Shown one piece after another: positions 1 to 64,000 of a DNA stretch of 64,000 nt. Each line of letters opens with the position of its first letter. Within the stretch, counting starts at the first letter, position 1. The notes under the pieces were generated by a model. It did no database searches and was not told the DNA's origin. It saw only the letters and a program-made list of their open reading frames with translations. A program made the translations under genes and the position numbers. This DNA is from Prosopocoilus inquinatus. Taxonomy: Eukaryota > Arthropoda > Insecta > Coleoptera > Lucanidae. The stretch lies in the NCBI GenBank assembly GCA_036172665.1, contig CM069873.1, positions 44,176,001 to 44,240,000 of the forward strand, given 5' to 3'.

Positions 1-1
1 A

Positions 2-238
2 TCTACTGTTAAAGTCTCGTCTAAAAATTCAACAGCGCAAAGGCAAATTAGAAATGAGAATGCGGGCCATAAATTTAAAGATATTTTGTTGAGTCTCATA
101 AACTTATCCGAAGAAAGCCGATCATCTAATGCCATTGTATCGGCAAAAAATGAATGTACGCGCGGCAAAAATACAGGTCTATTCACTGCACTCTATGAAG
201 TGCATGATGATTTATCGCGACTGATCTATCTTCAGTAG
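2..238 (+). CDS. Unrecognised 3' end of an open frame, truncated by window edge
   Basis: A frame is open from base 2 to a TAG at 236-238, 78 codons with no internal ATG near the left edge. The composition is plausibly coding (hydrophilic, rich in Ser, Lys and Asn, ending LSRLIYLQ). I do not recognise a family. It could be the last exon of a host gene that begins left of the window, or a transposon fragment. There is no supporting splice acceptor inside the window. Confidence 0.3.
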   Translation, partial: STVKVSSKNSTAQRQIRNENAGHKFKDILLSLINLSEESRSSNAIVSAKNECTRGKNTGLFTALYEVHDDLSRLIYLQ

Positions 239-758
239 GGAAACAAACCGAAGTATAGTACTTTAGAATTTTACCGTCAATGGCAGCATTTTACACATAC
301 GTCTCTTTACGTCGCCCACCCCGGACCATAGTACGACGAAACCTATACCATGATCTCTCTTGATAGATCTATACTGTGTCTATACGGTCTATACTCACTG
401 CTTCAAGCCATGAAGTAGGAAATCCGGCAACGTTGCAGGTAGTTCGATTGAAAGCGTTGCAGAATGTTGTTAACATTTCAAATTGTTACACAATCTTACA
501 TTACAGAAAGGTAAGTTTAAAATTATATTACACTTATTTTGAAGTACCTATAAGGTAATTTATGTAAGACCAGTGGCCTTTTTTTTTAAATAAGAAGTAA
601 ACTTATACAATTACATTAACCTAAAAAAAAATGTGTTTTCTTATTCTTGAAATGACTTTAAATTAAAGTATCCGTTATCAGATTATAAAAATGGCTTCAA
701 ATTATCTTGTAATTTATTAATTTGCTTAAATTCTCTAAGTAAATGTATTACTTTTTAG
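239..758. other. Non-coding stretch, one short dispersed repeat
   Basis: No gene is recognised. Bases 640-700 (around ATGACTTTAAATTAAAG) resemble bases 43517-43580 inside a small MITE, so this is probably an old copy of that MITE. The stretch ends in a pyrimidine-rich tract and AG directly before the ATG at 759, which looks like a splice acceptor. An upstream non-coding exon of the P-type transposase may therefore lie here. Confidence 0.4.
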
Positions 759-2750
759 ATGCCCAGACGTTGCTGTGTACCAGGGTGCAAATCTAATTAT
801 GACAGTAGTTTAAAGAATGGCAAAGCAGTGAGTACATTTGGTTTTCCGAAAGAAGAGGATCTGAGAAAAAAATGGATAAGATCAATTCATAGAAAAGACT
901 GGATTCCTTCGAATTCATCCGCTGTGTGCGAACAACACTTTGACAGCAGTGAAATCCTAAGGTACCAGAAATGTAAACTGCCTAATGGTGAATTTGAGCT
1001 TGTGACTCTGACATTTCCGAAGCTAACGCCTTCTGCTATAGCGCACAAATTTTTCAATACACCTAAGTATTTGTCTTCGACAAAGCCTCCGGAAAGGAAG
1101 GATCCCGCTAGTACGAAAACAGCAGAAATTGAAAGAAATACCCAGAAAGTAGAAGATTTTCTTAAGGAAGATGAAGTGCCATTAAATTTTCAGGTTTTCT
1201 TACAACAGCTGCCAACGTATATAAACTTAAATGAATGGAATTTGAAAATGGAAGAAAATTGTTTGTGGCTATATACATTAAACATTAGTGATGGTGAAGT
1301 ACATGACTGTGGTTTAAAGGTTATTTCCAGCATTGTCATATCTAGTGACTATATTTTAAAACTTTATTTAAATAGTGTTGAAATACCAGCACATTACTTA
1401 AAATGGATACTTCCTTCAAATTTAAAAATAAGTAAGTGGTCACAAATAGAAAACATTTTAATTAGGTATAAGAATTTAACAAAAGATCAGACTTCTCAAA
1501 ATACAATGTCTGTCGATTATTGCTTAAGTAGAGTACAAAATTATTTAAACAACATTTTAAAAATTGTTGCGAATGATTACGTGCATATCAATAATCTTGA
1601 AATTATTGCGGATCAAGTTAATTTACTGTGTTCAAAAAAGAGAAAATATTCAGCTGCCACAGTAGTATTGTCATTTTTAATATATTCTGTCACAAGCCTC
1701 ATATAATTTTCTTAAAGATTATTTTATAATACCCCATAAAAGACATTTGCAAGATATATCATCTTCTTTTAAATTATCACCTAATGATAACAGTGATAAT
1801 ACAGCACATTATTTAAAGTGCATATCTCAAAATTAAGCTGAAAAATTAAAAACCGTAACAATGGATGTGATAAACTTTGTACAAAGCTTAGGTTTTACGG
1901 TACTTACCGTTATTACTGATAACATAGGTTAAATCAAAATATGTTTAAACTAATGTCAAACTCAGATTATTTTCCAAATCCCACTATTAGTAATATGCCA
2001 ATATTTTTGAGTTTCGATTATGTTCATATATTTAAATATATAAGGAATAATTGGTTGTTTAAGAAAGATGAAATGAAAACATGTATTTATCCAGATTTTC
2101 AAAGTGGTATTTTAAGAAAAGCAAGTTTTGAGCATTTACGTTTGTTCTACAAAACTGAAAAAGATTCAGTAATTAAAAAATGTTACAAACGAAACCTAAA
2201 ATCCTTGTATCCGAATAATTTAGAACGACAAAATGTTTGTTTAGTAGACAATATTTTTCATGACAGTACAATAGCTGGTTTACAAACTGTGACAGAATAC
2301 TGTGATACTGCAATATTTTTAGAAATTATTAGAAAATGGTGGGATATAGTTAATACCAAAAATACAATAAAAGGTATTGTTAAGAGGAATATTTGGTCTG
2401 GTCCTATTTCTGTTGTTCATGATATAAAAGTAACTTTTTTAAAAGAATTTGTAGTATGGTTACAAAAATGGAGCTCACTTGACAATAATGCTGGCCTTAC
2501 TAAAGACACATACAATGCATTATATCAAAGTACTTACGTTTTGATTAAAATAATTGAATACAGCTTAGAAAAGTTACCTATAGAATACATTCTTTCCGGA
2601 AAATTGCAAACAGACAATTTAGAAAAACGCTTTGGTCGATATCGTTTTTTATCTGATTCCAATTATAATATTTCAGTAAGGCAGATTTTTGAGTCCGAAA
2701 AGAAAATTAGAATTGCCCATGTATTTAAAATGATCAAAGAAAACACTGAT
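759..2750 (+). pseudogene. THAP-domain P-element-type transposase, broken (N-terminal and central part)
   Basis: The ATG at 759 opens an intact-looking THAP zinc finger: CCVPGC near residue 5, then VCEQHF near residue 65, which is the C2CH pattern, and a FPKLTPSA segment. The first frame stops at 1706. Homology continues in another frame from about 1690 (SLIYNFLKDYF, then IIPHKRHL), with stops near 1835 and 1932. It resumes in the frame opened by the ATG at 1941 with typical P-transposase motifs: HIFKYIRNNW, LQTDNLEKRFGRYR and NYNISVRQIFE. THAP-containing P-type transposases cut and paste DNA by an RNase-H-like fold. At least one frameshift plus stops make this copy inactive. Coding homology is cut at 2750 by a MITE and resumes at 4182. 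Confidence 0.85.
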
Positions 2751-4178
2751 GGCCGGTTTCACAAAGCTTTGTTAAAGCGTTGATTAACTAATCAGCCGAT
2801 AAGTTTAATCAGTGTTAAAAATTTGATGATGTTTCACAAAACGAAAAACTATTATGTTAATCTCTGATTAACTAATTGGAGTTTACGTTTGGCAACATTA
2901 CCACTTTGACACCGCTTTAAAGTAATCTGTCCGATATGGCGTCGCTTGCAGTCAGGTAGTGTGAGGTTAGAAACTCAAAATAAATAAATACATCTTAAAT
3001 TCTTCGCGTTAGTGCAGTTAATGATTTTTAAAAATGAGAAAGGAAAAAAGAAAGGGAGGAAGGAAACATTAGTGCAGTTGAATTACTTGAACATATATGG
3101 CAAAGACACATTTTCTGTTGTGGTACAGCTCAGCGGGATTACCATCAGGTGAAATAATTTTAACATAGGGTACAATCTGTGGTGCCAATGACATGATAAA
3201 AGCGTAATGTTAACTTGCGGAGCTTCTTCTATTGGCAATTTAATTTATTGTTTGTTTTGCCTTGCAATAAGATGAGTGACACGACGAATTATTCTACGTA
3301 TCGATGGTTTCTGAAAGTATCAGGAATCATCTGTTGAAATATTTCAGTGGATAATAAGTTTATCAGCAACTGATTTGTACCATAAAATGAATTTATTTTT
3401 GCTTGTTGCAGGTTCTAGTGTGGGACCAAAGAGTTCCATAACTTCTTTGGAAAAGTGATACGTTAAATTCATTTTCATCCAAATCATTAAAAGGATTATT
3501 TCTGTCTCTTATAAAATGAATCCTACCTTAAGGAGGCATTTCTTTATCGTTAGAGAAGAAAGTGAGGTCGCAGACATTTTGAAATAATTTCGAATTGTTT
3601 GTTGTTGAAAATAATTTCCGAAATGGTGTCGTAAAAATTAGTCAATAAACCAAGCGAGTAAAAAGTACAGAAATGTCATTTTTCATATTTAAGGTACGTT
3701 ACATTTTTAAATAAAATTATAATTATTTTTTAGATATATGTGAGGAACTTTTATATCAAAAAAGCTTGATAATAACTATGGAAAATTCACTCGTTACTTT
3801 TTAATCGCTGGAATTCTATCGAAGCGTTATGTCTTAATCGAGCTTTGTGAAACACTTAACGGAGCATTAAGACTATTTGACGACCGATTAGAGAGCGAGC
3901 CGTTTAGTAATCATCGTTAAGTTAATCATCGTTAAATGCGGTTGTTTTCCTATTTAATCATTCGTTACAGAGTTAATCAGAACTTAAATATTTAACGAAG
4001 CTTTGTGAAACCGGCCATTAACGGAGCATTAAGACTATTTGACGACAGATTAGAGAGCGAGCCGTTTAGTAATCATCGTTAAGTTAATCATCGTTAAATG
4101 CGGTTGTTTTCCTATTTAATCATTCGTTACAGAGTTAATCGGAACTTAAATATTTGATGAAGCTTTGTGAAACCGGCC
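2751..4178. repeat. Foldback MITE inserted in the P-type transposase
   Basis: The element begins GGCCGGTTTCACAAAGC at 2751 and ends with the inverse, GCTTTGTGAAACCGGCC, at 4178. P-transposase coding stops at its left edge and resumes after its right edge, which proves insertion. A 162-bp terminal segment is tandemly duplicated (3856-4017 and 4018-4179). Bases 3400-4016 form one arm of a large inverted repeat with 4510-5165. I see no clear target duplication, and assignment to a superfamily is uncertain. The short open tail 2751-2783 of the upstream frame is MITE sequence, not transposase. Confidence 0.75.
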
Positions 4179-4181
4179 ATA

Positions 4182-4509
4182 AGTATACCAACAGATATTG
4201 TGAAATGTATATTTATTCATGTATTGGCAGTTTTTCAATACATTTTAAATGATAATAATTGGGAAAAGCAGTTTCTCTTTCATAAAAATCAAAAACCTGT
4301 ATTAATCAAATTGGCGTACTTAAGTTTTACTACAGATTAGTTTTATGAAATCACTACTGAAATTTGTGCTTGCGGTCAAAATTTTGAAGATATTTATAAT
4401 ACAGTAATATCTATATTTGTTAATATATTACTTAATAATTATACGAAAAATAAAAATCATTCAGTGTCTCACATAAACAAAAATAAAAAACGGAAACTTC
4501 TTACACAAT
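4182..4509 (+). pseudogene. P-type transposase, C-terminal part
   Basis: The frame from AGT at 4182 reads SIPTDIVKCIFIHVL, then a TAG at about 4339-4341, then EICACGQNFEDI and NILLNNYTKNKN. That is the usual Cys-containing tail and lysine-rich end of THAP/P transposases. It directly continues the pseudogene at 759-2750 across the MITE. It ends where a second MITE copy begins at 4510. Confidence 0.65.
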
Positions 4510-5170
4510 GGCCGGTTTCACAAAGTTTCGTTAAATATTTAAGTTCCGATTAACTCTGTAACGAATGATTAAATAGGAAAAGAACTGCATTTAACGATGA
4601 TTAACTTAACGATGATTACTGAACGGCTCGCTCTCTAATCGGTCGTCAAATAGTCTTAATGCTCCGTTAAGTGTTTCACAAAGCTCGATTAAGAGATAAC
4701 GCTTTGTTTACTTCTGTCTAATCAGGCGTTAGATTAATCGATAGAATTCCAGCGATTAAAAAGTAACGAGTGAATTTTCCATAGTTATTATCAAGCTTTT
4801 TTGATATAAAAGTTCCTCACATATATCTAAAAAATAATTATAATTTTATTTAAAAATGTAACGTATCTTAAATATGAAAAATAATGACATTTCTGTACTT
4901 TTTACTCACTTGGTTTATTGATTAATTTTTATGACACTATTTCGGAAATTATTTTCAACAACAAACAATCCAAAATTATTTCAGAATGTTTGCAACCTCA
5001 CTTTCTTCTCTGACGATAAAGAAATGTCTCCTTAAGGTAGGATTCAATTTATAAGAGACAGAAATAATCCTTTTAATGATTTGGATGATAATGAATTTAA
5101 CGTATTGCTTTTCCAAAGGAGTTATGGAACTCTTTGGTCCCACACTAGAACCTGCAACAAGCAAAGTTGC
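4510..5170. repeat. Second, partial copy of the GGCCGGTTTCAC MITE
   Basis: It starts GGCCGGTTTCACAAAG at 4510 and runs as the inverted counterpart of 3400-4016, so the two form a foldback of about 620-bp arms with a loop of about 490 bp. No matching right terminus was found, so it is truncated. Reading leftward, both copies share a segment next to a pyrimidine-rich acceptor-like tract ending TTGCAG; it may be a relic exon of the parent transposon. Confidence 0.65.
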
Positions 5171-5977
5171 TGCGTCAACGAAATGTGTATTCGTTTTAGA
5201 TTTTCGGCATGCGGTATTTGATATTGGCATATTCGTTTTAATTGCCACTGCGGCAGTGCTGGTGTTGACGCAATGTGCACCTACTCCAGAGTAGAGTTTA
5301 GTTGCGTCAACACCGAAGTATTGTTTACTTATCCTTAATTTAATTATTTTTCAGCAAGGTCGGTGTTCATCACACAGAAAAATCTTTGTTTGAATACAGT
5401 CGATGCATTTATTTATTTGAATGATGCACACTTTACATTAATTCAAGCAGTTTCTTGTTGATTCAAACATTTTTTTTTACTTGAATGGAATACATAATGG
5501 CTTTTCTTTTAAATAAATGAATGCATTGAACGTACCCAAACGAAAATTATGTTGATTTAACATTTTTCTTTTCTCTGTGTACAACTTGCCCATTACAAAC
5601 TATTCGTTTTAGATCAATTTCTGATGCAACCATAACTTGACCTAGATGAGCATCAGCTACTTGACGATGACGCTATTGTGACAAACCCAGCATTTCTAAA
5701 ACGAATATACCTATAGAGGAGGGGAGAATTCGGTTCGACGAGTGCGCATCAAAATTTACGACAAATCTATGGAAGCCGCCATTTTGACGTTCGTATATTA
5801 AATACGACTGCCGCAGGTGCTTTATATACGGCGTTATACGGTATATCAGAGCGTGTTGTGGTTTTATGAGTTTATGACACGTTGTTTTTCAGTGGAGTTG
5901 TTTTGTATGATAATCTGTGAGTTTTGTGTGGTTTTAATATTTTATGGGACTATTCGATAATTTATATCTACTACAAG
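5171..5977. other. Intergenic; a short hairpin only
   Basis: A perfect 13-bp inverted repeat, GGTGTTGACGCAA at 5261-5273 and its inverse at 5302-5314, could form a stem-loop. The rest shows no recognised gene. The last 150 bases lead into the THAP exon at 5978 and may contain its promoter. Confidence 0.4.
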
Positions 5978-6257
5978 ATGTCTTGTTCTGTACCAGGATT
6001 TTCAAACATTCGAAGATTTAATCCCGAAGGTATTTCTTTTCACACGTAAGTTGTTATTTGTACCCATGCAGCAGGGATTGTTTAAAAGAATGTACTAAAG
6101 AATCATTATTGGTACAATTGTTTCAGATTTCCTCGAGGTGAATTAGTGAGAAAGTGGTTGCAAGTACTCGAAAAAGATATTGAACATGAGTTTGGACAAG
6201 AAACAAATTCATTTGTTCTCAACATTTTAGTGCCGAAGATTTTATTGCTAAAGGTGA
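5978..6257 (+). pseudogene. Decayed THAP zinc-finger exon pair
   Basis: ATG at 5978 starts MSCSVPG and reads to SFHT, then a GTAAGT donor at 6046. An acceptor TTTCAG ends at 6126, and exon 2 reads FPRGELVRKWLQ. After a one-base frameshift it continues CSQHFSAEDF, the second zinc-ligand segment of THAP domains. The second Cys of the first pair is replaced by Phe (SVPGF). The preserved splice sites with a lost zinc ligand and a frameshift indicate a pseudogene. It could be a relic of a P-type transposon or of a THAP host gene. Confidence 0.6.
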
Positions 6258-7708
6258 TTAAAGCATTCTTTTAGTCAGATGCAGTACTGTTTGTTACAAG
6301 TAGTAGTCAATAAAATCAGCGAACAAACCAGTACATAATTACAGGTGAGATTTAAATCTAAAAATGAAATAAAGTGTTTTCAGTTATTATAATTTTTAGT
6401 GTACGTCCAGAGAAAATAAAAACTACCTATACGATTGTAAAAAAGAAACATCTCCAGAACCAACAAAAATTGTACCAGGCCAAGAGAATTTATTTGGCTT
6501 TTTAAGTACAAATTCTGTTTTCTCCGTAATTGTACAAATTCTGTTTTCTCCGCAATTGTACATTTAATATACAATAGGTTAATTGTGTATATACTGAATA
6601 TAGGTAGATTTTTATGTTATATTACCTTTGTAGTTCATTTTTTTAATGATTTATTACTAATATTAAAATTCAATAAATACTGCAAATCCATTTATTTCTA
6701 AGGTGAGTAATGTTAAACGGTATATTTATCAGACCTCGCATTAAAATAACTATTATTTCACATACACTCTCACAAGACAGAAATATTTTAACTTTAAATT
6801 TTCGTAATGTAATACTAATTCAGGGTTGTTTGATTGTACTTTAACTTTTTTTTCTGATATGTTTCTTACGAAATCGTAATTTTTTATAATGCAAATCAAG
6901 TCTGTTGATAAGGTGTACTTAATTTTAAGGCTGTATGCTCGCTTAGAACTGAACTCGATTTCAAATGGGCGTATCACTATTTTTCGCATACATTTAGAAG
7001 ACACATACGTTCAACATGTGTTCCTGCATTTTTACACACAAACGAAAAAAACAGAGAACAGAATTACCACCTAAACGTTTTCCTTGTAATTTATGACTCT
7101 GCTGTCACTGATCTTTATTTTTGATTGGTTTACGTGTCAATTTGACACACCCACAAGAGAATATTCGAATAAGGCCTCATTCACATGGGCACCGCCCGCG
7201 GCTTTCTGCAAATTTCTAAGGGCGAGCGTACACTCAGATGATTAAATTTTTTTATGTAAATTGATATAAATAAAAACGGCGACCTGATCTAACACAGAAA
7301 CTATGTAAAACTCGGGAAATAAAACTACGTCTGTCGGAAAGTGAAAGTTTATCAGAATTGAAACAACGATACAAAAAAAGCGCATCGCCTGTTCCTCTGT
7401 AAATCAATAACGTCATTTTGTTGTTTCATTACCATTATTATTATCCCTATAAAAGTGTTTTTTTTTTAATTTTACGTGGATTGTTTTTCTTATCTAGACT
7501 ACACTTCTGTACACTAAAATTAGGCACAATGAAATATTGCGGTTTAAAGTGGACGTAAAGAAAAAATATACATTATACAGAATAAAACACTAGAACAAGA
7601 ACAGTCAAATGAAAACATTAAAAGTGCCTTAAAAACTGAACCCTGATTGGAATAAATATTAATGACTGTGCTTAAGATTATTGGAATTAATATTGCTCTA
7701 ATGTACCG
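6258..7708. other. Intergenic, AT-rich; small tandem repeat
   Basis: Two copies of a 26-bp unit containing AAATTCTGTTTTCTCCG lie at 6506-6560. The open frames here look random in composition. Weak coding similarity to the following pseudogene may begin before 7709, but I cannot fix its start. Confidence 0.35.
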
Positions 7709-8114
7709 ACGCTCAAAGAGCAAGTAAATGCGTTAAAAAAGGACATTATTAACGCACGTATTCGGCGATCATTCTGATTGTGACTTCTATTTTTTGCACC
7801 GGGTTCAAAGATAATGAAATTAATTCAGTTCCAGACTTAGTAGAATGTGGATTATTTCATGATATTATTGCTTGGTGTAATCATTTGACGCATAACGCAC
7901 AGTTTACTTTTATATATGAACATTAATGCAACGGAGACGTACAATTCAATTGTTTCAAAATTTATTGGTGGAAAAAGAGTTAACTTCTCTTTGAAAAATA
8001 GCTACGAAGTGAGATGCCACGCTGCGAGCGTTTCTTATAATTTCAGTGAGCAATATCACCACCGCATTTAAAGAGAATGGTCGGGAAAAGTCCAGGCAAA
8101 TATACCAAAGTATA
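7709..8114 (+). pseudogene. Mutator-like transposase/YqaJ-family gene, 5' part, broken
   Basis: In shifting frames the stretch reads LKEQVNALKKDIINA, VFGDHSDCDFYF, then after a stop NSIVSKFIGGKRVNFSLKNS and VRCHAASVSYN, then GKSPGKYTK at the right edge. This matches my knowledge of the multi-copy insect proteins that have a Mutator-like transposase domain followed by a YqaJ-type nuclease domain. There are at least two stops and two frameshifts. The frame is interrupted at 8113 by a TIR element and continues at 9855 (reading TKVYVKVA, then a stop). Confidence 0.6.
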
Positions 8115-9852
8115 CAGTGTGTCCGGATACGTAGGGACAGCATGGGTAACTTCCGTCTTTGAAGAAATAGAGAGATGATTAAAAAAGATGCTGGTTCAAG
8201 AGCTCATTAACAATCCATTTTCAAATATTACTTGTCATGGCCAACTTGGTTAAAATTTTACAAAATTTAATTTCTTTTATTTGTCTTTACCTTTTTGTTA
8301 CTTAAGATATTGAGATACGGCTTGAACTAGTTTGCATGATAATTTAAGTACTTTTATGGGCACTTAATAAAACTAATCTCATTTTTACAAATTTTCAATA
8401 ATCTAACCTAACCTTAAAATTTTAAATTGGTACTCCCTAATTTTCTTGGCCGTTTTAAGAGAAAATTTATTTCTGAATGCAATGATGTAGCACACGATAT
8501 GGAGACTTCTTCAGAATTTTGGAAAACCGAACTTATTCTTTTTACGAACAGAAATCGCTAGTGCTATGATCACAAAAATTTTGCTTTTTGTTTATCAAGT
8601 TATTCTGCAGTGGCACTGATCGATTGCAGCCAATGGTGAGCGAGCCATTAAAATTTTAAACCAATATCACATCAGCTAGGGGTATGATGTGCCAAAAAGA
8701 TAAAAATTTCATTGGTCTAAAATTTTAATCGCTTGTACACGATTGTCCACGAACGATCAGTGGCACTGCAGCTTCAACTGTGTAGCCTTTTCTGGATACT
8801 GAGCTTCGTATATTTCACGAGTAAGTTCTACGTTCTTGTAGCACTTGGTATACGTATAGTCGCGATCAAGGTAATCGAGACCTATTTAAAGTTCTGCAAT
8901 CCTTAAGGAGTGCTTACATTACATACATGTCTTCAATAAATTCAAAAACAAATCTTTACAAAACTGTCGACTTGTCGCATACAAATCCTGATGAATCTTT
9001 GGCACAAGTCTTCGACAAATACTAGCACAGGACATCGTTTACACTATGTGACCTGTTCGCTACATATCTAATATTTAATAATAAAAAAGTATCGCTCGTG
9101 AAAGATGACAATCAATTTTTGTTTTTGGCCGCGGCCGCATATTATTACTATGCTCTTTTTGGATCACTCCATCGTCACAAACCATCAGATGGCTTAATAG
9201 TTTAAAACAGCTAACTATTCTGCACGTGCGTAAAGTACCTTTGTATGGTCTGCGATCGCTGTGTTTTTCATTAATTTGGAATACAAATCTGTCTGGTAAA
9301 ACATGTCGGATACATGTCAAATACATGAAAAATGTAATAGTAGTATGAGACAAATTTCAGATTCATTTCAGACTTGTCAAACAATATGTAGGACACATGT
9401 ATAATACAAATATGTATGTAATGTAAACGCGCCTTTATTACCAACGTTAACAAGGGCGCGGTTAGCTTGCAACAGTCTCGATAACAAAGTTTTGTGATCA
9501 TGGCACTAGCGATTTCTATTCATAAAAAGATAAGTTCGGTTTCCCAAAATTTTGAAGAAGTTTCCATATCATGTGATATATCATTGCATTCAGAAAAAAA
9601 AGTCTCTCTTAAAAGGGCCAAAAAAATCAGAAATTTAAAATTTTAAGGTTAGATTATTGAAAATTTGTAAAAATGGGATTAGTTTTATTAAGTGCCCATA
9701 AAAGTACTTAAATTATCGTGCAAACTAGTTCAAACCGCATCTCAATATAATCAAGTTGGCCATGACAAGTAATATTTGAAAATGGATTCTTAATAAGCTC
9801 TTGAACCTGCACCTTTTTGCTAATTTAATCATCTTTCTATCCGGGCACACTG
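8115..9852. mobile_element. TIR element (Tc1/mariner-like ends) inserted in the YqaJ-family gene
   Basis: The left end CAGTGTGTCCGGATA at 8115 and the right end TATCCGGGCACACTG at 9838-9852 are near-perfect inverses, each flanked by TATA (TA target duplication). The inverted arms extend inward for several hundred bases (about 8115-8585 against about 9500-9852). No transposase is recognised inside. A second palindromic insert of about 170 bp, with ends CTGCAGTGGCACTGATCG and its near-inverse, sits at 8604-8772, so this is a nested, non-autonomous element. Confidence 0.75.
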
Positions 9853-10575
9853 TATACGTCAAAGTTGCGTAGGAGACGTTTTTACCGAAAATCCAGAGCA
9901 CGACTATTTCCTGGGCAAGGCAGAAAAGAAAACAGGCAGCCAAAGCTGAGGGTGACTACGGCCTAATAGAAGAGGTGATCCCTCTTAAAAACTTAGAAGA
10001 AAAGAAATCATCTTTAATGAACTACTTGAGCAGGACCCAGGTAGAGTTAGAATCGTTAGAGATAAACACTGTTGGCCAAAACACCAAAGTGAAATGGCAT
10101 AAAGAGCGAAGACTAACAGCAACGAAATTTGGTATTGTCTGTAAAAGCCGTCAAACAACTGAAGCCAAAAAATTGGCGTAAAAATTAATTTCCTCTAATT
10201 TTTCGAAAGTATAGTTACAAATTGGTGCCGTAACCATGAAGAAATTGCGAGAAAACAATTTTCACATGAATTTGGACATAAAGTTGAACGGCGAATTATT
10301 TATATCTAAAGAAATGCCGTATCTTGGAGCTAGTCCTGATGGACTAGTTGGTGAGGATGCTATAATTGAGATCAAGTGTCCATATAAGTTAGCGAAGTTC
10401 AAAATAACTCCTCAGGAAGCAGCAAAGATGAAAGTTATGCCCTATTTATTTTTGGATGGCAATACTGTGAAACTGAAGAAAACACATATCTACTATTATC
10501 AGATTCAAGGGCAGTTGGCTTTAACGAATAGTTGTATTCGTTGTATGGACACCTTTGGGAATGATATCTGAACAA
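9853..10575 (+). pseudogene. YqaJ-type nuclease domain, broken
   Basis: The stretch reads VKWHKERRLTATKFGIVC, then after stops and frameshifts YLGASPDGLVGEDAIIEIKC, IYYYQIQGQLALTN and, in another frame, WTPLGMISEQ. SPDG followed by EIKCPY is the D...ExK nuclease signature of the YqaJ/lambda-exonuclease family. Upstream is a basic stretch RQKRKQAAK. A donor-like GTAATG follows at 10576, with the last exon at 10829. Several frame breaks make it non-functional. Confidence 0.7.
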
Positions 10576-10828
10576 GTAATGTTATTTACATAAACGTCAA
10601 GAAAGTTCTGAATTCATCATAATACATTATTTTTTTCTAAAATCGTATAAGATTATTTTTGTAATAGTTTCAACTTTTAAGCACACGAAAGCTATAATTT
10701 TGACAATAAAAATAAGTAAAACCGATATGGTTTTGAAGACTAGTGTATAAAATAGAAATGATGGACGATTTTAGAAAAAATAACAAGCAATTTAATCCTA
10801 CACACCTGCAATACGTTTTCTTTTTCAG

Positions 10829-10925
10829 ATTAAAAAATGACAATTTTTGGCATAACATGAAGCCGAAGTTAAAATATTTTCATTTAGAACATATGCTGCC
10901 TATACTGGCTTTAAAAGAAAATTAA
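10829..10925 (+). pseudogene. Last exon of the YqaJ-family gene
   Basis: A pyrimidine-rich acceptor TTTTTCAG ends at 10828. The exon reads KNDNFWHNMKPKLKYFHLEH and stops at 10925. FW..M.PKL..F is the usual C-terminal end of this protein family. The splice phase as read does not agree with the upstream exon, consistent with a pseudogene. Confidence 0.5.
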
Positions 10926-11122
10926 AATAACGATCCTGATCGATCTGGACAGTTGAAACCTCTTTCTGATAATCTGGTGACAATTCTGAAATAGATCTGT
11001 ATTTGAAATCTGCTCTGCAAGATTCCATATTATATAATGCCATATAATATCTAACTGTACTATGTCCACTAAAAAAAAATTGAGACAATTGTTGTGCATA
11101 CATATTTGAGTTATTTTATTAT

Positions 11123-11243
11123 AGTGTTTTCCGCTGGCTGCACCGGTATGCACTGAGTGTATCTCCATCTCGTTTTATTACATAAAGCTGAACCGAGTTG
11201 GAAATACACTCAGTGCGCACTAGTGCAGTCAGTGGAAAACGCT
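11123..11243. repeat. Short foldback element (121 bp)
   Basis: Arms AGTGTTTTCCGCTGGCTGCA... at 11123-11167 and their inverse at 11199-11243 pair almost completely with a loop of about 30 bp. The following bases 11245-11300 (TTAGTTTGAATGCAA...) recur at 17684-17740 in CSN8 intron 2, so a dispersed repeat lies here. Confidence 0.6.
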
Positions 11244-12737
11244 ATTAGTTTGAATGCAATTTTAAACTTGTTTCTACAGAAACTTAAAAAACACGGAAAT
11301 AAACAAACGGACGAATACATGATAGCAACAATAATTAACTCCTCGTATTTACAACAGAACGTATTACGTGTTCCAGATTCTTTTGGTGTGTAGTACAATA
11401 TGATTCAAAATGGCCGCATTATTATCACCAGAATGTTAATATTAACAGGATCAAAAACAAGCTTTTAATTTTTTTTTTGAGATGCTTGACGAATGTTTAA
11501 AAATATCGCATAATGAAGATGCACTTACAACTTTGAAACCGTGGTTGTAGATTAGGTTATAGTTGATGAGATCTGAATCCTCGTATTCATCAAGTATTTA
11601 TATTTTATTCAATTAGTTGTGTAGAAACAAAAATTATTTGACGCAGTTCCGTTTCACTATTTGGGTGAACTTGATATTCAAAATGTTACATCACCGACCC
11701 ATTTTACTTATTGTTTATTCCTGTGTTATCACATATCGTAATATTAATTACATGCATTAACAGGGATTTTTAATGATGTCAAGGTAAATGTGTACACAAA
11801 TAAATAACAAAATATTGAGCAAAATGTTGAGCATTCCCTTTTTAAAACTAATAAAGTGCATAACTACCAGATTTGCAGAAGTTTATTATGAGAAAAATGT
11901 TTCTTTCAATGTAGCGTAAAAAATTTACCAAAAAGCACGACTCTGAAAAGAGAAATCTTTGTAGAATTATTTTCTGGCAGCGCTCGGTAAATCGGGAGAA
12001 TGAATGTGCGAATTCGCCCCTCTTGCACTAGGCCCGAAGGCGGAGCTAGCGTGTATCACATACCACATTTGATTTCAGCGATTTCATTCCGAAAATTTCA
12101 AATTTGTTTCCCATTTCCTGACCTTATTTTTAAAAATAAAAAAAAAACTAAACGGTTTATTATTAGTGAATACTGCGAAATTTCGGCTAAAGGCTTACAT
12201 TTTCGAATTTTTTTAATTTTAATTTTTTTAAAGGCCTTTTTGGCAATTCTCGAAAAACGAGCCTTTAGCCGCCTAACAGAATCTATTTAAAAATTTTTCG
12301 CGAAAAATTGGTACGATTTTAATGAAAAATAAGCCCAGGAAATGGGAAAAACGATTTTGGGGCCGAGCAAACAGCCTTTTTTATTTAAATTTCCCGCAAA
12401 ATAGAGCGTCAAAATGGCGATATTCAATCTTGGTTAGTTCGCGCAGGTCGACGCGAATTCTCACCTCCTCTATATCTCTGCTTTGTGTAGGCTTATGCCA
12501 TTTGTTCTGACTGACAGTTTTACTAAAAATGGAAATTCCCCAGCCTTCGATTAGTGGGGATTTCATCGTATCAGTTGGTACGTCTTTAAAGTCTATTTGA
12601 GGAAAAAATAATATTTTACACATGGCAACGCTGTTGGTTATTCACTCAAAAAGAATCTTACCTGTCAAACTCTAGTAACGTTTTTTACGCCAATTGCCTA
12701 GTATACTAGCATAATTGAGATGTATAGGAAGTGAGTG
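11244..12737. other. Intergenic region upstream of CSN8
   Basis: No gene is recognised on either strand. A slightly GC-richer patch near 11985-12060 has no coding pattern I recognise. The open frame on the minus strand at 12381-12623 lacks a family or splice context and is probably chance. Confidence 0.35.
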
Positions 12738-12742
12738 TCAGT
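12738..12742 (+). promoter_or_regulatory. Possible initiator (TCAGT) of CSN8
   Basis: TCAGT is the arthropod initiator consensus. Transcription from its A would give a 5' leader of only about 19 bases before the ATG at 12759. No TATA box is obvious at the right distance. The site is short and could be chance. Confidence 0.25.
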
Positions 12743-12758
12743 AATTGCAATCAAAATC

Positions 12759-12812
12759 ATGATAGACAATATTAATAAACTAGCTGAGGAATTAGAAAAT
12801 CTAGAATTGGAG
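12759..12812 (+). CDS. CSN8: CSN8 exon 1
   Basis: ATG in a good context (A at -3) encodes 18 residues, including [11 protein letters not shown], which corresponds to the N-terminal helix of CSN8. The exon ends in phase 0 at a GTAAGA donor (12813). Intron 1 is only 53 bp (12813-12865). Confidence 0.85.
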
Positions 12813-15800
12813 GTAAGAAACCGCAGCTCAGATTATGCCCAGATTATTTATAGTATGTTTTGTAGGCACCGAATGGCATTGCCTTGTCGCAAATTTACGA
12901 ACAGTTACTGGCAATTTATCTGTACCAAAACGATTTGTAAGTTGAGCAAATGATTATCGGTATACATGTATAAACATGTACTGTATACAGTCGCAAGCAA
13001 CAGGAAATCTGATCAGACTTGTGGGCTATTCTAGATTTAATTTCGAATATGAGATAATTCCCTTGTTCATATGGTAGTGTATTATAATTGGGTGAATTAC
13101 TTTTGTACATGAATTTACACCTGGTGTCCCATCACGTAACATCATCACTTCACCCACGTGATAATCAATTCAAACTGAGTCAGAAACTTTAATAAAGTTT
13201 TGTTTTAAGATAAACCATGTCAGAAATACTGGGTGTTTACTATTCAATTTTTTATTTTTTATGAATTTAAAGTTCACCTAAGCAAACCATTTTTCAAGAA
13301 TACAACGTATTTTTTGCAATTATTCAAAAAATATAGTTATCTATCAGCAGCGTTAGTGTGTTTTCAAAAACGAAAATTACAAAATGAGCTGTATTCTTGA
13401 CAAATAGTTTGCTTTATTAGTTTTTTGTTTTTTATTTGAATTGATTATTAGATGAACAGAGAAATAATCAGGTTTAAAATTTAAGAAAATAAAAACTTGA
13501 ACATTTAACGCCCAGTATTTCTGTAACAGTTTATTTTAGAACGAAAATTTATTAGTGTTTTACTTGGTTTGAATTGATAATCACGTCGGGGAAGTGACAT
13601 TACATCACGGGACACCCAGTATATCACATGAAACGGAAACTTTTTTAAAATTTTTAAAACTGATGTTATCCCTTATTTCTAGTATTAACATTTTGCAGCC
13701 CCGATGATTATCTTGGAGCTTGCCCATTAATACTATCTTGTTATAATTATCAAGGAGCGGATGACCTGAGGTTTTACTTAAGGTTATTCAAACCGTAATC
13801 ATTATATTAAAATTATTTTTATGGAATCTTGTAAGTAGGTAAATTTATTTTATATTATATATACATTCATTCAACGACTTATAAGGTCTCGGGCAATGCA
13901 AATCGCCTGCATTCGTCATCAAAAACCTCAATTCCGCCGCTCACTGATAATTACTTACGTATTTACCTGTACGTCTGTGTACTTACTTTTTATTTTTATA
14001 TACAGTGATCGCCAAAAAGTTGGCATCAAATGGGAAAAATCTTTATTTCTGATTTTTCGCAAAAACTTTTTACAGCAATAATTTCTGCTTGTCTGAAAAC
14101 CTATTTAGCCCCTATCAAATATACCGAGTGAATTTTACTTAGTTAGAAAACAGAGTTTTTCGAAATGGTCAAAATAATAAAATTGTTATTACTCAGAAAC
14201 TAATCAAGATTTCAATGAGATTTCTCTAAATTGGATTAGTTTCAGCGGTTTCGATAAAGGGCAGTAAATAACTTGGTGTTCTTTAAATTCCGTTAAATTT
14301 TTTCTCATAATTTCACATACTAAAACTTAACTTCAGAATTTAATATTTTTAGGGTGAAAAGTTCAAAGATTTATAATTGGAAAGATAATAAGAAAGATTA
14401 ATTATTGCTTCACAGATATTTGGTTTGGTTTTGATGCAAGGAACTCTTCTTTAGTCGTGTTATGAAAGAGGCCTTTAGTAATTTCAATTGACAATTCATG
14501 ACCATTTCATATTCGGCCTACTTAATTGACTAGACACGTAAACTAAATAAGAAAGAAACTCTGTATTTAGGCAGCTGTAAAAGATTATAGGATTTTTGTG
14601 AAAGTAAGTTACTTACAAGGGCAGATTAGAGCTTTTGGAAGTCATTTAAATGTATATTAGGTATCAATGAAAAATATTTCTCTTAAAAAGTACGTTGATT
14701 CAAAAACCTAAAAATTAGGTACAAATAGTACTTTTCGCTAAATAATACAATAACTCAAGCAGTAACCAATCTTCTATATTATTTTTTCCAATTATAAATA
14801 TTTGAAGTTTTCACCCCAAAAAAATGAATTCTCAAATTAAGTTTAAGGGCGTGTTTCATTTGGTAGGGATCGCATTCTCTGCTTGTCAGATTGCATAAGT
14901 AAATATCGTTTAGGAAGTGGCAGCATCTTTTGCATACGAAGAATATTGACTTTACAGTTTTACCGGGTAGATGGCCATATTGTAATACTAGTATTCTCCT
15001 TAAATTACAAAGTAGGGGGGAGCATAACAGAATTTAATGGCATAAGAGCATCGACGTTAATAGGTTTCAAAAGTTTTGTTCTTCTTGTCACATCGTTTTC
15101 AATCAAACCTTTTGCTATAAAATGGTAATTCTGTTTGATTTTCTTAAAAAAAATATTTTTGTATGTATAAAAATTTTCACGCAAATTAACACTTACCAGA
15201 TTTACTACTCTTAATTATTATATAAAAATACTTTTTAAATAAAATTAAATAGAATATGGCCTATTTCTATATCAAACAAATGTTCCAGGACGTCAAGATC
15301 AGGTGCAATTTACAAACCGATAACGACACTAAACTTAGGCTCAGTTTTACAACGATGCTTTAACTTTGAGCTGAAGCTGAAATCCTTCACAACAATTGTT
15401 GAAATAATCGTTGCTAAGGATTTAAGCCTCAGCTCAAAGTTGAGCTCCATTTGTAAAACTGGACCTTATCGGTATTTACTTGCTCCCATGGTTACACTAA
15501 AAATGCTCTCATTTGGCTGAGAGTTTAATGAATTAAGGTCCAGTTTTACAATTGCAGCTCAACTTTGAGCTGAGGTTTAAACCCTTAGCAACGATTATTT
15601 CAACAATTGTTGTGAAGGGTTTAAGCTTCGGCTCAAAGTTAAACCGTGATTGTAAAACTGGGCCTAAGTTATCTGAATTTGCAAATTGCAAACTGTTGCA
15701 GACGCTTACCGTGTTTCGTGAATGACCCTCTTAATAAACTGACTAAACTTTTTAGAAGATTTTTGCCGTTTTAAAAGAAACTGGCTCCGAAATTTAAAGT

Positions 15801-18800
15801 TCGAAATTTGATATTTAAGTGCATTTTCATATTCCGAACAATATTTCCCTTTACCGTTTTGCTGTAAAATTTACAAGAGAGCCAATAATTGCAATATTTA
15901 GTTTTACATGCTATTTTGCTATGTCTGAAAAACTTCAACACATTGTAGATAGACATGTATAATTATTTAACGATATCTAACTTGATTGAAATTCGTTCCA
16001 GAAACAAAAAAAAAAAAAACAAAACAGTAGACACTTTGTTTTGGCGTAAATTTAATAATGCTAAGAATTTTGTTCGGTGACTGTAATTATGAACTAACAC
16101 TTACGGATGACAGACAGTAATTGATAAAGTTCAGTCATTATTTCAGTTTGAAAAATATTGGTTCGTGTTAACCATAGAGCTAAGGCAAAAAATGGAAAAT
16201 GAATTTATCTACAAAAAAACCTAATTTGTTTTGTCATTTGTAAATGACAGTTTATAATTACAGCTACCTAGCAAATGTTTAGTGTCGTTAAATGTACTAT
16301 TGCAGCCTTAAAATTTCTCCCGATTCAGTTTTTCTTTGTAAATAGGGTTTTTAATAACTTGTCAAAACTATTTAATCACTTTGAATGCCAAATTTCAAAT
16401 TTTAAAACTGAAATTTTTAAAATGCCAAAACATGCTTTCTAAAGTAGAAAAAGATTTTGCTTACTTCCGTTCTAATACCTTACTTCACTTACTTCTTTAC
16501 TGAAGTTAAAATAAAACCAAGCAATCTGAAAACCAAGTGTCTTTTCAATGTTATGTCATTAGTAAGGCCTCGAATCTGATGGTCCAAACTCAGAGGCGTT
16601 GTATTCCGCGCGCGGCGGGGCTCGATTTCTCGCTGCATTTCCGATAGGCACGGTGATTCTATGATCAAATTCTGCTTCTCATTAATTTAGATTTCGACGA
16701 TTCGACATTTATTTGATTGCTCAGAGTTCTCCGTAAATATTGAAGAGTTCAAAATTTACCTAGAGAAACCGTCTCTCACAACCTGTTATGTTGAGAGATC
16801 ATTTTCTCGCTTTAAAAGACAAGACATTCTCACGGCAAATCGAAACGAACGAACGAAAATTTGGAACGTTATTTAATAATTAATTTTAATAACGATTAAT
16901 AGCTGAGAAATTTTAGTATTATCTTCCCTATTCGAATTTCGAATACCTGAGAATACTCAACAACGCGCGTCTCTGTTAAACCGTCAATCGAACGATTCAG
17001 ATCTGCGCTACACCGGGGGTGTTCCGATGCGTGTTCGGCATATGGGAGACTTGACGGGCTATTTTCCTCGATGCTTTAGTCATTAGTTTCAAATTTGAAG
17101 AGTTGGTTGACAAAACTAAAATTTCAACGAAATTTAGATTTCGACGATTCGACATTTATTTGATTGCTCAGTCTCTCCGTAAATATTGAAGAGTTCAAAA
17201 TTTACCTAGAGAAAGCGTCTCTCACAACCTGTTATGTTGAGAGATCATTTTCTCGCTTTAAAAGACAAGACATTCTCACGGCAAATTGAAACGAACGAAC
17301 GAAAATTTGGAACGTTATTTAATAATTAATTTTAATAACGATTAATAGCTGAGAAATTTTAGTATTATCTTCCCTATTCGAATTTCGAATACCTGAGAAT
17401 ACTCAACAACGCGCGTCTCTGTTAAACCGTCAATCGAACGATTCAGATCTGCGCTACACCGGGGGTGTTCCGATGCGTGTTCGGCATATGGGAGACTTGA
17501 CGGGCTATTTTCCTCGATGCTTTAGTCATTAGTTTCAAATTTGAAGAGTTGGTTGACAAAACTAAAATTTCAACGAAATCAGGCTACTTGACAAAAAATC
17601 GTGCGAAATTTTAAGGCCGCAATAGTACTAGGTTCGCCAAAAAAAAATCTGGGACAAGTCTTGACATGCATTTTTGAGTTTTTTTATTAGTTTGAATGCA
17701 ACTTTAAACTTGTTTCTACGGTAACGTAAAAAAAACTTGGTGATTCACTATGGCGGATCGTTTCTTGTTCGGCGTGGTCGATGGCATTATCTTGGATTTC
17801 TTCGCTTTCCTGAACTCATTAATCCATAATGACTTCAAAAATCACTTTAACCCAATTGTTACACAGTTTTTGATCCTTTATTTTTATCACACATGGCCCC
17901 ACGTTGGGCGCCAGATTTGTAGCATGAGATGTAATTGCTTAATTTAATTTTAGGGTTCAGCGTGATATAAATAAACAGAGCAAAGTTTTTTATAACATTT
18001 TAATCACTACACTGTTTTAATTAATAACTTTCAAAGAAAATCAGAGAGAAATTTACAACAAAAAAAGAAATGACGTGCGAACTGAATCTTAACACCTACT
18101 TAACTGTTATGACTAATTACTAACGCTTACTTATTAAATGTACATTTAATATTACTTATTAAATGTACATTTAATAAGTACGCCACCCCCTTTGTGGACC
18201 GCACTGCACAAGTTGGCACTTCCTTAAGAGAGAGGGCGGCTGAGTCCACTATTTCCGCTACAATATTTAATTTTAAATAAACACATACGTCAGGCTACGA
18301 AAGCTAGACTCGCGCAGCAGTTATAATAATTTGGTATCATTGTTGGTACCGACCACGTATAGACTACAGAACTTCAAATTGTATTCCCCTCCTGGGTTGG
18401 GATTCTCCTCCACCTCCTAATTCATTTTTATGTTCAGATCCATCTACCTCAACACTAGTGAACCTATGAATTTCATGTATTTTTAAGCAAAATCTGCTTT
18501 ACCAGCAAACCATTGCAGTTGGTTTTAATTTAAGCTATATTTTCTACAAATTTTTCAGAAAATTGATATTTTCTTGAAAACTACTGAACGCAGACTGAAA
18601 TAATTGATACTACTTATAGTTTATATGTTTGCCTACGACGTGATCTATTTTATTTCTTCTGATTTTCTGTGATTATTTCTCAAAATAATATTTTCTGTTG
18701 GTGTGTATGACATCAACTGATTTATTTATTTATTTGAAAGTAATTTACACTTCCATTTTTCAAGTCAAACTAGTGCTTAAATTTTGAAAAAATATCGAAA

Positions 18801-21800
18801 TTCTTCCTATTATTTACATGGGAAGGAATTCCCGCCATTTTGAAATGAATCGTTACCTTAAGTACGTGAAATTTTGAGAATGTTCTAAATCTTTCAATTT
18901 CAATTTTTCGGAAAACTAAAGAAAATTAAGTTATTTTCTGGCCTTGATACTTTGCAATAAGGTGAAACTAACCCAGGTTAAAGAAATTTCATTCAAATCT
19001 ATTAGTTACCGAGTAATACCAATTTTACGATTTTGATCATTTCGAAGAACTCCATTTTCTAACTAAGTAAAATTCACTCGGTATATTTGATTGGGGTCAA
19101 ATAGGTTTTCGGACAAGCAGAAATTATTGCCGTAAAAAAGTTTTATCGAAAAAGCAGAAATAAAGATTTTTCTCTTTTGATGCCGACTTTTTGGCGATGA
19201 CTGTATGTTTCTTCTATGTTTAATCTTAGATGTAATGCAAAGTATTTATGGAAAAGAATACCCATAAATGTGAAGACTTCTACAGCAGAACTAGGACAGA
19301 TTTGGGTAGTAGCGCAACATATGTGGAAGAGAGATTTTCCTGCAGTTTATAAAGCTCTGAATGCAAGCAACTGGTCAGATACTGTGGCAGAAATAATGAA
19401 ACATGTTCAAGGTACTAATTACGTTATTCGTTCATTAATTATTAGGCCTACAAAAAATTGAAAGGGCAACTGTAGGAGATAAAAATAAAGTTTTCTTAAT
19501 TCGCTAAACCCAATAATAAGAAAGGTACAGCAGTTTAAGTCTTTTAATTTCTTCTTTAATTTACACCTATATCCTTAATTAATAAAATTTATTTCATACA
19601 TTATTATTAAATAAAAAAATAATAAAACTGTATCAGAACCACCATTCACAAAATGTGTAAGTCGACCTATTCTAGTTTATTTTTTAATTTATCAGCGGTT
19701 CTCAACAATATGATGAAAAGCCGTGACATAAAACGAAAAAATGAAATAATCGTTACTTTTACGAGAGTACATTTTTTGAAATAGTCGTTTCATGTAAAGC
19801 ACTGTTCACTATTAACTCTTAAAAACCCCAAATTGAAATTTACAATGTAAAATATTATTCCAGGTACTCTCAATTAATTTCACTTTAAAATCTTATATCT
19901 GTTTAGTTATTGATTTTTTACCGAAAGTTTATTAAGAAAAAAACTTTAAGTTCATCTCTTCTAGCTGCCCTTTCAATCTCCTCCATATGTTATGAGATAC
20001 CCAGAATACTTAGTATGTAAGATATCTGTTTTTTTTTATTTATTTACCACTAAGTACAACTTTTTCCCTAAACTTTCGCGGCATACTTCGATAGTAAATA
20101 AATAAAAAACAGATATTTTATAAATATATACTTAACGTTAATAAATTATTTAGATCAAATCTTGCTATGAAATTTTTAATGTATGTTAATTTCTTATGAT
20201 TAGTGCATATGAACGTACTAGCGTGTCAAAAAATAATAAAGAGAGACGGCTAACCGGGCAGAGAAGAAATCGCAGCTAAAGATTTGAAGGAATAACCGAA
20301 ATTTCGACAATAAAGCTAAATTGCACAGCAAGAGTTAATCTAAATAATTTAATAACGCAATTGTACCTACCTTATACGAGGGCTGCCTTTTAAGTTCTTA
20401 CAACGACCATTAGATGGTACAGTTAAGTTTTTTTTAATTATTAAAACCACGACCTAATAGATTTCATGAAACGGAGTTTCTTAACCGGCCTGGGCTATTT
20501 ATTAATTTAGTTTTCTCCGTTTTGGCGCTATTTTTATTAGTTACCCAAATTGTTTTTTTTGACACTTAAACAACATAAATGTCAAATGATGCATATTTAT
20601 GACAATGTGAGTTAATTAAAATGAAGATCAGAATTGCTAAAGGTGCTGTGTGCCAAAAATGAAAATTTTCAGGAAACGAATAAAACGGCGTGAGGACTAA
20701 AAAATTACACTTAGGTTCTTTAGCATTTCCACTCTTCAAATCAGTTCGTAATAATTAGTAAACGATTTTTATTGAAAAGAATGACGTAATTTTGTACGAA
20801 ATTACCATAGAAAGCTTTGCAAGCCAGGATCACAATAAATAAGACGTGTGATTTGAATATAATTAATAGACACTTCGCTCGTGTTTTAGCAACATTTGTC
20901 AAACAAGGTATAAATCATTTTTAAAGAATTACATTATACACTGTGATTCAAAAGGACCGCACCATCACTTAGGTGATCTTAAGACTCATTTATTTGTTTT
21001 CAAAAATTTAAACAAAATTTTGCTGGAAGCTTTCTTTAGGTAGATATAAGCTTTCAAAGATAGAAAATTGATGTTGGTTTTCTATTAACAAGAACTTTAA
21101 TGAACAGATAAAATAGCGACATCTTACGATCGCTTTTTGACCTGACATTGCAGTAGGTTTTCACTGCAATCAAAAACGATTTGCACAAAATTTTTCTATA
21201 ACTTTAATGTTTTATTAATGAAAGACGTAGATAAATGCCGGTAAAAATTTTCCTTGTTAACGAACATAATTAATATTAAGTAATAAAACAGAAAAGTCTT
21301 TGGAAATTTCAACATTATTTTAGAAGTAAGATTGGCAACTGTGCACCCAGAATTCGTTGTTGCTACGGTTACCATGGTCTGATAAGTGACAGTCACTGAC
21401 AGTACTGACTGTAAGGCTATGGTAAGTGAACGGTCGAAGAGGTCAGACCAAATCAAATGATCACTTTTTTCAATTGCTGATTGGTCGGAAGGTTTAGGCG
21501 GATCGTTGACTTGACGATTCTGTACAATTTGACCGCTCACTTAACTCGGCCTAAATAAAATTTGCCGGTGGTGTAATATTTTGAATGTCACATTTTTCGT
21601 GATGAACTGAAACGATTCATTCAACTAAACAGTGAACAGGAACTGCGTAAAAGAATTATTGATGTTGCACAAGTAATAAGAATATATGCTAAGAAATGTT
21701 CAAGGAAGCATCAGAAGACTAGGAAAATGTATTGAGGCAGTCAAAATTTCAACCGTGTATTGCAGCGGTTTAAATTTATTAAGTGAACGGTCAAATTGCA

Positions 21801-24800
21801 CAAAGTCGTTAAGTCAGCGGTCCGACTAAACCCCTTGACCAATCACCAATTGAGAAAAGTGATCACATGGTTTGGTCTGACCATTTCGACCGTTCACTTA
21901 CTACAGCCAAAGATAAAGGATCTAGGTGATACTTAATAAAATAAAAATGGAAGGAAGTTTAGTTCGCAAAAGTGGCTCCACTTGGATTTTAGACACAGCA
22001 AAGGCGGGAATTTTAAACTTTAATGTTTTAAATAAATACGTATTTCAAAAGTTATAAAGCAATAATATGCGTTTTAAATATTCACACTTTATTTCAAACT
22101 AAGAAATTGACAGATACAGAAACGAGAAGCAGATTTTCTTAAAAAATACTAATAACTCACTGCAAAAATCAGGTTCAATAATTATTCTGTGTGGGTGTAT
22201 TGCATTTCGGCTATTAGGCCAAAAAAACTTGCAAGAAGAAGAAGAAGAAGAAGAATTATTCTGTGATTTTCGGCAGAATTAGCCTTGATAATCACACTTT
22301 AAACGATTCCTTTTCTTTCATATTTGTTTTTGCTGTAACAATCACTGAACAGCGAAGTTTCTTGGATCTGGATATTTATATGCAGCTATGATGTTAATCG
22401 GAATATCTGCCGGTATCTTTGAATTGTCATTAATTTTTCATCATTGTCACCATGCAATAAAACGTATTGTTTTCTCAGTTCCTTTCCCTTTTTCTAAAAG
22501 TATCACAGTTACTGCGTACATTTTAATAGAAATAAAATATTTTTACCTGTGTCCAGGAACGTTGACAGTTTTTCGGTGCAGTAACTGGGAGTCAAATTTT
22601 GTCCATGCAGTCATAACCGATACAAATTTTATGAATTACAATAACAGCTGTAAAGCAACTTATGAAAACAAACTAAATACGAAATGCACCAAAAGCATTT
22701 ATGCAAATGCATATCAAAAACGGTGGAAATATACAGACAAGGTCAAACATAAATGTCATTAAATTTTTTCGTACTTTTAGCCAATGATCTGGTATGGGGT
22801 GGATGGAATGTAGAGTGAGAGGTATCGCGACGAACATTAGAGAGAGAGAAAACTAGCCTCGATCAGCTGGGTTGGGGGAAACATCAAAATTAGTTTGACA
22901 ATGTCAAAACGTGAAAACATTCGTTGTCTGTGCGTTTAGTCAGTTCGTTTTCAAATTGGATTTTGTGGGGTCGTTTTCTTGATTTTAAGTTATTTGAAGT
23001 GACTTATCAAGTTTTTGTTTATTATTTAATTAAAATTTTTAGAAAAATTTTGTGCAAATCGTTTTTGATTGCATTGAAAACCTCGAGCAGCCTCTGGACA
23101 GCTGTTTCAGCCCTGCTTGGGGCTTCTTCAGCAGAAACGTAGCTCGACATTTCCACTGCAAACAAAAACGACTTGTCCAATTTATTTTAAATTACGAAGT
23201 TCATTAATTTTTGACAATTCGCTATTCAACCGCTTACTCGCCATGGTAATGGTGTTTGCAAACGCATTAAGCTTAGTTGAGATGCATTTCGAATATGCAA
23301 AATATTTATTGCAATTTGTTTTTGATTGGCTAGTTTTTTTCGTATCCGGATGCATCTAAACTAAGCTTTCATTTCCCCAAACCACGTGGTATCGGCCATT
23401 TCTGATCTTTGTTACTCTTAGGGAATGCTCATATTATCTTTCTCTCTTTAATGTTAAAGCCGATGCAGTCCTATTCAAAATGACGCTAGACTCCATCTAG
23501 CCATCTAACCTTATTACATCATTGCTTTCAGCAGAGACAACCATGAGACGGATAACTCCCCTAGCGAATTTATTCGCTTTTACCAGATGTGCGCTATTTC
23601 TGTTTGTCACATATCTCTCTGGTACGCGTTGTTTTTGTCTTACGAAATAAAAGGTAGACGTAGGTGGCGCAGCTGTAACATTTTTCGTAAGGCACTCGAT
23701 CTCTGTCTAAGGACACAGGTACTGCCATCATATAGTTTTGACACTTGACAGTCGGTATTTGACCTTGAACAAGTGGGTTGTCAAAAATGACAAACCGAAT
23801 ATTTTATGAACAGATAAAATAGCGACATCTTACTATCGCTTTTAGACCTGACATTGCAGTAGGGTGGGCAAATTGAAGCGGGATTTGCTCCTAATAAGTT
23901 CCCCATGCAAGGCGGCCATGCTTGCTGTCAAAGCATAATGAAAGATTTTAGAAAAATTTTGTGCAAATCGTTTTTGATTGCAGCGAGAACCTCGAGCAGC
24001 CTCTGGACAGCTGTTTCAGCCCTGCTTGGGGCTTCTTCAGCAGAGACGTAGCTCGACATTCCCGCTGCAAACAAAAACGACTTGCCCAATTTATTCGCAT
24101 TTGCGAAGTAAGAGTGATGAACAGATAAAATAGCGACATTTTACTATCGCTTTTAGACCTGACATTGCAGTAGCAAATCCCGCTTCAATTTGTCCACCCT
24201 ACTGCAATGTCAGGTCTAAAAGCGATAGTAAGATGTCGCTATTTTATCTGTTCATCACTCTTACTTCGCAAATGCGAATAAATTGGGCAAGTCGTTTTTG
24301 TTTGCAGCGGGAATGTCGAGCTACGTCTCTGCTGAAGAAGCCCCAAGCAGGGCTGAAACAGCTGTCCAGAGGCTGCTCGAGGTTCTCGCTGCAATCAAAA
24401 ACGATTTGCACAAAATTTTTCTAAAATCTTTCATTATGCTTTGACAGCAAGCATGGCCGCCTTGCATGGGGAACTTATTAGGAGCAAATCCCGCTTCAAT
24501 TTGTCCACCCTACTGCAATGTCAGGTCTAAAAGCGATAGTAAGATGTCGCTATTTTATCTGTTCATCACTCTTACTTCGCAAATGCGAATAAATTGGGCA
24601 AGTCGTTTTTGTTTGCAGCGGGAATGTCGAGCTACGTCTCTGCTGAAGAAGCCCCAAGCAGGGCTGAAACAGCTGTCCAGAGGCTGCTCGAGGTTCTCGC
24701 TGCAATCAAAAACGATTTGCACAAAATTTTTCGAATATTTTATGTAAATCAGAACGCAAATATAACGAAAATCATTTTAATTTCTATTTTATTAACGACA

Positions 24801-27800
24801 AGAGTAAGTTTACAATGAATAACGAATAAGTTTACAATAAATCTAGGCGTTAACGGTGCGAATATGACACAATAAACCGAGAAAGTAACCAAAAAGCGTA
24901 CGTGAGTATATTAGAAGCTTTTCAGGTGAAATATTAACTTTACTTAAATCCCGAAACTATTTCAAAGCAGAAATCTCTAAACAGTTGACCATAGAAACAG
25001 AAGTTTCAGTAATTTAGCTGTTCACTTTGAAATTAAAAATTGTTGACTGATTGTAATTTTTCATCATGTTCCAAGGGTTCTATTAGGTTCTGGATAATGG
25101 GACTTGGAAAATAATAGGATTTAGCGAATTCCAAAAACATTCAGGATGAAAATGAGTTTTAGGACGCAGTCCAAAAAACCGTAGTTAATACCTGACAAAC
25201 AAGATACTTTTTAGGCAGAAGTTTCCCATTTATTATGTCATATCACCTCGTAGTTCCTTACCGTTATTATAAATTTATACTTTGTCTCAATAAAATGGAA
25301 ATTGAAACTATTTTGAGTTATTTTTCATCTTGATTTATATAAAATATTCCAATTTGTCAATTTTGACAACTGATTTTTTCAAGGTCAAATACCCACTGTC
25401 GCGTGTCAAAAATATATGATGACAGTACCTGTGTCTTTAGACAGAGATCGAGTGCCTTAATTTTTCGCGCCAACAACTGTCATTCGTCAATTTCATAATT
25501 TAAGTTCGCGTCAAAGTCTGCGCACGTTTTTAGCTACCTCGTGCTTCGTACTTTCAGTGCATTGTGAGTTTTTGTTAATTACTTCCTGTAAGTAAGTATA
25601 CAGTATTATTTCGTAGGTTAATTGCTTGTTATGAATAAGCCCGGTTACACCAATTAATTTAAATTGTGTTTAAAGTACTTAACGTGAGTGTCGATATGAA
25701 GTCGTCGTCGGTGGTCGGTCATGCGTGGTAGGGAAATCTTGACATCATATATTATATAATGCGGTCAGTCGGGCGGGGGGGGGGGGGCTGGGGTCGGAAA
25801 GGAGGGCACGACGGAACAACCTTAAGGTGCGTTTAGATTTGAGCACGAACGAGCTGAGCATACGCGCACGGCATTCGTTCGCGCTCACCAGCATTTATTT
25901 TCTGGCGCATGGGCTGATCCAGTTGTTCGCGCACACAACGGACGACAACATAGCAGCGGCTGTATAATTGTAATTCATATTTTAATAAAAAAAAAGAAAT
26001 TCGAACGAGACATCGACTTTCGTGGCAAACGCCTAATTTTTATAAGAGACGAAATAAATTACTCTACTTATTATTTAGTGTCAGAGAGTTGTCATAAGTA
26101 ATTCAAAAATTTTATTACAATAACTAAAATCGCCCCAAGAAACATTTTATCTTTTTTTGTGATTCCGCACTGTCTAAATTTTCAATATTTAATTTGTTCA
26201 CAAGCTCCTGGTAGGTCATTTTTTAAAAATAATATTTTGCGTGCTTCACATTCCATAAAATAGGCAGTTTTTCATAATCTTGCAAAGCAACGAAGCTGTT
26301 TCATAGATCCATTCCATGGCTAACTGAAAATTCAGAAACCTTTTCTGCGAGGACTGTGTCGCGTGGCTTTCAATATGCGACTTTTTTCTCGTTCAAACTA
26401 CGCATTCATGCGTGAAGCAATTAATTCCTTTGAGCACGTACCCGAGACCGACACCAAGCGGCTCGCTCTGCCAGCCATTCGCGCATGATGTGCGTGCGCG
26501 CATAGCCGTTTACACTTGAGCATTCGCGGTGGATCAGTGCGTGCGTGCTCGTCTAAATGCACAAAGGGAATCATATTTACGGCTATTCGAGCTCGCGGCT
26601 GTTCGCGCACAGGAAAACACAAGGTGAGCGTGCGCGCATAGCCGTTTACACTTGATCGTTCGCGGAGGATCAGTGCGTGCGTGGTCAAGTCTAAACGCAC
26701 CTTAAAACCGACGCGATCTCTCGCGTTCGCGAAGGCCGCGCGCGGACGCGTTCGAACACGGCGAGTTGAACACAATTTTGACCGTACGCGAACGAAGGTA
26801 AATATGTAATTAAATAAATAAACGAGACTTTGGATGTCAAAAAAATTGAGTTTTGTCGTGGCTCTTATAAACAATTGTAAAGTTAAATTTTGTAATATAT
26901 TGAGTGTTTTTTCTGTAATTATATTCATATTGTGCAATATATTATTATGGCATTGTCATATTTACATACAATGTAAAAAAAATTTTGAACTTATCGCCCT
27001 CTAGTTAACGTTTTTCGCACGAAACAGTCGACCGGAAAACACTGTTTCCTAGTCGAGTCGATCAGGAACAACGTCAATGTAACGTCAAAAATTGTAGCCT
27101 TTTGGAGCGTCGTTAAATAAATCTGTGTTGATAATAATAAATTAATCCACCGTAAATTATATTAAATGTAAGTATCTAACGTTATTTTATAACGAAAAGA
27201 TGCATATACCTATACCTACATAACATGAAAGACGCTTAAAATTAATATTTATTTTAGGTTATGATTATATTCAAGAACTATTTATTATAAATATTGTTGC
27301 TACAATTTTGGCAATTAGAAATTGAAATCCCTGCAGCAGCTTGATTGGATACAATTCTATCTACATTCACAGATGATGATGATGGTCCTGGTTGCATTAT
27401 TAATGTATCATTTGCTCTTACCGATGCTGGTGTTGGTTGCATTATATTCTCAGTAATCATTATTTTGCAGTGTAGGGAGTTTTCTACATAACTTTCAGCT
27501 ACAACTGACAATTTCCAGCCCCCATGCCTTTTAAGAGACAATAAATCTCCCCCATGATTTGCAAGAAGCGTAGCAGAGCTTCGCACACCCAAAAAATACT
27601 TTCCCTCTCCCATGTCTTTCATTTTAAAGTTTGCCATAAGTTCACGTTTAATCCTGTTTTTGAAATCATCATTATTACTGAACAAGATCAGGTCATCGAC
27701 ATAAACAACGCAAATGAAAATTATTCCGTTCTCAAATTTATAAAAAATGCAATTGTCAGTATTGAACTGCTGCAACCCAAAATTCTTGAAAGCTTCTTCC

Positions 27801-30800
27801 AACTTGAGGCTCCATATTTGACTTGCTTATTTCAGTCCATATAAAGATTTTTTTTTAAGTTTGCAGACTGTTGTCATTTTTACAGAATTTCTCCGGCTGA
27901 GTCATGTAGATGTCTTCACAAAGCTCACCGTGCAGATATGCAGTTACAACATCTAGTTCTTCTATGTCCAAATCCAGTTCAGCAGCAAGAGCTAATAAAT
28001 ATCTTATTGACGTGTATCTGACGAGAGGAGAATATGTTTCCTGATAATCGATTCCCTTTTTCTGTGAGCAACCTTTTACTACAAGGCGCGCTTTATATCT
28101 CACTACTCTTCCTGAGGAATCGCGTTTGGTTTTGAACACCCATTTACAGTCGATTGGCTTCTTGTCAACCGGAGGGTCTTTAAGTTCCCACGTTTCATTC
28201 TCCATCAATGCTCGATACTCATCTTCCATTGCTTTTAACCATAAATCTTTGTCAGGGAGTCCTAGGGCTTCTGCTAGTGATGTTGGATCTTGGTGTTCAA
28301 TAACTTGCGTTGCGAAGGTCACGTAGTCCTGGAAGTTAGGGTTTGGTCGTCTCTTTCTTTCTCCACGACGGGGTCGCTCTGGAACTGTGCATGTCGATGT
28401 ATAAGTTGATGGCTTGTAGTCAGAGTCAGGTTCACAGTCAGAATTATCAGGTGTTCTAAACGGAGATTGAGAACTTGAAGCTGATTCTGGCTCATCTTCA
28501 GTTATTACATCAAGCTGTGCTTCAGTTTCGAAGAGGAAGAATAAACTCCTATCAGCATGATCTAAATTGTTCTGTTCCAAGTATAAACTTCCTTTTTCAG
28601 ACTCAATGAACACAACATCTCTAGAAACTTTTATTTGTTGATCCTTTGGTACATAAAGTCTATAAGCTTTGTGATTTGGGGAATATCCCACCATAATGCA
28701 TTTTTCTGATATCATGTCAAGTTTCTTTCTTTTCTGTTTGAGAATATGCGCCAAAACCAAAAACGCGCAAATGACTTAAAACTGGTTTCTGGCCACTCCA
28801 AATTTCAAACGGTGTCCTAGTGACAGTTTTAGTAGGCATGCGATTCAGAAGATATACTGGTAGATCTGGTATATTTTCTGGCCCAGAACATGCATCTTAT
28901 GAAAATTCTTGTTATTAAAAGATTTTTACAAAACTCAGACAAAAACACCTTTTATAATAAACAAATAAACCAAAATTAATGGCTTCACATACACATACGA
29001 TTTTCAAATGTTTTGTTCTTGAAACAAGCCATCTTAATGAATTTGTAAAAAATCAAAATATCTTCTTTATTTATTAATTTCCGATAAAAATGATAAAGAA
29101 TAATTTTAATTCAGAATTTTATTCTCTATCGACTGGTCAAATAATATACAGCGTGTTCCATTTAAAATAAAGTGTTCTATTCTCTTTAGTTCGTTAACGC
29201 GATGTTCATTTTTTTGTTTGTATGCATCGTTGCAATCAGCGCAAAAAATACTACTAGTTTGCTAATTTAACCGGATCTGTAACTTTAATAATAAAAAAGT
29301 TAGCAATGGTGCCGAGTTATTTTTGAACAGTCTGTATACAGTGACAGCTAAAACGTTCGCACCATATGGGAAATTTTTTTATTATTGATTTGTTGTGTGG
29401 CTAAAAATACCACTTATTTAGGGTACGAAAATTACAAAAAAAATTGTAATTTGGAATTGTTGGGCAAACTAGACAAAATTTTAGTAGGATTCGATTAGTA
29501 TTTACAAAATGTGTTTCTTGATTACAAGAGATTATTCTCTTCGGCATAATACTTCAGAAAAAAAGAATATTTCCGGTTTTCTCAGTTTTGCTAAAGATCT
29601 GAAGCAGTTAATGGATATTTGTCAGTTAACTGATCCGAATGGTTAGCTTATTCATTTATGTTTATAAAAAATATTCAATAGAATAAAATTTGCTCTTGTG
29701 TTCTTACCTGTTGCATGCACAAGAAAATTTGAAACGATTTTTCACGTTTCCGTGCCAGGCCTTTTTTACTTAACCCTCCGTTAGTCGCGCATGTATCCAG
29801 CAGATACATGCTTAAGTTATTTATAAATTTTTCGGAAACAAATGCTAGAATTCCGAGATGCAGAGTATTCCTGGTTTGATATGTCTTGAATCATTTCCTG
29901 GAAGGACGATCCCAAGCAACCCTTGTGACAACGAAGAGGAAATTGAAAAACCAGAATTAGATGATTATTTTTCTGGTAAGGCACACAGTGGAAAAAAGAA
30001 CCGCCTAAAGTTTCAAAAACACGTCCTCATAATATTCTAATAAAATTACCAGGTGTAGTAGGACAGGATGCGCACTCATTTACTATTAAATTGGCGGCAG
30101 TAAGGAAACTTTATACAATTTTCATCGAAAATTGTCAAAAACATTATCATCTCGGCCAAAATGTAACAATCGATGAAATGCTGCCTGGATTTCGAGGCAG
30201 ATGTTCATTTAGGCAGTAATTCCATCGAAACCAAACAAATATGGAATAAAAATATTTTGTCTGAGCGATGCCAAATTGTACTATACCGCTAATATGGAGA
30301 TATACTGTGGGCAACAGCCCAAAGGACCGTTTCATCAGTCTAATTCATCGGATTCGATAGTAATGCGGCTTGCTAAACCTATTTTTGGATCCGGTCGAAA
30401 CATTACTGCGGATAGTTGGTTTACCAGTTTGAAGTTAGTGAAAGAGCTGGAAAAAAATAAATTGTCTTATGTGGGCACAATACGAAAAAATAAAAGAGAG
30501 CTTCTGCCAACTTTTGTGTCCCCGAAGAATCGTGCCTGTTTTAGTAGCATTTTCGGATATACTAAAGATGAGACTCTTGTTTCCTATGATCCGAAAAAGG
30601 GAAGATCCGTTGTGTTGCTTTCAAGCATGCATATTTCTTCAAAAGAAGTTTCCAATGACCCCGAGAAGAAACCGGAAATTATTTTATTTTATAACGATAC
30701 AAAATCTGGAGTAGATGTCGTTGACAAACTTTGCGCCACTTATAATGTTGGCAGATCAACGAGAAGATGGCCAATGGTGATTTTTTACCATTTTATGAAT

Positions 30801-33800
30801 TTAGCTGGCCTGAATTCTAGAATAATTTTTCTGGGAAATCAAAATGAATTCACCTCAAGAAGTGATTATTTGAAAAAGCTGGCACTAACTTTGGTAGAAG
30901 AGCAATTACGAATTAGAGCCCAAATTGCAAGTCTTCGTGGAAATAAAAACATTGCTACAAAAATATAAACGTCAAGAGGAACCCGAACCGGGAACGACGA
31001 GGGCGCCAAAAAGACGACGTTGTCAACCGTGTTATCAACACAATAAAAAAACATCACTCAGCGTTTATAGTTGTGAAAAATGTGGCATCGCTTTGTGTTT
31101 GAAACAGCACTCAAAAATAATTTGTGAAAACTGTCTTGATACCAATGAGGAAAATCAATTATTATCTGACTAACTTCTTTTATATGTACATACTATAATG
31201 CTACATAATGATAATAAACTTTATAAGTTATTTGGATAGTTTTAGTTTAAAAGTTTCTTAGATATTACATTCTGAATCTGCTTTTTTCGATTTGTCGTCT
31301 GATTTTATTAATTAAAAATAACTAACTTGCATAGGTTTGGATTTCGGTTGAAATAGACTACACCGATTTTAGTAATGATAACCAGGTAAGTAGATTTTGG
31401 TTGAACAATGTTCTATAAACTCATTTAGGCATAAATTATTACAATTTCAATTGAATAACACGTCTTATACAGCGTGTAAGCAAAAATCTAAAAGGGATAT
31501 AGCGATTCAAATTACAGCGCATAAGAAGAAGTATATTTTGAGATATTTTCATGCATTTTTTTTAAGTTATGACGTCATCAAGATTTTTTTTAAATGACAA
31601 CCTATACTTTTTATATTTTATTTCGGTGGGATTCTTTAACCTGCTTTCAACAGTATAAAATTTTGGATCGATTACATAACAAAAAATTCAAGAAAAACGG
31701 CCATAAAAGTTTAATTGTAAAGTTGAAGAAGTAAACAGAACATCTAGTTAGCAGGTTTAAAACGAAACAAAATTAAGGTGTAAATAAACAAAATTTGATT
31801 TTGACAGTCATTGAAATCACAATAAATGTTCAAACTGACGACCATGCACCAACTGACAATACCCAAGACGCTCATAAAATTCATTTATTACAGTTTGAAT
31901 AGTTTGAGGTGTTATTAACTTACACTCCTGTCGAATTCTTTCTTTAAGATCGTCTAAGTTGTTAGGTCTATTTTTATACACCTTGCTTTTTAAGTACCCC
32001 CATAGAAAAAAGTCTAATGGCGTTAGATCAGGGGATCTGGCTGGCCATTCCATTGGACCTCTTCTTCCTATCCATCTACCTGGGAACATCTCGTCCAAAT
32101 AACGTCGCACATCAACTGCGTAGTGTGGCGGAGCACCGTCGTGTTGCATCCAAATGTTATTGTTTGGTACGTTACAGTCATTTTCATTAGGAAATAATAT
32201 CGCCAATGCAGGTACTAATTCGAATTGTAAGAAGTGTAGATATTTCTCACCAGTTAAATTACCTTCAATAAAGAATGGACCTAAAATTCTGTCACCGACA
32301 ATTCCTGTCCATACGTTGAGCTTCTGGGGATGTTGAGTATGAGCTTCTTGCATCCAGTGGGGATTTTCCCTAGACCAATATCGACAATTATGTCTGTTAA
32401 CAGTTCCATGTAAAGTAAAACTTGCCTCATCAGAAAAAATTATACGCTGCGAGAACATTGGATCACGATTGCAAATTTCCAACATTTCTTCACAAAATTC
32501 TTGTCTATGATCATAGTCAGTTTCTGCTAACTCATGGACTAATTTTACTTTATACGGATGAAACTTTTGCATTTTTAAAAGTTTCAGTACCGAGGTATGG
32601 CTCAGGTTGTGCTCTAAAGCAATGTCTCGACTAGTCGAATGCGGATTATTTTCTATTTCTAGTAAAATATCAAGCTGCACATCGTCAATTAATTTTGCCT
32701 TAGGGTGGCCAGTTTTTGGAAGGTCTTTCACAATACCGTAATTTCGAAATTTATTTTCTATTCTGCTGACTGTGGATTAACTTATTTGCTGATCAGGATA
32801 TTTGTCTATAAAAAGTCGACACACCTCTTGATGAGTTCTAATTCGATCGCCATACCCAATCATCATTAGAACTTCAATTCTTTGTTTTTCAGTCAGCAAC
32901 ACCATTTTGGTAAAAGGTTTTTAATAATTAGTGTAACTCCTACTATCCACAGGGAATAAAAATACTCACTTTATTGTGATAGGTATTTAAGTTCTTGTCA
33001 ATCAAACAAATTTTGTTTGTTTTACACCTAGCTAACTAGATATTCTGTTAATTTCTTCAACTTTACAATTAAACTTTTATGGCCGTTTTTCTTGAATTTT
33101 TTGTTATGTAATCGATTCAAAATTTTAAACTGTTGAAAGTAGGTTAAAAAAACCCACCGAAATCAAAAATAAAAAATATAGGTTGTCATTTAAAAAAAAT
33201 CTTGACGTCATAACTTAAAAAAAAATTCATGAAAATATCTCAAAATATACTTCTTCTTATGCGCTGTAATTTGAATCGCTATACCCCTTTTAGATTTTTG
33301 CTTTATTACAAATATTAACGGAGTTATGGATTTTATCCGCTACTTAGTTTCCACGCTGTATACGTGTATCGGAGAGATACAGCGCGACTAATCGCGTTAC
33401 AGAAAACCGCGCGCCTAACGGAGGGTTAAGATATCGTGTTATTGTTTTTGATTTCTTCATAATACATTTCTCATAACTCTAATTTAGAATAAGCAGATCG
33501 AAAATTGCAAGAATTATTTCTACTTTTTGGTTTGGACCCGTTTAAATTCGTATTTATAAAATCAAGATTTTCGTAATAGCTATTGTACTGTTTGTACATA
33601 TCTCGATTTTTTAAGTACAAAATAATACAGAAGGGACAATGTAAAGTTAATATTGTTTTACTCTTGCAAATGCCACAACTTATTACTTTGTAATTACTTC
33701 AAATCAACCGGCTAAAACTCAGAGAGTGGTTTAATCGATACATTTCGATCCGTGCTTTCATATTCTGGAAACAGAATTTTTATGCAAGTGCTGTGAGAAA

Positions 33801-36800
33801 AGTTATGAACATTTGAAATTGGTACTGTTTCATTGGTCTGACCGTCACTTTTAATTAATTTCTAATTACTTCAAATCAACCGGCTAAAACTCAGGGGGTG
33901 GTTTAAACGAAAGATTTCGATCCGTGCTTTCATATTCTGTAAACAGAATGTTTGTGCGAATACTGCATTAAAAGATATGGACGTTCAAAGCCATATTTAA
34001 TTAATTTTCTAATTACTTTAAATCGACCGGCTAAAACTTTCTGAAGGCATTATGAAATAGAGTAATAATAAAGTATGTTTACTTTATGACTACGTGAAAA
34101 TTTTCAGTGAAAGCAATTGTTTTGGTGCGATATATGAATAATGACTTATGCTGGTTTAAATAGTCATAGTTAACTTAATATCAAATATTTTTTCAGTTTC
34201 ATCATATGAGGGGAATCTACACATTATACTCTTTGTAGTAGATTAAATATTATTGATCTGTGATCGTTATTTTAGCGGTGGCAGCGTTTTGAAATTTCAT
34301 AATTTTATTGCTAACTTCTCATCGGTCAAATTTTATCGCATTTATCTATGAAGTCAATTCCTGATGCGACTCCATTCTTGAGTTTACTTAAACAGCCTGA
34401 ATTTACGTGTGCTAAACGTTTGTGCCACAAATTAGCTGATTGGCATACCAGGGCAGAATCAGTGCGTTTCTTTTGCACATTAAGCTTATAAACATCGTTC
34501 CTTAAAACAGCTGTCCCTATCACATCCTTATCGACATTGAATATCTTGCAACCTTTTGCATCAAACACAACAGAGTTACCTTTGTTAATTAACTGAGGTA
34601 CTGATAACAAATTTGTGCATAATCCAGGCACATATAAAATGTCATTAATTGTAGCTTCGATAATGTTATTGCCCACTAGAACAGATAATTTTAGGTTACC
34701 GGTCTTATTCACTGTGATTTCTTGCCCATTTGCAGTGGTTACATCAGATGGTTCAATAACTAAGATATCTTGGAGTAAATTTAAATTACCACACATATGT
34801 GTAGATGCAGCCGAGTCCACTATCCAACAATCTACGCAAACAATTTCAGTGTTTACAGACAATGCCGTGTAATAAGCACAGTTTTTGTTGTTCCCTTTAT
34901 TTTGTGCACTATTTTGATTAATTTTTCTAGGACAATCACGAGCCAAATGTACAACGTACTGATTATAGTTATAACAGCGAGGTCCTTTTGTTTCTTTTGC
35001 TTTGCTAACTGAAGCAGAAGACGGAGGGTGGTAGCGACCTTGTTCCTGATTATATCCTGTCTTTGTTGCTCCACATTTTCTGTGACTGTACAGAGCAAGT
35101 GATTGATCAGTGTCTCCATTTCCACCGTGACTTACGTCTTGAAAAAGTTTTCTTTTTATTGAATCTCCTGTAATTTTTACACCTGAGCTTTCAATGCCCA
35201 TAATCATCGGTTTGTATTTATCTGGTAGGCCAGCCAATAAAAGAGTATCTACCCACTCTTCACTTACTTTCAACCCAATTCCAGACAGTTTATGGGCCGT
35301 TGTGACAATTTTGTTGACATAATTTATGGAATCGACCAATAAAACAATTTTTGTGCGGTCTTTAACATTTTGCTTTGGATCCTTGTCAACGTCTGTTACA
35401 CAGTCCCATAATTCCTCGTGCTGTAGATAAGTCTACTGCGAATTTCCATGTGCCGAAATTTTCTCGTTTCTTGAGCTTTTCAATCGGGGGTAACGAGGAA
35501 ATGTTAGACATTTCGGATTGGAATAACGATGACACAATCTATTCACGATACTCGCGTAACACTGGGGCCATAACCTCTTGGTAGCAGAGGGTGGTTGTAG
35601 TTTATTGACAAGTAACAGAAGTAAGTACAGAGTAGGTTAGCGTTAGCAAAACAGTTCTGACAACATTACAAACTAAATAAACGCTACAATATAAATTTCC
35701 CGCACTTATTTACTATGTTTCTGAAAATTTGTACAATGAAATAAACAATAAATCGTTATTTCCAAAGAAATGTATTAAAACAATTCCTACATGAAATGCA
35801 TACACGTAATAATGATATTGTCACGATGGGAGTTTTCGAGTTTTCATAAAAAATAATATAAAGAAATTATTAAAGCACGGGCTTGTGAAATCGAGGGCAA
35901 CAGTGTCATAACAATGCATGAGGTAACCGATATAACACGGTTCTTGTTTCAAAACAAACTTCGGCAGAATCGCGACAACTAGGACAAATGATTCAGCAAG
36001 TAGGCAATACAATACAACGCCGGGCATATTACGAATAACGCAATATGCGAATCAACAAAAATTTCGTATAAAAAGTGCGTGTAAAATTTAGATAGGCAGT
36101 CGAACCCGACTCCGGTAGGCTTAGTGCCTACTGTAAGAAGGGCAGCCGCCCTCGCAGTCGACCTAGGGACGCCTCCGAATTGGCAACATCTGCCATCTCG
36201 AAGAAGGGGAGCCACCCGGAACGTTGATCCCAAGATCATCAGCATCCTGACGCCGATCGAAGGACGCCGTCTGCCACCACCGTCCACGCCCAGCGAGAAG
36301 CTGCCGATCTCGCCCCGGTCAACCCCAGTTCCGGGAGCCGCGCCTGCCTGCCAGCTGAAGCCATCGCCGCACTCCTGCTTGCCGTCGCCACCTCATCCGG
36401 CCCCACAATGGTCGTCACTGCTGTCCCTAGATTTAGCATCTACTCCGTCGAAGCCATCTCGAGGGCCTAGATACCGGAACCGACCACCCCTTAGCGTGAC
36501 AATATATTTGCAAATATTCCAGTAAAATAAGTTCATCTTGACTAAAAAGTAGCTCGAAGACTACACACAAAAATTTTGCAGAGTTAAAGAACAGAAAAGT
36601 ATTCCGAAAGAGTGAATTTCAGAAAGAAAAAAACCTATTTATGTGAATGGACGCGAAGGACTATCGGATAATGAATAGTATATGGAAGCGGTCTTCAATC
36701 AAATTCAAAATTTTTATGTGGGTATAACGATAATAATCGATAATAATTATTCATTTTTTCAAGTTTAAGAGCATAATTATTATATTATTATAATTATTAT

Positions 36801-39800
36801 TACTATTTTTCATATTTCTCATTTTTAATTGAAAAGTTAAACTTTTGTTATATTTGTTTTTGGCTGCAATTTTTATAGGATCATTATATGTTGTTAAATC
36901 ATGGACGTTGATGAGTATTCTATTAATTCGTTTATACCAAATATTAATACGGAACTCAGTGACAAAATTAGTAAAATATTTATATTTATTATATTTTATT
37001 TAAAAATAAATTTGTACTGTCTAGAAGTGTCTGTAAAATTAATTTCACATGTTTTCGTCGACATATCTGGGGTAATGCCATGGATAGTATTAGTATTGCT
37101 ACGAATTTGGGGGTTCACAAATTATAGTCGTTAAATTTCAAAACACTTTAATTATAAGCTGTCGATTTACACAATAAACAACACAGTAGTAATGAGCTTG
37201 TCTATCAAATAACACTTTTACAAAATGTACTTTCTATTTATTCGAGGTACGAACCCTTCGCTGACTATCTTAATAACTAACTCCTTCTAACGGATCGTAC
37301 GGCTTATATAGCCGAGCCCTCTATTGCTCGAACATGCTAGAATGATCGAGTAGTTTCTGGTCATGTTTTGTGACGCAAGGTGGCGTAATTATGCTAAAAA
37401 TAGATCTGTTTGCGCGTGACGGATGTAACACTGCCCCCCTCTTAGTTCTGTTCGTCCCGAACAGAGTACGGAGCCAAACGGTCGATGTGGATCACTTTCA
37501 ACTTCCCACGGGGTAGTTTTTGTATCCTATAGACCACATCATTAATCCTCTTAATTATTTGATAGGGTCCATCCCAAGGCGCCTGTAGTTTGGGACACAG
37601 ACCACGAGTCCTTCTGGGGTTGTACAGCCACACCTGGTCCCCTTCTTGGAATCTTGTTTTATTGTCTCGTCGATCGTAGCGGGTCTTCATTTTGTCTGTC
37701 GCCAAACTGATGTTTACGTCGGACGTATTCGTGAGTGTTAATTAAATGGCGTTCGAGTTCTTGCGAGTATTCACTTAGTCCCAGTCGAGTTTCTGGTCGC
37801 CCAAATTTTAAGTCACGAGGCAGACGCATTTCTCTTCCGAATAAGACACTGTATGGAGTTCGTTTAGTAGTGTCATGCTCTGCAGAACGGTACGCCATCA
37901 GAAAAAGAGGAAGATGTTCGTCCCAGTCCCGTTGGTTCTTCGAAACAACTTTAGCCAGATGTCTCTCCAAAGTCCTATTGAAACGCTCCACCATTCCATC
38001 TGACTGTGGGTGCAAGGGAGTTGTTCGCGTTTTGAAAATGCCTAGTAACCTGGTTAATTCCTGGAAAATGTGTCCTTCAAAGTTCCTGCCTTGGTCGGAA
38101 TGGATCTCCATGGGTACTCCAAATCTGGTTATCCAATTCTCTATCAAAGCATTCACAACGGTTACTGACTCTTGATTTGGCAAAGCATAACCTTCTGGCC
38201 ATTTAGTGAAATAATCAGTCACTACCATAATGTATTTGTTTCCATGGTTGGTTTCTGGAAATGGGTCGGCTATGTCAAGGGCAATCCTCTCGAATGATGC
38301 TCCAATGTTGTAAGGGTGAAATTTTCCGCGAGTCTTTTTCGCGTGTCCGGATACTGCAGCACATGTAGTACACCTGGCACACCAATTTTCCACAACAGTT
38401 CTACATTTCGCCCAGTAGAACTTTTCTCGTACTTTCGACAATGTCTTATTGATGCCCAAATGTCCACCGGACGTACCGTCGTGAATTTCCTCCAGGACCT
38501 CAGCGACCCTTATCCTTGGAAGCACGAGTTGGTCCTTCATCTCACTCCCATTAGGTGTTTCCCATTTTCTCATTAGCAACCCACTCTTCAACTCCAGAGA
38601 ATCCCATTGTGCCTAATAGGTTTTAAACAGTGGATTCTTCCCCGATATCTCTGTCCAGGTGGGACGTTGCTGTCTTTCCTTCCATTCGATTATGTTTCTT
38701 ATTTCAGGATCTTCTCGCTGTTCCCTCTTAATGGTCTAGGTTTGCCACCAGTCTACGAGGACGCCAGTTCTTCTGATGGGAATTATCCCTTCTTTATTTT
38801 CTGCTTTTGAGCAGTGTCGACAATCCTCAGGACAAGGTCTTCTAGAGCAGGCCTCTTTTTTCCAATTCTTCACGCATCTCTTTCACTTTTAACTCGCACA
38901 GATTAATTTTTGAAATTTCCGCTTCTGACACCAATTTGTTACGAATTTGGGGATTCACAAATTTATAACCGTTAAATTTCAGAACACTTTAATTATAAGC
39001 TGTCGATTTACACAATAAACAACACAGTAGTATTGAGCTTGTCTATCAAATAACACTTTTACAAAATGTACTTTCTATTTATTCGAGGTACGAACCCTTC
39101 GCTGACTATCTTAATAACTAACTCCTTCTAACGGATCGTACGGCTTATATAGCAGAGCCCTCTATTGCCCGAACATGCTAAAATGATCGAGTAGTTTCCG
39201 GTCATGTTTTGTGACGCAAGGTGGCGTACTGATGCTAAAAATAGATCTGGTTGTTAATTTGTTAAAATTTGTTTTCGGATACAGAAGAGCTCTAGAGGAG
39301 TATACGCGTCCTTCTATTAAGAACTTTTCTTGGGTTTTAAGTGAACCACCTTCTCCAATTAAATTATCTCTACATTTTTTTACAATATCTTGATGTTTTT
39401 ATAATTTTCTTAGCTACATATCCAGCAATGTACATATGTAAGCGTGCCTTGACCTAATAAAGACATACTTCTAGTTGTGTTTTTGCCTGTAAATGCTATT
39501 ACAGATATGTCCACCTCAACAGGTGCAATAAATTCAGTTTTTCTGAGGAAGAAATCGTGTAAGTTTTCTAGAGATCCCAAATTATCGCTTTGACAATTCC
39601 TGGCGAAACGGGTGACATAAAATTATTAATGATTTAAATGAACTAACAAATGATTTACAGTTTGGGCTAGTGTTTCTGATACCGTGACTTCTAATGCATC
39701 CAAAAAACATTTCGAGTGGGTCCATTTAAACCTAACATCATATAAAAAAAGTGTTCCTCATACATTTTAATAAATGTGGTCCCTCATATAATGGAACGAC

Positions 39801-42800
39801 GTCTTCGTTATCTATAATTATTTCGAAATTTTGTTCATTTAATTTATTGTTATTGTTATTTTCTCGATACAGTTTGTTAATGGCTGCTACATTTGCGACG
39901 CCCTGATCACATATCAACGAAACTACTTTAAAACCCGTTAGTCTGGCAACTACATACTACAACTTCTTTTATTATTTTTGCTAAGGTGTTGGATGCCTCC
40001 TTCTGAAAAATAATAAACCAAAGGCTGCTTCCACTTCTTATAAATTCCTCTTGCCATAAAAAACATTATTTTATCCGCAAACATACCTGTTCCTTCATTG
40101 TCATTATTATCACAATCTTCAAATCCATCAATGGTGTCATTTCTCCTGTTGTAACCTACTCCTGGACTAAGTGACATTTCGTCAAATAAAATATTAAAAT
40201 AATTTTCTTTATTTTTCATACTTTTTATCTTTGATTTTAAACTTTCCATTCTAGCGGAATTAATACCAGTATTGAAAGGGACTTTAGCCAGTAAATTAGA
40301 AAGAGTTTTCCTTGAAGGAGCTGCAAAAATTTGTCTTCAGAGTTTGTACATTTTTGGGCTTTGTTTGTAAATTATTAAATGAAAAATTTTATCTTTTAAG
40401 CTAAATCTTCTTCCTTTACTATGCACTTTTTGTAATTTTAATTGAGAAACTATAAAATTGAACGTTGCACATAGGAGTATTTACTATGAAAACCTGGCCA
40501 TAAGTCAATTTTTAAAAGTTGCATTTATACAAAATATTTTTGTTTCTTACGGGAGCCAAATAAATGACAAATGTTAGACAATACCTGTTTTTTGTATTGG
40601 AAGGGCAAAACGTGCGACAAAAGTAGTCGAAAAGCGACAAAGTGAATTGTGTCGAATTACCAACTATGAAACATTAAAAAATAGGTAGGTATTTAAAAAT
40701 TAATATGCTTTTAAAAGCAACATTATTTTGTAGCAAATTATAAAGAAAACGTTTTTTCGTTATTAAATAAATATATCGCGGGTCTTATTGTTTCGTTATG
40801 GATGTAATTGGATAAAGTTTCCTACATGATTATAACATATAAAGATTCTACTTTACTATATGAAACAGAAACTTTGCGGATTTTTGCGGATAGCGGTTTT
40901 ATAAGCTTTATAAAATTAACGGTCTAAATAGGCTTATGCCTGATCAATCCACTTCCTTATAAATTTATTGGCCAAATAACATCCTTGGAAAAGGTCGATA
41001 CAATACAATTGTCTCCAAGGATATTATCTGGCAGATAAATTTATAAGGAGGTGGAAAGTTCGGACATTAGAATAATTTTAAATATTATATGGTGTGGTTT
41101 ACAAATCGATACTGAAAAATTGATGTCAAATTACTTTGGACGTTTGCAAAACCATATAACTATACAACGACGAGGAGGTTTGGAAGCAACAAAGTCATAG
41201 AACACTTTACACACACAAAATACTCTCGCTCCTGAGGTCTTGACAAGACTTAAGTAACCACAACAGAAAAAAAGGCCATTTTAATCGCAATGCATGAACT
41301 AATTCTTCTTGGAAACATATAAATTGCCAATAAGTCTGATTTAGAGACCATTTAAATCAGAAAATAATTTTGGCCGAATTTTCATGATAAATACTCCTAT
41401 GTGCGTTGGTTCGTTGACATGACTTTTCATAAAATTTAAGGATTTCATTAATTCATACGATCTCTTCAACTTGGTTTTTAGATTGATATTTTGTTTTTTT
41501 AAATCATTTGCCTTTTTCCGAAAAGTGGGTACTGTATTATATAGTTTTAATGATTTTTCGGACTTCTTGTTCTTGACCTTTTCCGTAAATCTGGAAAATT
41601 TTCATATTTAGTGTATTTAGTAAAATTATATGAAAAATTACCTTGACCTTCGGTCACTGAAGAACATGCTCTGTTTTTATTTATCTCAGTGGCAGATTTG
41701 TTTGTTTTTGAATCTACACAATTTGTATAAACCAAATCTTGACCTTGATCGATCACTGCAAAATCTGTTCTATTTTCATTTACCTCAAAGAAAGCTTTAT
41801 TCGTATTCGAATCTTCACAATTTTAAGTTGGGCTTTTCATAATTGAAGTAACTGTAAATAGAAAAGGAAGTTGAAGGAAGTACTAATGCCCATAGTCATA
41901 GTACTTTCCTAAAGCTTCCTCCCAATAAAGAACCCTTCAGCTGAGACATTAAATAGATATTTTTGGTAGGTACCTTTAGTGTTGGGTAAATTTTTCGTAG
42001 GTATAGCATTCTGAATTAGTGTTGATCTTCTGTGTAGTCCTACATATCTGCTACTATTGCAGTGAAAAACTCGAGCAACCTCTGTGCAGCTGTTTCAACC
42101 CTGTTTGGGGCTTCGTCAACAATGTCAGGTCAAAAAGCGATCGTAGGATGTCGCTTTCATCTATAAAAATGTTCATATTTTCAAAAAATATTTCGAAATT
42201 TCAAATTTGAAAAAGAATAAGCTTAGATCTTTCTTATTTGGGAACTTATGCATTGGACCTTTTTTTAATGGGCAATTGGAAACGCAGCAGGAGAATACCA
42301 TTTTGCCAGAAACAACTTTTATTAACTCAAGGAAAAATCACGCTGCAAACAAAGTTAACACAATAACGCAAAAAAGAAACAAAAACTAATATTTGAAAGA
42401 AACTATAATAACTATTAAGATGAAAAACAGAAGCTTTCAGAAATTACGCGAATTTAACTTTGATGAAAATTTTGACAATTTCTGACAATTTAAAAAAGGT
42501 GCCGCTCAGCAACGAACCACAGGAAATGATCTTAGCGCCTCTTGCGACTGGAGTAAAAACTAAATTTATAAACCGGAAGTGTACATTGAAGATGGCGCCC
42601 CGTGACTTAAACAGAGGCTGCTCGAGGTTTTTACTGCAATCAAAAACAATTTGCAAGGAAATTTTTAAAACTTTCATTATGCTTTGACAGCAAGCATGGG
42701 GAACTTATTAGGTAGCAAATCCGCTTCTATTTGTCTATCCTACTGCAATGTCAGGTCAAAAAGCGGTCGTAGGATATCGCTGTTTTATCTGTTCATCATT

Positions 42801-44029
42801 GTTACATCGCCATTGCGAATAAATTGGACAAGTCGTTTTTGGTTTGCAGTGAAAATGTCGAGCTGTACAGAGGCTGCTCGAGGTTTTCACTGCAATCAAA
42901 AACGATTTGCAACGAAATTATCTTAGGTGCGGTATTATAAACGTAAAATAAATTTACTATACAGTTTAATGCCTTAGTAACAATTGTAAATACAATGATT
43001 ACTAAGATATTAAACTGTAGAGTAAATTTAACTTGCGTTTATAATGCCGGCCTTAGTTTTATAGTCTACTCGTTCGCTTCTTTCAATTTACGATATTTCT
43101 AAATTCTTTGCAAGTTTACCGTGTTTTTTTGAAAGCACCCTTTGCCCAACTCCTTCATCAAACTTTTACTTAAAAAACTTAATAATAGCTAAATAAAATA
43201 AAATTTTACGAACTGACAATTAATATTGTGTCAAATTTGATTGTTTTAACAAATCAGTTCAATTGTCAAAAAGGAAGATACTTATGATTTGCGATTTCAA
43301 ATTTTTAATTGTACCTGCAAGGTGCAACGTTGCCTATTTGTGATATTTTAAACTTTTATATCTTGAAAACCAGGCATCGCAAAACAATTCTGAAAATAAC
43401 ATTCTCTATCACTACCTAAGCGATGGTGCGACACTTTTGAATCACAGTGTATAGGGCCGACTTCATAATAGGACTTTAAATTTAAAGTTATTTTAACATA
43501 AAAAAAGTACATTTGTTTCCCTATTCTTAAAGTGACTTTAAATTAAAGCTTCCTTAAAGTCTGATTATGAAAACGGATATAAGTGGCGCAACAAATAAAG
43601 AAAACTAAGGAAGCAATTGGAACAAGGAAAATTAAGAAAATGATTGTTTTATTTTGTTGATGTTGTAAAATTTCAAACTACTTTTCCCGATTCGGTCGTA
43701 ATTACCTACCGATAGCGCTAGCAAACTTAATTTACCTATTTCTTCATTTGTATCTGATGTAAAATTTTAATATTACAGATAAAATTCGTAGCAGGGCAGT
43801 TGACTTGATATCCCAAGCATATTCTTCAATAACATTGGAAACTGTTGCATTAATGACAGGTTTAACCGTGGAAGTTGCCGGAGCAGCTTGCGTGGAAAGA
43901 GGATGGCATGTCGAAGCAGATACTCGCATAGTGCATCCGATTAGGCCTAAATCAGAACCTACTGGACGAATTTCTAGCGAAGACCAGCTACAAAAACTCA
44001 CCGATTTCGTATCATTCTTGGAAAATTGA
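12759..44029 (+). CDS. CSN8: COP9 signalosome complex subunit 8 (four exons)
   Basis: CSN8 is the smallest PCI-domain subunit of the COP9 signalosome, which removes NEDD8 from cullin-RING ubiquitin ligases in nucleus and cytoplasm. Exons are 12759-12812, 12866-12936, 19230-19411 and 43779-44029. Joining them gives 185 codons plus TGA, with compatible phases (0, 2, 1) at all three junctions and no internal stop. Diagnostic segments are [11 protein letters not shown] (exon 2), [10 protein letters not shown] and [14 protein letters not shown] (exon 3), LISQAYSSI, and the terminal [10 protein letters not shown] (exon 4), which closely resemble the known animal CSN8 pattern, including the invariant FLEN end. 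Introns are 53 bp, 6.3 kb and 24.4 kb; the long ones consist mostly of transposons. Nothing in the coding sequence looks damaged, so the gene is probably functional. Confidence 0.93.
12866..12936 (+). CDS. CSN8: CSN8 exon 2
   Basis: Acceptor TTTTGTAG ends at 12865 and donor GTAAGT starts at 12937. The 71-nt exon encodes [20 protein letters not shown], then QND and two bases (TT) of a Leu codon completed by the A that opens exon 3. Confidence 0.92.
13119..13621. repeat. MITE in CSN8 intron 2, ends CTGGGTGTCCC
   Basis: Left end ACCTGGTGTCCCATCACGTAA and right end (inverse) ACTGGGTGTCCCGTGATGTAA pair, followed by shared inner segments such as GATAATCAATTCAAAC. Flanking TA is compatible with a mariner-type TA target. 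A second hairpin (AGCAAACCATTTTTCAAGAAT and its inverse) lies inside at about 13277-13422. It is non-coding. Confidence 0.65.
13622..14002. other. Intron 2 sequence without recognised content
   Basis: This lies between two TIR elements in CSN8 intron 2. A TTTTGCAG acceptor-like site occurs at about 13691-13698, but the sequence after it does not match CSN8. Confidence 0.4.
14560..15337. other. Interior of TIR element, nothing recognised
   Basis: AT-rich sequence. The short open frame at 14883-15128 has no family and no coding context. Confidence 0.35.
15338..15465. repeat. 128-bp Harbinger-type MITE
   Basis: The element begins GGCTCAGTTTTACAA and ends TTGTAAAACTGGACC, with a 3-bp TTA duplication on both sides (15335-15337, 15466-15468). 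Inner segments are also palindromic (TTTGAGCTGA and its inverse). A TWA-type 3-bp duplication points to the PIF/Harbinger superfamily. Confidence 0.7.
15537..15664. repeat. Second 128-bp Harbinger-type MITE, opposite orientation
   Basis: Ends GGTCCAGTTTTACAA and TTGTAAAACTGGGCC with a TAA duplication on both sides (15534-15536, 15665-15667). It is the reverse-oriented sister of the element at 15338-15465, only 71 bp away. Confidence 0.7.
15665..16683. other. Interior of TIR element, nothing recognised
   Basis: AT-rich sequence. A CG-rich patch near 16600-16625 (CGCGCGCGGCGGGG) precedes the tandem duplication. No coding signal. Confidence 0.35.
16684..17579. repeat. Two-copy tandem duplication, 447-bp unit
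   Basis: Bases 16684-17130 are repeated as 17131-17579 with only a few differences (for example CAGAGTTCTCC against CAGTCTCTCC). The unit is richer in CpG than its surroundings. High identity means a recent event. Its origin is unknown; a retroelement untranslated region is possible. Confidence 0.85.
17735..17917 (-). pseudogene. Gypsy-type leader and gag start, with tRNA primer-binding site
   Basis: On the minus strand, the primer-binding site TGGCGCCCAACGTGGGGC (17913-17896) is the classical Gypsy site. It sits 4 bp downstream of the end of an LTR. About 120 bp further on, an open stretch reads [15 protein letters not shown], a plausible gag N-terminus. The element is cut off at about 17735. 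Confidence 0.65.
17918..18262 (-). repeat. Gypsy LTR (345 bp)
   Basis: The termini are TGTAGC and GCTACA, an inverted pair of the TG...CA type, and the Gypsy primer-binding site lies at the expected place next to the 3' end. It contains a tandem palindromic motif TTATTAAATGTACATTTAAT (18130-18180). The partner LTR is missing. Confidence 0.6.
18263..18930. other. Interior of TIR element, nothing recognised
   Basis: AT-rich DNA between the Gypsy LTR and the right inverted arm of the host TIR element. No gene seen. Confidence 0.35.
19230..19411 (+). CDS. CSN8: CSN8 exon 3
   Basis: Acceptor TTTAATCTTAG ends at 19229. The 182-nt exon completes a Leu codon, then encodes [10 protein letters not shown] ... 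[20 protein letters not shown] ... [13 protein letters not shown] and one base of the next codon. Donor GTACTA at 19412 is non-ideal but in the right place and phase. This is the first half of the helical PCI region. Confidence 0.92.
19412..20934. other. Start of CSN8 intron 3
   Basis: AT-rich intron sequence. A hairpin (AAGATATCTGTTTTTTTTTA and its inverse) lies at about 20020-20120. At 20380-20440 a segment TACGAGGGCTGCCTTTTAAG looks like a mariner terminal repeat, but no partner or transposase was found. Confidence 0.4.
20939..21100. mobile_element. Left end of a TIR element (CACTGTGATTCAAAAG)
   Basis: This end, preceded by TATA, is the inverse of bases 43345-43449, which end CTTTTGAATCACAGTG followed by TATA. 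The two are either separate truncated copies or the two ends of one element that was later torn 22 kb apart by insertions. It is cut at 21100 by a hammerhead-repeat fragment. Confidence 0.5.
21101..21200. repeat. Fragment of the hammerhead-repeat family (no ribozyme core)
   Basis: It contains GAACAGATAAAATAGCGACA...GACCTGACATTGCAGTAG joined to TTTTCACTGCAATCAAAAACG. The middle of the monomer, including the ribozyme, is deleted. Confidence 0.75.
21415..21908. repeat. 494-bp MITE with about 130-bp inverted arms
   Basis: Arms 21415-21545 and 21778-21908 begin GGCTATGGTAAGTGAACGGT and its inverse. It is non-coding inside. No clear target duplication. Confidence 0.7.
21909..23035. other. Intron 3 sequence; GAA microsatellite
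   Basis: A (GAA)n run lies at 22233-22254. The open frame at 22388-22762 shows no family and no coding pattern. Nothing else is recognised. Confidence 0.4.
23037..23182 (-). repeat. Hammerhead-repeat fragment with intact ribozyme core
   Basis: It runs from AGAAAAATTTTGTGCAAATC through the ribozyme to AACGACTTGTCCAATTTATT, then is cut off. The ribozyme is on the minus strand. Confidence 0.8.
23082..23147 (-). ncRNA. Type I hammerhead ribozyme motif
   Basis: On the minus strand: stem I GUUUCUG pairs with CAGAGGC (two G-U pairs); core CUGAAGA; stem II AGCCC/GGGCU with loop CAAGCA; GAAAC, AGCU, GUC forming the very short stem III and cleavage site; outer stem I CGAGC/GCUCG after an internal loop. 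All invariant core bases are present. Confidence 0.75.
23991..24056 (-). ncRNA. Type I hammerhead ribozyme motif
   Basis: Stem I GUCUCUG/CAGAGGC gives seven pairs. Core CUGAAGA, stem II AGCCC/GGGCU, and GAAAC-AGCU-GUC are all intact. Outer helix CGAGC/GCUCG is present. Cleavage is predicted after GUC. Confidence 0.8.
24315..24380 (+). ncRNA. Type I hammerhead ribozyme motif
   Basis: This copy has the best stem I: GUCUCUG with CAGAGGC (six Watson-Crick pairs and one G-U), then an internal loop (UAC/U), then CGAGC/GCUCG. Core CUGAAGA and GAAA are intact; stem II is five pairs with loop CAAGCA; cleavage site GUC. Confidence 0.85.
24626..24691 (+). ncRNA. Type I hammerhead ribozyme motif, tandem copy
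   Basis: Identical in core and helices to the copy 311 bp upstream. Cleavage at both sites of a transcript would release a unit-length RNA of about 311 nt. Confidence 0.85.
25457..25825. other. Intron 3 sequence; run of 13 G
   Basis: An uninterrupted run of 13 G (25775-25787) with further G runs on both sides could form a G-quadruplex. Nothing coding is seen. Confidence 0.45.
25826..26701. mobile_element. 876-bp non-autonomous TTAA-target element
   Basis: The element starts GGTGCGTTTAGA and ends TCTAAACGCACC, with TTAA on both sides (25822-25825, 26702-26705). Near the right end a subterminal segment (GTGCGCGCATAGCCGTTTAC) is repeated. It is CG-rich compared with its surroundings. A TTAA duplication suggests mobilisation by a piggyBac-like transposase, but the ends do not resemble the piggyBac copy at 29774. 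The minus-strand open frame 26398-26937 is a by-product of CG richness. Confidence 0.7.
26702..27277. other. Intron 3 sequence, nothing recognised
   Basis: CG-rich at the start, then AT-rich; no gene or repeat that I can name. Confidence 0.35.
27278..27583 (-). pseudogene. Crypton-type tyrosine recombinase, C-terminal fragment
   Basis: The segment reads [36 protein letters not shown] and a low-complexity tail. R.SAT..A..GG....[13 protein letters not shown] is the C-terminal catalytic block of Crypton-type tyrosine recombinases (Arg, a His/Trp pair and the Tyr nucleophile). It is fused in frame to Copia reverse transcriptase at about 27584. The upstream half of the recombinase is missing. Confidence 0.65.
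27584..28885 (-). pseudogene. Copia retrotransposon pol fragment (integrase C-terminus and reverse transcriptase)
   Basis: Read from 28885 leftward: [20 protein letters not shown] and [12 protein letters not shown] (integrase), [20 protein letters not shown], then a Ser/Pro-rich linker, [24 protein letters not shown] and YKARLVVKG (reverse transcriptase), and LFSN after the YVDD active site. There is a frameshift near 28755 and another near 27850 between the two halves of the reverse transcriptase. LTRs, gag, protease and RNase H are absent. It is a dead fragment inside CSN8 intron 3. Confidence 0.88.
28886..29338. other. Intron 3 sequence, nothing firm
   Basis: AT-rich. Ends TATACAGCGTGTTCC (29149) and GAACAGTCTGTATA (about 29325) are weakly inverse and might bound a small MITE of about 180 bp; I do not call it. 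Confidence 0.3.
29339..29769. mobile_element. Mariner-like element fragment, copy 1
   Basis: It begins CAGTGACAGCTAAAACGTTC next to TATA and matches bases 44449-44965 over most of its length (shared TTGTAATTTGGAATT, GACAAAATTTTAG, TTAGCTTATTCATTTATG). It is non-coding. The piggyBac element at 29774 is inserted at its TTTTTAC end. Confidence 0.6.
29858..31173 (+). pseudogene. piggyBac transposase, inactivated
   Basis: ATG at 29858 opens an acidic N-terminus ([16 protein letters not shown]), which shifts frame near 30000. A large internal deletion joins LIKLPGVVG to AVRKLYTIF. The catalytic Asp segments are visible: [17 protein letters not shown] (first), then after a frameshift near 30220 ITADSWFTS (second) and [13 protein letters not shown] (third). 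A last frameshift near 30960 leads into the Cys-rich C-terminus ([21 protein letters not shown]). The DDD triad can be read but the frame breaks and deletion make it inactive. Confidence 0.9.
31470..33358. mobile_element. Tc1/mariner-superfamily transposon, nearly complete
   Basis: Ends CAGCGTG (31470) and CACGCTG (33358) lie next to TATA on each side. Long inverted arms contain AAAATCTAAAAGGG and AAGAAGAAGTATATTTTGAG. The left arm lacks about 48 bp present on the right. It carries one minus-strand transposase gene. It is inserted in the piggyBac element, so it is younger than that insertion. Confidence 0.88.
31817..32905 (-). pseudogene. Tc1/mariner-like transposase with one premature stop
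   Basis: ATG at 32905 to the stop at 31817 gives 362 codons, interrupted only by a TAA at codon 43 (32779-32777). The N-terminus has helix-turn-helix-like segments. The catalytic region is FSDEASF, then [10 protein letters not shown], then [17 protein letters not shown] count 36 residues between the second and third Asp. The same arrangement is in the transposase at 55920-57045. With one stop as the only lesion, this is a recently silenced copy. Confidence 0.9.
33430..34322. repeat. Partial tandem repeats of about 150-170 bp
   Basis: Units start at about 33691, 33863 and 34010 with TAATTACTTCAAATCAACCG and share GATCCGTGCTTTCATATTCT. The third is partial. The bases before 33691 show nothing recognised. 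Confidence 0.7.
34323..35511 (-). pseudogene. Copia retrotransposon gag, protease and integrase start
   Basis: ATG at 35511 reads [19 protein letters not shown] then TWKFAVDLS (Copia gag start), with a stop near 35397 and a frame change. The main open part (35339-34326) has a damaged CCHC knuckle ([15 protein letters not shown], one Cys lost), the protease motif [12 protein letters not shown], and the pre-integrase segment [18 protein letters not shown], then is cut. It is independent of the Copia pol fragment at 27584-28885, or its other half displaced; they do not overlap in content. Confidence 0.88.
35560..35576 (-). promoter_or_regulatory. Copia-type primer-binding site
   Basis: AGGTTATGGCCCCAGTG on the minus strand matches the Drosophila copia site (GGTTATGGGCCCAG), which pairs with the anticodon region of initiator tRNA-Met. 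It lies 2-3 bp from the LTR end, upstream of gag, as expected. Confidence 0.7.
35579..35791 (-). repeat. Copia LTR (about 213 bp)
   Basis: On the minus strand it runs from TGTAGGAATTG to CTGCTACCA, ends directly before the primer-binding site and carries CAATAAA near its end. Only one LTR is present, so the 5' boundary is an inference. Confidence 0.55.
35792..36089. other. Intron 3 sequence, nothing recognised
   Basis: Moderately AT-rich DNA between the Copia LTR and a GC-rich island; no feature seen. Confidence 0.35.
36090..36525 (+). other. GC-rich island with proline-rich open frame, origin unknown
   Basis: The frame is open from about 36124 to 36525 without an ATG at its start. It is rich in Pro, Ser and Arg ([20 protein letters not shown]). 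The composition is far more GC-rich than both flanks. It may be part of a retroelement gag or leader. I do not recognise it and do not call it a gene. Confidence 0.35.
36526..37096. other. Very AT-rich intron 3 sequence
   Basis: It includes a TTAT/ATTATTATT-rich tract (36725-36800). No gene seen. Confidence 0.4.
37097..37430 (-). repeat. Gypsy LTR, 3' copy
   Basis: This LTR (TGCTACGAATTTGGG ... GACGGATGTAACA on the plus strand) is a direct repeat of 38937-39250. Next to it, minus strand, is the polypurine tract AAGAGGGGGGCAG (37431-37443). Confidence 0.85.
37442..38936 (-). pseudogene. Gypsy gag-pol remnant with large internal deletion
   Basis: Next to the right LTR is a primer-binding site TGGTGTCAGAAGCGG and a short gag start. 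A deletion then removes the rest of gag, protease and most of reverse transcriptase/RNase H. The coding resumes with [18 protein letters not shown] and a full integrase: zinc finger ([10 protein letters not shown] ... CARCTTC), [17 protein letters not shown] and [13 protein letters not shown] (DDE), and a C-terminal domain ([19 protein letters not shown]). A frameshift near 37680 splits the last part. The organisation LTR, leader, integrase, LTR means it can only move in trans. Confidence 0.9.
38937..39250 (-). repeat. Gypsy LTR, 5' copy, truncated
   Basis: It starts TGTTACGAATTTGGGG on the plus strand and is about 95% identical by eye to 37097-37410, but lacks the last about 20 bases (no TGTAACA end). 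The break joins it directly to P-type transposase sequence. Confidence 0.85.
39251..41830 (-). pseudogene. Second P-element-type transposase, broken
   Basis: Minus-strand homology in several frames, from N- to C-terminal side: [20 protein letters not shown] (post-THAP coiled region), then across an insertion [126 protein letters not shown] and YIAGYVAKK near 39400. DEMSLSPG and CDQG are conserved parts of P-type transposases. No THAP domain was found upstream. Several frameshifts and stops; inactive. The left end abuts the truncated Gypsy LTR. Confidence 0.85.
40468..41403. mobile_element. Transib-like non-autonomous element in the P-type pseudogene
   Basis: Ends CACATAGGAGTATTTA and its inverse (near-perfect over about 25 bp) are flanked by a 5-bp duplication CGTTG (40463-40467, 41404-41408). 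CAC... ends with a 5-bp target duplication are typical of Transib. Removing the insert and one CGTTG restores an uninterrupted P-transposase frame. It contains a hairpin at about 40945-41053 (CCACTTCCTTATAAATTTAT and its near-inverse). Confidence 0.75.
41831..42050. other. Intron 3 sequence, nothing recognised
   Basis: Short non-coding stretch before a decayed hammerhead repeat. Confidence 0.4.
42051..42178 (-). repeat. Decayed hammerhead-repeat fragment
   Basis: It retains CTCGAGCAACCTCTGTGCAG on the plus strand and part of the tail (AATGTCAGGTCAAAAAGCG). The core has changed (UUGACGA instead of CUGAAGA, and GCA instead of GUC), so the ribozyme should be dead. Confidence 0.65.
42179..42605. 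other. Intron 3 sequence, nothing recognised
   Basis: AT-rich. Bases 42540-42603 contain a moderately GC-rich piece (GAAGATGGCGCCCCGTG) without coding pattern. Confidence 0.35.
42606..42920 (+). repeat. Hammerhead-repeat copy with ribozyme core deleted
   Basis: One and a half monomers in plus orientation. CAGAGGCTGCTCGAGG occurs at 42612 and again at 42868. The second copy lacks the segment from stem I to GUC, which shortens the period to 256 bp. Only the outer stem is left. Confidence 0.7.
42921..43344. other. Intron 3; small palindrome
   Basis: At 42930-43052 two inverted segments (AAATTTACTATACAGTTTAAT ... and its near-inverse) suggest a MITE. Nothing else is recognised. Confidence 0.4.
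43345..43449. mobile_element. Right end of a TIR element (CTTTTGAATCACAGTG)
   Basis: Inverse of the element end at 20939-20985, followed by TATA. Same terminal family; see that entry for the alternatives. Confidence 0.5.
43457..43575. repeat. 119-bp MITE, ends CCGACTTCATAATAGGACTT
   Basis: The left arm and the inverse of the right arm (CCGTTTTCATAATCAGACTT) pair. A related sequence occurs at 640-700. Confidence 0.6.
43779..44029 (+). CDS. CSN8: CSN8 exon 4 (last coding exon)
   Basis: Acceptor ATATTACAG ends at 43778. The exon completes an Asp codon and encodes [36 protein letters not shown] and [14 protein letters not shown], then TGA at 44027-44029. This is the winged-helix half of the PCI domain with the C-terminal helix typical of CSN8. 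Confidence 0.93.
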
Positions 44030-44260
44030 TCTGCATAATATAATTAATGTGTGATGCAAAAACGGAAAATATGATTATTGAATTACATTACCGCTCATAA
44101 GAACCAAACAAGAATAATTTACCATGTTAAATTACAAATTTTAAATTGTATGTTCTATGTTATGATAAATTTTGCATACTATTTCTCCAAAAACTATAAA
44201 AAAATTAAAAAGGAGCTTTACTTTTCGAAGAAAATAAAATACTGTGAAAAGAGTGAAGAG
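44030..44260 (+). other. CSN8: CSN8 3' untranslated region with poly(A) signal
   Basis: An AATAAA at 44233-44238 is the most plausible polyadenylation signal, about 200 bases after the stop. The end of the transcript is an inference. Confidence 0.5.
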
Positions 44261-44448
44261 TGAACTGTTAGGTTTTTAATTTTATTTTCATTAAAACATT
44301 CCCCGACTTTCCCGGGTTTTCTCTGACATTTTGCCAAACTTGTTAGTAGCCAATACAGAAAACAAAATATGGACTTATTGGCCATTCCAGACGAAAAACC
44401 GTGGCAATTTGTGATTTTCTTTTCATAAATACTGTGAACTTTTTTAAT

Positions 44449-44965
44449 ATAATGACCGCCAAAAAGTTCGCACCATTTAAGAAAATGTTTTATTATTAAT
44501 TTTTTTATTAACTTTTTGCGCCAATAATTTGTGCATGTTCGATAACCAAATATAAGTAGGACAATCTGGTGAGCAACTTTTAGTGTTGCTAAAAATAATA
44601 CTTATTCAAGATACGAAAATTAAAAAAGTTGTAATTTGGAATTCCTGGACAAATTAGACAAAATTTTAGAAGGATTTACATTTACATTGCTATTTACAAA
44701 ATGTGTGTCTTGATTTCCAGTAAGAATTTCCTTCGGCCTTGTATTTCGAAAAATGATTTTCTCGATATTCTCGGTTTTGCTCAAGATGTGAAGAAGTAAA
44801 TGAGCATTTGGTACTTACCTTTTACGAATGATTAGCTTATTCATTTATGTATATCCATAAGCAGTATTTAAAACAATCAAATTTGTTCTTGGGTTTTCAA
44901 CTGTTGCGTGCACAAGAACGAAGAAACGATTTGTCACGTTTCTGGTGCAAGACTATTTTTACACA
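44449..44965. mobile_element. Mariner-like element fragment, copy 2
   Basis: It begins TAATGACCGCCAAAAAGTTC and matches 29339-29769. It keeps about 80 bp near 44500-44590 that copy 1 has lost. It is non-coding and truncated on the right. Its terminal sequence also resembles the element end at 14003 (CGCCAAAAAGT). Confidence 0.6.
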
Positions 44966-44984
44966 AAATTTTTGGAACAGATAA

Positions 44985-45118
44985 AACAGCCACGTCCTAC
45001 GATCGCTTTTTGACCCGACATTGTAGTAGAATAGACAAATTGAAGCGGATTTGCTACCTAATAATTCCCCCATGCAAGGCGGCCATGCTTGCTGTCAAAG
45101 CATAATGAAAGTTTAAAA
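44985..45118. repeat. Hammerhead-repeat fragment without ribozyme
   Basis: It contains CTACGATCGCTTTTTGACCC, GAAGCGGATTTGCTACC and ATGCTTGCTGTCAAAGCATA, about the half of the monomer that lies outside the ribozyme. Confidence 0.75.
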
Positions 45119-45224
45119 ATTTTTATGTTATTACTTTTGATTTTTTAATTACACAAATCCACGTCCTATTGAATTTCTCAAGACTCTGGCTGAGTTGCAC
45201 CGACATCTGAAATTAAATGCCTTA

Positions 45225-45463
45225 TAGCCGTTTGCACCATGTCTAGTTAAAAATTAAACCAGGTTTAACAGTAAACCCAGTTTGCACCGCGGCTTAAACC
45301 GTAGTTAAAAACTCGCTAAACCAACTCAATTTAATCCGCCGTCCGTGATGGTTTAACGTTTAGTTGGTTTAGCGAGTTTTTAACTACGGTTTAAGCCGCG
45401 GTGCAAACTGGGTTTACTGTTAAACCTGGTTTAATTTTTAACTAGACATGGTGCAAACGGCCA
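45225..45463. repeat. Near-perfect palindrome of 239 bp (MITE)
   Basis: Left arm from AGCCGTTTGCACCATGTCTA and right arm ending in its inverse, GGTGCAAACGGC, are almost identical over about 100 bp with a short spacer (TCAATTTAATCCGCC...). Ends are rich in TTAA/GTTTAA motifs. It would form a strong hairpin as RNA. Confidence 0.85.
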
Positions 45464-46500
45464 TTAATCCATGTTAGTTAATCCGTGATTAAAATGTAAT
45501 TCATGTTACGCTGTTGTACCGACGTATTTTTAACTCGAATTAGTTGATTTGCAACGTCACTAACACGATATTGAAACTGTGACATCTAGCATTACGATTG
45601 GCCATTTATCCTATTCGTTTATATCAAGTTTGTACTCAGATGTGTCACTTGCGTCAGTTTCTATTTTCTGTGCCTTTGAAAATGGAAAAGAGAGAACGCA
45701 GATGTAATTATTATTTTCACATGCGTATAGACGATGGCGCAAATCACTCTGGGAAATCGTCATACTTGATGAAATACATCAAAAATTTTGTTAATTTTCA
45801 TTGGTGTCTGGGCCATACATAAATTCTCTGGACTTTGCAGCAATTTTCTTTATAACACGTGAAAATATCCTACTACACACTTGACACTGAAGATTTATCG
45901 ATATTTATATAAAATCTGCCAAAACTTGCTGAAAACTTCCAGGTGCAAAAAATCTCAAAGTAATCAGTAATTGAGTAACTGCTGATATTGGAAAATTTCT
46001 ATTTGTTTTATGCTCTAATGCAGTGTTTCTGCCCTATGTTCCGCAAAGAGGTGTTTGAATTCCTTAAAAGCAAGAAATTGTTAGCAAAAAGAGTCCTCCC
46101 GCCAAAATGTGGAAAAATACGAATACGCATACGAATAAGTGTCGAATAAACAAGTTTAAAACAAAAACTTTCTCTAGATTCATTTTTTAATTATAAACTT
46201 TGACTAGACTAAAAGTTAATTAAAATATTTTAAAATTTTCTTTACGTCGTGATCATGTCCCATATACTAATAAAATTGATATATCAATAAAATTTATATT
46301 CAAATAGGTTTAGTGCGAATCGGACGAATTAATTTGAATGTCACAGGCCACAATACTGACGATACCCAATATAATTAGTAATATACTTAATAAACAACTC
46401 TTCAAAAATTAATAACTATGCACGTACACAAATAGCTCAATAATAGTTTTAGTATAAACTGAAATAAATAATAAATTATTGATTATTAATATTTTTAGGA
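45464..46500. other. Intergenic, nothing recognised
   Basis: The open frame at 45598-45822 starts near GATTGGCCATTTATCC; it has no family and no neighbours that support it. Confidence 0.35.
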
Positions 46501-46509
46501 AAATTACAT

Positions 46510-46795
46510 GATCGGCAATAACGATAATATCGAGACCAACAATATATTATCAACATTATCGATACCACCAGTAATGTCGATAACTCCGTCATACATCGAT
46601 ATTATCGATAATATCGATAAATATCGATAATATCGATATTGTCGATATCTGAAATGGAAATATTGTTATTCGATAATTATCGATATTATCGATAATATCG
46701 ATATTATCGATATATCGATATCTGAAATGGAAATATTGTTATTCGATAATTATCGATATTATCGATACTATCGATATATCGATAAATTTTCGCAG
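46510..46795. repeat. TATCGATA-rich simple repeat
   Basis: Many overlapping copies of TATCGATA and ATCGATAATATCGAT, including a repeated longer unit (CTGAAATGGAAATATTGTTA occurs at about 46650 and 46722). It is strongly palindromic. TATCGATA is the binding motif of the insect factors DREF and BEAF-32. Confidence 0.85.
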
Positions 46796-47562
46796 CCCTA
46801 TATACATTAAATACATATCAAAAATGTCTCTAAAGGGTGGAGTAAACAGTTCATTGTCAGTATTTTTCATCGTTCTTCATCAGGGTTGTTTCAGATCTTA
46901 CTATTGTACCAGGTTCAGCACTGCTGCCAAACTTTCAACACATTACAAATTTTTTTCTGTCTAAAAATTTAAGGAATATTGAAAGGTGATTGATTGAAAT
47001 AATTTCTAAGTATAAATCTTGAACCGGACAGAAATATGATGGGGACACACTGAAACGTTGCGCTATAGATTTATAACTTCGTTTGAGTGTGTTCCCATCA
47101 TATTTCTGTCTGGTTCAAGATAAAAAAAAAATGTGTACTTACAATTTTCATCGGACAAAAATCATCTTCATTTGTGAAATAATTTCTATCCAAAAGAAGT
47201 ATTCAGAATAGATAATTGCCGCTCAAATGTCATTGAAGATCACGAAATACGTTTTCTTCGGGGAATGTATGGAGCTCCAGTCTCATTGATAACTACAGAT
47301 ACTGAGCTTCGCGAAATCTACAAGATTTAATTTGTCAGTCAAATTTTCGTTACTACTTTCCACATCTATACCGATTATACTACTAAGTACGTGGGCTGCT
47401 GGAAAATTTTCTGGAATCTAGTAGGTCTAGAATTGTTAGCGTTTATCAACTATTATATTTGAAAAATTTGACGTTTTTCGCCTATAATTCTATTGACATT
47501 TCGTATCCAAGTGAACTAGTTTTGTTTGTACAACATTTGAGAAAAAGTAATTTTGTGTAAAC
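46796..47562. other. Intergenic; hairpin and a short open stretch
   Basis: A hairpin of about 30-bp arms (GAACCGGACAGAAATATGAT and its inverse) lies at 47024-47122. Bases 47178-47330 are open for 50 codons (includes EDHEIRFLRGMYGAPVSL), which looks coding-like, but I do not recognise it and see no start or splice site. The last 200 bases are probably the 5' end of the mariner element. Confidence 0.4.
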
Positions 47563-48222
47563 ATGGAAATCTCGCGTGAAAATTTTCGTGCCATGATTTT
47601 TTACGATTTCAAATGTGGTCTAACGCCGAAACAATGCCTCGATCGGCTTCATTTGGCTCTTGGAGATGAAGCACCATCAAAGACCAGTGTTTATAATTGG
47701 TTTGCCGAATTCCAGCGTGGACGTACCTCTCTCAGTGACGAATTTCGTGAAGGTCGTCCATCAACATCTATTGTTGCTACTAATGTAGATGATGTGCCTG
47801 AAATGCTTGAGCGAGATCGACATGTGACATACCGTGAGATTCAAGCATCCTTACGCATCGACATCAAAGCAATACACCAGATATTGCATGATCATTTGAA
47901 CGTACGAAAGCTTTGCTCAAGAACTTCAATGGAGGTCGTTAAAATTTAGTTTATAACATCGTTACTGGTGACGAAACGTGGATCTATTCGTACGAGCGAG
48001 AAAGTAAACAACAATCTACCGTTTGGGTATTTCAAAATGAACCAAAACCAACAAAAGTTGTCCGTTCACGCATTGCTGCGAAGCAAATGATTGCTTGTTT
48101 CTTTGGTTTAACTGTACATGTAGCAACTGTGGCTTTAGAGGATCGAGAAACCGTGAATTCTGATAGGTATACTTCAATTTATTTGCCGGAAGTCATCGAT
48201 CAAATAAGAAGAAACAATCACA
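47563..48222 (+). pseudogene. Mariner transposase, truncated and frameshifted
   Basis: ATG at 47563 reads EISRENFRAMIFYDFKCGLT, the helix-turn-helix region, then KTSVYNWFAEFQRG and FREGRPSTS. The frame breaks near 47940, and the other frame continues IVTGDETWIYSYE (first catalytic Asp) to IDQIRRNNH at about 48222. The rest, including the second and third catalytic Asp, is missing where the Polinton region begins. Confidence 0.88.
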
Positions 48223-48612
48223 CCTGAACGACGGCCGCCGGTGCAGCAAGTGGCGGCGCCTCAACGCATCCTCCTAAAAAGGAGGGTGTTTGCTCCACCA
48301 GTGTTGGAGCCTCCTCTACCTCTCTTCGTTCTCGTTCATTACAACATTTCAACATTTTAATAACATCTTATTTTTTACAGTGAGGAGCATTAATCAGAGT
48401 GGCTGGAGAAATATTAATTTAGTTAGGAATATTAATTTATTATATTTATTTAAATAAATAATTTATGAGTTTTAGTAATAGTGTTTATATAGGAGTTGAT
48501 ATTGATAACTACAACACAGTAATAGAGTATCGCGTTTGGTAAAGAGGAAATTAATAACGTATTGTAAGGAGCAAAAATATTTTGAATATTTTTGAAAAAT
48601 ATTATTTTAAAT
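48223..48612 (+). other. Left part of Polinton region, GC-rich start
   Basis: Bases 48230-48340 are GC-rich and open in more than one frame (one reads TTAAGAASGGASTHPPKKEG). No family is recognised. The remainder is AT-rich, without a gene. Confidence 0.3.
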
Positions 48613-48901
48613 ATGAAGTTTCAACAACAGTCTTTGAAGTTACCCGTACAAAATTTCGACGATGCAATCGCAAATGAAACCTTTAAACGTGACAGTGTTC
48701 TCTTCGGAGGATCAAGTAAACGCGTTATCATTAGCGGGAGCTCAGGGATTACGTTTCAAAAATTTATGCATCTGCTGTAAGACCTTATCTCAAGGGAAGT
48801 ATAAATTTCTCCGACATTTGCTATCAACAGTGCCCGAAATAGGTTACTTTGAAATTTCCGATATTGAAAAAATGGTATTTGTTGTTGGTATTGTTCCATA
48901 A
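48613..48901 (+). pseudogene. Polinton packaging ATPase (FtsK/A32 type), deleted
   Basis: ATG at 48613. The segment before the nucleotide-binding loop is readable (KRVIISGSSG, about residue 37), but the Lys-Ser/Thr end of the Walker A motif and the following stretch are gone. A second frame continues RFKNLCICCKTLSQGKYKFL and stops at 48900. In Polintons and relatives this ATPase packages DNA into the capsid. Deletion and frameshift destroy it. Confidence 0.55.
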
Positions 48902-49037
48902 ACGCAGGGAGATATCGTAAAGGATTCGACACGTACATATATCTTTAAAACCAGTACATTTTACATAGTTCTTTCATTTTTACATAGTTCTACAGTTCTT
49001 CAGTACTGTAACTGACGTTAAAGGATGCGGATCCGCC

Positions 49038-50221
49038 ATGAGTAACAAACTTAAAGCAGAATTAGCCACTGCGCGCGAAAGTTTGCGTACTAAATTAAAA
49101 ACACTTAAATCTGATATTGCACAAGCAAAACATCATGCGGAGCAATCAAAAAAGTATCTGCAGACAACTTATTCACCTATTGTAGAGCCACTCCGAGATA
49201 TTGTCAATAAGCTAGATGTTGTTCGCAGCGTATTACCTATGAAAGAGGAGCAACAGTCATACGAAGCCAGCGAAAAGAGATTGAAAGAGGAGCCAAAGAG
49301 TTCTTTCCTACGAAAAAGACCGATTTATAAATTGAGATCTGATCCTTCTTTCATACGAAGAAGACCGAGTTATAAATTAAAATCCGATCCTTCGTCGCGA
49401 ATTGGATTGTCAGAGGAGCATGATGTGGGTACTTCAACACCACTTGGACGTGAAATTAAACAACCTTCCATCTTAGAAGATGAAGAAATTCTTGAGGTTC
49501 CTTATGAAAAGTCCACATCTCCAACTTCAAAATCTGTTTATGAAGAAGCAGAAGAATATGACACCGAAAGCAGTAACCCCCCTGTGGACGAATCCCTGGG
49601 TCATGTTCCTACACTTCTAGAAGAACGAAATTCATTACTTCAGACTAGATTAGAATCACCGCTGGTAGAAGCTGCCTTAGAATCGTATCATCCGTTAGCA
49701 CGTGATTATGTTACACGATTTGAAACTGATGTAAAAAATGAATTCGTTTGTTGGGAACCAGGAGCTTAAGTTTGACGGTCCCGATCTTGTAATTGGAGAC
49801 TTGGCGTATAAGGGTACTAAAGTTTTATACGAGCTGGTTTTTAAGAAAAATCCAGAGAAATTTACGTTTCACGATGTAGACTTAGAGACTATAGAGATAT
49901 ATTGAGAAGAACTAGTGCGTTTAAAGTTAATTATAATCCCTCAGGGCGAGCAGAGGATTTAAATATGTGAATATTATAAAACCAATAATTCAGAGAAAAC
50001 CACCAAACGTTTGGTGGCCGCGAAGCTGGAAAACAGGTGGAGCTTTGGAGAAAAAGCTTGTACCTAACAAATGTTTGCAGTATCAATACTGGGATGATCC
50101 TAACGAACTAGTAGAACGATTGCGTTTATTGAACGCATCGAAATCAGCAGGTCACTCCGCACATAACAATGAAATCATAGCGATCATTGAAGAATTAAAA
50201 GAGGCTAAAATTATTTTGTAA
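49038..50221 (+). pseudogene. Conserved Polinton ORF with coiled-coil N-terminus, frameshifted
   Basis: ATG at 49038. Residues 1-45 are a Lys/Ala-rich coiled-coil-like helix. Two tandem 15-residue basic repeats follow at about residues 89-118 (LRKRPIYKLRSDP, IRRRPSYKLKSDP), then an acidic linker. The first frame stops at 49769. Another frame continues GPDLVIGDLAYKGTKVLYEL, and a third (49967-50221) has YWDDPNELVERLRLLNASKS and NNEIIAIIEEL. These last motifs recur in many insect Polinton proteins; the function is not known to me and a structural role is only an inference. Confidence 0.65.
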
Positions 50222-50289
50222 ATTGTAGTATTTAGTGGAGTGCAAGCGAGCACACATTTCAGTTTCACGTAGTTGTTGATTGATTCACA

Positions 50290-50673
50290 ATGACTCTTGA
50301 TAAGTTTGGAAGACACGTTCATAAACACACAGTTTTCAAACACATTGCTGCTACACCATTACTTTACGAAACATTATTAGACTTTCAGAGTCAAGAGCTT
50401 AACGCCGAAAGTGTATATTTGCTTTCAAATAGAGGTCACCAAACGACGTATACGATCCAAGAAACTTGCGTTGTTAAAAAAGTATTTATTCATCAACCTA
50501 CTATTGTCAACATTACAGTATCCATCAACGCTATAAATTGTACTGATACTTTAATTGGAAGAACGTTGAATGTGGGAGATCAAATCTCGTTTACTTGCAC
50601 ATCTTCAGTTTGTGCTGTTCCATTATTTGTTGAATTCATCGTAAGAAAACGAGTTCTAACTGAAAATGTCTAA
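50290..50673 (+). CDS. Small Polinton ORF, function unknown
   Basis: An intact frame of 127 residues starting MTLDKFGRHVHKHTVFKH. The second half alternates hydrophobic residues and looks like beta structure (VNITVSINAINCTDTLIG). It overlaps the start of the integrase by 8 bp (50666-50673). No membrane segment. It is unbroken, unlike its neighbours. A minor structural protein is possible, but I do not recognise it. Confidence 0.5.
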   Translation: MTLDKFGRHVHKHTVFKHIAATPLLYETLLDFQSQELNAESVYLLSNRGHQTTYTIQETCVVKKVFIHQPTIVNITVSINAINCTDTLIGRTLNVGDQISFTCTSSVCAVPLFVEFIVRKRVLTENV

Positions 50674-51448
50674 TCTATCTTCTAATGTGAAACGTGATGT
50701 TGTTAATGAGTTGCACAAACCAGCAAGGAAAAACTTTCGCCGTCGTCGAGTAATAATAAAAGGACTCGGAGATCTCTTCCAAGCAGACTTAATTGAAATG
50801 CTACCTTATGCCAAGATAAACAAAGGATACAAATACATTCTGACCGTGATCAACGCATTTTCCAAGTATGCTTGGGGAATACCATTAAAAATAAGACAGG
50901 TAAAGAAGTAACCAAAGCTTTTCAATCGATTTTATCTGAAGGTAGAAATTCTGTACCGAAAAATATACAAACAGATAACGGAAAGGAATTTTACAATGCA
51001 GAGTTCCAAAACTTTAAGGAAGAAATATAGAATTAATCACTATAGCACATACTCTAATTTAAAAAGTTCGATAGTCGAAAGATTTAATAGAACCCTAAAA
51101 CAAAAAATGTGGAAAGAATTTAGCATGCAAGGAAATTTCAGATGGTTCAATTTATTACCAAGGCTAATTGAAGAATACAATAACACTGTTCACAGAAAAA
51201 GAAATGCGCAAAGTATTTTATAGTCCGTCTACAGCAACCTTAAAATTGTGGATCCAAGAATTGCAAAATTTAAAGTTGGAGATCATGTGCGCATCAGTAA
51301 ATACAGACAAGCATTTTCGAAGATGTACACTCCGAATTGGTCCAACGAAATATTTACCATTTCGTCGGTGCAGAATACTAATCCCAGAACATATCTAATT
51401 AAAGACGCTGATGGTGAAGCCATTCTTGGTGGTGTGTTTTATGAGTAG
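50666..51448 (+). pseudogene. Polinton integrase (retroviral type), broken
   Basis: ATG at 50666. Catalytic segments: FQADLIEM (first Asp), after a frameshift near 50905 QTDNGKEFYNA (second Asp), and [13 protein letters not shown] (Glu). Downstream, in another frame, is the C-terminal domain (KFKVGDHVRISKY). The end at about 51448-51560 has an internal deletion relative to the second copy at 51975. Three or more frame breaks; inactive. The enzyme inserts the element DNA into the host genome. Confidence 0.88.
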
Positions 51449-51714
51449 ATATATATTTAATTAATGTATTGAGAGAAAAAGGTAATAAAGCGCTTGTAAG
51501 TTATTTAGGATTGAGTTCTAAACATGATTCATGGATACCAAAACGCAATGTTTTATAATAAATATTTATTAACTACAACTGTAAACATACAATACTCACA
51601 ATACACAATAAATGAATTTTACAAATTAATTTAATTAATTAAAATGAATTTTACAAATTAATTTATTTACTTTCTAACAGAACTTATAAATAAAACATAC
51701 TTTATTTATTTTCT

Positions 51715-51930
51715 AACGATGGTAAAACTGTTTTGATAACTTTACAGTCTTCTCTCTCGTGTCGTTGCAATTTTTCAATACATGGAAAATACACTAAACA
51801 TCCTTCACAAATATATTTCTCGTGACCGTGATGTGAAGTCTGTTTTGACACTAAACGTGATAAATTTTTAATCCAACAATAGTGAGTATTTCCGTTGTTG
51901 TCATCAATTAATAATAAGTTTATATGAATA
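51715..51930 (-). pseudogene. Displaced copy of DNA polymerase B zinc-finger region
   Basis: On the minus strand this is a near-identical copy of 57706-57912 (VSKQTSHHGHEKYICKGCL type). It lies between the two copies of the integrase end, so it moved during the rearrangement. Confidence 0.75.
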
Positions 51931-51974
51931 TTTTTTCTATTTTTAGTAAAATGTAACGGTCCTACAACTTCTTT

Positions 51975-52238
51975 TCGAAGATGTACACTCCGAATTGGTC
52001 CAACGAAATATTTACCATTTCGTCGGTGCAGAATACTAATCCCAGAACATATCTAATTAAAGACGCTGATTGTGAAGCCATTCTTGGTGGGTTTTATGAG
52101 TACGAGTTACAAAAAGTAAAACATCCAGATATATATTTAATTAATGTATTGAGAGAAAAAGGTAATAAAGCGCCTGTAAGTTATTTAGGATTGAGTTCTA
52201 AACATGATTCATGGATACCAAAACGCAATGTTTTATAA
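51975..52238 (+). pseudogene. Second copy of the integrase C-terminus
   Basis: It repeats bases 51317-51448 and continues, without the deletion, through a chromodomain-like end (HDSWIPKRNVL) to a TAA. The 3' flank is also repeated (51560-51715 against 52260-52390). Integrase sequence upstream is absent. Confidence 0.75.
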
Positions 52239-52728
52239 TAATATAATATAATATTAATATATATAATATTTATTAACTACAACTGTAAACATACAATACT
52301 CACAATACACAATAAATGAATTTTACAAATTAATTTATTTACTTTCTAACAGAACTTATAAATAAAACATACTTTATTTATTTTCTAATTCTTTTTCCAG
52401 TTTTTCAATTAGTTCTTTTAGTTTTTATCTCTTTCTATATCAGCAATTTTATGGTGATTCCACGCCAGAGTATGAATTTTGTCATCCAAAATATAACGTT
52501 TATTGTCTTTAGATGATAAGGCAATTTTATTTTTCAACTCTGTATACACCTATAAAATAGCGACATCTTACTATCGCTTTTTGACCTAACATTGCAGTAG
52601 GATAGACAAATTGAAGCGGGATTTGCTCCTAATGAGTCCCCCATGCAAGGCGGCCATGCTTGCTGTCAAAGCATAATGAAAGATTTTAGAAAAATTTTGT
52701 GCAAATCGTTTTTGATTGCAGTGAGAAC

Positions 52729-52795
52729 CTCGAGCAGCCTCTGGACAGCTGTTTCAGCCCTGCTTGGGGCTTCTTCAGCAGAAACGTAGCTCGAC
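52729..52795 (-). ncRNA. Type I hammerhead ribozyme motif
   Basis: The same structure as the other copies: GUUUCUG/CAGAGGC, CUGAAGA, AGCCC/GGGCU, GAAAC-AGCU-GUC and outer CGAGC/GCUCG. Confidence 0.78.
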
Positions 52796-52880
52796 ATTCC
52801 CACTGCAGACCAAAAACGACTTGCCCAATTTATTCGCAAATGCGATGTAAGAATGATGAACATATAAAATAGCGACATCT

Positions 52881-52940
52881 ACGTTTCTGCTGAAGAAGCC
52901 CCAAGCAGGGCTGAAACAGCTGTCCAGAGGCTGCTCGAGG
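52881..52940 (+). ncRNA. Type I hammerhead ribozyme motif, outer stem lost
   Basis: The core, stem II, stem III and inner stem I are intact, but the upstream CGAGC of the outer stem I is replaced by GACATCT at a rearrangement junction. Confidence 0.65.
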
Positions 52941-55317
52941 TTCTCACTGCAATCAAAAACGATTTGCACAAAATTTTTCTAAAATCTGTATACACCGTAT
53001 GAAAATCCGAGTGAAACACGTACATCTTTTTAAAAATAAAACCATCTCGTTCAATGATTTCTTTGTAGTCATCTACAGATAAGTATTTATCTATAACGTA
53101 TTTTTTAACACCTTTTGCTTTCTTAGTACATTTTGAAATAAGCTTTATACAGTAGGCTTTCGCACCGGTCCCGATAAAAGGTTCTATAATCTGTCCTGCG
53201 TATCCGTCTTTAAACCGTCCAATAACTGATTCAGTTCGAGGCATTTCATGTATATTATTCGGTGGGAAGTATCAAATTTATCTAAATTTTGCTTTATGTC
53301 ATCGTATACATTATCCGTATTAACGGTCAGTATTAAACTATCCGTATCAGTATATAATAAAGCTGCTCTATTGTTATATTTTCGCTTTATAAAATTGTAA
53401 TAAAAATCGTACATTACTGTTTTTGATATTTCCAAAACACAAAACCCTACGTATAAAGGTTTATTATAATTTACTTGTACTTTGCATAATTCTATCACGG
53501 CCAGGTGATCACTAAAAATTTTACTCGATTTATAGTTTGGTTTAGCTATCAATGATTCAGCTCCCGGTCTTCGATTATGGGTTTCCCAGCTGGTGGCCAA
53601 TTTAATGTCGACGCGATTCTCAATATTTTCCATAGTTTTACCGAAAACACTGTTATTTAATAATTTGTAAAAAAACTTTTCGAATTCGTTTTTAGCTTCA
53701 GCTCGTTTTTGTGAATTAAAGTCTATGTATATTTTTTGCCAACGAGATTGCTTAAATTTAATTGCCCTATGAATTTGGTTTAATATTAAACCATTTTCCA
53801 AACATAGTTTCAGATTTAAATAGTGAATTATGTATTTCCTTTTGTTGTACAGATTTGGAATAAGTTTACCATATTTCTAATGTGGTGGAATTATGTTTTC
53901 CGGACAAAATGGTAATTCGTTGTGGTTGTCTTGTAAATGAGTCGGGTATTCCAAATCTACTTCGAATATGTACCCGACATTTGAATTTTCTTCTAACTCT
54001 GAAATGTTAAGATTGTTAATCTCTTCTGTACACAACCAAGTAAATTCTCCCCGCGGAAATCTGGAACATATTGCGTGACCGTACAGGTTTGTAGCATCAA
54101 GATACAGTAAAGATTTAGTTGCCTTCTTAGAGTCAAAACCATGCACAAATTTATTATTAGCGTTTTCGATTCTTTTAGTGCACATACTCGCTCCACCGCG
54201 TATACCCATTCTAAAAAATGTAGCATATCAACATCTTGCAGTAGCTCTAATTTAATTTTTATCATTCTTAACATTGCATCCCAACTTAATCCTGGAGCGG
54301 TGAAAAAATGGCAAGGATCTAGTTTGTAATTATCAATACAAAGGTCTCTGAAATTTTCAAATACGTCTGCCAACAGTAAAACATCAGATGTTACGTATAC
54401 ATCACTGTAATCACCCATAGTTTTACAGTTAAATAAATTCCAAACGCGCTGTGCTCTCTCATAATCTTCATCACTTACGTGTTCATCATACAGCACATCA
54501 TAAAACTCTTTCTTAGAAGGTAAAGTGGGAAAATCTAATTTCATGAGTGAGTCAATAAAACAATACGGGAAAATTCCTTTTTGACGTATTAATTTAAACA
54601 TCTCCTCATCGTTAAAATATTTTCTAATTTCCCTACATTGCCAATCTTCCAAGTATGAGCTTAATTTCTCTAAAGACGATTGCATGAAACGAAAATAATC
54701 TACAAATCTTATTTTGAAATATACTTTACACTTTTTACCTTTACAGTCTGTCTTATCCCCCACGTGTATTAATTTCGAAAAGGATATATATTTTTACTTA
54801 TTTTGTGCGATCACGTCCACATCTTCACCTTCTAATGCCATTGTCTTTACAAACAAGTGACTGTCATAATTAGAAACATTATGAAAAAACACTGGAATAA
54901 ATTTTGGTATTTTAAAATTAATATTGCACACAGAATGAGCAGCACCTCTAAACGCTCCCGATAAATGTTCTCCTTAACATCTAATATTGGTTTTTCACAA
55001 ATATGACACATTGTTGCACGGTCGTATGCCTCTTTCTCTTCTCGTGTTAAATCAGTCATCGGCTCAATTTGGCTCAATTTTACTTAAATATTTATCGTAA
55101 ATTTCTTTAATATCTTTTTCTAACCATTTTATAAACTCAGTGGCGGCATTCTCTCCGCGATATAACTTTAACATTGACAAATTAGCATTGAAACTGCACT
55201 TAATGTAATATGCAAATGAATGAGGTTCGTGTTCATAACACTTAACAGTGAAAGATTTATCTGGATTTGGTTCTACTCTGTCCAGTGGTTTTAGCAATGC
55301 TTCGAAATCGACATATA

Positions 55318-57606
55318 CAGGGTGTCCGTTTTTCGAGTACCACTATGGGGATCTCGCTTATCTTAAGAGATACGAAGTTGGTTAAATTAGGGCAAAGTTG
55401 CGCATTTTCGTGCTGAATAATAATCTAAAAAGAAATTTGAAATATCTTCAATAGTTTTGAAGATAACGCAAAAAAACCAAAATTTCTGATTTTCGTTTTT
55501 AATTTTTTTATGATAAACTAATCTTTCTAGACATTTCTAACGAAGACATTATTCAGACACTTTTTTATGGAGAATTCGAATATGTCATACACTTTTCAAT
55601 AAATCTCAAGATGGCGGAGAAACACCTGTCAACTTCATTTTTTCTTATGGACGCCATTTTAGATTTTAATATTATAAGATTAGATTTTCTTTTTTCTTTA
55701 CAACGATGTATCACACATGATGGTTCAATCTCACATTTTTGCCAAAAATTCAATTTTTCTTTTTTTTGTCAAGATTGCTTTGGAAAAACAAAAAACGTTC
55801 GTTTGACAGTTTGAACCTATTTTGAGTCTTATCATTTATGTTTGTGCTAAACTAATCGTACTAGATATTTCTAACCAAAATATTATTCAGACAGTTCTTT
55901 ATTGACTATGAAAGTAACATCATAACATGTGTTCAAATTGCCCACCTCCTAATTCTAAACACAGTGCCACTCTTTTCTTGAGATTTGCTATAGCTCTCGC
56001 CACATCCCTCCTTCTAATCTTGTACCTCAGAGTGGTGACAATTCTTTGACGAAGTTCATCAAGGTCGGCTGGCAATGTTTTATAAATATTATTTTTCATT
56101 GTCCCCCATAAAAAATAGTCTAAGGGAGACATGTCAGGAGACCGCGCCGGCCAGGGTACGTCGCCATTATTAGCAATAACATGGTTGGGGAATATTTCCG
56201 ACAAGCATTCCCTAACCCTCATAGCATTATGGGGCGGTGCGCCATCTTGCTGGAACCAGATGGTGTTCAAACGATGAAGAGGAATGTTGTCGTCAATAAA
56301 ATCCGTTAGGAATGTCCTTAGAAAATTGAGGTACCGATCAGCATTTAAAGTCTCTTCGTAAATAAAAGGACCTATTATCGTATCGCCCAATAAACCGACC
56401 CATACATTAAGGCTAAAACGTATTTGTGGTCGCCGTGCTTGAAATTGATGTGGATTTTCAATTGACCAGTAATGTTCATTATGGCGATTAAACATTGCTG
56501 CATTGGTGAATTTACATTCATCAGACCATATGATGTTATTAAGAAAAGTAGGGTTTTCCTGAATCTTATTATTTACAAACGTGCAAAAAGCTAACCGTCG
56601 TTCATAATCCCCAGGATGAAGTGTTTGAGTAATATGAATTGCCCAAGGTCGATATTTGTGTTTTCTAAGGGTTCTCCAAACAACTTGATGTGACGGCAAA
56701 TTCAGCTGGGCTGCAATTTCCCTTGAGGAAACAGATGGATTGTGTTGCACCTAATTAAGAATTAAATGATGAATACGTATTTTAGTCTTTGTAATCATGT
56801 AAAATGTTTACCACTTGTAAAATTTCCTGTTCATATTCATTGGGCCTATCGCCATATTTCCGTCTAGGTTTCTTAAACGAACCACATTCGCCCAAGTTTC
56901 TATGTAGCAAAGAAAAATAGCTCAAACAAGGTTGTTGCCGCTCAGGATAACGCTGCAAATATTTTGCAGCAGCCACGTGGGTATTTCGATGCGAAGTGTA
57001 GTAAATTTGAATCATATCTCTTTGTTCTTGGCTTGAAAAAGGCATTTTCGCGATAAAACTAGCGCAAACGTAAAGACAAGACTTGAAATATCATCAAACT
57101 GTCAAACTTTTGTTCACAACAAACGAACGTTTTTTGTTTTTCCAAAGCATTCTTGGCAAAAAAGGAAAAATTGAATTTTTGGCAAAAATATGAGATTGAA
57201 CCATCGCGTGTGATACATCGTTGTAAAGAGAAAAAAAAATCTAATCTCAAAATATTAAAATCCAAAATGGCGTCCATAAGAAAAAATGAAGTTGACAGGT
57301 GTTTCTCCGCCATCTTGAGATTTATTGAAAAGTGTATGACATATTCGAATTCTCCATAAAAAAGTGTCTGAATAATGTCTTCGTTAGAAATGTCTAGAAA
57401 GATTAGTTTATCATAAAAAAATTAAAAACGAAAATCAGAAATTTTGGTTTTTTTGCGTTATCTTCAAAACTATTGAAGATATTTCAAATTTCTTTTTAGA
57501 TTATTATTCAGCACGAAAATGCGCAACTTTGCCCTAATTTAACCAACTTCGTATCTCTTAAGATAAGCGAGATCCCCATAGTGGTACTCGAAAAACGGAC
57601 AGGGTG
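55318..57606. mobile_element. Tc1/mariner-superfamily transposon nested in the Polinton
   Basis: Left end CAGGGTGTCCGTTTTTCGAG next to TA; right end, in inverse, CACCCTGTCCGTTTTTCGAG next to TA. Inverted arms of about 490 bp (55318-55810, 57110-57606) are nearly identical. It holds one minus-strand transposase. It interrupts the exonuclease part of the polymerase. Confidence 0.88.
55920..57045 (-). pseudogene. Tc1/mariner-like transposase, frameshifted
   Basis: ATG at 57045 reads MPFSSQEQRDMIQIYYTSHR (helix-turn-helix region). A frameshift and an in-frame TAG near 56750-56790 split it. The rest has WRTLRKHKYRPW, WSDECKF, WFQQDGAPPHNA and WPARSPDMSPLDYFLWG, with 36 residues between the last two catalytic Asp by my count. 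It ends ELGGGQFEHML. It is a distant relative of the transposase at 31817-32905. Confidence 0.9.
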
Positions 57607-58673
57607 TATAACAAAAGGAAGTTTTAACTGTTTTTCAAAATTTTCAAATTGTAATATATTCTCTGGCAAAGATTCACCATACTTATTTATTTTTAACTCT
57701 GTCGATGGTAAAACTGTTTTGATAACTTTACAGTCTTCCCTCTCGTGTCGTTGCATTTTTTCAATACATGGAAAATACACTAAACATCCTTTACAAATAT
57801 ATTTCTCGTGACCGTGATGTGAAGTCTGTTTTGACACTAAACGTGATAAATTTTTAATTCAACAATAGTGAGTATTTCCGTTGTTGTCATCAATTAATAA
57901 TAAGTTTATTCTAACATTTATGACAGCTTTCTTTGCACTTATTGAAGACGGTAATGGCATGAAGCTGGATGCTTTCAGTGGATTGTATTTATTAATGTTG
58001 ACTTCCATATATAAAATTCTGTACAAAGTCCATCCTGTAACAATATTTGCAACTTTAAGTTTTATTCTAAACGATTGCACCTATTATTTTTTTTGCCTGA
58101 ATCTCGCTTCTGAAATTCCGACATTTTTACATGTATTTCGTTTACAAAATCACGATATATATTGTATATATCAGTTCCAAAACAAGTTATTTTATTCTTG
58201 GTGTTAAAAAAGATTTTATCTCAGAACTTTCTTTAGAATCTAAGAAATAGACTCCGAAAATTTCCACATTCCACTTTAATGCTTTATGGATATCTAATAT
58301 ACTTTGAACCAAAGTTAATACTTTTTCTTGAATATTGTACATAAAATCCTCGACATCAACATAATTGTAAGGTTCCGTTATACGGTACGTTACGATTTTG
58401 TCTCCGAATGCACCAGCTATCTTCTCCACGCCGTTATCGACGACCACAAAAGCATTACTTTTATGTGAATTACTACGCAAATGTGCTGAGAAACACTTTC
58501 TGCTGACGTATATTTCACACATCACATTTCATAACGTTCACCTGGTCAACAACTTTGGACGGTCCGGCAATTTCATCTAATTTCAAACGTTTTCCCTGGC
58601 ATGACGTACGCAAATGACGATTCATATTATCGATTCGCATAAATTGTTTGCCACATTGATTGCAATTAAACAT

Positions 58674-58850
58674 GTTTTATAATTCTAATAAGCACTATAA
58701 CGTTCACTACTTTCAATAAGTTGGTAAACTCAATCTGAGGGTCAACCGTCGTCTGCGGGTATCAAATGAAACACCTTAAATAGGTACATATTCAATAACA
58801 GGTTGCGTCAGGGTTATTTCAAAACAATTACATTTGAGTCACCGCGCTTC
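58674..58850. other. Right flank of the Polinton
   Basis: No terminal repeat of the Polinton could be recognised here. Short AT-rich stretch. Confidence 0.3.
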
Positions 58851-59047
58851 AAGGTCCGTTACGAGGTCACCCCAGTCATTTCAAGGTCGCCTCAAGGTCA
58901 CCTCAAGGTCATTTCAAGGTCATCTCAAGATCATTTCGAGGTCACTTCAAGGTCACCCCAAGGTCATTTCAAGGTCGCCTCAAGGTCATTTCAGGGTCAC
59001 CTCAAGGTCATTTCAGGGTCACCTCAAGGTCATGGCCTTGACCTTGA
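58851..59047. repeat. Irregular tandem array of TCAAGGTCA motifs
   Basis: A degenerate unit of about 11-12 bp, (T/C)TCAAGGTCATT/ACC, is repeated about 15 times; about 11 copies keep (T/C)CAAGGTC(A/G). Both plus frames are open only because the repeat lacks stops. Confidence 0.85.
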
Positions 59048-59069
59048 AGCTCAGGATGGGGTCACGTCA

Positions 59070-59157
59070 GGAATAGGCCGATTCTGGAACCTCCTCCGAC
59101 CTTGATCTTGAATTTTATTGGTCAAGGTCGGAGGACGTTCCAAAATCGGCCTATTCC
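59070..59157. repeat. 88-bp inverted repeat next to the array
   Basis: GGAATAGGCCGATTCTGGAA...CCTCCGACCTTGA pairs with TCAAGGTCGGAGG...TTCCAAAATCGGCCTATTCC. The palindrome also contains the AGGTC motif, so array and palindrome may be one element. Confidence 0.75.
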
Positions 59158-59160
59158 TAC

Positions 59161-60113
59161 TACTAATTCTGCCTCGGATAATGCCTGCCCATACATTGAA
59201 ACTGTAACGCCCTTGGTTTCTCCTTTCAACAGTAATATGAGGGTTTTGTCTAGACCAATTATATTGTTACGTTTCTAGGGTTTAAATTTATTTATTTAAA
59301 CGAATAAAACACTCGATAAAAACTTAACCGTAATTTAATAAAGCTTAAAAACTAATTTATTTGTAACAATTTATTTTCACACTAAAATCTAACTTCGACG
59401 ATCGCTGTTCGAATTCGACTGCCTGGTGAGTCAACTTTGGCCGATTTTATATCCTTTGCGGCCGTCTCGAATTTTCCACGCTGGAAGATTCGAGTTTGTT
59501 CCATCGCCGGAAAAGTCTAGTCTGTTCGATGTAGACCCCGGTGGCGTGGCAGCCAATGACGCATAACGAACCGACTTCTTGACGCCTTGAGCTAAGCCGG
59601 GTGGCGCGCCACAATATCTATTACAAACCCCTGCACTGATTATGTTGGCTTCATCGGTCCAAATACAATTTAGGAAAAAATCATCATATTCTTCGCACTT
59701 TCTCAAGAACCACTGAGAAAATTCCACACAGTCATTAAAATCTTCGGGATGGAGGTGTTGCATTTTTCTTGTGCGGTAAGGATGGAATTTTTCTCTCTTT
59801 AAAATCCGTCTTGCAGAAGTTCTTGCTAAGCCAGACGTTTCTTCCAACTATCGCGTGAAAAGGTTTGGTTATTTTCGATTTGTCCCAAATCTACGATCTT
59901 CTCTAATTCTTTATCTCTTCTTTGAGATTCATAATTTTTGGGTGTTGGTCGTTTAAATGACCCAAAATTTATTGAATTGTTTTTCAACCTGAAGAAAATA
60001 TCTCGAAAGGGTTGTCTCCTTTCAGGATATTGCTCGTAGTAAAGATTACATGCTTCTTCGATTTTCTCACCAACTTTTATAAAACACTTTAACATGTCGT
60101 ACTTTTCGTACAT
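59161..60113 (-). pseudogene. Third Tc1/mariner-like transposase, truncated and split by a solo LTR
   Basis: ATG at 60113 reads MYEKYDMLKCFIKVGEKIEE, with SFKRPTPKNYESQRRD; a frameshift lies near 59835. The second frame has SARRILKREKFHPYR, WTDEANI (first Asp) and GVCNRY, is interrupted by the LTR at 59265-59613, and goes on WSRQNPHITVERRNQGRYSF and NVWAGIIRGRI until it is cut at about 59161. The second and third catalytic Asp are missing. Confidence 0.85.
59265..59613 (-). repeat. Solo LTR (349 bp)
   Basis: On the minus strand it runs from TGTGGCGCGCC to CTAGAAACGTAACA, flanked by a 4-bp duplication ATAT (59261-59264, 59614-59617). It contains a TATA-like GGATATAAAATCGG and AATAAATTG/ACAAATAAATT polyadenylation-like signals. 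Deleting it with one ATAT restores the transposase frame exactly. TG...CA ends and a 4-bp duplication fit Gypsy. Confidence 0.8.
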
Positions 60114-60750
60114 TTTTACTTATTTTTATACCTTGCACAAGTGTATCTTTAGAAACGCTGCAGTACAAAATAAATGCAAATGCATGGTCAAATTTTGACA
60201 GCAGCCTACCAAAATAAAAAACTTAAATTGTTTAGTTATTGTCATCCATAGCCTACTTGAGTGTTGCAAAAAACATTAAACTTTTAATTAAAACATTAAA
60301 ACTTGAATGCCATGTATCTCAAAAACTGTTTGATTAAAATATCAAGTGTTTTATGTTTTCGTAAACAGAATTTTTTGCTCTTTTCAAAAATGTAAAAATA
60401 TAAAGGGTGTTCCATATAAAAAATTAAAATTCTGGTTTATATCTCCAATATTGAACACTCTAAAAAAAAGTAATTTAGGGCAGTGAATTCTGCATAAAAA
60501 AGTGCCTTAAAGAAGTTTTCACAGAAATAAAAAATCTTAATAAACAAAAAAGTTATAAAGGTTTTTAGAAATCGCAGAATTTTGAAAAACGCCCTCTAGC
60601 GCCGAAATGGTTCAAGATATCGAAATGCGGTTTTTACCATAGAACTTAAAAAACTTATAAAAATCGAGCTCCAGACACCGAGGTCGGTTTTTGTCTAAGT
60701 CTTCTAAAAACAGTTGTTTCCCTTTAAAAGTGTCAAGTTTGGCCCACCCT
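60114..60750 (-). other. 5' flank and terminal repeat of the third Tc1-like element
   Basis: Ends at about 60750 with GCCCACCCTGTA, which resembles the end of the element at 55318-57606 (CACCCTGT). No gene inside. Confidence 0.45.
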
Positions 60751-61679
60751 GTACAGTAGGTACAGGGCGATCTAGTTAAGCCTTGGCTGGCCCTAGTTCA
60801 CCATCAATTCAAAGAAAGCCAGTTCAAGTGATTACGCGTCTTATGTCTAGATAACGTTCTATTTTTGCACCCTCTAGAACAAAGGCAGCCGACATGCTAA
60901 AGTAGGAAGTAATCGATGATGAAAAGTGAAATGTTCTCTCTTCGAGTTTCTGGAAGGAGATGCTTCCGCAGAAGGATTGTGGAATATAATTTCGTTGACT
61001 TCTTCTTTGAATTTCTGTTTCACATTTTGCAGTTATAAGTTAACGATACGGATCTATCAAAATATAATATTTCCAACTTTCGGACACTTCCGCTTGTACC
61101 GGAAGTTGCTGTCAACTTTCTTATTTTAAATGGAATACTCCATTTTTTATTGTATTTCAGAAATCTTCATGAAATTCTAAAAATATTTTGTGTAATATGT
61201 GATACAAGGAAAATTAGCTGTTTTAAAGATATTTCCATTTTTTAAAAAAAGTTCAAAGTTGCATTACTTTGTTTATGATGCTGCCTGCCATCTTTGTGTA
61301 ACAAAAGCCATAATTTCAGTTTTTGGCCTGTAGTAGGCTATGCTCATAAGCTTTTATGTCATACCTAATTTTACACAAAATCGTTTACGAGCTGGTTGAA
61401 AAGTAACTTCTATTCGAACTGATTTCAACTGTCGAAAAGTCAAGTTTTTTAAATAGATCCCCCAGTATTTCTTTGTACCATAAGAATCAGAATTAAATTT
61501 TCTTTCGTACTGTATTAGCATTCCCTACACCCACCTCTTACCTTTCTCTTTCTATTCATGATTTCTCTTTGACACCTCAATTTTTTCACTTTTCAGTATT
61601 ATTCCTGAATAGTGTGCTATGAAAATTTAACAAACTGAGGTTTTTTAAATTAATTTCTAACTGTAATTTCAATTTCATT
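60751..61679. other. Intergenic, nothing recognised
   Basis: AT-rich. The open frame at 60926-61129 has no family. Confidence 0.35.
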
Positions 61680-61738
61680 TTTAATTTTAATATTTTAGAA
61701 AAATTTTTGTGCAAATCGTTTTTGATTGCAGTGAGAAC

Positions 61739-61805
61739 CTCGAGCAGCCTCTGGACAGCTGTTTCAGCCCTGCTTGGGGCTTCTTCAGCAGAAACGTAGC
61801 TCGAC
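61739..61805 (-). ncRNA. Type I hammerhead ribozyme motif
   Basis: All core bases and helices are present; stem I has the variant GUUUCUG with two G-U pairs. Confidence 0.78.
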
Positions 61806-62118
61806 ATTCCCACTGCAGACCAAAAATGACTTGCCCAATTTATTCGCAAATGCGATGTAAGAATGATGAACATATAAAATAGCGACATCTTACTATCGCT
61901 TTTTGACCTAACATTGCAGTAGGATAGACAAATTGAAGCGGGATTTGCTCCTAATGAGTCCCCCATGCAAGGCGGCCATGCTTGCTGTCAAAGCATAATG
62001 AAAGATTTTAGAAAAATTTTTGTGCAAATCGTTTTTGATTGCAGTGAGAACCTCGAGCAGCCTCTGGACAGCTGTTTCAGCCCTGCTTGGGCAAGTCGTT
62101 TTTGGTCTGCATGGGAAT

Positions 62119-62184
62119 GTCGAGCTACGTTTCTGCTGAAGAAGCCCCAAGCAGGGCTGAAACAGCTGTCCAGAGGCTGCTCGA
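62119..62184 (+). ncRNA. Type I hammerhead ribozyme motif
   Basis: Same fold, complete, including outer CGAGC/GCUCG. It lies next to the truncated inverted copy, so a transcript could also form a long hairpin. Confidence 0.78.
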
Positions 62185-62379
62185 GGTTCTCACTGCAATC
62201 AAAAACGATTTGCACAAAAATTTTTTTAAAATCTTTCATTATGCTTTGACAGCAAGCATGGCCGCCTTGCATGGGGGACTCATTAGGAGCAAATCCCGCT
62301 TCAATTTGTCTATCCTACTGCAATGTTAAGTCAAAAAGCGATAGTAAGATGTCGCTATTTTATATGTTTAATTTTAATA

Positions 62380-64000
62380 ATATTTAAATACACATCTATC
62401 ATCTGAACTTTTTGTTTACATATGCCGCATGTATTAGAATTCTTGGTGTGACTATTTACACATTTACAAGTAGAAATTTACACTTAGAATACAAAATTTT
62501 ATGAAAACTAATAAATAAATCAGAAACATTAAAAATAATACACAACTTTTTGGTTATAGTATTGGCGCTAAGTTGTCCTCGGCTATTATTTATTAGTAAT
62601 AACTGTTACTTTTGGATTTATCGCTACTCTTTTTCGGTCATGCTGTGTTTACTTTTTTTCCTTGAAATTACACTTCTTCCCCCTTACATGGTCACGCTTA
62701 GTGTCTCTCACAGGACGTGCTATCTGCAAATTTTTATTTGTGTACTCGTAGCTTATCTTATTTATTCACACGTACCTGTTATTTACTTCGCTAGAGTTGG
62801 CGTCCACGAGTTTTAACATCTCACAAAATTCCTCGGCGTGCTTGTTTTGTTTCCGCCAACCGTCATCGGTTTTGTGCTCCCTTCTAGGGCCCTGGAATTC
62901 TGTTTGTTTATTTCCTTAAAGTCAAATTGTTGAGATTATGTTTTGTTTCCTTTCTGTGTCACGCAAGGCAGTGCCAACTGTTTCATTTTCTTTACCCTAG
63001 CGTAAGTTTTCGGGTGTTTGTTGTCACGCTTTCATAATTTCCTTTTTAATTTCTTCTCGATCGCTTGTCCTTTTGGCTCAGTTTGTCCCCCCTCTCCCGT
63101 TTTGCATTTTATGTATTTTTCGTAAATTTTCCTTCACCCTCCTGCGGCTAATTTCACTGCAGTTGCGCTCTCGTCTTCGGTTATACCACGATATACAGAA
63201 CACTGGTACGCGCACTTCCCTATCTTCCCCATACAAAACGAGGAAGTCAAAAGTCAATGTATGAAGGACTGTCACTAAACGTCATTAATGTACTCCCGTA
63301 GGTTATATTACGTGTTGTAGGCACGGTTGTAGGCGACGTATATTCAGTATTTACGTGTGTATTAATGGCAAACTTTGGTTGGTGTGCAATGAAATACAGA
63401 ATAAATGGCGACTGTCAAATTTAGCAAGCAATCAAACAGATGTAGATATTTACTAATGTTACGAGCAAGTACGTTTTGCCTTGATTTTTACAAACCTTTC
63501 AGAGGTTATTGGTAGTGTTTGTTTCTTGTATCTGTTTGGTAGTGGTGGAAGAAAGGACAGATGTGAGATTAGCATTAGTTCAGTAGGAGCAAACATTTAG
63601 TTGAGGAATAACATCATCTGTCAGTGTGCTTTGAATGATTTCATTTCCACTGACAACGATTTTTTACAATTTTTCTTGAAAATGTATCAAGCACACAAAA
63701 TGTTGCTTTAATATTGTGACACCTGCATTTTGATTCATTCTTGAAGCCTTTCCAAAATCTATAATTAACAATATTTCATAATTAATGGTATGAATCGTAA
63801 GTCTACATCTGTAACCCAAATTGGTTTGACAGCAGTTTATTCTGGTTAACTGAAAATTTAATGATGCTTTAAATATCTACTAATGTTTTTGATTCACTGG
63901 CATTGAATCAACGCACAACGAGTATCTTCATCTTGTGTTATTACAAGATGCAAACACTCTGACTGCAACCAGTGCAAATGAATAGAAGATGCTATTTGCT
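62380..64000. other. Right end of window, nothing recognised
   Basis: Mixed composition with a pyrimidine-rich tract at about 62600-63120. The open frames (62550-62816, 63073-63264, 63078-63275) lack families and splice context. No RNA gene or repeat that I can name. Confidence 0.4.

Follow-up and report, generated by a model that had tools for sequence, protein, structure and literature searches.

Which enzyme moves the animal retrozymes, and in which form their RNA serves as its template, has been an open question since these elements were named. Both the mobilising enzyme and circular RNA as the real template are, in the accounts consulted, only proposed so far (PMC7229834; PMC11722881). 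Animal retrozymes as such are an already published kind of element, and Penelope-like elements are described as strong candidates for moving them, on the grounds of shared ribozymes, tandem form and co-occurrence (PMC7229834). A locus in the beetle Prosopocoilus inquinatus brings this question into focus. The stretch analysed (64,000 nucleotides of contig CM069873.1; hereafter the window) had been predicted, from its letters alone, to hold a retrozyme-like repeat with two complete hammerhead ribozymes in tandem. Here we describe the anatomy of this repeat in the window and in further loci of the assembly, and consider which machine and which template could have produced it.

Elements in the window and locus sample

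The originally predicted span, 23809-24731, matches the borders of the main element, which is flanked by a 13-bp duplication. Further copies or fragments lie near 21.1, 23.0, 42.1-42.9, 45.0, 52.6-53.0 and 61.7-62.4 kb. In the list below, positions within the unit are numbered from N1, the first base after GUC, so that a unit runs from predicted cleavage to predicted cleavage; A and B denote the two kinds of sense 3' end described further on.

21093-21102 and 21200-21209: target-site duplication of the minimal element, AACTTTAATG
21103-21199: minimal element, little beyond two head-to-head 3' ends (58-nt and 54-nt matches), without a ribozyme core
23097-23131 (-): type I hammerhead core, part of a distinct and older fragment at 23027-23200 (91%)
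23796-23808: left target-site duplication of the main element, CGAATATTTTATG, the same 13 bases as 24732-24744
23809-24173 (-): main element, left arm of about 1.2 units, with the sense 3' end (B) at about N197-200 and facing left
24006-24040 (-): type I hammerhead core in the left arm of the main element
24172-24731 (+): main element, right arm of about 1.8 units, with the sense 3' end (A) at about N54 and facing right
24332-24366 (+): type I hammerhead core, predicted to be cut between 24366 and 24367
24367-24677 (+): one unit in natural register, N1-N311
24643-24677 (+): type I hammerhead core, predicted to be cut between 24677 and 24678
24732-24744: right target-site duplication of the main element, CGAATATTTTATG
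42056-42919: older degraded fragments (about 84-92%), comprising an inverted pair at 42056-42155, plus 42612-42919
44975-45123 (-): older degraded fragment (87%), ending at N198
52539-52550 and 52985-52996: target-site duplication of the second element, TCTGTATACACC
52551-52984: second element (52.6 kb), (-) arm ending at N192 and (+) arm ending at N63
52744-52778 (-) and 52890-52924 (+): hammerhead cores of the second element
61680-61692 and 62367-62379: target-site duplication of the third element, TTTAATTTTAATA
61693-62366: third element (61.7 kb), (-) arm ending at N61 and (+) arm ending at N197
61754-61788 (-) and 62136-62170 (+): hammerhead cores of the third element

The two arms of the main element share 2 nt at their join. 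The 52.6-kb and 61.7-kb elements have a common diverged haplotype, about 5% from the main family (e.g., A22, T140), and on this basis appear to be a second subfamily with the same two ends.

The assembly (650 Mb, 173 contigs) was searched with one query unit; 40 of the 604 candidate places were scored and yielded at least 141 matches, 53 of which span the whole query unit. All 36 places outside the window that hold these 53 matches were taken, and L039, a duplicate of L038, was dropped. Together with four elements of the window, the 35 outside loci make up a sample of 39, biased in that all but four were chosen by near-identity to one query unit. Six further retrozyme clusters were found in 54.3 kb of flanks, none in 60 kb of chromosome ends and none in 30 kb at five arbitrary places.

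The hammerhead core and the 311-nt unit

The core CTGAAGA-AGCCC-CAAGCA-GGGCT-GAAAC-AGCT-GTC is present in the window in eight exact copies, four per strand, against a mean of 0.00 matches in 100 dinucleotide shuffles. The helices are those originally claimed, i.e., stem II (AGCCC/GGGCU), a 7-bp stem I (GUCUCUG/CAGAGGC) and an outer helix, so that the complete type I core with helices I-III expected of a retrozyme is in place. A stricter descriptor (stem I of at least 5 bp, CUGANGA, stem II of at least 4 bp, GAAA, stem III of at least 2 bp, UH) returned the same eight places in the window and none in 200 shuffles of it. Among the fetched loci it identified 101 places in 35 distinct loci, 94 of them being one identical 49-nt string with the core intact. 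Hammerheads are conserved at CUGANGA, GAAA, the A-U pair 15.1/16.1 and an H at the cleavage site, all of which the retrozyme core keeps.

Two (+) cores, at 24332-24366 and 24643-24677, lie 311 bp apart in tandem, as had been noticed, and the release of a unit-length RNA from such tandem cores is predicted. With 311 nt and a GC content of 44.7% (34.2% for the window), the unit falls within the 150-450 bp and GC below 50% that characterise metazoan non-LTR retrozymes. The longest stop-free stretch in a tripled unit is only 96 codons, and the retrozyme can therefore be at most a dependent of a Penelope-like element: the unit lacks the open reading frame with reverse transcriptase and GIY-YIG endonuclease by which those elements are defined.

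A search with covariance models, proposed originally as a check, did not recover the hammerhead. No Rfam family reached its gathering score anywhere in the window, and the 23 matches up to E = 10 in 23700-24900 include no hammerhead family; they belong to miRNA, snoRNA and sRNA families and stay below the respective gathering scores, the strongest of them lying on the large inverted repeat. The short stem III may be the reason why Rfam misses this hammerhead. In a single copy stem III has two pairs and the loop AGCU, and ACAGCUGU is palindromic; the best fold of a single copy is not a hammerhead. Two copies cofold into an exact double hammerhead with an 8-bp stem III (-97.7 kcal/mol, compared with 2 x -46.9 for single copies), a gain of only about 4 kcal/mol. 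Older diverged copies (L025, L036 and those at 42 kb) mostly retain stem II and are too few for a covariation test, so that the case for the ribozyme rests on conservation and not on covariation. The exact core had no match in IMG/VR.

The older copies (L025 167-470, L036 1460-1640, window 42056-42919; about 79-92%) often have GACGA or GATGC in the core. Their cleavage triplet has decayed or, in L025 and at 42.86 kb, reads GUA, a hint that an older subfamily may have had GUA instead of GUC.

Head-to-head pairs with two fixed ends

The direct tandem of the original prediction is real, but the head-to-head (-)/(+) pairing, which is the most informative feature of the element, had been overlooked. 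The (-) arm comes first and the (+) arm last in 38 of the 39 loci. With both orientations in all but L021, a simple direct-tandem retrozyme was rejected as the usual arrangement.

The outer sense 3' ends cluster in two intervals: A, at N49-65 (about N60), and B, at N181-208 (about N198), with 32 of the 34 B ends within N192-204. One A and one B end were found in 34 of the 39 loci. L027, scored A + A, also contains an internal B end and resembles two fused elements. In L018, L021, L030 and L038 one of the ends is missing, and there is no duplication. At most one like-end pair among 35 loci corresponds to a binomial P of 1e-9. From the positions of the ends we infer two putative start sites of reverse transcription, and the inverted end repeats, one of them extended, by which Penelope-like elements reveal two internal starts are seen in the same 34 loci.

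Flanks match over 10-15 bp in 34 of the 39 loci, the matched sequence being 83% AT, and by the rule of our script these matches abut the arms in 33 of the 34 (the exception is L031). Flanks drawn from different loci reached 10 bp in 2.25% of 2000 draws. The matches thus exceed the 4 bp taken as the lower bound for target-site duplications of metazoan non-LTR retrozymes. One A and one B end occur together with a duplication in 33 loci; two-ended L035 has, instead of a 10-bp duplication, an 8-bp match that is imperfectly longer, and L027 has a duplication.

Arm lengths range from 0.1 to several units (most 0.1-3), and the longest uninterrupted arms measure 4.9 units (L022) and 3.2 units. We examined 41 (-)/(+) joins, counting those of secondary elements. 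An overlap of 2 nt or more was seen in 24 of them and one of 3 nt or more in 15 (null rates 0.17 and 0.06); four are blunt without overlap, nine are gapped, and in three an overlap of 20-23 nt falls within a complementary part of the rod described below. The joins look like products of microhomology end joining, sometimes with fold-back.

In L022 (948-3630, a locus of 8.6 units) the head-to-head join N51/N26 appears twice, and two long (-) blocks are separated by a short (+) piece, N26-N91; the repeated join may reflect local duplication or template switching.

Single insertion and a probable single template

For 33 insertions the two flanks were joined and set against the window and loci L011-L056; eight matches crossed the join. 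Paralogous empty sites were identified for the 52.6-kb element (94.5%; L018 2187-1678), for L032 (92.7%) and for the main element (83.2%). Each shows the target sequence with the duplicated bases present once and no insert, so the whole inverted pair inserts at once. The candidate empty site of the 61.7-kb element (L038 and L039, 84.9%) was not counted, as it differs right at the duplication, and the candidates in L012 (73%), L036 (78%) and L045 (71%, within its own locus) were too unlike. The window has inverted arms (90%) of another repeat at 23688-23794 and 25353-25459; the main retrozyme sits just beyond the left arm, and the right-arm region is its empty relative.

Alleles were counted by strict scoring with trimmed arm ends. 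At N140, one of 36 loci with two or more units is mixed (L020, whose odd unit is part of another, older element), compared with a mean of 22.8 and a minimum of 13 mixed loci in 20,000 shuffles. Among 78 non-consensus alleles at positions that at least three units, from both arms, cover, 16 are present in all units, 60 in exactly one, and two are intermediate (L022 N62, L029 N140). Sequences differ by 0.22% within an arm, by 0.49% between the arms of a locus and by 1.08% between loci. Units run across the cleavage joint N311/N1 in 123 cases, never with a base deleted at N310-N2, and a start at N1-2 is seen in just 2 of 86 segments; the cleaved linear unit is therefore not the usual template. 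A circle as template fits these observations best, a long transcript of like units that was never cut being the less likely template; local homogenisation could also account for the likeness of units within a locus.

Predicted fold of the circular unit

The circular unit folds as a rod pairing N2-47 with N228-280 (-117.7 kcal/mol; z -8.3 against 100 shuffles), which was found in 21 of 21 distinct full units. At the inner mouth of the rod N48-67 and N196-209 are unpaired, on both sides. When all 311 circular 14-nt stretches of the window's unit were scored, those with a mean unpaired probability of at least 0.75 started only at N47-56 and N194-197, the best stretch elsewhere reaching 0.64; another unit, folded without wrap-round, gave the same two unpaired regions. 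In these models the unpaired regions coincide with the A and B ends. The agreement is strong and falls short of independent proof, because both regions are A/T-rich, which favours low pairing as well as matching to AT-rich targets.

Comparison with known systems

Like the metazoan non-LTR retrozymes described by Cervera and de la Pena (2020, PMC7229834), the beetle repeat has a type I hammerhead, a unit of 150-450 bp, low GC content and tandem units. It shares with them duplications longer than 4 bp, the lack of coding capacity and a highly self-paired predicted circle (PMC7229834). Its short stem III resembles HHR_Amex1 of the axolotl, in which a stem of one pair with a palindromic tetraloop is reported to be weak alone and better as a dimer (PMC7229834). 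The retrozyme-like character originally claimed is thus supported, the repeat being dispersed and mobile, with target-site duplications, empty sites, a 311-nt unit and a type I hammerhead. An LTR-type arrangement was not observed. What sets the beetle repeat apart from metazoan non-LTR retrozymes is the head-to-head pairing of its copies, with 3' ends at two fixed sites. Neither 'inverted' nor 'head-to-head' occurs in the main text of PMC7229834, and we found no report of head-to-head retrozymes with two fixed ends in the main texts and passages of openly available papers that were searched.

Penelope-like elements provide further parallels. The PAc protein is described as cutting and extending both strands at AT-rich targets, with internal starts at two adjacent RNA sites, and is predicted to form a dimer (PMC11167929); rotifer Penelope copies are described as having inverted pseudo-LTRs with a tail on one of them (PMC3846280). 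With PAc/Poseidon the retrozyme shares a hammerhead in the repeat (PAc), AT-rich targets and, in the reading proposed here, two internal starts of reverse transcription and the use of both target strands (PMC11167929), and with Penelope elements the inverted terminal repeats with an extension on only one (PMC3846280). Unlike Penelope-like elements, the retrozyme encodes no reverse transcriptase or endonuclease. Its putative start sites are about 138 nt apart, compared with 30-40 nt in the Penelope tails described, and its duplications measure 10-15 bp versus the 8-10 bp given for rotifer Penelope (PMC3846280). Moreover, no difference in start site between the strands is reported for PAc (PMC11167929), whereas a retrozyme insertion has one of each. 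Set beside these elements, the retrozyme appears to carry the Penelope signature in a sharper form, with one end of each kind in 34 of the 39 loci. The link to Penelope-like elements, a mere resemblance in the original prediction, is supported by the two-site inverted anatomy.

The pDo500 satellite of Dolichopoda cave crickets is likewise an insect repeat family with a hammerhead (PMC2837043). Unlike the retrozyme, it is described as satellite DNA (PMC2837043).

Alternative explanations

Four other accounts of the repeat were weighed against these data. In twin priming, one end is fixed at the 3' tail of the RNA and the second start is variable. A LINE-type enzyme that copied a linear multimer or a circle by target-primed reverse transcription and used twin priming would produce an inversion, and would also be consistent with the 10-15 bp duplications and the microhomology at the inverted join; the 15-bp duplication of Nematostella repeats has been likened to those of LINEs (PMC4918200). 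This is nevertheless unlikely, since both ends are fixed in the beetle repeat, one of each kind in 34 of the 39 loci, and no poly(A) or simple 3' tail was seen among the element ends examined. An alternative of low probability concerns the template only and can be compatible with a Penelope-like enzyme: in place of a circle, a linear multimeric transcript, or an antisense transcript priming itself by fold-back, would be copied. A transcript of one locus would likewise yield like units, the three joins in the 20-23 nt complementary rod stretch fit fold-back, and self-priming has been argued for the inverted pseudo-LTRs of rotifer Penelope elements (PMC3846280). A linear multimer is difficult to reconcile with arms of mostly 0.1-3 units and, at the longest, 4.9 (L022) and 3.2 units; 38 of the 41 joins are without a long fold-back, and self-priming leaves the two fixed outer ends unexplained.

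The hammerhead might also be an inactive relic in a repeat that moves as an ordinary small retroposon, in keeping with the missing Rfam match and the different fold of the single copy. We hold this to be quite improbable, given that 94 of the 101 descriptor places are the identical 49-nt string with its core intact and that the stem III palindrome is the arrangement reported to cleave better as a dimer in the axolotl (PMC7229834). Least credible of all would be a palindromic DNA transposon or MITE with a hammerhead-like sequence by chance. Inverted symmetry and target-site duplications are features of such elements, but the variable arm lengths (0.1 to several units) and the 10-15 bp duplications speak against it, and the outer ends are not terminal inverted repeats; a DNA transposon of that type was rejected on account of the unlike ends of the repeat, at about N60 and N198, in 34 of the 39 loci.

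Proposed mechanism of transposition

The repeat is probably a non-autonomous retrozyme, whose self-cleaving transcripts would become circles and be reverse transcribed from both sites of one circle. The core, the inverted pairs, ends A and B, the 10-15 bp duplications, the empty sites and the identity of alleles between arms are seen in the sequence; cleavage, circles and enzyme are inferences. Tandem transcripts would pair as double hammerheads via the palindrome ACAGCUGU and be cut after GUC, and the 311-nt RNA would be closed by a host ligase. A Penelope-like reverse transcriptase-endonuclease dimer, bound to the rod-shaped circle, would nick the two strands of the target at points 10-15 bp from each other; the 3' ends so released would prime one at each of the two single-stranded regions at the mouth of the rod. 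The cDNA may circle the template more than once, which would generate tandem units; the cDNA ends would then unite by microhomology of a few nucleotides or by rod complementarity, and fill-in would complete the inverted pair. By analogy with the systems above, a Penelope-like machine acting on one circle is the most likely agent. Points that tell against this reading as a whole are the missing Rfam match, the wide spacing of the putative start sites, their one-of-each use per insertion, and the blunt and gapped joins. The more specific proposal, that the rod of the circle offers one single-stranded window per subunit of the dimer and that both cDNAs roll round the same circle until they meet head to head, has in our estimate about an even chance of being correct.

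If this mechanism is true, it would reveal which machine moves animal retrozymes and in what form their template is used. The anatomy of the beetle retrozyme, with its fixed ends, a pair of unlike ends per insertion and a template sequence common to both arms, would record the likely answer, and the family supplies exact predicted start sites, the exact RNA and exact predictions for a purified enzyme.

Genomic surroundings

Scanning of 23 open reading frames of the window identified Copia-type and integrase fragments and no match to GIY-YIG or RVT_1. The region 26398-38591 is rich in transposable elements on both strands, with pieces of a Copia-type retrotransposon, an integrase, DDE_Tnp_1_7 (piggyBac-like) and a Tc-type transposase. 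Beside the 52.6-kb retrozyme, 53184-54763 (-) gave weak matches to DNA polymerase B, below the Pfam cut-off, and is perhaps a decayed Maverick/Polinton-like element. A tandem array of the ATCGATATT type, with a 73-bp higher-order period, occupies 46575-46785.

Among the chromosome ends fetched (L047-L056), nine of ten carry the telomere repeat (TTGGG)n/(CCCAA)n, which is absent at the right end of C1. The TTGGG motif has been reported in some beetles, a lacewing, a damselfly and a bee (PMC8233369, PMC12564400), and thus by itself points to a probable insect host. Subtelomeric arrays, with a unit like GGCTCGTGTCTT, adjoin the telomere repeats.
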